From positions 1 to 25,199 of the IMG/VR virus record IMGVR_UViG_3300044858_004969: DNA of 25,199 nt, one strand, 5' to 3'. Origin of the DNA: a virus. This document shows positions 1-25,199 of this stretch, in pieces (positions within the stretch are counted from its first letter, which is position 1; each line of letters opens with the position of its first letter). The position numbers and the translations under genes were made by a program. The notes beneath the pieces were generated by a model. That model saw only the letters and a program-made list of their open reading frames with translations. It had not been told where the DNA came from and did no database searches.

Positions 1-506
1 TCCGCAAAATGCTCGTCAAACCGTCTATTAAGATCGGCTTCTTTCTTAGTAAGTGAGCCCTGCAATATCGCTAGTCTTTTTGATCCTGCATTTTCAGTTG
101 TAGCTGAAACTACAGGCGCAGCCGGCTTTTGCTGTGCCGCTGTGGCCCCGGCTTGCTTCTCTTTCCGCTGTGCCAGCAGTGTTTTCAATCGCTCTTGCCG
201 GCTCTTTTGCGTTATCAAACCTTGATCGAATCGCTGTTGCAACCGTCCCTTGAGTGCGGCCGCGCCTTGATCCGAAAGGTTATAGCCCATACGCGCCCGG
301 TCGTCAGCCTGTTTTGCTGTCCGATTCATGGCCCGACATTTCGCCAATGTGGCATACGTCTGAGGGTCAAGCGGTTCCTTGCCACGAATCGACAATTGCC
401 AGTTCGAAGCGGCCTGAGAACAGGCGGAATTGCCCGTTTTTGATCGGCTTGAAGGTTTTACCGGCTTCTTTGGTGCTGATGCTTTCTTGGGTGCTTTGGC
501 CGCCAT
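1..506 (-). CDS. Partial Lys/Pro-rich phage protein, paralogue of the next gene upstream
   Basis: This gene starts at ATG 506 and stays open to the left edge, so its C-terminus is missing. A GGGAG ribosome binding site lies 8-12 bases before the ATG and overlaps the end of the preceding gene (stop at 512-514). The N-terminus is rich in Ala, Lys and Pro (MAAKAPKKASAPKKPVKPSS). The next hundred residues match the N-terminus of the neighbouring 538-residue protein almost word for word, sharing SRSKTGN, AASNWQL, IRGK, KCRAM and RFDQGLITQKSR. After about residue 120 the two diverge. It lies downstream of the capsid genes, so a virion or ejected DNA-binding protein is possible, but that is inference from position and charge. 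I do not recognise a catalytic domain in the visible part. Confidence 0.8.
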   Translation of the reverse strand, partial: MAAKAPKKASAPKKPVKPSSRSKTGNSACSQAASNWQLSIRGKEPLDPQTYATLAKCRAMNRTAKQADDRARMGYNLSDQGAAALKGRLQQRFDQGLITQKSRQERLKTLLAQRKEKQAGATAAQQKPAAPVVSATTENAGSKRLAILQGSLTKKEADLNRRFDEHFA

Positions 507-511
507 CGTCT

Positions 512-2128
512 TTATCTCCCTGCCCGGGCGCGTCGCTGCCTGGCAACTTCCCGCCGCTGTTCTGGTGTCAATTGTTTGAGGTTTCTGGCTTCTTTCTGTC
601 GCTGTTCTTTGTTCACGGCGTTATCCAGCAGCTTCATGATTCGCCGCTCAAATTCCGGATAAACCTTGTCCAGCTTCTTCCCGCCTGCCACCTGGCCGGC
701 ATAGCGGTCAAGCTCGCGGGATGTCAGTCCGTAATTACGTTCGATATCAAACATCTGCAAGGCTTGATCGGCCTGGCGTGCCTGGTCCTGTGAGCTGGTC
801 GTATCGATCTTGTTTTGACCGACTTGCTCAATCCGATTCACGTTTCGGCTACGCGAAATCTTGCCGAATAAATTGGCGTCACCACGCATCCGGCCTTTGA
901 ACCGGTCCGCAAACATGGCCCGGAATTCTGCCAAATTGACAAACTCCTCATCATCGAAGAGCCCGCCGCCCTGTTTTGCCATAAGCGGAGCCCGCTTCAA
1001 TTCCTGCCCGAATTCGGCCGTTTTGCCGCTGGTCCAATTGCCCTTTTCTGATCGATTAAAGAGCTGCAACTGATCCTCTGGCCTCAGCCCTGATCGGCCG
1101 ATAGCAACCGCCCTTGAAAGCGGGGTTGTTTCATCAACCACTTTTCGCCAGATTTGAGGGGCAAGCCCTCGCAATGCCAGCCCTTCCGAAGCGGTACGCT
1201 CTGACAGACTGATCCCGCGTTGCTTTAGTTCTGATTCAATATCAGGGCTCTTCGAATCGCGGAAGAATCGGCCGGCATCAACGGAAGTTCCACGCCCCTC
1301 GGCAATGTTCGTTAGTGCGCCCTTCTGGCGTGCCTCGCCGGCGTCCTTAGCTTGAATGTACTGGACGTTTAAGTTCTTCACGCCCAGCCGTTGGGCTAAT
1401 TCGTAGCGGTGGTGTCCATTCACGACATACGTTTTGCCGTTGGCCGGGTCTTTCCAGACCTGGACCACGCCCGCAAGCTCTTTATTCCAGACCTTTGTTT
1501 CCTTGAATTGATCCGTAACGCCTACAGGCCCGGAAGTATTCATCTTGTACTGAAAACGCTCAGGATCGGCCTGTATTTCGCTGGTTTTCAATGTCCGAAC
1601 GCCCGATTGCGTTTCCGCCCTGGCCTTTTCTTTAGCCTTTACCTGGCTGATCAATCGCTTTGTTTCTGTAAGCCCCGGCCTAGGCTCGCGAACGGGTCTA
1701 AGAGCCGCCCGGCCTTTTTCGGTTGGTGCCAGGCGTGCAACGGTCTCTTTTTGTGGCTTGGCTTGTGTGGTGCCGTTACGCTCTGCCCGCTGTTGCAGGC
1801 GTTTCTTGAGTTCTTCGCTACGGCTTTTCTGGGTGATAAGGCCCTGGTCAAATCGCTTCTGTAATCGGCCTTCAAGAGCTGCCTGGCCCTTTTCTGAGAG
1901 CTTGCCGGTTCTGCCCTGGTCAACGGCTTGTTTCTTTTGCCGTGCCATTGCCCGACATTTGCCCAGCGTTTTATACGTGTCTGGTTCAAGAGCCGCCTTT
2001 CCTCTAATTGCAAGTTGCCAGTTACTCGCAGCGCGTGAACAAGCGTCGTTCCCGGTTTTCGAACGGGTTGACGGCTTTTTCGGTGCTGTAGGCTTACCCG
2101 GCTTTTTGGCTTGTGCAATCGGTGGCAT
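512..2128 (-). CDS. ParB/DdrB-like nuclease-fold phage protein with basic N-terminus
   Basis: The product is 538 residues. Residues 1-30 are Lys/Pro-rich and residues 30-115 form the domain shared with the following paralogue. Residues of roughly 175-290 resemble the ParB/sulfiredoxin superfamily in its phage DdrB-like form: an opening like LKTSEIQADPERFQYK, then VVNGHHRYELAQRLG, where the GHHR motif sits where ParB-type proteins place their conserved G-H-R segment. The C-terminal third is helical and charged, ending in a very basic tail (REVARQRRARAGR). In related phages such proteins are usually long, poorly characterised and encoded near the head genes. Binding or nicking DNA is plausible but not shown. 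The ATG at 2128 has an AAGGG ribosome binding site. The fold assignment is moderately sure; the role is unknown. Confidence 0.7.
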   Translation of the reverse strand: MPPIAQAKKPGKPTAPKKPSTRSKTGNDACSRAASNWQLAIRGKAALEPDTYKTLGKCRAMARQKKQAVDQGRTGKLSEKGQAALEGRLQKRFDQGLITQKSRSEELKKRLQQRAERNGTTQAKPQKETVARLAPTEKGRAALRPVREPRPGLTETKRLISQVKAKEKARAETQSGVRTLKTSEIQADPERFQYKMNTSGPVGVTDQFKETKVWNKELAGVVQVWKDPANGKTYVVNGHHRYELAQRLGVKNLNVQYIQAKDAGEARQKGALTNIAEGRGTSVDAGRFFRDSKSPDIESELKQRGISLSERTASEGLALRGLAPQIWRKVVDETTPLSRAVAIGRSGLRPEDQLQLFNRSEKGNWTSGKTAEFGQELKRAPLMAKQGGGLFDDEEFVNLAEFRAMFADRFKGRMRGDANLFGKISRSRNVNRIEQVGQNKIDTTSSQDQARQADQALQMFDIERNYGLTSRELDRYAGQVAGGKKLDKVYPEFERRIMKLLDNAVNKEQRQKEARNLKQLTPEQRREVARQRRARAGR

Positions 2129-2148
2129 CTGTCGGCCCTTGTCTCAGA

Positions 2149-2250
2149 TCAATATTTCTTGTCGCAAGTGCAGCCCTTTTTGCTGCCCTTGTGTTTTGTG
2201 CTGCTTTTTGCAGCAGGCTTGGCTGTTTTCGGTGCGGCTTTCTTTGCCAT
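2149..2250 (-). CDS. Tiny lysine-rich basic protein (33 residues)
   Basis: A short reading frame fills the gap between the connector-like gene and the ParB-like gene. It begins MAKKAAPKTAKPAAKSSTKH and ends with a CTC motif, and has 11 lysines, two cysteines and only one acidic residue. An AAGGA ribosome binding site lies 8 bases before the ATG, the start is 3 bases after the preceding stop, and the next gene starts 20 bases after its stop. The spacing and ribosome binding site argue for a real gene despite its length. The composition is like the Ala/Lys/Pro tails of histone-H1-like proteins and matches the N-termini of the two following genes. DNA binding or condensation is inference. It could also be a detached copy of that tail. 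Confidence 0.6.
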   Translation of the reverse strand: MAKKAAPKTAKPAAKSSTKHKGSKKGCTCDKKY

Positions 2251-2253
2251 TTG

Positions 2254-3117
2254 TCAGTTCCTTACGCATACATTGAGATTGATAACAACGTCGTATTTTT
2301 GGCTTGTGGCATAGCTTTTCACTTTCACCGTCGCGGCGGTTAAGGCGCTATTCGCCATTGCCCGGAATTCAGCGGCTTTTCTACGGTATGCCGACGAATC
2401 TTCTTTCATGCTTACCTGGGCCATACAAATCAGGTGGCAGGCATAAAGTGCGCAGGCCCTTTTTAGTGCCGGCGTCAATTCGATCCCCTTGCCCGATTCG
2501 ATTGACGTTTTCAGCCAGTCGGGCGGTTCATCGTGCCGCGTGCCCCAATATTGGCCGTAGGCCGATGTGTAGCGGCTAAATGTGTATCTGTCGTTGTGTG
2601 ACCGCATAACGACATTATCAAGCCACAATCGGGCGGTAATCTGATGTTCTTCGAAGCCCGTCCGGTCAAAATCGCTCTTACACTGATCAATCCAGGGGGC
2701 AACCGTGCGCAGGTCCTCGATGGTCGTATAAGGGCGCTGGCTTACCGGCAAGCAACTTGCCGAATCACCAGGGGCAGGCTTCAGCGTGTAAGAGCCCCGG
2801 CAAACTTCATAGGTCAAGCCGCCTGAGGTTGCCAACAGTCGCCACTGATAAGAGCTGGCTGGTATTTCATGGGCGCCGGTGGTGGCAATGGTGATAAGGC
2901 CGTTATTGGCATTTGACCAGGCGGCCGTTATGCCCGCGTCGTCAAGTGCTTCGGTTTCATCGCCTCGCCAGACTTCCACGGCTAATACGTCACCGGCAGA
3001 CCAGCCTGTTACGGCTGATCCTGCCAGGTTGACGATTTGCAGGCTAAAAGCCCGGTAGGCTCTTGCGGAGCCTTCCAGGTCAAGCCGGCTTGTGACGGGT
3101 GTATCACTCAGGGGCAT
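2254..3117 (-). CDS. Putative head-tail connector with Ig-like N-terminus
   Basis: I prefer the ATG at 3117, five bases after the capsid gene stop, to the TTG at 3186 that would overlap that gene by about 60 bases. No clear ribosome binding site is visible for either. The product is 287 residues. The first 110 or so alternate beta-strand-like segments (AFSLQIVNLAGSAVTGWSAG, LAVEVWRGD, YQWRLLATSGG, EVCRGSYTLKP) and look like the Ig-like N-terminal domain of baseplate or fibre proteins. The second half is helical and contains ALKRACALYACHLICMAQVS followed by SAYRRKAAEFRAMANSAL, which resembles helical connector or head-completion proteins. Position just after the capsid gene supports a head-completion role. 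No family was identified with confidence. Confidence 0.6.
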   Translation of the reverse strand: MPLSDTPVTSRLDLEGSARAYRAFSLQIVNLAGSAVTGWSAGDVLAVEVWRGDETEALDDAGITAAWSNANNGLITIATTGAHEIPASSYQWRLLATSGGLTYEVCRGSYTLKPAPGDSASCLPVSQRPYTTIEDLRTVAPWIDQCKSDFDRTGFEEHQITARLWLDNVVMRSHNDRYTFSRYTSAYGQYWGTRHDEPPDWLKTSIESGKGIELTPALKRACALYACHLICMAQVSMKEDSSAYRRKAAEFRAMANSALTAATVKVKSYATSQKYDVVINLNVCVRN

Positions 3118-3122
3118 GAGAA

Positions 3123-4091
3123 TTACGCCGTCAAGATAGAACGGTGGATAACGCAGTGATCTTTGCGGTGTTCCTTCACATTGCAAAGAGTTCTGACTGT
3201 AATCCGATTAAATGGCCCGCCTGTAGCGCCGAGATTTTCGTCATACGAAAATGTCAGAAGGACCGGAATCCCCATGACATTGGCATAACGAAAATTGACT
3301 GTCCCTGAAGGCGGTTCAAGCGGAGCGGCCGCAAATACGCAAGCGTTACGGTGAAATACCGCCGTCGAGTATGTCAGGTTGGGCGAGGTTCCCGATGTAA
3401 CTGACTGTGGATCTTCCAGGAACTGAAAACCGTATTGCGGCTGGATAACGCCGTTATCGCGCAGCTCGCCGGCTTTACGGTCGCTGATTGCAGCAACTTT
3501 GATAAAGTTGTCATCTTGCAACCACTGGTGATAAATCTCTGAGTGGCCGACAACAAACAGATTTGCCCGGTCGCCCAAAGGAATTTTTCGAGCCGAAAGA
3601 ACCTTGCGAAGATTGACAAATTCAGCAAAAGTCACCTTTGCCGGGTTTGTGTTTGTCACACTCGAAGAAGTGTTGCCAGAGACGTTGTAAGTGCCAATGA
3701 CAAACTTTGCCGCAACCTTGGCATTCAGATATTCAATCATCTGAATCATGACCTTGCTGATGGCTTGGTCAATGAGTGCCGGATTGTCTGCCACTCGTGC
3801 CGACTCGTAACTCGTCACGGTGAAAGACTTCGTAGGCATATCATCAAGTGCCAGGTCGGTTGAAGTCGTCGTGACGTTCTTCGTTCCCGGCGCTGTGGTA
3901 ATAGCGTTTACGACATCACCATCGACATCAACCAAGTTGATTTTTACGGTGGCGTTCGGTGGCATTGGCGTATCAGGAACGGGGTTCATATAAACCGCCG
4001 AAAGATAGGCCGCGTGCGGTGTCAGGTGTTGCGAAAGCTCAGTAAACCGAGCCGCAACGGTGTTCATGTACGTACTAAAATCGTTAGGCAT
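3123..4091 (-). CDS. Major capsid protein, P22-coat-like (HK97 fold)
   Basis: The 322-residue product forms the icosahedral shell. The N-terminal helix is followed by a beta-rich part (ATVKINLVDVDGDVVNAITT) and a helical segment (NPALIDQAISKVMIQMIEYL). The centre contains NLRKVLSARKIPLGDRANLF and VVGHSEIYHQWLQDDNFIK, then RDNGVIQPQYGFQFLEDPQS. This is the pattern of P22 gp5-type coat proteins, where a short recombinant-looking stretch predicts the position of the incubated subunit in its fold. A strong AGGAGAGG ribosome binding site precedes the ATG. It lies directly after the scaffold gene, as is usual. At 322 residues it is shorter than P22 coat (about 430), so the extra surface domain of P22 is probably absent or reduced. 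Confidence 0.85.
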   Translation of the reverse strand: MPNDFSTYMNTVAARFTELSQHLTPHAAYLSAVYMNPVPDTPMPPNATVKINLVDVDGDVVNAITTAPGTKNVTTTSTDLALDDMPTKSFTVTSYESARVADNPALIDQAISKVMIQMIEYLNAKVAAKFVIGTYNVSGNTSSSVTNTNPAKVTFAEFVNLRKVLSARKIPLGDRANLFVVGHSEIYHQWLQDDNFIKVAAISDRKAGELRDNGVIQPQYGFQFLEDPQSVTSGTSPNLTYSTAVFHRNACVFAAAPLEPPSGTVNFRYANVMGIPVLLTFSYDENLGATGGPFNRITVRTLCNVKEHRKDHCVIHRSILTA

Positions 4092-4106
4092 TATTCGCCT
4101 CTCCTA

Positions 4107-4832
4107 TTACTGTTTAAGACTTTTCTGGTAGCTGTTCACAGCGGCCGGATTAGTCCAGTCAACCGTTTTGGCTGGGTCTCTTGCCGCTTCTGGTGCGGAA
4201 CCTCCGCCGACTGCCTGAGCCCCGAACGCCCTTAGCGAAGGGGCAGGGGCTGGGGGTGCAGTCTGTTGGCGAACTTCGCCTTCGCCGGCTTGGGCAGGTT
4301 GCTCGCCTGCCTGGGCGCCGGCCGCCTCAAAAAACAGATAAGGCTTTGAGGAATGCGCTTTCCCGATTGCCTCCTGTATCACTTCAGGCGTCAAATCTTC
4401 CAGGTCGTCAAGGCTGGTTCCTGCCGCGCCTAGAATTTCTTGAATTGAAACGCCTTGCTGTAAATTCATGCCTTCAGGAAGTGCCGCATAAATCGCATCT
4501 TCCACGTATATCTGCTTTAATTCGCCGCGTAGCATGGCGTTTTCTTGCGCCAGCTCGTTTTCATTCGTAAACCGCTTGTATTGCTCTGTCTGCTGCTCCA
4601 TAGTCGTGACGGCTTCATCACGCTCTTGGATAAGCTGCTGTTGTGTCGATTGCAATTCACTAAGCTGCTTTTGCAGTTCTGCAATCTCTGCTTTTCGCCG
4701 CTGTGATTGTCGTACTGCCTTTTCGTATTCGCCGCGGCTTACAGTGTCGCTCATGCGATTCTTTCCGGGTAAAATGCCAGCGTCAGCGTCGGGAACGTCC
4801 CGGCTGTTCGATGGTTCAGGTTGTTCTGTCAT
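4107..4832 (-). CDS. Capsid scaffolding protein
   Basis: The 241-residue product is acidic at the ends and has a long coiled coil at about residues 33-105, rich in Gln and Glu (EIAELQKQLSELQSTQQQLI). A Pro/Ala/Gln-rich linker follows at 165-205, and the C-terminus is short and partly basic (NSYQKSLKQ). Scaffolding proteins guide capsid subunits into a prohead and then leave or are degraded, and they commonly show this coiled-coil and linker layout with a C-terminal coat-binding segment. It lies immediately upstream of the capsid gene. Its ATG follows the protease stop with no gap (TAAATG), so the two are probably translated in a coupled way. The call rests on architecture and position, not a signature motif. 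Confidence 0.75.
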   Translation of the reverse strand: MTEQPEPSNSRDVPDADAGILPGKNRMSDTVSRGEYEKAVRQSQRRKAEIAELQKQLSELQSTQQQLIQERDEAVTTMEQQTEQYKRFTNENELAQENAMLRGELKQIYVEDAIYAALPEGMNLQQGVSIQEILGAAGTSLDDLEDLTPEVIQEAIGKAHSSKPYLFFEAAGAQAGEQPAQAGEGEVRQQTAPPAPAPSLRAFGAQAVGGGSAPEAARDPAKTVDWTNPAAVNSYQKSLKQ

Positions 4833-5633
4833 TTATTTTTGTAAAACGGGCGGTATCGCTTGCGGGTCAACTTCCGCCGCAAAAACACCGTACGCATCAA
4901 AACCACTGCCTCGCAGATTACGCTCTGCAATCCAGCAATAGCCTTGATTGCCCCACTCTTGGCCCCAACTGTTTCTCATGCCGATCAGCCAGCCTGATTT
5001 GCTTTTCTTCATCGCAAATCCGCCCGATACGGCGTGATTGTGCCAGCCTGCCCGGTTTAAGGGTGCGCCCTCAGCATCCAGCGAATTAAAACTGCTGTTT
5101 ACCGGTACGCTGAAATTGAACGGGATTCGTAACTGGCAGGCCACGCAGAGATCATTGAAGTTTTGCAGGCGATAGCCGATTTCAATTTTGAATCGCTTCG
5201 CATTTTCCCTTGCCCCGGCATCAATTCGACGGGGATTAATTGTGCCGTGTGAAACTAACGCATCGTCGCAAGTGCCGCTCTTTTGCAATAGTGTTAAAGC
5301 CTCTGCGATTGAACTGCCCCGGTCGATACCACCACATAGATCAGCATAAACCAGCCAGGCCGATAAGGGCACATAGCCAAGCCCTGCGATATAACGGGCA
5401 TCTTCCAGGCTGGAAGCGGCTGCATGACCATTACAGGCCCCGTAAGAGCCCTGATTTTTGATTGAAACCTTGTAATCGGGGTTTGATCGATAGTCGAACT
5501 CTTGCCATTTATGTTCGGGCACATCGGGCAAAACACCGCGAACGGGCAGGATCAGACTGACGGGCGGCTCTTGGTTGCCAAGTAAAACCGTTTGACCGTC
5601 TGGCAGTTCCCATTGTTCCAAGCCTTCGATCAT
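4833..5633 (-). CDS. Papain-like (C1) cysteine protease
   Basis: The 266-residue protein carries the papain catalytic set. Gln61 and Cys67 lie in NQGSYGACNGHA, the counterpart of QGxCGSCWA; His200 lies in WHNHAVSGGF; and Asn221 lies in RNSWGQEWGNQGYCW. The oxyanion Gln, nucleophile Cys, His and Asn are all present in order, so it should be active. The region before the active site (about 60 residues) is short, and no signal peptide is visible, so it probably acts in the cytoplasm or inside the prohead. It overlaps the methyltransferase stop (TGATG) and abuts the scaffold gene. A role as capsid maturation or scaffold-processing protease is suggested by position. A lysis or virion-entry role is the alternative. 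Confidence 0.85.
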   Translation of the reverse strand: MIEGLEQWELPDGQTVLLGNQEPPVSLILPVRGVLPDVPEHKWQEFDYRSNPDYKVSIKNQGSYGACNGHAAASSLEDARYIAGLGYVPLSAWLVYADLCGGIDRGSSIAEALTLLQKSGTCDDALVSHGTINPRRIDAGARENAKRFKIEIGYRLQNFNDLCVACQLRIPFNFSVPVNSSFNSLDAEGAPLNRAGWHNHAVSGGFAMKKSKSGWLIGMRNSWGQEWGNQGYCWIAERNLRGSGFDAYGVFAAEVDPQAIPPVLQK

Positions 5634-6286
5634 CAGGCCATTGCCTCAAATAGCGGTGCTTTATTTAATTCGTTTTCAATGCGGTTTTGGGCGATTTTGG
5701 CGTATTCAGGATTCAATTCAATGCCGATGAATTTAAACCCTTCACGCAATGCCGCTAAGCCCGTTGAACCACTACCCATAAACGGATCAAGTATGGTTGC
5801 GCCCGGTTTTAATTTTAATTTCCTGATGCACCATTGCATTAAGGGCAATGGCTTTGCAGTCGGATGAAATCGCTGATTACTTGCCTGATATGACATGTCT
5901 TTATAGCAGTAAACACCGTGCCCGCCTTTCATCCAAGCCAGCTCGGCATCCGAAAGAAATGAACCATAAGCTGATTCATTACGCTTAATCCAGACAAGAG
6001 TAGTTCCTACTGGCAATCGGCTTGCAAAATGATTGCAGCCAAAAAGAATGACTTTATCCCATGCAAGCCACGGTGACGGATCAAAGGGCTTGTCATCATT
6101 GGCAATTTTCGGCCATTTTTTACCCTGTCCTGTCCGCCTATTGTTGTTTGAACCGCCTGTAAACCGCTTAGAATCACATTTGTAATTCATCCCGTACGGC
6201 GGATCGGTCACAATCGCATCAATTGAGCCAGCGTCCAGCTTTTTAATTACTTCCAGACAATCGCCAGTATGCAGGCTGTAACTCAT
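5633..6286 (-). CDS. Orphan DNA methyltransferase (beta-type N6-adenine or N4-cytosine)
   Basis: The 217-residue enzyme transfers a methyl group from S-adenosylmethionine to DNA. The catalytic motif IV is TDPPYGMNY (residues 27-35), and the S-adenosylmethionine-binding motif I is ILDPFMGSGSTG (165-176), which comes after motif IV, giving the beta arrangement. HPTAKPLPLMQW just before motif I is typical of this group. DPPY fits N6-adenine best, although N4-cytosine enzymes cannot be excluded. No restriction endonuclease is beside it, so it is an orphan enzyme, perhaps protecting phage DNA from host restriction. It overlaps both neighbours by a few bases (ATGA at the start, TGATG at the end), so it is cotranscribed with the protease and scaffold. 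Confidence 0.9.
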   Translation of the reverse strand: MSYSLHTGDCLEVIKKLDAGSIDAIVTDPPYGMNYKCDSKRFTGGSNNNRRTGQGKKWPKIANDDKPFDPSPWLAWDKVILFGCNHFASRLPVGTTLVWIKRNESAYGSFLSDAELAWMKGGHGVYCYKDMSYQASNQRFHPTAKPLPLMQWCIRKLKLKPGATILDPFMGSGSTGLAALREGFKFIGIELNPEYAKIAQNRIENELNKAPLFEAMA

Positions 6287-6771
6287 TTCAGCCCCGCCGC
6301 GATCAGTTTGAGTTCTTCAAGGCTTTTCGGGCTGATCGCCTGGATCAGCTTGCCGCTTTTGTCTTGAATGATGAGCGTTGGCAATCCGGTCCCGGTAACG
6401 TCTGACCGAAAACCGAGCTGGTCGATGTCCCGCTCTGTACTTGCGTATGTTCTGAATTCGATTCCTGCATCGGCCAGTAACCCGCGTACTACGCTGTTTG
6501 TGCGCCATGCCGCTTGCTCCGGCGAAGCTGGATCGACGATCAAACTAACCCAGGCCGCCTTTTTGGCAATTGGCTTGGTTTCATCCTCAATAATCGGGGG
6601 GGGCTTGGTATCGTCGCCCGATTTGAGAACTAAAACTTGCCCGCTCTGCTTACCCACAAAGTAGGTATAGCCGTTGTGAACAAATACCACCCGTTCCTCA
6701 GTCGATGGTTGAACCACCACCGAGGGCACGGATGATTGAGCCAGGATTAAAGCAGTAATCAAGCTGATCAT
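6283..6771 (-). CDS. Exported hypothetical protein, possibly thioredoxin-fold
   Basis: The 162-residue product starts with a hydrophobic stretch (MISLITALILAQSSVPS) that may be a signal peptide, although it lacks the usual basic residues at the front. The C-terminal 90 residues read like a thioredoxin-type fold: strand, helix (ASPEQAAWRTNSVVRGLLAD), strand, then a Gly-Leu-Pro-Thr-Leu segment (GTGLPTLIIQD) in the place of the cis-proline, and a final helix. There is no CxxC motif, so redox activity is unlikely. Overlap of ATGA type with genes on both sides shows it is part of the operon. It sits among small membrane proteins, so an envelope role is possible. The fold is a guess from pattern. 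Confidence 0.65.
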   Translation of the reverse strand: MISLITALILAQSSVPSVVVQPSTEERVVFVHNGYTYFVGKQSGQVLVLKSGDDTKPPPIIEDETKPIAKKAAWVSLIVDPASPEQAAWRTNSVVRGLLADAGIEFRTYASTERDIDQLGFRSDVTGTGLPTLIIQDKSGKLIQAISPKSLEELKLIAAGLK

Positions 6772-6977
6772 TTCTGATATACCGCTTTCAAATGCGATTC
6801 GTGCCGCTTGAGGAACTTGGCAATTTCGTCATCAGAAATCGTCACCATATCGCCATTTTCGTCCGCTTCCCTCACCTTTTGTAAGATGAGGGGAATGACC
6901 AGCTTTATGATGTATGGCGCGAGTAGCTGAATAACAGGCCAGACAACCCAAAACGGCACGAATTTTACCGCTCTCAT
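6768..6977 (-). CDS. Small membrane protein
   Basis: This 69-residue protein has one long hydrophobic segment (residues 5-33, FVPFWVVWPVIQLLAPYIIK onward) followed by a charged, helical C-terminus (KVREADENGDMVTISDDEIAK). It overlaps the preceding gene by four bases (ATGA) and the following gene in the same way. It is one of several consecutive membrane proteins between the fibre region and the methyltransferase, which is where holin-type lysis genes could lie. One transmembrane helix with a charged tail fits several kinds of phage accessory protein, so the function is not assigned. Confidence 0.6.
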   Translation of the reverse strand: MRAVKFVPFWVVWPVIQLLAPYIIKLVIPLILQKVREADENGDMVTISDDEIAKFLKRHESHLKAVYQK

Positions 6978-7222
6978 TTAGTCTCCCCTGGCTTTATTTG
7001 CAGAATTCGGAATTGTGGCAATCGGCCTACCCGATTTCGGCCGTAAATGAGTCCGCCAGGCCCAACGGGAGTAATCACCGTGTAAGTCGTCACCGATGGC
7101 AGCGGCTTAAGCGGCGCCGTTATTTCGACGCTGTAAACCTGCTGATTCGGATTCTGCACGATGGTTAAGCTCTCAACTTGACACTTGCTGCACGCAGCAG
7201 CCACAACGACATCAGCCAGCAC
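6974..7222 (-). CDS. Small hypothetical protein, possible lipoprotein
   Basis: Translation most likely starts at GTG 7222, with AGGTGAT just upstream and a stop codon two codons before it in frame. The first residues (MLADVVVAAACSKC) are hydrophobic and end in a Cys that could be lipidated, but there is no basic residue at the front, so this is uncertain. The remainder is beta-rich with TTYTVITPVGPGGLIYGRNR. It could be an outer-membrane spanin-like lipoprotein, since it lies among small membrane proteins, but the family was not recognised. Confidence 0.5.
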   Translation of the reverse strand: MLADVVVAAACSKCQVESLTIVQNPNQQVYSVEITAPLKPLPSVTTYTVITPVGPGGLIYGRNRVGRLPQFRILQIKPGETK

Positions 7223-7252
7223 AGATCACCTAGCCTTTCCGGGACAGAGTAA

Positions 7253-7282
7253 AACCATTTTCCTGAGATCACGAAAATGGTT
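7253..7282 (-). terminator. Inverted repeat between late genes, possible weak terminator
   Basis: A perfect 10-bp inverted repeat (AACCATTTTC and GAAAATGGTT) surrounds a 10-base loop in the 69-base gap between two minus-strand genes. Read on the minus strand, the hairpin is followed by TTTTACT. The stem is AT-rich, so termination would be partial. It may instead be an RNA-processing signal or an operator. Most other gaps in this operon are under 20 bases, which makes this one stand out. Confidence 0.4.
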
Positions 7283-7291
7283 GACGGACGT

Positions 7292-7651
7292 TCAAACGCC
7301 AATATCGCCCTTATCGGGCACACCAAGTTTTGCGGCTTCTATCCGAAGCGCAAAGTTTTCATTTTCGAGCCTGAGCCGTTCGTTCTGTTGCTCAAGCTCT
7401 AATTTCATCCGGTAATATTCACGACGGTTTCTCATCGTGAAATAGCCGATTGTGGCCGTAACGGCTGGAATAAACAGGTCCATAATATGATGCACAAAGC
7501 CCTCAAATCCGCTTGCGTACCGGGCTTCCGTTGCTGTGATCAGCGCAGAGGCCAGTTCAAGCGTTCCCACGAGAATCCATCCCGGACCGAGCAAGCGGTC
7601 CCCAATGGAATCTATGAGGTTCTGAGTTGAATCGTGATCTATATCCAGCAT
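7292..7651 (-). CDS. Membrane protein with C-terminal coiled coil
   Basis: The 119-residue product has hydrophobic stretches at about residues 22-42 (GPGWILVGTLELASALITAT) and 53-72 (HHIMDLFIPAVTATIGYFTM). A basic segment (RNRREYYR) and a coiled coil (LELEQQNERLRLENENFALR) follow. This is a membrane anchor with a cytoplasmic or periplasmic helix. It is cotranscribed with two further small membrane proteins, and a holin or inner-membrane spanin-like role is possible. I did not recognise a specific family. Confidence 0.6.
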   Translation of the reverse strand: MLDIDHDSTQNLIDSIGDRLLGPGWILVGTLELASALITATEARYASGFEGFVHHIMDLFIPAVTATIGYFTMRNRREYYRMKLELEQQNERLRLENENFALRIEAAKLGVPDKGDIGV

Positions 7652-7652
7652 T

Positions 7653-7904
7653 TTAGTCCCCTTGACGAATCATTCGTTTACCGAGCATACGTCCTGTGAT
7701 GAGTGCAACCGCCAGCGCAAAAACCGGCGAAAGTCTGCTGCTCCAAGGCTCTGCAAGCCAAAGCGAGTGATTTTGCAGAATGGGCAGAATGACCAATTCC
7801 AAAGCCGCCTGAGCGATGTTGCTGGTAATGACAATCGTGCGAAGCTCTCGCCAGTTGATATACCCCCAAATTGAGGGCAACTGCTTTATTTCAGGATCGG
7901 GCAT
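7653..7904 (-). CDS. Small membrane protein
   Basis: The 83-residue product has two likely membrane helices, at about residues 24-44 and 58-74, separated by a short loop (SLWLAEPWSSRLS) and ending in a basic tail (RMLGKRMIRQGD). The size and two-helix layout are like class II holins, but many small phage membrane proteins look the same. It overlaps the preceding gene by one base and ends one base before the next. Confidence 0.6.
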   Translation of the reverse strand: MPDPEIKQLPSIWGYINWRELRTIVITSNIAQAALELVILPILQNHSLWLAEPWSSRLSPVFALAVALITGRMLGKRMIRQGD

Positions 7905-8110
7905 TACTTTTCCCCTTTAGGCACCGTGAAACAATGACCACACACCGCACCCACACCGAACGAAAGGGCCAGCGTTTTCTGATTCACTGCCCAAATCGCT
8001 TCTGACCACGTTTGCCCGTCTGTCTGCCACTTGTAGAGGTCAACAATCAGCAGCACAAAGGCGACAATCATCAGGAACGTAAAATTGCGGGCGGCATTGG
8101 TAAATGTCAT
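7904..8110 (-). CDS. Small membrane protein, holin-like size
   Basis: The 68-residue product has a strong membrane helix at residues 9-25 (NFTFLMIVAFVLLIVDLY) and a second hydrophobic segment near 46-60 (TLALSFGVGAVCGHCF). It is the first of the run of small membrane proteins after the fibre region, with ATGA overlap to the gene before it. A holin role is possible by size and position, but no endolysin gene is seen beside it. Confidence 0.6.
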   Translation of the reverse strand: MTFTNAARNFTFLMIVAFVLLIVDLYKWQTDGQTWSEAIWAVNQKTLALSFGVGAVCGHCFTVPKGEK

Positions 8111-8706
8111 GGTAATGGCCCGTTGGCTGTACCGTTTCCGTTCGGTGGTGCCGGTGGTGGTGGCGGATAGCCCCAGCCTAATCGCGGCATGGCATCTTCA
8201 AATTGTTGAAGTGTCGGCACGGGTCGAACGCCTGAAACAACGTCATTTTCAATCTGGTACGAAGTTTTGTAACAGGCTGATCGAAACTCTCTGGCCTGCT
8301 TTGATTCAGCGGCCCACGCTGCATCTGAATCGTCTGTCCAGTCGCCAGCAGTATCGATATTGTCGTAATCTCTCGGGGCAACTGATTTATCCAGATAATC
8401 TCTGAGATACTTGGCAAATACAGGCCGGATTGATCGCAGGTAGCTAAGCTGCTCCTGCTGCGTCAGGCTCACCACCTGCCAGCTTTGATTGACTTTTCCC
8501 TGCTGGGCGTCAAACGTGAGCGTTTCAACTGCTCTCTGCGTTGATGGGTCAAATGTCGGTGGCGTTGCTGGGTTGAACGGATACCAGCCATATCGGGCCA
8601 AATCAGCCGGTGGCAGGGTGTAGAAATTGCTGATATTCCGGTAATCCCGTGGCAATGCCGTTGGTCTTTCGGGGATACCGCTTATGACTTGGCAATACAG
8701 TGGCAT
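8107..8706 (-). CDS. Tail-fibre-associated hypothetical protein
   Basis: The 199-residue protein follows the fibre and lectin genes. It has a Pro-rich N-terminus (ERPTALPRDYRNISNF), a helical middle (QQEQLSYLRSIRPVFAKYLR) and a helical segment with ESKQAREFRSACYKTSYQIE, then ends in a low-complexity Pro/Asn/Gly tail (YPPPPPAPPNGNG). Fibre assembly chaperones and small fibre-tip proteins often occupy this spot, and the N-terminal part has that style, but I could not place it in a family. The ATG follows the preceding stop by two bases. Confidence 0.55.
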   Translation of the reverse strand: MPLYCQVISGIPERPTALPRDYRNISNFYTLPPADLARYGWYPFNPATPPTFDPSTQRAVETLTFDAQQGKVNQSWQVVSLTQQEQLSYLRSIRPVFAKYLRDYLDKSVAPRDYDNIDTAGDWTDDSDAAWAAESKQAREFRSACYKTSYQIENDVVSGVRPVPTLQQFEDAMPRLGWGYPPPPPAPPNGNGTANGPLP

Positions 8707-8708
8707 TT

Positions 8709-10103
8709 TTAGTATCCGTAGAATGGGGCTGTTGGCGGCGTAAAGTTGGCCAAGTAGCGGGCTGCGCCTTTGGTGATGCGAATATCGTCAATCTTTGCTA
8801 ACAAGTTACGGTCGCCGCCATTGTTTGCTAAATTGTCGCCAATCATTAGATTTCTTGTAGATGATCCGCAATTTCCAGGGTGCGTGCCGCTTGCCACCTG
8901 TGAACCATCTATGTACATGGCAAAAGCACTGCCGTTACGGACAATAGCTATATGATGCCAATTTCCGTCCCGATAATCGCCGGTTGACGGGATCAAAATT
9001 GGAGATCCTGACGAAAATTCGTTGATCCAAAAAGATGGCCTGAATTGACTAGCTGACGCCAAACCGTAAAAGGAAAACGCACCAGCCGACCATACATTAC
9101 TTTCGTTTGACATAAGTGTTTTACCAAAAGGGTTTCCTGTAGCCCCTACGGGTATATTAAACCAGCCTTCGATAGTAAAATTGTCTGTACCAAAATTAAA
9201 TAAACTTGTTGCAGAGATGGTTAATGAGGAATTAGACAGTCCCGGAAAGTCTCCAAATTGTCCAAACCCGCTTTTTGCCCCGGTGCTGCTTATTGTTACG
9301 CTACTTGACGTTACTGCCACCGAGTTCGGCCCGCTATCAACAAATGTTGTGCTGCCGTTTGTGCCGTCCATGTGCAGAAGCAACGAGACTTTATCGAAAT
9401 ACGGGTCTAGGTAGATACCATCCGCCCAGCTTAACACCTGTGCCTTTGTGGCGTTGTCGTGATATTGGTTGTAAACCAGAAACTCGGCCAGATCGACCTT
9501 TGCATAGCCGTTATAAACCCTGCCAATCTGCCCAATGACAGGATTTGCATTAACCGGCCCGCTTGTTGAGTTTGTAACACCGTTGACTTCAATCGTGACC
9601 GTTGTGCCGGTTCGCCTTGCGACAATCTCGCAGAATAGGCCGTTTGTGATAGCATTATTGTTGCCCTGAGCAATGTCGCCCAAGGGAGTGTACCAATACG
9701 TTCCTTGAAGATAAGTATTGAGCGAATTGAGGCTGGCGTCTGCCTCGCCAAAAAAGCCGCCGCCACTACCATCTGCCTCCCGCATGTAGCCGATCCAGTA
9801 GATTGTAAAATCCCCGGTCAATGTCATACTTGCGAAATTGATAATGTCATCGACACCATCAAAAGAGACGGTCTGAAAGCCGCTGCCCTGATTTGTTTTC
9901 AGGATTGGCTGTTTCGTGCCGGTGGCCTGCGTGGCGTGATTTGAGCCGCCTGATTTGTCGTTAAACTGCGTGACGTTAGAGCCTGAAGTCACAATATCTG
10001 TAGCGGAATACCACCTTTGCAGGCCGGTAAGCTGCGATGGGGTAAAAGCACCACCACCGCCGCCGCCTGTTGCCGTTTTGCGTTGTAAGAGCTTGGCAAT
10101 CAT
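8709..10103 (-). CDS. Two-domain LamG/lectin-like virion protein
   Basis: I choose ATG 10103, which overlaps the fibre stop as ATGA, instead of the TTG at 10133. The 464-residue product begins with a basic helix and a Gly-rich hinge (TATGGGGGGAF). Two concanavalin/LamG-like beta-sandwich domains follow, at about residues 20-225 and 240-464. The first shows GLQRWYSATDI, FNDKSGGSNHATQ and VSFDGVDDIINF; the second shows VSLLLHMDGTNGS, NFTIEGWFNIP and GNWHHIAIVRNGSAFAMYID. Such domains bind carbohydrate or protein ligands, so a receptor-binding or decorating role on the tail is likely. The short front helix could mount it on the fibre. No enzymatic residues are visible. Confidence 0.8.
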   Translation of the reverse strand: MIAKLLQRKTATGGGGGGAFTPSQLTGLQRWYSATDIVTSGSNVTQFNDKSGGSNHATQATGTKQPILKTNQGSGFQTVSFDGVDDIINFASMTLTGDFTIYWIGYMREADGSGGGFFGEADASLNSLNTYLQGTYWYTPLGDIAQGNNNAITNGLFCEIVARRTGTTVTIEVNGVTNSTSGPVNANPVIGQIGRVYNGYAKVDLAEFLVYNQYHDNATKAQVLSWADGIYLDPYFDKVSLLLHMDGTNGSTTFVDSGPNSVAVTSSSVTISSTGAKSGFGQFGDFPGLSNSSLTISATSLFNFGTDNFTIEGWFNIPVGATGNPFGKTLMSNESNVWSAGAFSFYGLASASQFRPSFWINEFSSGSPILIPSTGDYRDGNWHHIAIVRNGSAFAMYIDGSQVASGTHPGNCGSSTRNLMIGDNLANNGGDRNLLAKIDDIRITKGAARYLANFTPPTAPFYGY

Positions 10104-11269
10104 TGATTTTGCCCTGATACAAACGCTTTCCAAGACGTTCCGCCATCGACCGAATAAAAGACAAACGTGTCACTCTTGCCGTTGGTCGAAGTGAGCGTAG
10201 GGGCTGTGCCTGAAGGCCATTTGATCGAAGCAGGCCACGTCACTGCCCGAGCCGTGCCATCGGCTGTAAATTCCAGCGTGAAAGCCGACGCCATCGAGTT
10301 TGATGGAACGTTTGAAATCGTCAGTGTGGTTATGGCTGCATTCAGGCTGACTTTGAAGAAATTACTGCCTGAAAGGTCGAGCGTGAGCGTGCCGCTACTG
10401 ATTGCTGGGCTGGTGTAAGATTCCCGCCAAGATTGCAGCCGTGGTTTGTCCAGAATGTTACTGTTGTAATTCTGCTGGCCCGTAAATGTGTTTGTCGAAA
10501 GTGTTGCATACGCTGAAAGGCTGGCAATCGTCGCATAGCTTGAAAGGCTGGCAATCGTGGCATAAGTAGCCGCTGCGTTACTGGTTGTCAATCCATCGGT
10601 AATGCCGTATCCGGCAACTGTCGTCGGCTTGCCCGTGATATTGGCAAAACTGAAGTTGGCCGATGGAAGATACGTCGTAGCTGCGTTGGCTGTTGTCAAA
10701 TACAGGCTTAAATTCGGCGTTCCTGTAATGTTGCTGTAGGTTAAGCAGGAAGCTGTAATATAGCCCGATGGGTTCGTCTGCAAATAATAGGTGCTGGCTG
10801 CTGTGGTGCTAAGCAGGTAAACACCCAGATTCGGCGTGCCGGTCAGGTCAGAGTAAGCTCCTGACGTTGCCACAGTCGCAAATGTCGGTTTACCCGTGAT
10901 GTTTGACCAAGTCAGGCAGGAAACCGTCGCATAGTTGCCGATGGGCTGATAGGTCGATGCTGCCGTTGAACTCAACAGATATACGTTCAGATTCGGCAGG
11001 CCAGAAAGATCGCTGTAGAGGCCGCTGGTAGCGACATTGGCGAACGTGGGCTTGCCTGTCAGGTTCGCCCAAGTGTTATTGGCAATCGTCTGATAAACCG
11101 CTAGATTCGGCGTGCCGGGAAGATTGCCGTAATTGATCGATACGTTGCCCGTCATGTTATTGACGGACGTGACCATTGCCGTTCGATCATCCTGAAGGAT
11201 CGTTACGGAAAGGGGCGGGATGACGATTTGAGCCGGTGAATTTGCCAGTACAACAATCGGGTCAGGCAT
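10100..11269 (-). CDS. Repeat-containing tail fibre protein
   Basis: ATG 11269 is preferred, because AAGGGGG precedes it and it overlaps the Ig-like gene stop by eight bases. The product is 389 residues. Residues 50-240 consist of imperfect repeats built from NITGKPTFA, VATSGLYSDLSGLPNLNVYL and LSSTAASTY, typical of triple-stranded fibre shafts. A Ser/Ala-rich stretch (ATIASLSSYATIASLSAYAT) leads to a C-terminal domain (about residues 275-389) rich in beta strands (SGTLTLDLSGSNFFKVSLNA, WPASIKWPSG) common at fibre tips. It probably recognises or positions the host receptor, together with the following lectin-domain protein. Repeat copies differ slightly, so length variation between strains would be expected. 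Confidence 0.8.
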   Translation of the reverse strand: MPDPIVVLANSPAQIVIPPLSVTILQDDRTAMVTSVNNMTGNVSINYGNLPGTPNLAVYQTIANNTWANLTGKPTFANVATSGLYSDLSGLPNLNVYLLSSTAASTYQPIGNYATVSCLTWSNITGKPTFATVATSGAYSDLTGTPNLGVYLLSTTAASTYYLQTNPSGYITASCLTYSNITGTPNLSLYLTTANAATTYLPSANFSFANITGKPTTVAGYGITDGLTTSNAAATYATIASLSSYATIASLSAYATLSTNTFTGQQNYNSNILDKPRLQSWRESYTSPAISSGTLTLDLSGSNFFKVSLNAAITTLTISNVPSNSMASAFTLEFTADGTARAVTWPASIKWPSGTAPTLTSTNGKSDTFVFYSVDGGTSWKAFVSGQNQ

Positions 11270-11630
11270 TGCAGCCCCCTTTGCACTTGGCAATGGCCGG
11301 GCCTGCCAGAATCGTTCGCTTGTAGTTGGCTGCGTCGGTCATGTCCAGTTCCCAGCCGTGGCAATCTTCAGGCACATTGGCCGTAAGTTCTCGCGAAAAG
11401 GCCGGGGCTATGGTGCCATTAGCTGCACTGATTACCGAAACATTGCCTGTAAACACCTGCCCGTTCACCAGCAGATTGGCTTCAAACTGGTATCCCGTAA
11501 TGTTTACCGGAACATTGGTTGTGATGTTGTTGGCCGTAACCGGCGTCGTGATCTGGAAGGCCAGCGTGACGTTATTGCCGGGATAAAACTCGATGGGATA
11601 TGTTGCGGCGGTTTGTTTCCACTTACTCAT
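11262..11630 (-). CDS. Ig-like baseplate/fibre-attachment protein (BppU-like N-terminus)
   Basis: The 122-residue protein is almost entirely beta-strand-like: FYPGNNVTLAFQITTPVT, VPVNITGYQFEANLLVNGQ, FTGNVSVISAANGTIAPAF and WELDMTDAANYKRTILAG. This resembles the small Ig-like domain at the N-terminus of baseplate upper proteins, which attaches fibres to the tail. It lies between portal and fibre genes, overlapping both (8 bases each side). A stand-alone adaptor between tail and fibre is the likeliest role. The C-terminus ends in a Cys-containing tail (AKCKGGCNA). Confidence 0.55.
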   Translation of the reverse strand: MSKWKQTAATYPIEFYPGNNVTLAFQITTPVTANNITTNVPVNITGYQFEANLLVNGQVFTGNVSVISAANGTIAPAFSRELTANVPEDCHGWELDMTDAANYKRTILAGPAIAKCKGGCNA

Positions 11631-13254
11631 CTGTACCGCCCTCTTCGGTCATTTCTTCCGGCTCTTCTTCTGTCGGCCCTTCCGTGCCCGCTTCCGACGG
11701 TATCGGCTCTTCCGGCATAGTCTCAGGCTGAATGGGCTGGCCTGAAAGCGGGTCAGTCTGAGGCGCAATTTGAGCCAGGTAAGCAGCGTGACGCGCTTTT
11801 TGCTCGAAATGTTCCAGCGCTTCTTCCTCAGTAGCGCCCTTCATTTCCATAAACACTTGAACCGGGCCTGAAATTTCGTTGACCATCTCAAATTGCAAAT
11901 GCTGGTCGAAATCCGGTCCTGGTCGATTCTTTGTCAGGGGCGGCCAATCAATTGAGAGCTCAAAATCATTGATGGCTTGCGTAATAGCCGGCACATTGCC
12001 CAGCCAGGCGTTTACCGTCATCAGCGTTACCAAGGCCAAATCGCGTTCGGTCTCTTCGAGTAGCTCTTGCCGCGCTTCGCATTCTTCAATAATTGGCAAT
12101 TGCTCGGAAATGATCGCAACCCCGCTGGTAGCCGCATTGCTCTTGTTTCGCCAGGCTTCAGCCGGAACCCCGTGCATTTCCCCCTCAAGGTCAAGAAATG
12201 TATCCAGCTCTTCCCGATCCGCTGCAAGGTAGCTCAGGTCCGCTACAGTGGCTTCAATCGATGGCCCCTCAATTCCATCACCGATGATGTCATGAAGGCC
12301 AGGTAGCTTAACCACGTCGCCGGCAACGTACCGATCCGGTATCTTGAACGTGTCGGCAATGTTTCGGCCAAAAAGGATCGGCCGCGTCCAGAGTGTGTCG
12401 TCGGCAATCTTGGTTAATCTGGCGTTCGCATGGTCATTAATGCGCATCAGTTCCGGGCCTGGTGCCCAGCCCCAAAATTCTTTAGTTGGTGCTTCCCACC
12501 ACAAAAAAGCAAACGGGACCAAGCCTAAAAAGTTATCTTCAACCGAAACCGGCTCAAAAGTCCGCGTGCCGCGAGTGTTGGTCGATCCGTCCCATTTCTT
12601 TGTGCGATATACCGCGAAAGTTTCAGGCGTCCAGAGTCGGCAACGTGTCTGATTGTCGTATCGGTCAATCGTTGCCACTGCCCAGGGCGTTAGCGGCTCA
12701 TCAGGGCTACACCAGACACAAAACTCATCAGGTGCCCACAAGCGAAAATTAACGGCCGGCCTGGCAAGGGCAAGCGTTGCCTGCGATTGTTCCTGGTTTA
12801 CCTGCCCGTCTGAACTCATGCCAGGCTGATTCAGCTCTACCTGAATTGCACTCACCCCGCCCAAGGCTGCAAATTTCAAGGCCGCTTTCAGTTTTGGATT
12901 GATCCGCCCTTTGTTGTAAAGCATCTCCAGATAGCCGGTTGCGTCTGGATTGTCTTTGATCTTGCGGACCGGGTTGCTCATGTAATGCCGACGAATCTTG
13001 GCATTAATGATCGACCGGACAAAAGGGATAGACCGCCTTACCAAATCTTCGTTATGCACGCCCAGGCGGTGCGGGTAATCTTCCTGATAGGGCTGGAAAT
13101 TGCCCTCGTAGAAGTCTCGAACCGTCCTCGCCCGGTCAAGGCGCGGTTGTTCGTTTTTCAGCCCTTCACGGATTTCCTTGTCAATTGCCGCAAAATTAGC
13201 CGGCGTCGCTGACGTGGTGAAAACCGAGAGATTTCCCAAAATCCCAAGATTCAT
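11623..13254 (-). CDS. Portal protein
   Basis: The 543-residue portal forms the ring through which DNA enters and leaves the head. The sequence follows the terminase gene with an ATGA overlap, and the first 110 residues (ALD-type helices with FYEGNFQPYQEDYPHR, LVRRSIPFVRSIINAKIRRH) are in the style of portal N-terminal wings. The central region has WAPDEFCVWCSPDEP and a helical stem area near 285-400. The C-terminus is highly acidic and Pro-rich (EEPIPSEAGTEGPTEEEPEE). Length and gene position agree with portals of about 500-700 residues in P22-type and related phages. The call relies on position and overall pattern more than on one motif. Confidence 0.8.
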   Translation of the reverse strand: MNLGILGNLSVFTTSATPANFAAIDKEIREGLKNEQPRLDRARTVRDFYEGNFQPYQEDYPHRLGVHNEDLVRRSIPFVRSIINAKIRRHYMSNPVRKIKDNPDATGYLEMLYNKGRINPKLKAALKFAALGGVSAIQVELNQPGMSSDGQVNQEQSQATLALARPAVNFRLWAPDEFCVWCSPDEPLTPWAVATIDRYDNQTRCRLWTPETFAVYRTKKWDGSTNTRGTRTFEPVSVEDNFLGLVPFAFLWWEAPTKEFWGWAPGPELMRINDHANARLTKIADDTLWTRPILFGRNIADTFKIPDRYVAGDVVKLPGLHDIIGDGIEGPSIEATVADLSYLAADREELDTFLDLEGEMHGVPAEAWRNKSNAATSGVAIISEQLPIIEECEARQELLEETERDLALVTLMTVNAWLGNVPAITQAINDFELSIDWPPLTKNRPGPDFDQHLQFEMVNEISGPVQVFMEMKGATEEEALEHFEQKARHAAYLAQIAPQTDPLSGQPIQPETMPEEPIPSEAGTEGPTEEEPEEMTEEGGTDE

Positions 13255-14561
13255 GAGTCCACCATCACAAACGACATGACGAGAGCATCGGCCAGGTCAG
13301 GGCTTCGCCCTATTCGGCTTCTGATCTTTTCTTTTTCGGTCAGTTTCAACTTGTCTTTCCCTGTGATTTCGTAGGTAAACGCCTGCAATTCCCCGCGCAT
13401 CTCGCTCGCCAGGTGCGCCGGGATCACAAACGGAATTGGTTGCGTGTTTTGGTCTAGCCGCTGCCTCAGTCGCCAGGCGGCCGCTGTTTTCAGGTTTTCG
13501 AACCGCTTTTCAAAGCCCTTTGCCGCTGCCCCGCCCTGGAATCCAGTAGCGCCATGCAGGCCGGCAAGCTCTAGGTATTTCTTAAATCCCTCGCCTAATC
13601 CTGAGTGGTCATATACCACCCTGGCCGGCCGAATTTTGAAGCGGTCAGACTGCGTTTTTGCCCGTGCCGCCGTCTCTTCCATGCTCCATTGGTTCGACCA
13701 TTCCATGTGCAAAACTTGCCGCTGGTCACGTACCAAAATCACGGACCTATCACCACCGCGGCCGGCTGCCAGGTCGATTGTTAAAGCCGGGTCTGATCGG
13801 TATTCACCGTCAACCTTGCTGAAAACGGCCCGGTCAATCCAGTCACGCGGGTAAAGCTGCCCCTCTGCGCTGTCTGGAAACTCTGCCAAAACGTGCGACT
13901 GCCACCATATCGAATCTTCGCCATAATCCCGCCGTCTGTCATCCAGCCAATCAAGCCCGACAAAGCCGTCTGGGCTCCGCCTCTGCCCTGCCTTGATCGC
14001 TGGTGACTCCGTTGAAGGTATTTTGATTAATACCGTTGCCGGGTCAGGCTCGATCAGTTGCCGTTGGCACATCTCATAAAACGGGCCGTCAGGTCGAATC
14101 GGGTTGCCCAGGTAGATTCTTTTTTCCGGGTCCCAAGAGTTAATTGCGGCCTGCTTATCGGCTGTAAGAGCGCTTGATTCATCGACCAGCGCGAGCAGCT
14201 TTTCACCGTGATAGCCCGATGCCGCTTCAATGTTGTCTGGGTTAATCCCCGTACAAAACCAGTCTTTCCCAAGCTCAAGCGTGGGCGGCTTTTGCAGATC
14301 GCGGGCCTGCCCGTTAAGTTCGGAAGCGTAGTAAGCCCCGAAAATATTGGCCCACAAGATACGGATGAGCTGGTCAAATGTCGGCCCCGTCGTGACTACT
14401 TTTGAGCCCTGGAACGAAAACAGATACCAAAGCGCGATACCCGCCCCTAAAAACGACTTGCCGACACCGTTACCCGCTGGAACCAGAATCGTTCTTATTT
14501 TCGGGTCCGCTGCTGCCCTGCAAATCTCTATCTGCTTCGTCCAATACGGCTTCCGATTCAA
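13251..14561 (-). CDS. Terminase large subunit (ATPase and nuclease)
   Basis: Counting from TTG 14561, Walker A is GNGVGKS at 30-36 and Walker B is LLALVDE with Asp127-Glu128. The nuclease domain has Asp263 in LTIDLAAGRGGD, Asp318 in VVYDHSGLGEG and Asp422/Asp425 in RSPDLADAL, so both the DNA-pumping motor and the cutting activity look intact. The reading frame remains open upstream to a stop at 14691-14693, through a plausible N-terminus (AYLRKQAAEFEASK, KDYSAYKTSPTRFNLEV), but this stretch has no ATG or GTG. Either TTG 14561 is used (GGAAG is close before it), or translation begins at a non-standard codon near 14690, or by +1 frameshift from the small terminase gene. Portal start overlaps the stop (ATGA). 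Confidence 0.92.
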   Translation of the reverse strand: MNRKPYWTKQIEICRAAADPKIRTILVPAGNGVGKSFLGAGIALWYLFSFQGSKVVTTGPTFDQLIRILWANIFGAYYASELNGQARDLQKPPTLELGKDWFCTGINPDNIEAASGYHGEKLLALVDESSALTADKQAAINSWDPEKRIYLGNPIRPDGPFYEMCQRQLIEPDPATVLIKIPSTESPAIKAGQRRSPDGFVGLDWLDDRRRDYGEDSIWWQSHVLAEFPDSAEGQLYPRDWIDRAVFSKVDGEYRSDPALTIDLAAGRGGDRSVILVRDQRQVLHMEWSNQWSMEETAARAKTQSDRFKIRPARVVYDHSGLGEGFKKYLELAGLHGATGFQGGAAAKGFEKRFENLKTAAAWRLRQRLDQNTQPIPFVIPAHLASEMRGELQAFTYEITGKDKLKLTEKEKIRSRIGRSPDLADALVMSFVMVDS

Positions 14562-15129
14562 TACTTCCAGATTGAACCGCGTTGGACTGGTCTTGTAAGC
14601 CGAGTAGTCTTTCCGGGTCCTGGCTTGTTTTGACGCTTCGAATTCGGCCGCTTGCTTTCTGAGGTAGGCTGCGTAGTTGGTGTTCAGAATCTAGCGTCCC
14701 CAGCCCGATTAACTCGAATGTTTGCCGCAAAATAGCAACGTGTTTTTGCAGCTCGCCGGCTTCAAGCCCTGCCAGGTTGCGGTTTTGAATTGCTTCAAGG
14801 TGCCTTATCGCTTCGCTTAAAGCAATTTCCCGGCCCTTGATCCGTTTCTTCGCTAAAACGGCTTGCTCTCGGTGCAGCCGTTGCCGGATTGCTTCGTCTT
14901 GTTTCTCTTGCCTGAAATGGTCGTAAGCTAGCGCCCGGGCTTTCCAGTTGTGGTTTTTGCTAATTATTCCAGCATTTGTATTACTTGCTGGGACTGGCGA
15001 TTTTTCAGAATAGGCGGCTACGGCCTTGCGTATGCTTCGAGTGCCTTTAAGTGCCAGATACGCTTCAAAGAGCTTGTAGGCATATTCCGATTCATCTTCT
15101 TGACGGTGCCAGGGTCGCTTTACTGGCAT
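14470..15129 (-). CDS. Terminase small subunit (DNA-recognition)
   Basis: The product is 219 residues as read. The N-terminus has a helix-turn-helix-like stretch (KLFEAYLALKGTRSIRKAVA and SKNHNWKARALAYDHFRQEK) of the style seen in small terminases, which bind the packaging site and load the large subunit. A long charged helix follows (KRIKGREIALSEAIRHLEAI, QKHVAILRQTFELIG). After about residue 147 the sequence turns into a Ser/Gly/Gln-rich tail, and from there it overlaps the large-terminase frame; that tail may be an out-of-frame artefact. It starts at ATG 15129, whose first base is shared with the last base of the preceding stop (TAATG). HTH and position make the call likely. Confidence 0.7.
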   Translation of the reverse strand: MPVKRPWHRQEDESEYAYKLFEAYLALKGTRSIRKAVAAYSEKSPVPASNTNAGIISKNHNWKARALAYDHFRQEKQDEAIRQRLHREQAVLAKKRIKGREIALSEAIRHLEAIQNRNLAGLEAGELQKHVAILRQTFELIGLGTLDSEHQLRSLPQKASGRIRSVKTSQDPERLLGLQDQSNAVQSGSIESEAVLDEADRDLQGSSGPENKNDSGSSG

Positions 15130-15647
15130 TACTTGCGGCCCTTAAGGCTCTCAATTGCGGCTCTGCCTGGGTCGGCTCCGCGTCGTCCGCTTCCTGGCCG
15201 CCTGACGCTTGCCCGCTGCAATCGCTGGGCATTGGCTCTTGCCTGGATTGCCAGGCTGGTAAACAGTCGCGATTTTGCCACGTTGGCGTTAAGCGTTTTC
15301 AGCGCCACTGTGATTAATCGCTCAAGTGGCATTGATGCCCTGGTGCAAGCAATGCACAGGGCAAATTGGCTCTTTTGCGTTGCCAGCTTGCGGCCATTAT
15401 CGCAGATTTTACAGGGCTGATAAGGTGCCGGCTCTTTCCAGCCCTCAGCGCTTTCCATCCCTACCAGCGAAAGGCCCTGGCCTCTCACGGCCTTGGCTAT
15501 GGTTTTATCGGCTATGTTTTCGGCTTGATCTTCGGTAATCGGTATTTCTGAACACAATGAATCTAGCTTATCTTGACAATAATAAGCCGAAAAATTTTTG
15601 TCAAGAGCGGTTTGTAACTCTAGCGGAGACAAGTAGATAGTTTTCAT
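15129..15647 (-). CDS. Zinc-ribbon hypothetical protein
   Basis: The 172-residue product has two CxxC pairs, PCKICDNGRKL and ALCIACTRA, about 20 residues apart (centre of the protein), forming a likely zinc knuckle. The segment before it is acidic and helical (LCSEIPITEDQAENIADKTI); the tail is basic (RASVRRPGSGRR), suggesting nucleic-acid contact. An AAGGAAC ribosome binding site precedes the ATG. It lies between the early genes and the terminases, a place where late transcription regulators or HNH-type proteins can lie, but neither is recognised here. The function is unknown. Confidence 0.65.
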   Translation of the reverse strand: MKTIYLSPLELQTALDKNFSAYYCQDKLDSLCSEIPITEDQAENIADKTIAKAVRGQGLSLVGMESAEGWKEPAPYQPCKICDNGRKLATQKSQFALCIACTRASMPLERLITVALKTLNANVAKSRLFTSLAIQARANAQRLQRASVRRPGSGRRGADPGRAAIESLKGRK

Positions 15648-15657
15648 TACTGTTCCT

Positions 15658-15909
15658 TCAGTTGGTGCGCCTGTTTTCCTGCATCCAGCTAATTGTTGAT
15701 TCCAGCTCGTTTATTCTGTTTCTCAGGTCATTTTCAACCAGGTCTCTTCGTTTTTTCTCCTTCCTGCCTGCATCAAGCATTTCGGCAATCGTGGCTCGCA
15801 ATTGGCTTTCAGCGGCCTTGGCTGATTCGTAATCGACATCCTTCTCACGATCAAAACCGACGCGGCTTTTGCAGCTCGGGCAGGTTGCAAAAATTGGTTC
15901 TCGGCTCAT
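15658..15909 (-). CDS. Small zinc-ribbon and coiled-coil protein
   Basis: The 83-residue protein has one visible CxxC (ATCPSCKSRVGFD) near its start, followed by a charged helix (YESAKAAESQLRATIAEMLD) and a coiled coil (ENDLRNRINELESTISWMQE). It may dimerise to complete a zinc site. Start ATG overlaps the preceding stop (ATGA), so it belongs to the same operon. No family was recognised. Confidence 0.6.
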   Translation of the reverse strand: MSREPIFATCPSCKSRVGFDREKDVDYESAKAAESQLRATIAEMLDAGRKEKKRRDLVENDLRNRINELESTISWMQENRRTN

Positions 15910-16166
15910 TCTGCTTGCCCCTTCCAGTGTTCTTCACCCTCTGTAAAAACCAGAATATGCCCGAACGGTGTCTTTTTTAATCTCCCGTCGCGATAGCGCT
16001 CGCAATACACCGGTGGGCTGACAATCCCGACCTCAATGAGTGCGTTGGCAATCTTTTCAATCGGGATTGCCTGGTAATCATTCAGGAACCGCCCAAAATC
16101 GGCGTCCATTAATTCGGCGAACTTTTCCGCCTGTTGTTTGGTGATAGATTCAGGCTTGATCGGCAT
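15906..16166 (-). CDS. Small hypothetical phage protein
   Basis: The 86-residue product has a helical N-terminal half (SITKQQAEKFAELMDADFGR, FLNDYQAIPIEKIANALIEV) and a beta-like C-terminal half (YCERYRDGRLKKTPFGHILV). An AAAGGGG ribosome binding site precedes the ATG. Its start lies inside the previous gene's end by 17 bases. It is a typical early-region accessory protein with no recognised family. Confidence 0.6.
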   Translation of the reverse strand: MPIKPESITKQQAEKFAELMDADFGRFLNDYQAIPIEKIANALIEVGIVSPPVYCERYRDGRLKKTPFGHILVFTEGEEHWKGQAE

Positions 16167-16629
16167 TATTAACCCCTTTGGTCACGAAATCAATTTCACT
16201 ACCAGACAACGGTACGACTTCACACATGCAGAATTTCGGCTGATTACCGCAGTTTGGGCATTCAAGCTCTTCCAGCCTGTCCCTCAACCGCTCAATCTCT
16301 TTCCTCTGCTCTGCCGCATGCTCGATCATCCTTGTGGAAAGCAGTTTTTGCTCGTCATATCGTTCTTTTAATCGTTTACTTTCATCTACCAGTGCCAGCA
16401 CCACGGCAGGCGATGCGGCGGCGATAAACTCGGCATCTTGAATTAGCTTTGGAGAATAATTGCCCTTAATTGTAAAGCCGCCGCAGTCCTCTCCCGGACG
16501 ATTGCCAAATTCAATAACGGGCCAATTTTTTTGGTCGTCGTGTAATTTCCAATCGTATTCAATGGTTGCTGCCTCTGCCTTTTGTCGCAGATCTGCAAGC
16601 AGGGCGGTCGTGATTTCAATTTGGCTCAT
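16150..16629 (-). CDS. Ead/Ea22-like phage protein
   Basis: I place the start at ATG 16629 (MSQIEITTALLADLRQKAEA), with GGAAAGG upstream and ATGA overlap with the preceding gene, giving 159 residues. The segment DAEFIAAASPAVVLALVDES is the hallmark of Ead/Ea22-like proteins of lambdoid phages. A long helix follows (KRLKERYDEQKLLSTRMIEH, EQRKEIERLRDRLEE), then a Cys cluster CPNCGNQPKFCMC that may bind zinc. Ea22-type proteins are early accessory proteins of uncertain function; some are linked to the lysis-lysogeny decision. An earlier TTG (16668) exists but has no comparable ribosome binding site. Confidence 0.75.
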   Translation of the reverse strand: MSQIEITTALLADLRQKAEAATIEYDWKLHDDQKNWPVIEFGNRPGEDCGGFTIKGNYSPKLIQDAEFIAAASPAVVLALVDESKRLKERYDEQKLLSTRMIEHAAEQRKEIERLRDRLEELECPNCGNQPKFCMCEVVPLSGSEIDFVTKGVNNADQA

Positions 16630-16817
16630 GATTTGACCTTTCCCATGAATGTTTTGCCGTTTTTCCACTTTTCAACCGAACTTGCATTGTGGACGCTGAG
16701 AGCCTCTTTTTTTGATCCAAAAAGCACTATTTGAGTAGCACTTGATCCGTTTTTTAGTCGAATTCCATGAGTAATGTAATTGCCAAATTGATCTCTGGCA
16801 CACCATGTTTCATTCAT
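16626..16817 (-). CDS. Small hypothetical protein
   Basis: Start is set at ATG 16817 (MNETWCARDQFGNYITHGIR), with GGGAG about 8 bases before; the longer frame from 16853 lacks this and would overlap the XRE gene. The 63-residue product looks like a small beta-rich domain (GNYITHGIRLKNGSSATQIV, LFGSKKEALSV) and ends in a basic tail. It starts three bases after the XRE regulator stop, so it may be a partner of that regulator, but no toxin family is recognisable. Confidence 0.55.
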   Translation of the reverse strand: MNETWCARDQFGNYITHGIRLKNGSSATQIVLFGSKKEALSVHNASSVEKWKNGKTFMGKVKS

Positions 16818-16819
16818 GT

Positions 16820-17044
16820 TTATTTCTCCCTCAACAGCTCTCGAAAAAAACATGTTATGTCAAATTGATAAAGTAGTGAAAAATCCCACAATTCCTCTGC
16901 TGTCAATTCTCGCTTGCCATTTTCAATTAATGAAATTGCGGGCCTTGGAATATCCATGACAACAGACACGTATGATTGCGTAAATCCGGCCGATTCCCTC
17001 TTTGTTTTCAAATGTTTTCCGATTTTTAGTTTTTGCCTGCCCAT
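16820..17044 (-). CDS. XRE-family helix-turn-helix regulator
   Basis: Start is ATG 17044 (MGRQKLKIGKHLKTKRESAG), which has an excellent GAGAGGAG ribosome binding site; the longer frame (17098) is unnecessary. The 74-residue product has the Cro/C1 helix-turn-helix: HLKTKRESAGFTQSYVSVVM then IPRPAISLIENGKRELTAEE, where FTQ and the PRPAISLIENGKR recognition helix region are typical. A short C-terminal helix (LLYQFDITCFFRELL) probably supports dimerisation. It is embedded in the middle of the leftward operon and not next to a divergent promoter, which is unusual for a lysogeny repressor. It may be a local regulator or antitoxin. Confidence 0.8.
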   Translation of the reverse strand: MGRQKLKIGKHLKTKRESAGFTQSYVSVVMDIPRPAISLIENGKRELTAEELWDFSLLYQFDITCFFRELLREK

Positions 17045-17133
17045 TTGTACTCCTCTCATATTTTTCGGGCGTCCGTGCCCTCTTGCGGTTGCAACCATTC
17101 CTTTACCGCTGCCACTGCCCTACCAAGTGGCTT

Positions 17134-17355
17134 TCACGCTTGAAATTTCGTCAGTCTAGCCGTTGTATCAATGCCCTGTTTTTTCAGCCCTGCCAGCACT
17201 GTTTGACGGAATTCTTCGCCCTTGGCAAGTGCTGATGATTCTTCGTAATTGAGCCGAATCGGCCCCTGGGCGGATCGGTCGATAATATCATCGATAATCC
17301 GCCGTTGTTCACGTATTACCTGGCAGGATTGTAGCAGCGTCGTTTGTTCGTTCAT
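17134..17355 (-). CDS. Small helical hypothetical protein
   Basis: The 73-residue protein is mainly helical (QSCQVIREQRRIIDDIIDRS, SSALAKGEEFRQTVLAGLKK). ATG overlaps the ACP-like gene stop (ATGA), and AGGGGTGG lies upstream. It may be a partner of the ACP-like protein before it, by order only. No family was recognised. Confidence 0.55.
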   Translation of the reverse strand: MNEQTTLLQSCQVIREQRRIIDDIIDRSAQGPIRLNYEESSALAKGEEFRQTVLAGLKKQGIDTTARLTKFQA

Positions 17356-17615
17356 CTGTCCACCCCTAGCCCGTTTCGGGTCAATTCTTCTTTCGTTTTT
17401 TGGTCCATCTCTTCAAATGTCGAAGGCCAGTTGGCCCCTAGTTTTTCCTTGACTTGACCAATGCAAACGACATCTTCAGCGCTCAACAGTTTTTCGCGGT
17501 CCACCTTATCTTCAATCGCCATCACCATTTCCACCACGTCAAGCGAATCGAGCTTGTCGGCGTTCGTTGCGTACTCCGCAAAAGTGCCTGAAAAAAACAA
17601 GGTATTGCCCCGCAT
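17352..17615 (-). CDS. Acyl-carrier-protein-like protein
   Basis: The 87-residue product from ATG 17615 (TGATG junction with the resolvase gene) contains ADKLDSLDVVEMVMAIEDK, which matches the ACP core where Ser in DSL (residue 24) carries the 4'-phosphopantetheine arm. The following EDVVCIGQVKEKL matches ACP helix III and IV (usually TVGDVVDYI). The first ACP helix is short or missing: only about 20 residues precede the DSL motif against 35 in the E. coli protein. The C-terminus has an extra 25-residue helical tail. No ketosynthase, acyltransferase or phosphopantetheinyl transferase is nearby, so it would depend on host enzymes. Start codons TTG 17627 and GTG 17618 are also possible. Confidence 0.75.
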   Translation of the reverse strand: MRGNTLFFSGTFAEYATNADKLDSLDVVEMVMAIEDKVDREKLLSAEDVVCIGQVKEKLGANWPSTFEEMDQKTKEELTRNGLGVDR

Positions 17616-18061
17616 CACACCCCCCAAACCTTGATAAATACGCCATTTTCAGAGCTGTAAGCCTTTGACGATTCCCGCTCGATTACCTGGCAATCATCCT
17701 GCCAGACAATCCCCGTTAAAGCGTCCTCAGTGCATCGAATCAGCTTCGTAAGGTCTGGCTTTTTCGTGTGTGCTTTCGGCGCCGTCTCTTTCACCTGGCC
17801 TGATTTCTTTCCGGTGCCAAAATGGCTTTTCGGCCTGGTGAATGAAAATTTAACCAGCATTTTGACCGGTCCCGTAATCATTTCAGCCCCCGCGTCTGCC
17901 ATTGCCTTTTGAGCGTGCATTGCGACAAGGGCCTGCCAACTGCCCTTGTTTTTGGCCGTATCCATCACGACGATTCGGCCGGTTTTCGGGTGCATGAATG
18001 CCTTTTTGCTACCCGATGGGCTGGGAATGCCGGCAACAAAGAATTCAATTGAAACAATCAT
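17615..18061 (-). CDS. rusA: RusA-like Holliday junction resolvase
   Basis: The 148-residue protein contains the RusA signature: TKKPDLTKLIRCTEDALTGI then VWQDDCQVIERES. Asp103 and the Asp122/Asp123 pair match the catalytic Asp70 and Asp91 of RusA; the residue matching Asp72 is Thr105, as seen in the KPDxxKLxR variants of phage resolvases. RusA cuts four-way DNA junctions, so here it probably resolves recombination or replication intermediates made by the exonuclease and annealing pair upstream. A basic loop (THFGTGKKSGQVKET region) may bind DNA. It overlaps both neighbours (ATGA at its start, TGATG at its end). Confidence 0.85.
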   Translation of the reverse strand: MIVSIEFFVAGIPSPSGSKKAFMHPKTGRIVVMDTAKNKGSWQALVAMHAQKAMADAGAEMITGPVKMLVKFSFTRPKSHFGTGKKSGQVKETAPKAHTKKPDLTKLIRCTEDALTGIVWQDDCQVIERESSKAYSSENGVFIKVWGV

Positions 18062-18333
18062 TCCGCCCCCCTGATTTCTCGAATGAATCTTTTAATCATT
18101 TTCGCCGGCTCTCGGTCTGCCACTGAGCCCGTCATTGCTTCGCGAATAAGGGTTAGTTCCTTCATGCTCAGCTTTGAGTATTTCGTTTCCTTACCGCTTG
18201 CAAAATGCACGGTAACGGATACTTGCGTCCGTTCCGCCTTGAATTTATTCGGCTCGAATTCGACCGTTTCCGTCACGATCCCGATGGTGCCGGTCCTGTC
18301 TTTCACGATGTCGCCAGGGTAAAACTGCATCAT
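18058..18333 (-). CDS. Small SH3-like hypothetical protein
   Basis: ATG 18333 is chosen, with AAGGAG eight bases before it, in preference to the long frame starting at 18504 that lies inside the upstream gene. The 91-residue product (MMQFYPGDIVKDRTGTIGIV) reads as a small beta-barrel: GDIVKDRTGTIGIVTETVEF and VSVTVHFASGKETKYSKL, followed by a helix with basic ends (MIKRFIREIRGAE). The opening resembles KOW/SH3-type modules. A nucleic-acid binding role is possible but not established. It overlaps the next gene by ATGA. Confidence 0.55.
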   Translation of the reverse strand: MMQFYPGDIVKDRTGTIGIVTETVEFEPNKFKAERTQVSVTVHFASGKETKYSKLSMKELTLIREAMTGSVADREPAKMIKRFIREIRGAE

Positions 18334-19016
18334 TGCCACTCGCTCCTTTCGTCCCCGTTGTAGTAAGCCTGAAGGCTCAATCGTTGCTCGTTCTGCTCTG
18401 GTCTGATTTTGCTGGCCTTTGGCTGGTCTCGTTTCAGCAGATTCTGCCAGAATTCGGCAAATGTCGGCTTGCGTGGCAATCCCCTTGATTCCAGCCAATC
18501 GCAAGCATTTCGAAACTCAATCTTTTCCTCTGCTAATCGTGCGTCGGCTATCTCAGAGTTAATCATGATCAAGCCTGAATAACGGTTTTTGCCGATTTCG
18601 CAAGTACAGGCGAAAGCCTTTTTCGTCCGTCTGATTTCGCCGTCTTTATGCCTGACAACGGGAACCATCACGACGCCTAGGTTATCGCAGATTCGGCATT
18701 TGTGGCCGTCTGGAATCTCATAGCGGGCCTCTGCTTCTTCTCGCAATTCGGCCGGCTTTTCAGCAATAAACGCCGCGAAATGTTCGAAGATTCGACCAGC
18801 TCCACCGATAACGCGATGGGTCGAAAACGAATAAGCAACCTGGCTGGCAAGCCGCTGATTCTGAATCAGGCCGTTTTCAAACAACAGTCGTTTCCAATTT
18901 TCCCACTGTAGCCCGATGATTTCTTGCGAATCATCAAGCGGAATCCCACGCTGCGAAAACAGCGATTGCACCCAGCCCCTTACCCAAGGCTCCGTTTTAA
19001 TTTCAATTTCAATCAC
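18330..19016 (-). CDS. Replication-associated zinc-binding protein
   Basis: The start is GTG 19016, with GGAGAG upstream and overlap with the initiator gene stop (GTGA). The 228-residue product has a helical N-terminal domain (about 1-100) and a zinc-knuckle at GHKCRICDNLGVVMVPV and FACTCEIG, then a helical tail. Its position directly after an origin-binding initiator suggests a helicase loader or primosome partner, equivalent to lambda P or DnaC-type proteins, though no AAA+ motifs are visible. The Cys pattern (CxxC and CxC) would hold one zinc. The role is inferred from order. Confidence 0.6.
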   Translation of the reverse strand: MIEIEIKTEPWVRGWVQSLFSQRGIPLDDSQEIIGLQWENWKRLLFENGLIQNQRLASQVAYSFSTHRVIGGAGRIFEHFAAFIAEKPAELREEAEARYEIPDGHKCRICDNLGVVMVPVVRHKDGEIRRTKKAFACTCEIGKNRYSGLIMINSEIADARLAEEKIEFRNACDWLESRGLPRKPTFAEFWQNLLKRDQPKASKIRPEQNEQRLSLQAYYNGDERSEWQ

Positions 19017-19873
19017 GATAGACTCTCCAGAAAGGCTTTATTACGCTCCTCAGCCAATCGCTTGGCTTCTTGCCTGGCTTGTTTTGGGCTTACCCAGGCC
19101 CCGTCTGCCCAATCCGTTTTGACTTTGTGCTGAAAGAGCTTCCAGGGCGTTGGCTTGCCCTTGCACTCCTCCAGAGCCCAGGCAACAAAGCCTGAGTCAA
19201 CCATCGCTTGATCGACGCGACGTGTAAGCGGCTCGGCATAAGGACCGAACACCGCGATAAAATTTGATTTCAGTTCGCCCAGGTCAACCGGAATAAATTC
19301 AATCGGCTGGCTTTCAATTCGTGGCACGATTCGAAGTGATCGGTTTTCTGGACCAGTCCCCGACTCGAAAGGCTCGATGTTTTGATCATCAGTTGGCGAA
19401 AAATCTTCAATGCTGCTGCTGGGTTCTGTAGCATCAGTTGTAATAGTAGATTGGAAAGATAGATTGATTCCTATATAGGGGTTATTAGGGGAGGTGACGC
19501 TAGGCGTCATCCCCCCCTGACGCTGCGCGTCATCCCCCCCCGGCGTGGCGCGTCGTGGGGTGACGTTTTCCGTCATGTCGTTTTCCGTCATGGGGTGACG
19601 CTGCGCGTCATCTGTAATTTTGTCCATGATTAAGAGGAAATATCGACGGCCTTTTTCATCATATTTTCGATAAATAAAACCAAGTTGAATTGCTTGGTTT
19701 AAATCGGATTGAATTCGCCGTACATCCTTTTTGAGAATGCTGGCAAGTTTGTCATTTGACACATAAACGTGATCCTGGCGGTCTTTATGCAATGCCAGTA
19801 CGGCTAGCGTCCGAAAAGCGGCGTCGCTCAGCTCAGAACAAACCCAGTTTTCAGGAACAAACGCGCGCCGCAT
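19013..19873 (-). CDS. Replication initiator (lambda O-like) with origin inside its gene
   Basis: The 286-residue product begins with a winged-helix DNA-binding domain (residues 1-85): AAFRTLAVLALHKDRQDHVY, SNDKLASILKKDVRRIQSDL, NQAIQLGFIYRKYDEKGRRY. A long unstructured linker follows (about 90-180), then a helical C-terminal domain (EPLTRRVDQAMVDSGFVAWA and WKLFQHKVKTDWADG) that may bring in the helicase machinery. The linker is the part that covers the iteron array, as in lambda O, where the origin lies inside the gene. The ATG is three bases after the csrA stop, without a clear ribosome binding site, so coupling to csrA translation is likely. Confidence 0.8.
   Translation of the reverse strand: MRRAFVPENWVCSELSDAAFRTLAVLALHKDRQDHVYVSNDKLASILKKDVRRIQSDLNQAIQLGFIYRKYDEKGRRYFLLIMDKITDDAQRHPMTENDMTENVTPRRATPGGDDAQRQGGMTPSVTSPNNPYIGINLSFQSTITTDATEPSSSIEDFSPTDDQNIEPFESGTGPENRSLRIVPRIESQPIEFIPVDLGELKSNFIAVFGPYAEPLTRRVDQAMVDSGFVAWALEECKGKPTPWKLFQHKVKTDWADGAWVSPKQARQEAKRLAEERNKAFLESLS
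19495..19610. other. Probable replication origin: six 15-bp iterons
   Basis: Six short palindrome-like units lie within the initiator gene: TGACGCTAGGCGTCA (19495), TGACGCTGCGCGTCA (19518), a degenerate copy at 19541-19555, TGACGTTTTCCGTCA (19561), TGTCGTTTTCCGTCA (19576) and TGACGCTGCGCGTCA again (19596). Start-to-start spacings are 23, 23, 20, 15 and 20 bases. The flanks have C- or G-runs (CCCCCC). An AT-rich stretch lies beside it at 19436-19490 and another at 19611-19700, either of which could be the unwinding region. The arrangement mirrors lambda's origin inside gene O. The initiator binding the iterons is inferred. Confidence 0.75.
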
Positions 19874-19876
19874 TGT

Positions 19877-20071
19877 TTATTCTGCTTTCTGTGCCTGGCT
19901 ATCCAATTCCTTTTGCTTTTCGACCCAGATTTCTTCGCGGTTCACGTCAATATCTTCCGGGGCATCAATCCCTAGTTTGACCTTATCCCCCCTTATTTCT
20001 ACGACTGTCACTTTTACAGCCCCGCCCGCAATGATCAGAGATTCGTTTTTCTTCCGACTAAGAACCAGCAT
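19877..20071 (-). CDS. csrA: CsrA-family RNA-binding translational regulator
   Basis: The 64-residue protein aligns over its whole length with CsrA/RsmA: MLVLSRKKNESLIIAGGAVK, then RGDKVKLGIDAPEDIDV and NREEIW. The key residues Leu4 and the Arg of REEI (Arg44 in E. coli) are present. CsrA binds GGA motifs in mRNA leaders and usually blocks translation. Upstream of its own ATG, the Shine-Dalgarno region reads ACACGGAGGT, which matches the published CsrA motif, so it probably controls itself. The C-terminus carries a short helix (EKQKELDSQAQKAE). It lies before the replication initiator, suggesting a link to the control of replication genes or of host mRNAs. Confidence 0.93.
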   Translation of the reverse strand: MLVLSRKKNESLIIAGGAVKVTVVEIRGDKVKLGIDAPEDIDVNREEIWVEKQKELDSQAQKAE

Positions 20072-20077
20072 CGTTGT

Positions 20078-20087
20078 ACCTCCGTGT
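20078..20087 (-). promoter_or_regulatory. Putative CsrA site over the csrA ribosome binding site
   Basis: The minus-strand sequence ACACGGAGGT fits the core consensus ACANGGANGT for CsrA sites and contains the Shine-Dalgarno GGAGG six bases from ATG. Bound CsrA would block ribosome access. The hairpin at 20094-20120 stands just upstream, so the site lies next to a stem. Confidence 0.6.
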
Positions 20088-20093
20088 TGTAAA

Positions 20094-20120
20094 TGCCGGG
20101 CGACAACAAGCCGCCCGGCA
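20094..20120 (-). promoter_or_regulatory. Hairpin upstream of csrA
   Basis: TGCCGGGCG and CGCCCGGCA form a perfect 9-bp GC-rich stem around a 9-base loop. It precedes the csrA ribosome binding site by a few bases and ends in ATTTAC on the minus strand. It may be a leader structure that exposes or hides the CsrA site, or the weak terminator of the structured RNA upstream. Confidence 0.55.
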
Positions 20121-20142
20121 GCCTGGATATACCTCTTTGTCG

Positions 20143-20157
20143 ATTCATGTGATGAAT
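20143..20157. promoter_or_regulatory. Short palindrome in csrA leader region
   Basis: ATTCATGTGATGAAT has 6-bp arms and a 3-base centre. It could be an operator or a small stem. It lies between the two larger hairpins of this intergenic region; no function is seen. Confidence 0.35.
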
Positions 20158-20168
20158 GGACTCAGAGC

Positions 20169-20277
20169 CCGGCCTGGTGAGTTGTAGTACCAAGCCGGAT
20201 TGACGCGGGCAGGAGTCGAACCTGCCTGACCACTGGAAGACCCAACAAGGAAGGGCTGGTCAAATCCCATCGCGTCA
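20169..20277 (-). ncRNA. tRNA-like structured RNA with adjacent hairpin
   Basis: Between the recT-like gene and csrA, the minus strand can fold as follows. An acceptor-like stem pairs 20277-20271 (TGACGCG) with 20207-20201 (CGCGTCA), 7 bp. A T-arm with GGCAGG and CCTGCC encloses the loop TTCGACT. A 6-bp stem (TGACCA with TGGTCA) replaces the D-arm and anticodon arm, with an inner CCC/GGG hairpin. Directly after comes a 10-bp stem (20169-20178 with 20189-20198, one G-T pair). The 76-base size and T-loop match tRNAs, but no G18-G19 D-loop or anticodon arm is seen. It is a tRNA relic, a tRNA-mimicking RNA, or part of the csrA leader. Confidence 0.45.
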
Positions 20278-20285
20278 CAATTTCA

Positions 20286-21311
20286 TCAGTTCCCCGCCTG
20301 ATGTTCACTGGCAATCCGCCCCGCCGCGTATTTCAGCATTGAGAGCGTTGTTTCCCAATTGTCGTTACTTTTGGCGATTTCATTTACTTTCTGGCGGTAG
20401 GTTGTGGCCTTGCCGCTAACGATTGTTTCATTCGCCATTGTTTCATAAATGGTATTTATGACCGCCCCCGGGTGCCCGTATTGAGCCAGTCCCCGGCGTG
20501 CGTATTCATCCGCTGCTTTCGCGGCCCAGGTATCGATCTTGGTGACGATTTCGCCGAACGATTGCGCCTGCGATTGCATTTCGACCGGCTGTTGACTCTC
20601 GGCCGGCTTTGACAGGTCAGGCTCTTCCCAGGGTGTTTCAGCGGCTTCTGGGATTGGCTCTGGCGCGGGCTTGGCTGGCGTGGCCTGTACTTTTGGCTTG
20701 CCGTTCTTCGCAGGCTCTGGCGCGGGCTCTGGCAGTGTTTCCGTCAATGGTTCGACATTGACATCAATAATTTCGCCCTCTGTAATTTCATCTTCCGTAT
20801 AAACCGGACCCATAAAAATATCGGGTGTGTAAACCCGTGCCCCTTGCGTAATTGCCCTGGCAAAAACCATCGATTTCGGGTGTTTTTCCCAATTGCTCGA
20901 AGGCTTAACCAGTTGCGCCCGCTTGGCATCTTCCAACGTATAGACTGAAGTGCCTAAAAGGCGGGTTCCTTGATAAAACGCGATTTTACAGGCCGTTGCT
21001 GTATGTTCCGTCACAAGGTAATCATATTTTTTAGACTGTCGAATCAGACTGGAAACAAGCGCAGCCGATAGGCTTGGCCGGCCCTGAATGATTGAAACTC
21101 CCATCATGGACTGAAAGGTAGTCAGTCCAAGTTCCCTGCCCATCAAGATTCTTACCGCTGCTTCTTCGACGCTCCGAATGCCAAAATACTGGCTCTTCAG
21201 GGCAATAGCAGAATATGTCATGACTTCATCAAGCGTTTCCGGCTCGATAAGGTTCCGACGCGGTAAATCTTCAGTTACAGGTATCGTTGCCAGTCTGTTA
21301 TTATTCGCCAT
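20286..21311 (-). CDS. recT: RecT-like single-strand annealing protein
   Basis: The start is taken as ATG 21311 (MANNNRLATIPVTEDLPRRN), with GGAAAGG upstream, not TTG 21413 inside the exonuclease gene; this gives 341 residues. The central core MGRELGLTTFQSMMGVSIIQ followed by GRPSLSAALVSSLIRQS is characteristic of RecT-like annealing proteins, which coat resected DNA and pair complementary strands. A Pro/Glu-rich linker (EPAPEPAKNGKPKVQ) and a helical C-terminal domain follow. It stands right after a YqaJ exonuclease, its usual partner, so together they form a Red-like recombination pair used to circularise or repair the phage genome. Confidence 0.85.
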   Translation of the reverse strand: MANNNRLATIPVTEDLPRRNLIEPETLDEVMTYSAIALKSQYFGIRSVEEAAVRILMGRELGLTTFQSMMGVSIIQGRPSLSAALVSSLIRQSKKYDYLVTEHTATACKIAFYQGTRLLGTSVYTLEDAKRAQLVKPSSNWEKHPKSMVFARAITQGARVYTPDIFMGPVYTEDEITEGEIIDVNVEPLTETLPEPAPEPAKNGKPKVQATPAKPAPEPIPEAAETPWEEPDLSKPAESQQPVEMQSQAQSFGEIVTKIDTWAAKAADEYARRGLAQYGHPGAVINTIYETMANETIVSGKATTYRQKVNEIAKSNDNWETTLSMLKYAAGRIASEHQAGN

Positions 21312-22251
21312 TGCCAAAAGCCTTTCCGATTCGTGGTGTTCTGTAAGGTGCGCCCGTCTTTTGATAGGCTGCAAACAATTCTGGGTGATCTGCTTTAAAA
21401 CGCTCTTGATCAAACGACTTGCGGCCCGCTGTGGTTTTTAGCGTGAAAGCCGGCTTGCCGTTTATCAGGCCTATTTCTGCATCGTCAAGAGCTGCCCGAA
21501 AACGGTTTGTCATTTCCGTTTCCCGGTTTTCCAGCTCTTTAATTTGTGCCTTAATTTCAACCAACTGCCTTAAATCGTCGGCCAGGTTGTCGATATTGAT
21601 TTCTTTCCCAGGCGTGGCCTGGATCGCTTTCAGCAGGTCGGTTGTACCTGATCGATAATCGACCGGTGGCAATTCCTTCCCGCGTACAAAACGCATCCAA
21701 AACTCAATCACCTGATCTAAGGCACCCTCGAAGAATTCAGGCGAAAAGGGTATCTGGAAGATTTCAACTTTTCGGGCATAGCTGCCCAGAAACAAAACGG
21801 CAAGATCGGCCTGATAAATGCCCGATATGCCCATTTGCCATTGCACTTGAGCCTTGTAACGCTCTGGGACATCATCCCACTTGTAATCGGCAGTGGTTTT
21901 GGCCTCGACAATCTTGACGGGATTGCCATTGTCGAAAACAAGGCCGTCAACAGTGGCCCCGCAAAAATCCCAGTCAGGGTGACGATAAAAGACTTGAGTG
22001 CGGCCGATCCTAGCGGCCTGGTCGTCCTGATAACGCTTCAGAACGTAGTTTTCCAGATACAAGCCCAGCTCCATCGCTTCATTCGATTCGGTGGGTGGTG
22101 TCAGGCCCTTTTTTCTCATGGCAATTTCAAAGGGGCTGGAAAAGGCCCCATCGACGCCCAAAATTCCGGCCGTGTCGGCTGATCCGCAATAAGTATTGCG
22201 GTCAATCGCGGCGGCCAGCGCCGGCCCTGTGGTTGGCTGTATAACGCTCAA
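21301..22251 (-). CDS. YqaJ-type viral recombinase (lambda-exonuclease-like nuclease)
   Basis: Start is TTG 22251 with a strong AAGGAGG seven bases before; no closer ATG is in frame. The 316-residue nuclease has the PD-(D/E)XK set: Glu67 in GLYLENYV, Asp102 in GATVDGLV, Glu116-Ala-Lys118 in IVEAKTT, and Gln135/Gln137 in YKAQVQWQMG. It would resect double-strand ends to make single-stranded tails for the RecT-like protein, with which its stop overlaps by 11 bases. A C-terminal coiled coil (LVEIKAQIKELENRETE) and a basic end follow. It is the second gene of the leftward operon. Confidence 0.88.
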   Translation of the reverse strand: MSVIQPTTGPALAAAIDRNTYCGSADTAGILGVDGAFSSPFEIAMRKKGLTPPTESNEAMELGLYLENYVLKRYQDDQAARIGRTQVFYRHPDWDFCGATVDGLVFDNGNPVKIVEAKTTADYKWDDVPERYKAQVQWQMGISGIYQADLAVLFLGSYARKVEIFQIPFSPEFFEGALDQVIEFWMRFVRGKELPPVDYRSGTTDLLKAIQATPGKEINIDNLADDLRQLVEIKAQIKELENRETEMTNRFRAALDDAEIGLINGKPAFTLKTTAGRKSFDQERFKADHPELFAAYQKTGAPYRTPRIGKAFGNGE

Positions 22252-22351
22252 ATCTGGCCTCCTTGCATTGCTGACTGATTTCCTGTAAAATTCACTTGAG
22301 ACTCCTCGGATAAGGAACGGTTGACCCTCGTTGCAAGGCGGGGGTTATTTT
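22252..22351. other. Gap between regulator and exonuclease genes
   Basis: About 100 bases separate the two genes. A stem (ACCCTCG with CGGGGGT, one G-T pair) at about 22324-22347 is followed on the plus strand by TTATTTTTTA, the pattern of a rho-independent terminator, but no plus-strand gene to its left would need one. The strong ribosome binding site of the nuclease lies at its left end. Confidence 0.3.
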
Positions 22352-22543
22352 TTATGCGGACGTAATTTTCTTTTTTCTTTTGGGCATTACCTCGCTTGCG
22401 TTTTTTGGCAATGGAAGCTTTGAGAGTGCCAATTCGACACCCTCTTGAATCGTGATGTTGTTGACCGCGCAAAAGATTCGAAGCGCGTGCTTCGTTTCTT
22501 TTTTGACTCGCGTTTCAAGCCGGTCGAGTGGTTCCGCTGGCAT
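22352..22543 (-). CDS. Small ribbon-helix-helix-like regulator
   Basis: The 63-residue protein has a MetJ/Arc-style layout: a short strand (DRLETRVKKETKHA) then two helices (HALRIFCAVNNITIQEGVEL, ALSKL), followed by a very basic tail (PKRKKKITSA). GAAAGGAG lies eight bases before the ATG, and the leftward promoter is directly upstream. As the first gene of the early operon beside a divergent promoter pair, it is a candidate binder of the GACTAC repeats there. The fold is likely; the binding site is inferred. Confidence 0.75.
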   Translation of the reverse strand: MPAEPLDRLETRVKKETKHALRIFCAVNNITIQEGVELALSKLPLPKNASEVMPKRKKKITSA

Positions 22544-22562
22544 GTGTCTCCTTTCACTAACT

Positions 22563-22656
22563 GACTACGAAAAGATTCTAATACCATCACGAATTGTAGT
22601 CAATTAGTATTTTGAATATTTTTTGAAACTTTGTACGAATTTTACGATTTGACTAC
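22563..22656. promoter_or_regulatory. Operator candidates: three GACTAC motifs
   Basis: TGACTAC occurs at 22562-22568 (plus), in reverse at 22596-22602 (minus) and at 22650-22656 (plus). The last two overlap the -35 elements of the divergent promoters, and the first lies downstream of the leftward -10. The first two form an inverted pair spaced 27 bases. This is the layout of a shared operator that would repress both directions. The binding protein is unknown; the two flanking small regulators are candidates. Confidence 0.55.
22575..22603 (-). promoter_or_regulatory. Leftward early promoter (sigma70-like)
   Basis: On the minus strand, -35 TTGACT (22598-22603), a 17-base spacer and -10 TAGAAT (22575-22580) form a good sigma70-type promoter about 30 bases before the first early gene. 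It drives the ribbon-helix-helix gene and, by operon continuity, the recombination and replication genes. Its -35 overlaps a GACTAC motif. Confidence 0.75.
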
Positions 22657-22677
22657 ATCTACTTATTGAATGATAAT
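22649..22677 (+). promoter_or_regulatory. Rightward promoter (sigma70-like)
   Basis: TTGACT (22649-22654), 17 bases and GATAAT (22672-22677) give a near-consensus promoter for the plus-strand regulator gene. It sets the transcript start near 22684, which excludes the ATG at 22670 and supports the GTG start. The -35 overlaps a GACTAC motif. Confidence 0.75.
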
Positions 22678-22702
22678 AGTTAATGCAGAAAGGAGGGTAT
22701 CT

Positions 22703-22942
22703 GTGTCTAAGCTAGATAACTTAACGGCTAGACTTCAGATTAGGGTAATGCCGTCAATCATGGCATACCTTGATATGGAAATAGGCCGGTTAAGGACTTC
22801 GCAACTTTGGTTCGGTAATCGCAAACCAAAGCAGGCGGCTATCGTCATGACAGCTATTAAGGCTTTTATGGAATTGCCAGCCGAAGAAAAAGACAGGCTT
22901 TACGCCAAGTTCTTACCAGAATTTGACGACGGCCAATCCTAA
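22703..22942 (+). CDS. Small putative DNA-binding regulator
   Basis: The start is GTG 22703, because AAAGGAGGG lies just before it and the ATG at 22670 lies within the promoter. The 79-residue product (MSKLDNLTARLQIRVMPSIM) has a short strand then helices (YLDMEIGRLRTSQLWFG, RKPKQAAIVMTAIKAFMELP), similar in outline to ribbon-helix-helix proteins. It is transcribed divergently from the early operon and could be the lysogeny repressor or its antagonist. No specific family was recognised. Confidence 0.65.
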   Translation: MSKLDNLTARLQIRVMPSIMAYLDMEIGRLRTSQLWFGNRKPKQAAIVMTAIKAFMELPAEEKDRLYAKFLPEFDDGQS

Positions 22943-23000
22943 CCACCTGAATAAATGAGTAGAGCCTGTGACCAATGCGATGATTAAGCCACAAAAACGC

Positions 23001-23043
23001 TTTTCTAATCCGTTGGGCGGGGGTTCGAATCCCTCCGGGTGTA
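23001..23043 (+). other. attP core: 3' half of a tRNA, best fit Arg-UCU
   Basis: From the anticodon loop TTTCTAA (23002-23008) the sequence follows a tRNA to its end: 3' stem TCCGT, variable bases TGGGC, a T-arm GGGGG-TTCGAAT-CCCTC (23019-23035), acceptor strand CGGGTGT and discriminator A (23043). The 5' half is missing: no ACACCCG-type strand, D-arm or anticodon 5' stem precedes it. This is the usual att core of phages that insert into tRNA genes and restore the 3' end. The integrase gene follows. The anticodon reading UCU makes tRNA-Arg most likely. Confidence 0.75.
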
Positions 23044-23093
23044 TTTTGCCAAAGATTTGTTTTTATGCTATTTTATTTTTGTCACCTGCCTAC

Positions 23094-23135
23094 ATGTACT
23101 CCCGTCAAAATGCCGAGTTTTTGAGTAATGTACTC
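23094..23135 (+). repeat. Pair of ATGTACTC direct repeats before the integrase
   Basis: ATGTACTC occurs at 23094-23101 and 23128-23135, 34 bases apart, between the att core and the integrase start. The second copy is part of a near-palindrome GAGTAATGTACTC. They could be arm-type integrase sites or an operator, or chance. Confidence 0.35.
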
Positions 23136-23157
23136 AATTATCGATGTTTTTGCTGAT

Positions 23158-24204
23158 ATGGGACGCCCTAAGCACAACGTCCCAACTTTACGTCATCATG
23201 CCCATTCCGGGCAGGCGTTCATCTTGTTCAATGGCTTGACCATCTATCTAGGCCACGCCGGGTCGGCTGAAGCGGCAGCGGCCTATCAATCGATTCTGGC
23301 AAACATTACCAAGAGCGGCGAGGCTGTGATTCTGCCTGTTGAGAATCGGCCAAAAATGACCGTAGGCGAAATAGTTAATGAGTATTTGAGTAACTTACCT
23401 AAAAACTACCCTGCTGGCTCTGGCGAGCCAAAAATGATCAATCTCGCGATCCGTTGGTTACTGCGTTTACAGTTTGCGACAATTCAGGCTGAATCATTTA
23501 CCCCAGCCAAGTTTCTTGAACTTCGCCAGGCGTGGGTTGATGCGGGCAAAAGCATCCTTACTATCAATAAATGGCACAACTACACATTGAATCTGTTTCG
23601 TTGGGCGGCTATGACCGACAGGCTCCCGGCCAGCGTCTGGCATTCACTTCAGACCGTCCCCAAGCTCAAGCCTGGTCGATCACCCGCCAAGTCGGCAAAG
23701 ATAGTTCATCCCGTGCCGATTGCAGACGTGGAAGCGGTCAAGGCGGTGGTGTCGGATGTGATCCGTGATTTGATCGACCTGCAAATATTTACCGGGATGC
23801 GGTCAGGCGAAGTCTTAAGCATGACCACCCGGCAGATCGTTGATAACGTCTATCGGCCTGATAAGCATAAGAATAAATGGCGTGGACACAAGCGGGAGAT
23901 TCACCTGGGGCCGCAAGCACGCGCGATCATTGCCAGAAGGTCGGCTGGATTGTCGCCAGATGATCGGCTGTTTAAGCTGCGGGTTGACAGTTATACCACG
24001 TCAATCGACCGTGCCTGTAAGCGGGCAGGGGTAGCGCATTGGCACCCCCACCAGCTTCGGCATTTGGCCGGGTCGATGGTACGGGATAAATATGGCCTGG
24101 ATGCCGCTCAAGCGTTTCTAGGCCACGCCACGGCCAAGACAAGTGAAATTTATGCAAAGGTCAAAACTGATCTATCGAAACAGGCGGCTGAGGAGATTGG
24201 TTGA
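23158..24204 (+). CDS. int: Tyrosine recombinase integrase
   Basis: ATG 23158 (MGRPKHNVPTLRHHAHSGQA) is preferred because integrases of this style begin this way; ATG 23128 adds ten residues and neither has a strong ribosome binding site. Residues 60-165 are a helical core-binding domain; the catalytic part follows. From the longer start the catalytic set is Arg225 (FTGMRSGEVLS), His308 and Arg311 (HPHQLRH), His333 (FLGHATAKTSE) and Tyr342 (EIYAKV), all present. The enzyme should insert the phage at the tRNA site lying just upstream. The N-terminal pattern (MxRPKxNVP, a basic arm-binding region) is one I associate with planctomycete integrases. Confidence 0.92.
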   Translation: MGRPKHNVPTLRHHAHSGQAFILFNGLTIYLGHAGSAEAAAAYQSILANITKSGEAVILPVENRPKMTVGEIVNEYLSNLPKNYPAGSGEPKMINLAIRWLLRLQFATIQAESFTPAKFLELRQAWVDAGKSILTINKWHNYTLNLFRWAAMTDRLPASVWHSLQTVPKLKPGRSPAKSAKIVHPVPIADVEAVKAVVSDVIRDLIDLQIFTGMRSGEVLSMTTRQIVDNVYRPDKHKNKWRGHKREIHLGPQARAIIARRSAGLSPDDRLFKLRVDSYTTSIDRACKRAGVAHWHPHQLRHLAGSMVRDKYGLDAAQAFLGHATAKTSEIYAKVKTDLSKQAAEEIG

Positions 24205-24376
24205 ACTATTCGAAAATTCCGAACAGTTGCAAGTGCATATGAATTATGCGTTTAAACTATATCATAAAAATATTTTTTACTTTTTCTATTTTTTATGTTG
24301 ACTTCGTATCCAGTAGTCGATATATTAAATAGTGTAAGGCAGTGACAAACAAAACAACTCAGCAAGGGGCAGAGAG
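24205..24376. other. AT-rich intergenic region with promoter
   Basis: This 172-base region is rich in A and T, with T-runs at 24271-24296. No gene is visible in it. It holds the promoter listed next and the ribosome binding site of the gene at 24377. No hairpin typical of an integrase terminator is clear. Confidence 0.5.
24298..24326 (+). promoter_or_regulatory. Promoter of the accessory gene group (sigma70-like)
   Basis: TTGACT (24298-24303), a 17-base spacer and TATATT (24321-24326) make a near-consensus promoter. The spacer contains GTAGTC at 24313-24318, the reverse complement of the GACTAC motif found at the early promoters, so one regulator may control all three. Confidence 0.7.
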
Positions 24377-24640
24377 ATGAACGCAACAACCCAAAAGCCT
24401 AAAAAAGGTGACAACTCATGGCTTGGTGTCATGGGCGTTGGCATGGCAAAGTTTTACAACAAGAAAAAAAAGCTAATTGCGATTTGTAACGACACACCAA
24501 ACGCAATAGCTTGTGTGGCAAAAAATATTAACCCGCACATGATTATTGATTCTTTCGGATGTGCCGTTATGCCTGAAAAGGATCGTCTTGAAAACGCTGG
24601 CTGGATGACGTTAGAAAAAGCAAATTACAAAAAGGTCTAA
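24377..24640 (+). CDS. Small hypothetical accessory protein
   Basis: The 87-residue product has an AAGGGGCAGAG leader before its ATG and lies just downstream of a strong promoter. It has a basic N-terminus (TTQKPKKGDNSWLGVMG), a strand-like LIAICNDTPNAIACVAK and DSFGCAVMPEKDRLENA, and a basic end. The composition is AT-rich and unlike the structural genes, typical of lysogeny-region or moron genes. No family was recognised. Confidence 0.6.
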   Translation: MNATTQKPKKGDNSWLGVMGVGMAKFYNKKKKLIAICNDTPNAIACVAKNINPHMIIDSFGCAVMPEKDRLENAGWMTLEKANYKKV

Positions 24641-24701
24641 CACCACCACTCCGCCCCGGTTCATCGCCGGGGCAATCACTCAGCAGATAGGAGAAAGACA
24701 G

Positions 24702-25181
24702 ATGGCCGGATATAGCGGATTCTCAAAAAGTAATAACGCCGTTTATGCCGAAGAAAATGATCGGTTTCCGGCAACAAAGCTGGGAAAAATTCTTGGCATT
24801 TCTCCAGCCGCAATCAAAGCGGTTTTAACGCCTTGCGAATGGCATCATACTTCGAAGCATTATAATAAAACAAACTATTATGACCTCGAAGAAGCAAATG
24901 AAAAAATAGACCAGCTAAAAGCCTGGAAGCCTGAAAAGAAAGATGAACAGGTTTTTGAAGGATGTACTGTTTGCTGGATAGAATGGTCTGGCACTCGCAA
25001 CTATCCACGTAAAATTGAACACAAGATTATAAATGTAACAGTGACTAAAAAAGGTGACTGGTTTCATTTTGATCATGTGATTAATGAAAAACTTACGGTA
25101 AAAATGAAAAAAAACGGAAAAACAAACGGATTTTCTGTGACACATAACAATAAGATCATTAATAATTCATGGGGCTTCTAA
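24702..25181 (+). CDS. Phage accessory protein with possible HTH N-terminus
   Basis: The ATG follows AGGAGAAAGACAG. The 159-residue product starts MAGYSGFSKSNNAVYAEEND, then RFPATKLGKILGISPAAIKA reads like a helix-turn-helix. This opening (GYSxSNNAVxAxExxxxP) is reminiscent of short phage proteins found near lysogeny genes. The middle part (HHTSKHYNKTNYYDLEEANE) and C-terminus (TVKMKKNGKTNGFSVTHNNK) are basic and beta-like, so the protein probably binds nucleic acid. AT-rich like its neighbours. Confidence 0.6.
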   Translation: MAGYSGFSKSNNAVYAEENDRFPATKLGKILGISPAAIKAVLTPCEWHHTSKHYNKTNYYDLEEANEKIDQLKAWKPEKKDEQVFEGCTVCWIEWSGTRNYPRKIEHKIINVTVTKKGDWFHFDHVINEKLTVKMKKNGKTNGFSVTHNNKIINNSWGF

Positions 25182-25199
25182 TGAATGATTTTATCTGTG
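25181..25199 (+). CDS. Start of a further gene, cut by the window end
   Basis: ATG 25181 shares its A with the stop of the previous gene (TAATG) and opens MNDFIC before the window ends. The junction is like others in this genome, so a cotranscribed gene is likely, but only six codons are visible. Confidence 0.35.

Follow-up and report, generated by a model that had tools for sequence, protein, structure and literature searches.

How phages select the proteins carried in their heads is known for few models. In the passages cited here, the capsid targeting sequence of phage T4 and the signal of phage P1 DarB are described as N-terminal segments of about 10-30 residues, and the T4 signal as removed by proteolysis (PMC9026906, PMC9024508). 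The phage P1 Dar proteins DarA and Hdf are presented as internal head proteins with a positive DNA-facing side; they have the DarA-N domain in common, and DdrB, a protein with a ParB domain, is packaged in the same head (PMC5512222, PMC12810830). The authors of the phage P1 work raise the possibility that Dar proteins share a targeting sequence, yet by their account BLAST finds none (PMC9024508).

Here we describe two otherwise unrelated neighbouring proteins that carry an explicit conserved N-terminal module and are encoded in the head gene cluster of an uncultured virus, probably a temperate tailed phage. We call the genes P1 and P2 (as distinct from phage P1) and the module the header. The window, that is, the whole stretch of DNA analysed, comprises 25,199 nucleotides (positions 1 to 25,199 of IMG/VR record IMGVR_UViG_3300044858_004969). 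P1 and P2 adjoin one another in the head region (Table 1), about 1 kb downstream of the major head gene, and the relatives L003 and L004 are arranged alike. This is a setting beside virion genes, as Iyer et al. (2017) give for polyvalent proteins. Full-length P2 has 819 aa in L003 and L004 and 762 aa in L005. The small basic peptide next to P1 is kept in L004 and also, with in-frame length differences, in L005. The presumed head-completion/adaptor protein has homologues in L110 and L111, and its L004 homologue reaches a PHROG virion structural family only at E 0.045; the scaffold homologue in L111 sits ahead of the capsid gene. A capsid-protein scan returned only the L003 and L004 contigs, and Pfam gave nothing at E 0.001 for the larger proteins of L029 and L111.

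Table 1. Features of the P1/P2 locus and the surrounding head and packaging genes (window coordinates).
Feature	Position	Strand	Description
P1	512..2128	-	538 aa: basic tail, header, linker, ParB-like module, helical C-terminus
P1 residues 1-23	2060..2128	-	Lys/Pro/Ala-rich tail, pLDDT <50
P1 residues 1-118	1775..2128	-	header region common with P2
P1 residues 119-151	1676..1774	-	linker, low confidence
P1 residues 176-268	1325..1603	-	ParB/sulfiredoxin-type domain with NGHHR motif
P1 residues 261-380	989..1348	-	ParB/Spo0J/KorB-type helical DNA-binding region, fold match only
P2	3..506	-	first 168 aa; open at contig end
P2 residues 1-118	153..506	-	other copy of common header region
P2 residues 142-168	3..83	-	start of helical-hairpin plus beta domain (142-292 in relatives)
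33-aa basic peptide	2149..2250	-	net +10, CxC near its end; directly upstream of P1
Head-completion/adaptor protein	2254..3117	-	assigned by position
Major head protein	3123..4091	-	phrog_283, E 2.7e-13
Scaffold protein	4107..4832	-	Phage_scaffold 27.4 bits, under its 35-bit cut-off
Portal protein	11623..13254	-	phrog_64, E 8.3e-5
Terminase large subunit	13251..14561	-	phrog_2, E 8.7e-31

The original prediction held that the two proteins share about 110 N-terminal residues almost identically. The sharing is real, but the identity is 67% (query residues 7-117, E 1.2e-41). The local alignment scores 376, whereas none of 300 shuffles exceeds 79, so the likeness is far above chance. At the DNA level 61% of aligned bases are the same, dN between the copies is 0.32 and dS is saturated, which rejects near-identity or a recent duplication. 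Between the window and L004 or L005, respectively, dN/dS over residues 1-118 is 0.00 and 0.09 for P1, and 0.033 and 0.018 for P2. The pair is thus an old duplication, both copies of which are under strong purifying selection. Could this be no more than an ordinary partial duplication, in which P2 took its start from P1 and the header serves only as a stable N-terminus? A duplication did happen, and the distal half of P2 differs blockwise between relatives, as that explanation would have it. Counter to this, strong purifying selection persists on both copies in spite of saturated synonymous sites, and the header is kept in two further lineages, again in head clusters; we give this explanation little credence.

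The header consists of a disordered Lys-rich tail and a small helical domain of about 95 residues, with helices predicted in P1 at 28-41, 51-72, 79-94 and 100-118. It is strongly basic: residues 1-27 of P1 hold seven K/R and no D/E, net charge over the 118 residues is +19 in P1 and +18 in P2, and whole-protein pI exceeds 10 for window P1 and L004 P2. Together with the ParB-type DNA-binding region assigned to P1 by fold and the adjoining basic peptide, this charge would suit a plain DNA- or RNA-binding domain that is no tag and needs no capsid partner, P1 and P2 then being late proteins that bind nucleic acid and compact or steer the genome at packaging. Conservation across lineages, however, peaks in the core motif KTGNxxCSxAxSxW...LxxCR and not in the basic tail. 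Nucleic-acid binding would also be compatible with packaging, as phage P1 DarA and Hdf are described as both contacting DNA and anchoring to the capsid (PMC12810830). We consider this explanation of the header unlikely. No above-threshold family was found for the header in Pfam, PHROGs or NCBIfam, and a PDB sequence search with its alignment gave no match at E <=1. A SHOCT match (PF09851) at P2 residues 88-100 was rejected because its 10.5 bits (E 0.56) fall short of the 27-bit cut-off.

Further phage proteins starting with the header do exist, as had been anticipated, and the family found is small. Five other contigs in all were found to carry the header. Both copies are present in all three close relatives (L003, L004 and L005, of the same lineage), and two more distant phages, L187 and L111, have one copy each, both in the head cluster. 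In L187, 434 bp separate the header gene from the portal gene upstream of it. In L111 the header heads the same ParB module, and the gene precedes the scaffold and capsid genes. In 84,980 species genomes, scanned twice by pattern, no match was confirmed, and 50,697 phage records gave no significant one; a narrow word search of the literature for the header or for the 4-Cys motif discussed below found none, which does not prove absence. Adjacency to scaffold in L111 raises the alternative that P1 and P2 assist morphogenesis, as factors that associate with the scaffold or influence head size and for which ejection is not required. In the cited account, DarA and Hdf of phage P1 alter head size besides being packaged (PMC12810830). 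The ParB and polyvalent-associated domains and the exchangeable distal parts suggest instead an action on DNA or host, and we regard a helper role as quite improbable.

The payloads behind the header are, as predicted, unrelated to each other; nearly all of that of P2 lies outside the window and was taken from relatives L003-L005. For P1, the ParB half of the predicted ParB/DdrB-like assignment is borne out by phrog_1033 (E 0.0032) and by fold. DdrB-ParB by Pfam was rejected, since the specific model PF18763 has no match at E <=10 in the relative G002, which encodes a protein nearly the same as P1. In the predicted model, the N-domain matches 7bm8_A (Z 11.0, rmsd 2.6 over 96 residues) and 7bnr_A (Z 12.0, 148 residues, rmsd large at 11.2), and sulfiredoxins match it at Z <=7.9. 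The DNA-binding part matches Spo0J with parS (4umk_D, Z 9.8, rmsd 4.6 over 116 residues, 257-379) and ParB (6t1f_D, Z 9.7, rmsd 3.9 over 183 residues at 177-377). For a helical region such Z values would by themselves be weak; the matching folds are ParB, Spo0J, Noc and KorB, in the right order behind the N-domain. On this modelled combination of a ParB/sulfiredoxin-type N-domain followed by a ParB-type DNA-binding region, P1 belongs to the ParB superfamily. Its NGHHR occupies the place of what we take to be the GERR motif of partition ParB. A PDB sequence search with the P1 alignment reached at best E 0.16, with header columns at most 10% occupied and the header uncovered. Plasmid partition was rejected as a role: no ParA turned up in the proteins scanned (part of the ORFs), and the genes sit in a head cluster.

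Relatives of the ParB module number 330. Among the best 80 of these, ORFs run from 391 to at least 4880 aa. Here and in the P2-domain and 4-Cys sets, lengths assume the earliest start available, and locus ends truncate several ORFs. Each of three portal PHROGs is matched by 4 of 45 N-terminal extensions of ParB ORFs (45 of 47 after removal of redundancy, one of them from the lineage of the window, cut to 620 residues before ParB). Neighbours were taken as up to two same-strand ORFs per side, cut to 500 aa (136 ORFs, 44 loci); among the 25 of 132 families listed, a function is assigned to 17, without exception head, packaging or connector. The ParB module is thus characteristic of proteins encoded next to head genes, some of which are fusions with portal-type sequence. 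A narrow word search found no literature on ParB-portal fusions, without proving absence.

For the P2 domain, structure prediction covered residues 136-302. The PDB fold matches of the domain resemble generic helical hairpins and coiled coils (model residues 1-90), BFVD yields one match below E 0.001, to an uncharacterised protein, and a PDB sequence search with the domain alignment reached at best E 0.55. In L004 the domain aligns with the beginning of phrog_3778, a family of head maturation proteases (E 2.4e-5), a hit absent at E <=1 from the results for the L005 protein. In P1 and P2, Pfam found neither MPTase nor any other processing domain, and NCBIfam and PADLOC scans gave nothing useful. 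The P2 domain also occurs within an Enterococcus plasmid protein that has ArdcN and peptidase domains. In phages it is mostly a solo protein: outside the lineage, 74 of 77 loci are ORFs of at most 231 aa (among the best 80 of 119 relatives), and the annotated example, Brookers gp39, is encoded away from the virion genes, with NYN and Kil genes on either side. For these reasons the domain is no virion marker. Blockwise differences between the L004 and L005 versions of the distal part of P2 surround a 59-bp linker that is 98% identical. Disparate domains exchanged by recombination, the other trait of polyvalent proteins given by Iyer et al. (2017), are found here as well, because P1 joins the header to ParB and, by model, an HTH-type region, and P2 joins it to the hairpin and a varying distal part.

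Taken together, these observations lead us to favour, with moderate confidence, the reading that the header is a basic module on polyvalent proteins that would reside inside the head and probably be injected. As such it may serve as a handle common to the proteins that travel in the phage head. The tandem genes P1 and P2 would encode basic polyvalent proteins of several domains that are produced together with the head genes, probably enter the prohead and leave with the DNA. The header would dock different payloads onto one common partner inside the prohead, for which scaffold, portal or the inner face of the capsid are candidates, and/or onto DNA; because it has neither a family nor a solved relative by sequence, we propose this docking on position and analogy. 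The P1 payload would be a ParB-type NTP- and DNA-binding module, and that of P2 a helical-hairpin domain of polyvalent-associated type with exchangeable cassettes behind it; any biochemical activity of the two is likewise putative. As to origin, the 5' part of a P1-like gene, which in relatives is placed between portal and scaffold, was probably duplicated onto another gene. With an explicit module on both P1 and P2, the idea of a tag is directly testable by fusion.

The suggestion that the header marks a whole family of cargo proteins finds no support here, and an apparently unrelated 4-Cys motif fits that description better. In related phages it is found on up to seven neighbouring ORFs, some of which have LPD1 or zeta-toxin domains (10 chosen ORFs scanned). 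Homology between motif and header was rejected (hhalign probability 0.1, equal to the reversed control, a weak comparison at a header Neff of 1.7). Tags common to neighbouring head-cluster proteins may thus recur, and the repeated motif could mark cargo genes in uncultured phages. More tentatively, tailed phages might load head cargo through modular headers that neighbouring genes have in common and behind which payloads are swapped, the KTGN/CS helical header and the 4-Cys motif being two types, each recognised by a dedicated prohead partner. If this is true, cargo genes are recognisable from sequence.

The ParB module also leads to the Prochlorococcus phages. A 2563-aa protein of P-SCSP1f contains a homologous module (30.5-31.8% identity, query residues 146/175-501), encoded after an SLT-domain protein gene and before a tail fibre gene. 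In P-SCSP1a this relative is gene 21, whose product its authors, in the passage cited, speculate to be an internal virion protein (PMC9860041). Our analysis thus ties this presumed internal virion protein to the ParB module. The main text of the P-SCSP1u cryo-EM paper is without the terms "core protein", "internal core", "internal protein" and "ejectosome". Unlike the present phage, P-SCSP1 is a podovirus, with one giant protein and no header match in tblastn.

Among known systems, the T4 and DarB signals are alike in proposed role, as N-terminal segments that would, by analogy, send different proteins into the head; here, in contrast, the common part is about 118 residues long and mostly a predicted helical domain. 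The Dar set of phage P1 likewise has one domain on two proteins and a ParB protein alongside. It differs in that P1 and P2 lack MPTase, and in that the ParB module of gene P1 has an HTH-type region and leaves the DdrB-ParB model unmatched. No DarA-family match was reported for P1 or P2 by Pfam to E 1 and 5, in a library that we take to hold the model. Nor did Pfam match any curated polyvalent hallmark (MPTase, ArdC-N, LPD, DdrB-ParB, DarA-N) in either protein, so the polyvalent assignment rests on the link to the ArdcN protein, the ParB fold and the setting. Unlike polyvalent proteins as characterised in the cited part of PMC5512222, the two neighbours share an explicit header, which is neither ArdC-N nor a reported DarA-N match. 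Like them, as described there, P1 and P2 are multi-domain proteins with ParB and mosaic distal parts, encoded in a head cluster, and have a domain in common with an ArdC/peptidase plasmid protein (PMC5512222).

In a virus record of 25,199 bases, the 538-residue protein P1 and its neighbour P2, which is cut by the contig end, begin with a common region that we call the header (residues 1–118 in each). The original prediction described about 110 residues as almost identical in the two genes. The common N-terminus is real, spanning about 111 residues (E 1.2e-41) with an alignment score of 376, where none of 300 shuffles exceeded 79, but 'almost identical' overstates it, since identity is 67% and synonymous sites are saturated. 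Beyond the header the two proteins are unrelated, as had been claimed. The saturation, together with 61% base identity and a dN of 0.32, indicates that the duplication is old. Between the window and its close relatives L004 and L005, dN/dS over residues 1–118 is 0.00 and 0.09 for P1 and 0.033 and 0.018 for P2; both copies are under strong purifying selection.

Scans of IMG/VR recovered the header in three close relatives, all with both copies, and in two more distant contigs, L187 and L111. The L187 copy is a 101-residue start cut by the contig end (53% identity over a 45-residue query). Its gene is separated by 434 bp from a portal homologue upstream, itself preceded by a homologue of terminase (E 7e-32 and 8e-94; these and the following neighbour and ParB values are for a small search set). 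L111 carries a divergent copy in an 800-residue protein (37% identity, E 5e-5 relative to candidates; with this copy not yet in the profile, E was 1.7e-4 for the whole sequence and 0.009 for the best domain). Immediately downstream of its gene come homologues of the window's scaffold and capsid genes (E 4e-5 and 4e-10), and the L111 protein also contains the ParB module seen in P1 (E 5e-62). The core common to these lineages is KTGN-x2-CS-x-A-x-S-x-W...L-x2-CR. No relative was confirmed when 84,980 species genomes were scanned twice, and the best value among 50,697 phage records was E 2, with a collection finder based on short exact patterns that distant copies can escape. The proposal that the domain may mark a whole family of cargo proteins is borne out in that other phage proteins start with it; the family is small so far, and its cargo role putative. 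In the L111 protein (278–2680) we read a GRGTxxR motif from the translation, with five counted in the locus; it recurs after the linker in P2 and within the L187 start, and is possibly a linker or processing site.

Features of the window around P1 and P2
Feature	Position	Strand	Remark
Terminase	13251-14561	-	
Portal	11623-13254	-	
Tail-fibre-like protein	10100-11293	-	
Papain-family (C1) cysteine protease	4833-5633	-	Pfam 36.4 bits; directly upstream of scaffold gene
Scaffold	4107-4832	-	
Major head protein	3123-4091	-	
Candidate adaptor	2254-3117	-	Assigned from position
33-residue basic peptide	2149-2250	-	
P1	512-2128	-	
P2 (start only)	3-506	-	
Integrase gene	23128-24204		
CsrA gene	19877-20071	-	Pfam PF02599, 73.4 bits; away from structural genes

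In the relatives, the gene after P2 has a weak Neck1/tail-completion match (E 0.0037), and we take the further genes 3' of P2, from their order, to be tail genes. The integrase gene suggests a temperate phage. The cysteine protease might act in lysis or as a prohead protease. The 33-residue peptide is Lys-rich with CxC near its end, and starts with a basic K/A/P stretch as P2 does. It is conserved in L004 and also in L005, where its length differs in frame. The stretch 5634–6685, with a DNA methylase gene (5633–6286), varies among close relatives, having no DNA match in the portions of L003 and L004 compared, with flanks at 96–100%. The capsid-gene stretch (3118–4140) has no DNA match in L005, where the flanks match at 89–91%; the L005 contig was not among the returns of the capsid-protein scan.

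The structural model of P1 (mean pLDDT 81.4) has a disordered basic tail at residues 1–23, four helices at 28–118, a low-confidence linker at 119–151 and, from about residue 176, an alpha/beta domain followed by a helical remainder. The model predicts a ParB fold. Specifically, the N-domain matches ParB 7bm8_A (Z 11.0, rmsd 2.6 over 96 residues), residues 257–379 match Spo0J–parS 4umk_D (Z 9.8, rmsd 4.6 over 116 residues), and P1 matches 6t1f_D (Z 9.7, rmsd 3.9 over 183 residues); all ranges compared exclude the header. For the top match, 7bnr_A, Z is 12.0 and the rmsd 11.2 over 148 residues, so the arrangement of the two sub-domains differs. The header sequence itself had no match in the PDB. 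Three of the ten best BFVD matches (ranks 2, 3 and 9) carry the name large polyvalent protein associated, and the rest are uncharacterised or unnamed.

Residues 171–481 of P1 match the C-terminal part (1011–1326 of 1362) of the portal family phrog_21 in PHROGs (E 3e-54). Scanning for this module gave 330 relatives, of which we took the best 80 (three from the known lineage). In these, ORFs with the module range from 391 to at least 4880 residues, several cut by locus ends, and 47 are non-redundant. Among 45 N-terminal extensions scanned, four match each of three portal PHROGs, two a minor head family and two an FtsK-like family. Neighbouring ORFs (n=136) matched 132 families; a function is given for 17 of the 25 listed, in every case head, packaging or connector. 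Two ParB-module proteins (L117, L169) begin with a short stretch that, by eye, we take to resemble SAP/Rho-N DNA-binding domains. Among 50,697 phage records the module was found in 20, and Prochlorococcus phages account for 17 of these. In P-SCSP1f it lies inside a 2563-residue protein, preceded by an SLT-domain protein and followed by a tail fibre. The P-SCSP1a counterpart is gene 21, which PMC9860041 places among genes speculated to encode internal virion proteins; a word search of the main text of the P-SCSP1u cryo-EM paper found no mention of internal or core proteins.

A second motif, C-x2-G-x(1-4)-CG-x2-C-[ILVM]-x(4-9)-C, recurs in 24 of the 77 ParB loci outside the lineage, on at least two ORFs in 14 of the 24 (best 80 of 330 relatives). 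Many loci are near-duplicates; in the non-redundant set the counts are 12/46 and 9/12. It is absent from all 77 P2-domain loci (best 80 of 119 relatives) and from five shuffles of three forward frames. The motif sits on neighbouring ORFs around portal/ParB genes in L143 (seven ORFs), L130 (five), L154, L186, L112, L113 and others, and in L189–L229. Pfam searches of ten such ORFs gave LPD1 in two, zeta toxin, DnaJ and a sub-threshold match in one each, and nothing in five. The LDAL-type version turned up at 41 loci in another scan, some being contigs already counted above, and 12 of the loci have at least two such ORFs. The 84 copies in these loci lie <60 (33), 60–200 (20) or >200 (31) residues from the first possible start. 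The motif is therefore not restricted to the N-terminus, an argument against its being a simple tag there. We detected no relation between it and the header of P1 and P2.

The second domain of P2 (residues 142–292; model pLDDT 90, a long helical hairpin plus a small beta part) matches Proteus phage Brookers gp39 (55%, E 3e-43), the 163-residue product of a non-virion gene flanked by NYN and Kil genes. It also matches 358 plasmid records, 357 from Enterococcus (25.6% identity, E about 1e-6, among the 19 listed); one Parabacteroides record matches at 47%. We examined one Enterococcus plasmid, which has the domain near the start of a 790-residue protein; in that protein ArdcN scores above its cut-off, Peptidase_M78 just clears its own and MPTase-PolyVal falls short. 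Residues 188–295 of L004 P2 match the first part (13–104 of 593) of phrog_3778, a head maturation protease (E 2.4e-5); L005 P2 has no match to it at E ≤1. A scan of IMG/VR gave 119 relatives of the domain; among the best 80, ORFs at 74 of 77 loci outside the lineage are ≤231 residues, the others being 246, 364 and 1277, so the domain is usually a solo protein. The largest (L029, 4768–8598) has repeated HPRxxxG..GGQF-type motifs, FSRR near its end and no Pfam match at E 0.001.

Over their first 902 bases the P2 genes of L004 and L005 have 97% identity, falling to 92% over L004 bases 931–1127. From there to the downstream gene they have no DNA match (E ≤1) except a 59-bp linker (98% identity) encoding KFSRGGQLAPGRGTE. 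L004 residues 519–696 resemble L005 residues 327–506, in another place (E 1e-6, without composition correction). These block differences resemble the way in which polyvalent proteins are described as rearranging their domains (PMC5512222).

The simplest account is that the header would connect different payloads to one common partner, and its position among late genes suggests the prohead as the site. The main rival, that the basic header simply binds DNA, could coexist. In the window's phage, presence in the virion, a shared partner and activity of the payloads are all inferred. Taken together, the header is real and conserved, its place is plausible for head cargo, the family is small so far and the tag role is putative. 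DarA and Hdf of phage P1 have one domain in common and sit on the inside of the capsid; they also touch DNA and leave the head by ejection (PMC12810830), and their deletion excludes other Dar proteins, including DdrB (PMC12810830; PMC5512222); N-terminal signals suffice to package reporters in T4 (PMC9026906), as does that of phage P1 DarB (PMC9024508). The proteins P1 and P2 would belong to a known kind, the polyvalent/Dar-like head proteins, and what is new in them is the explicit common header.
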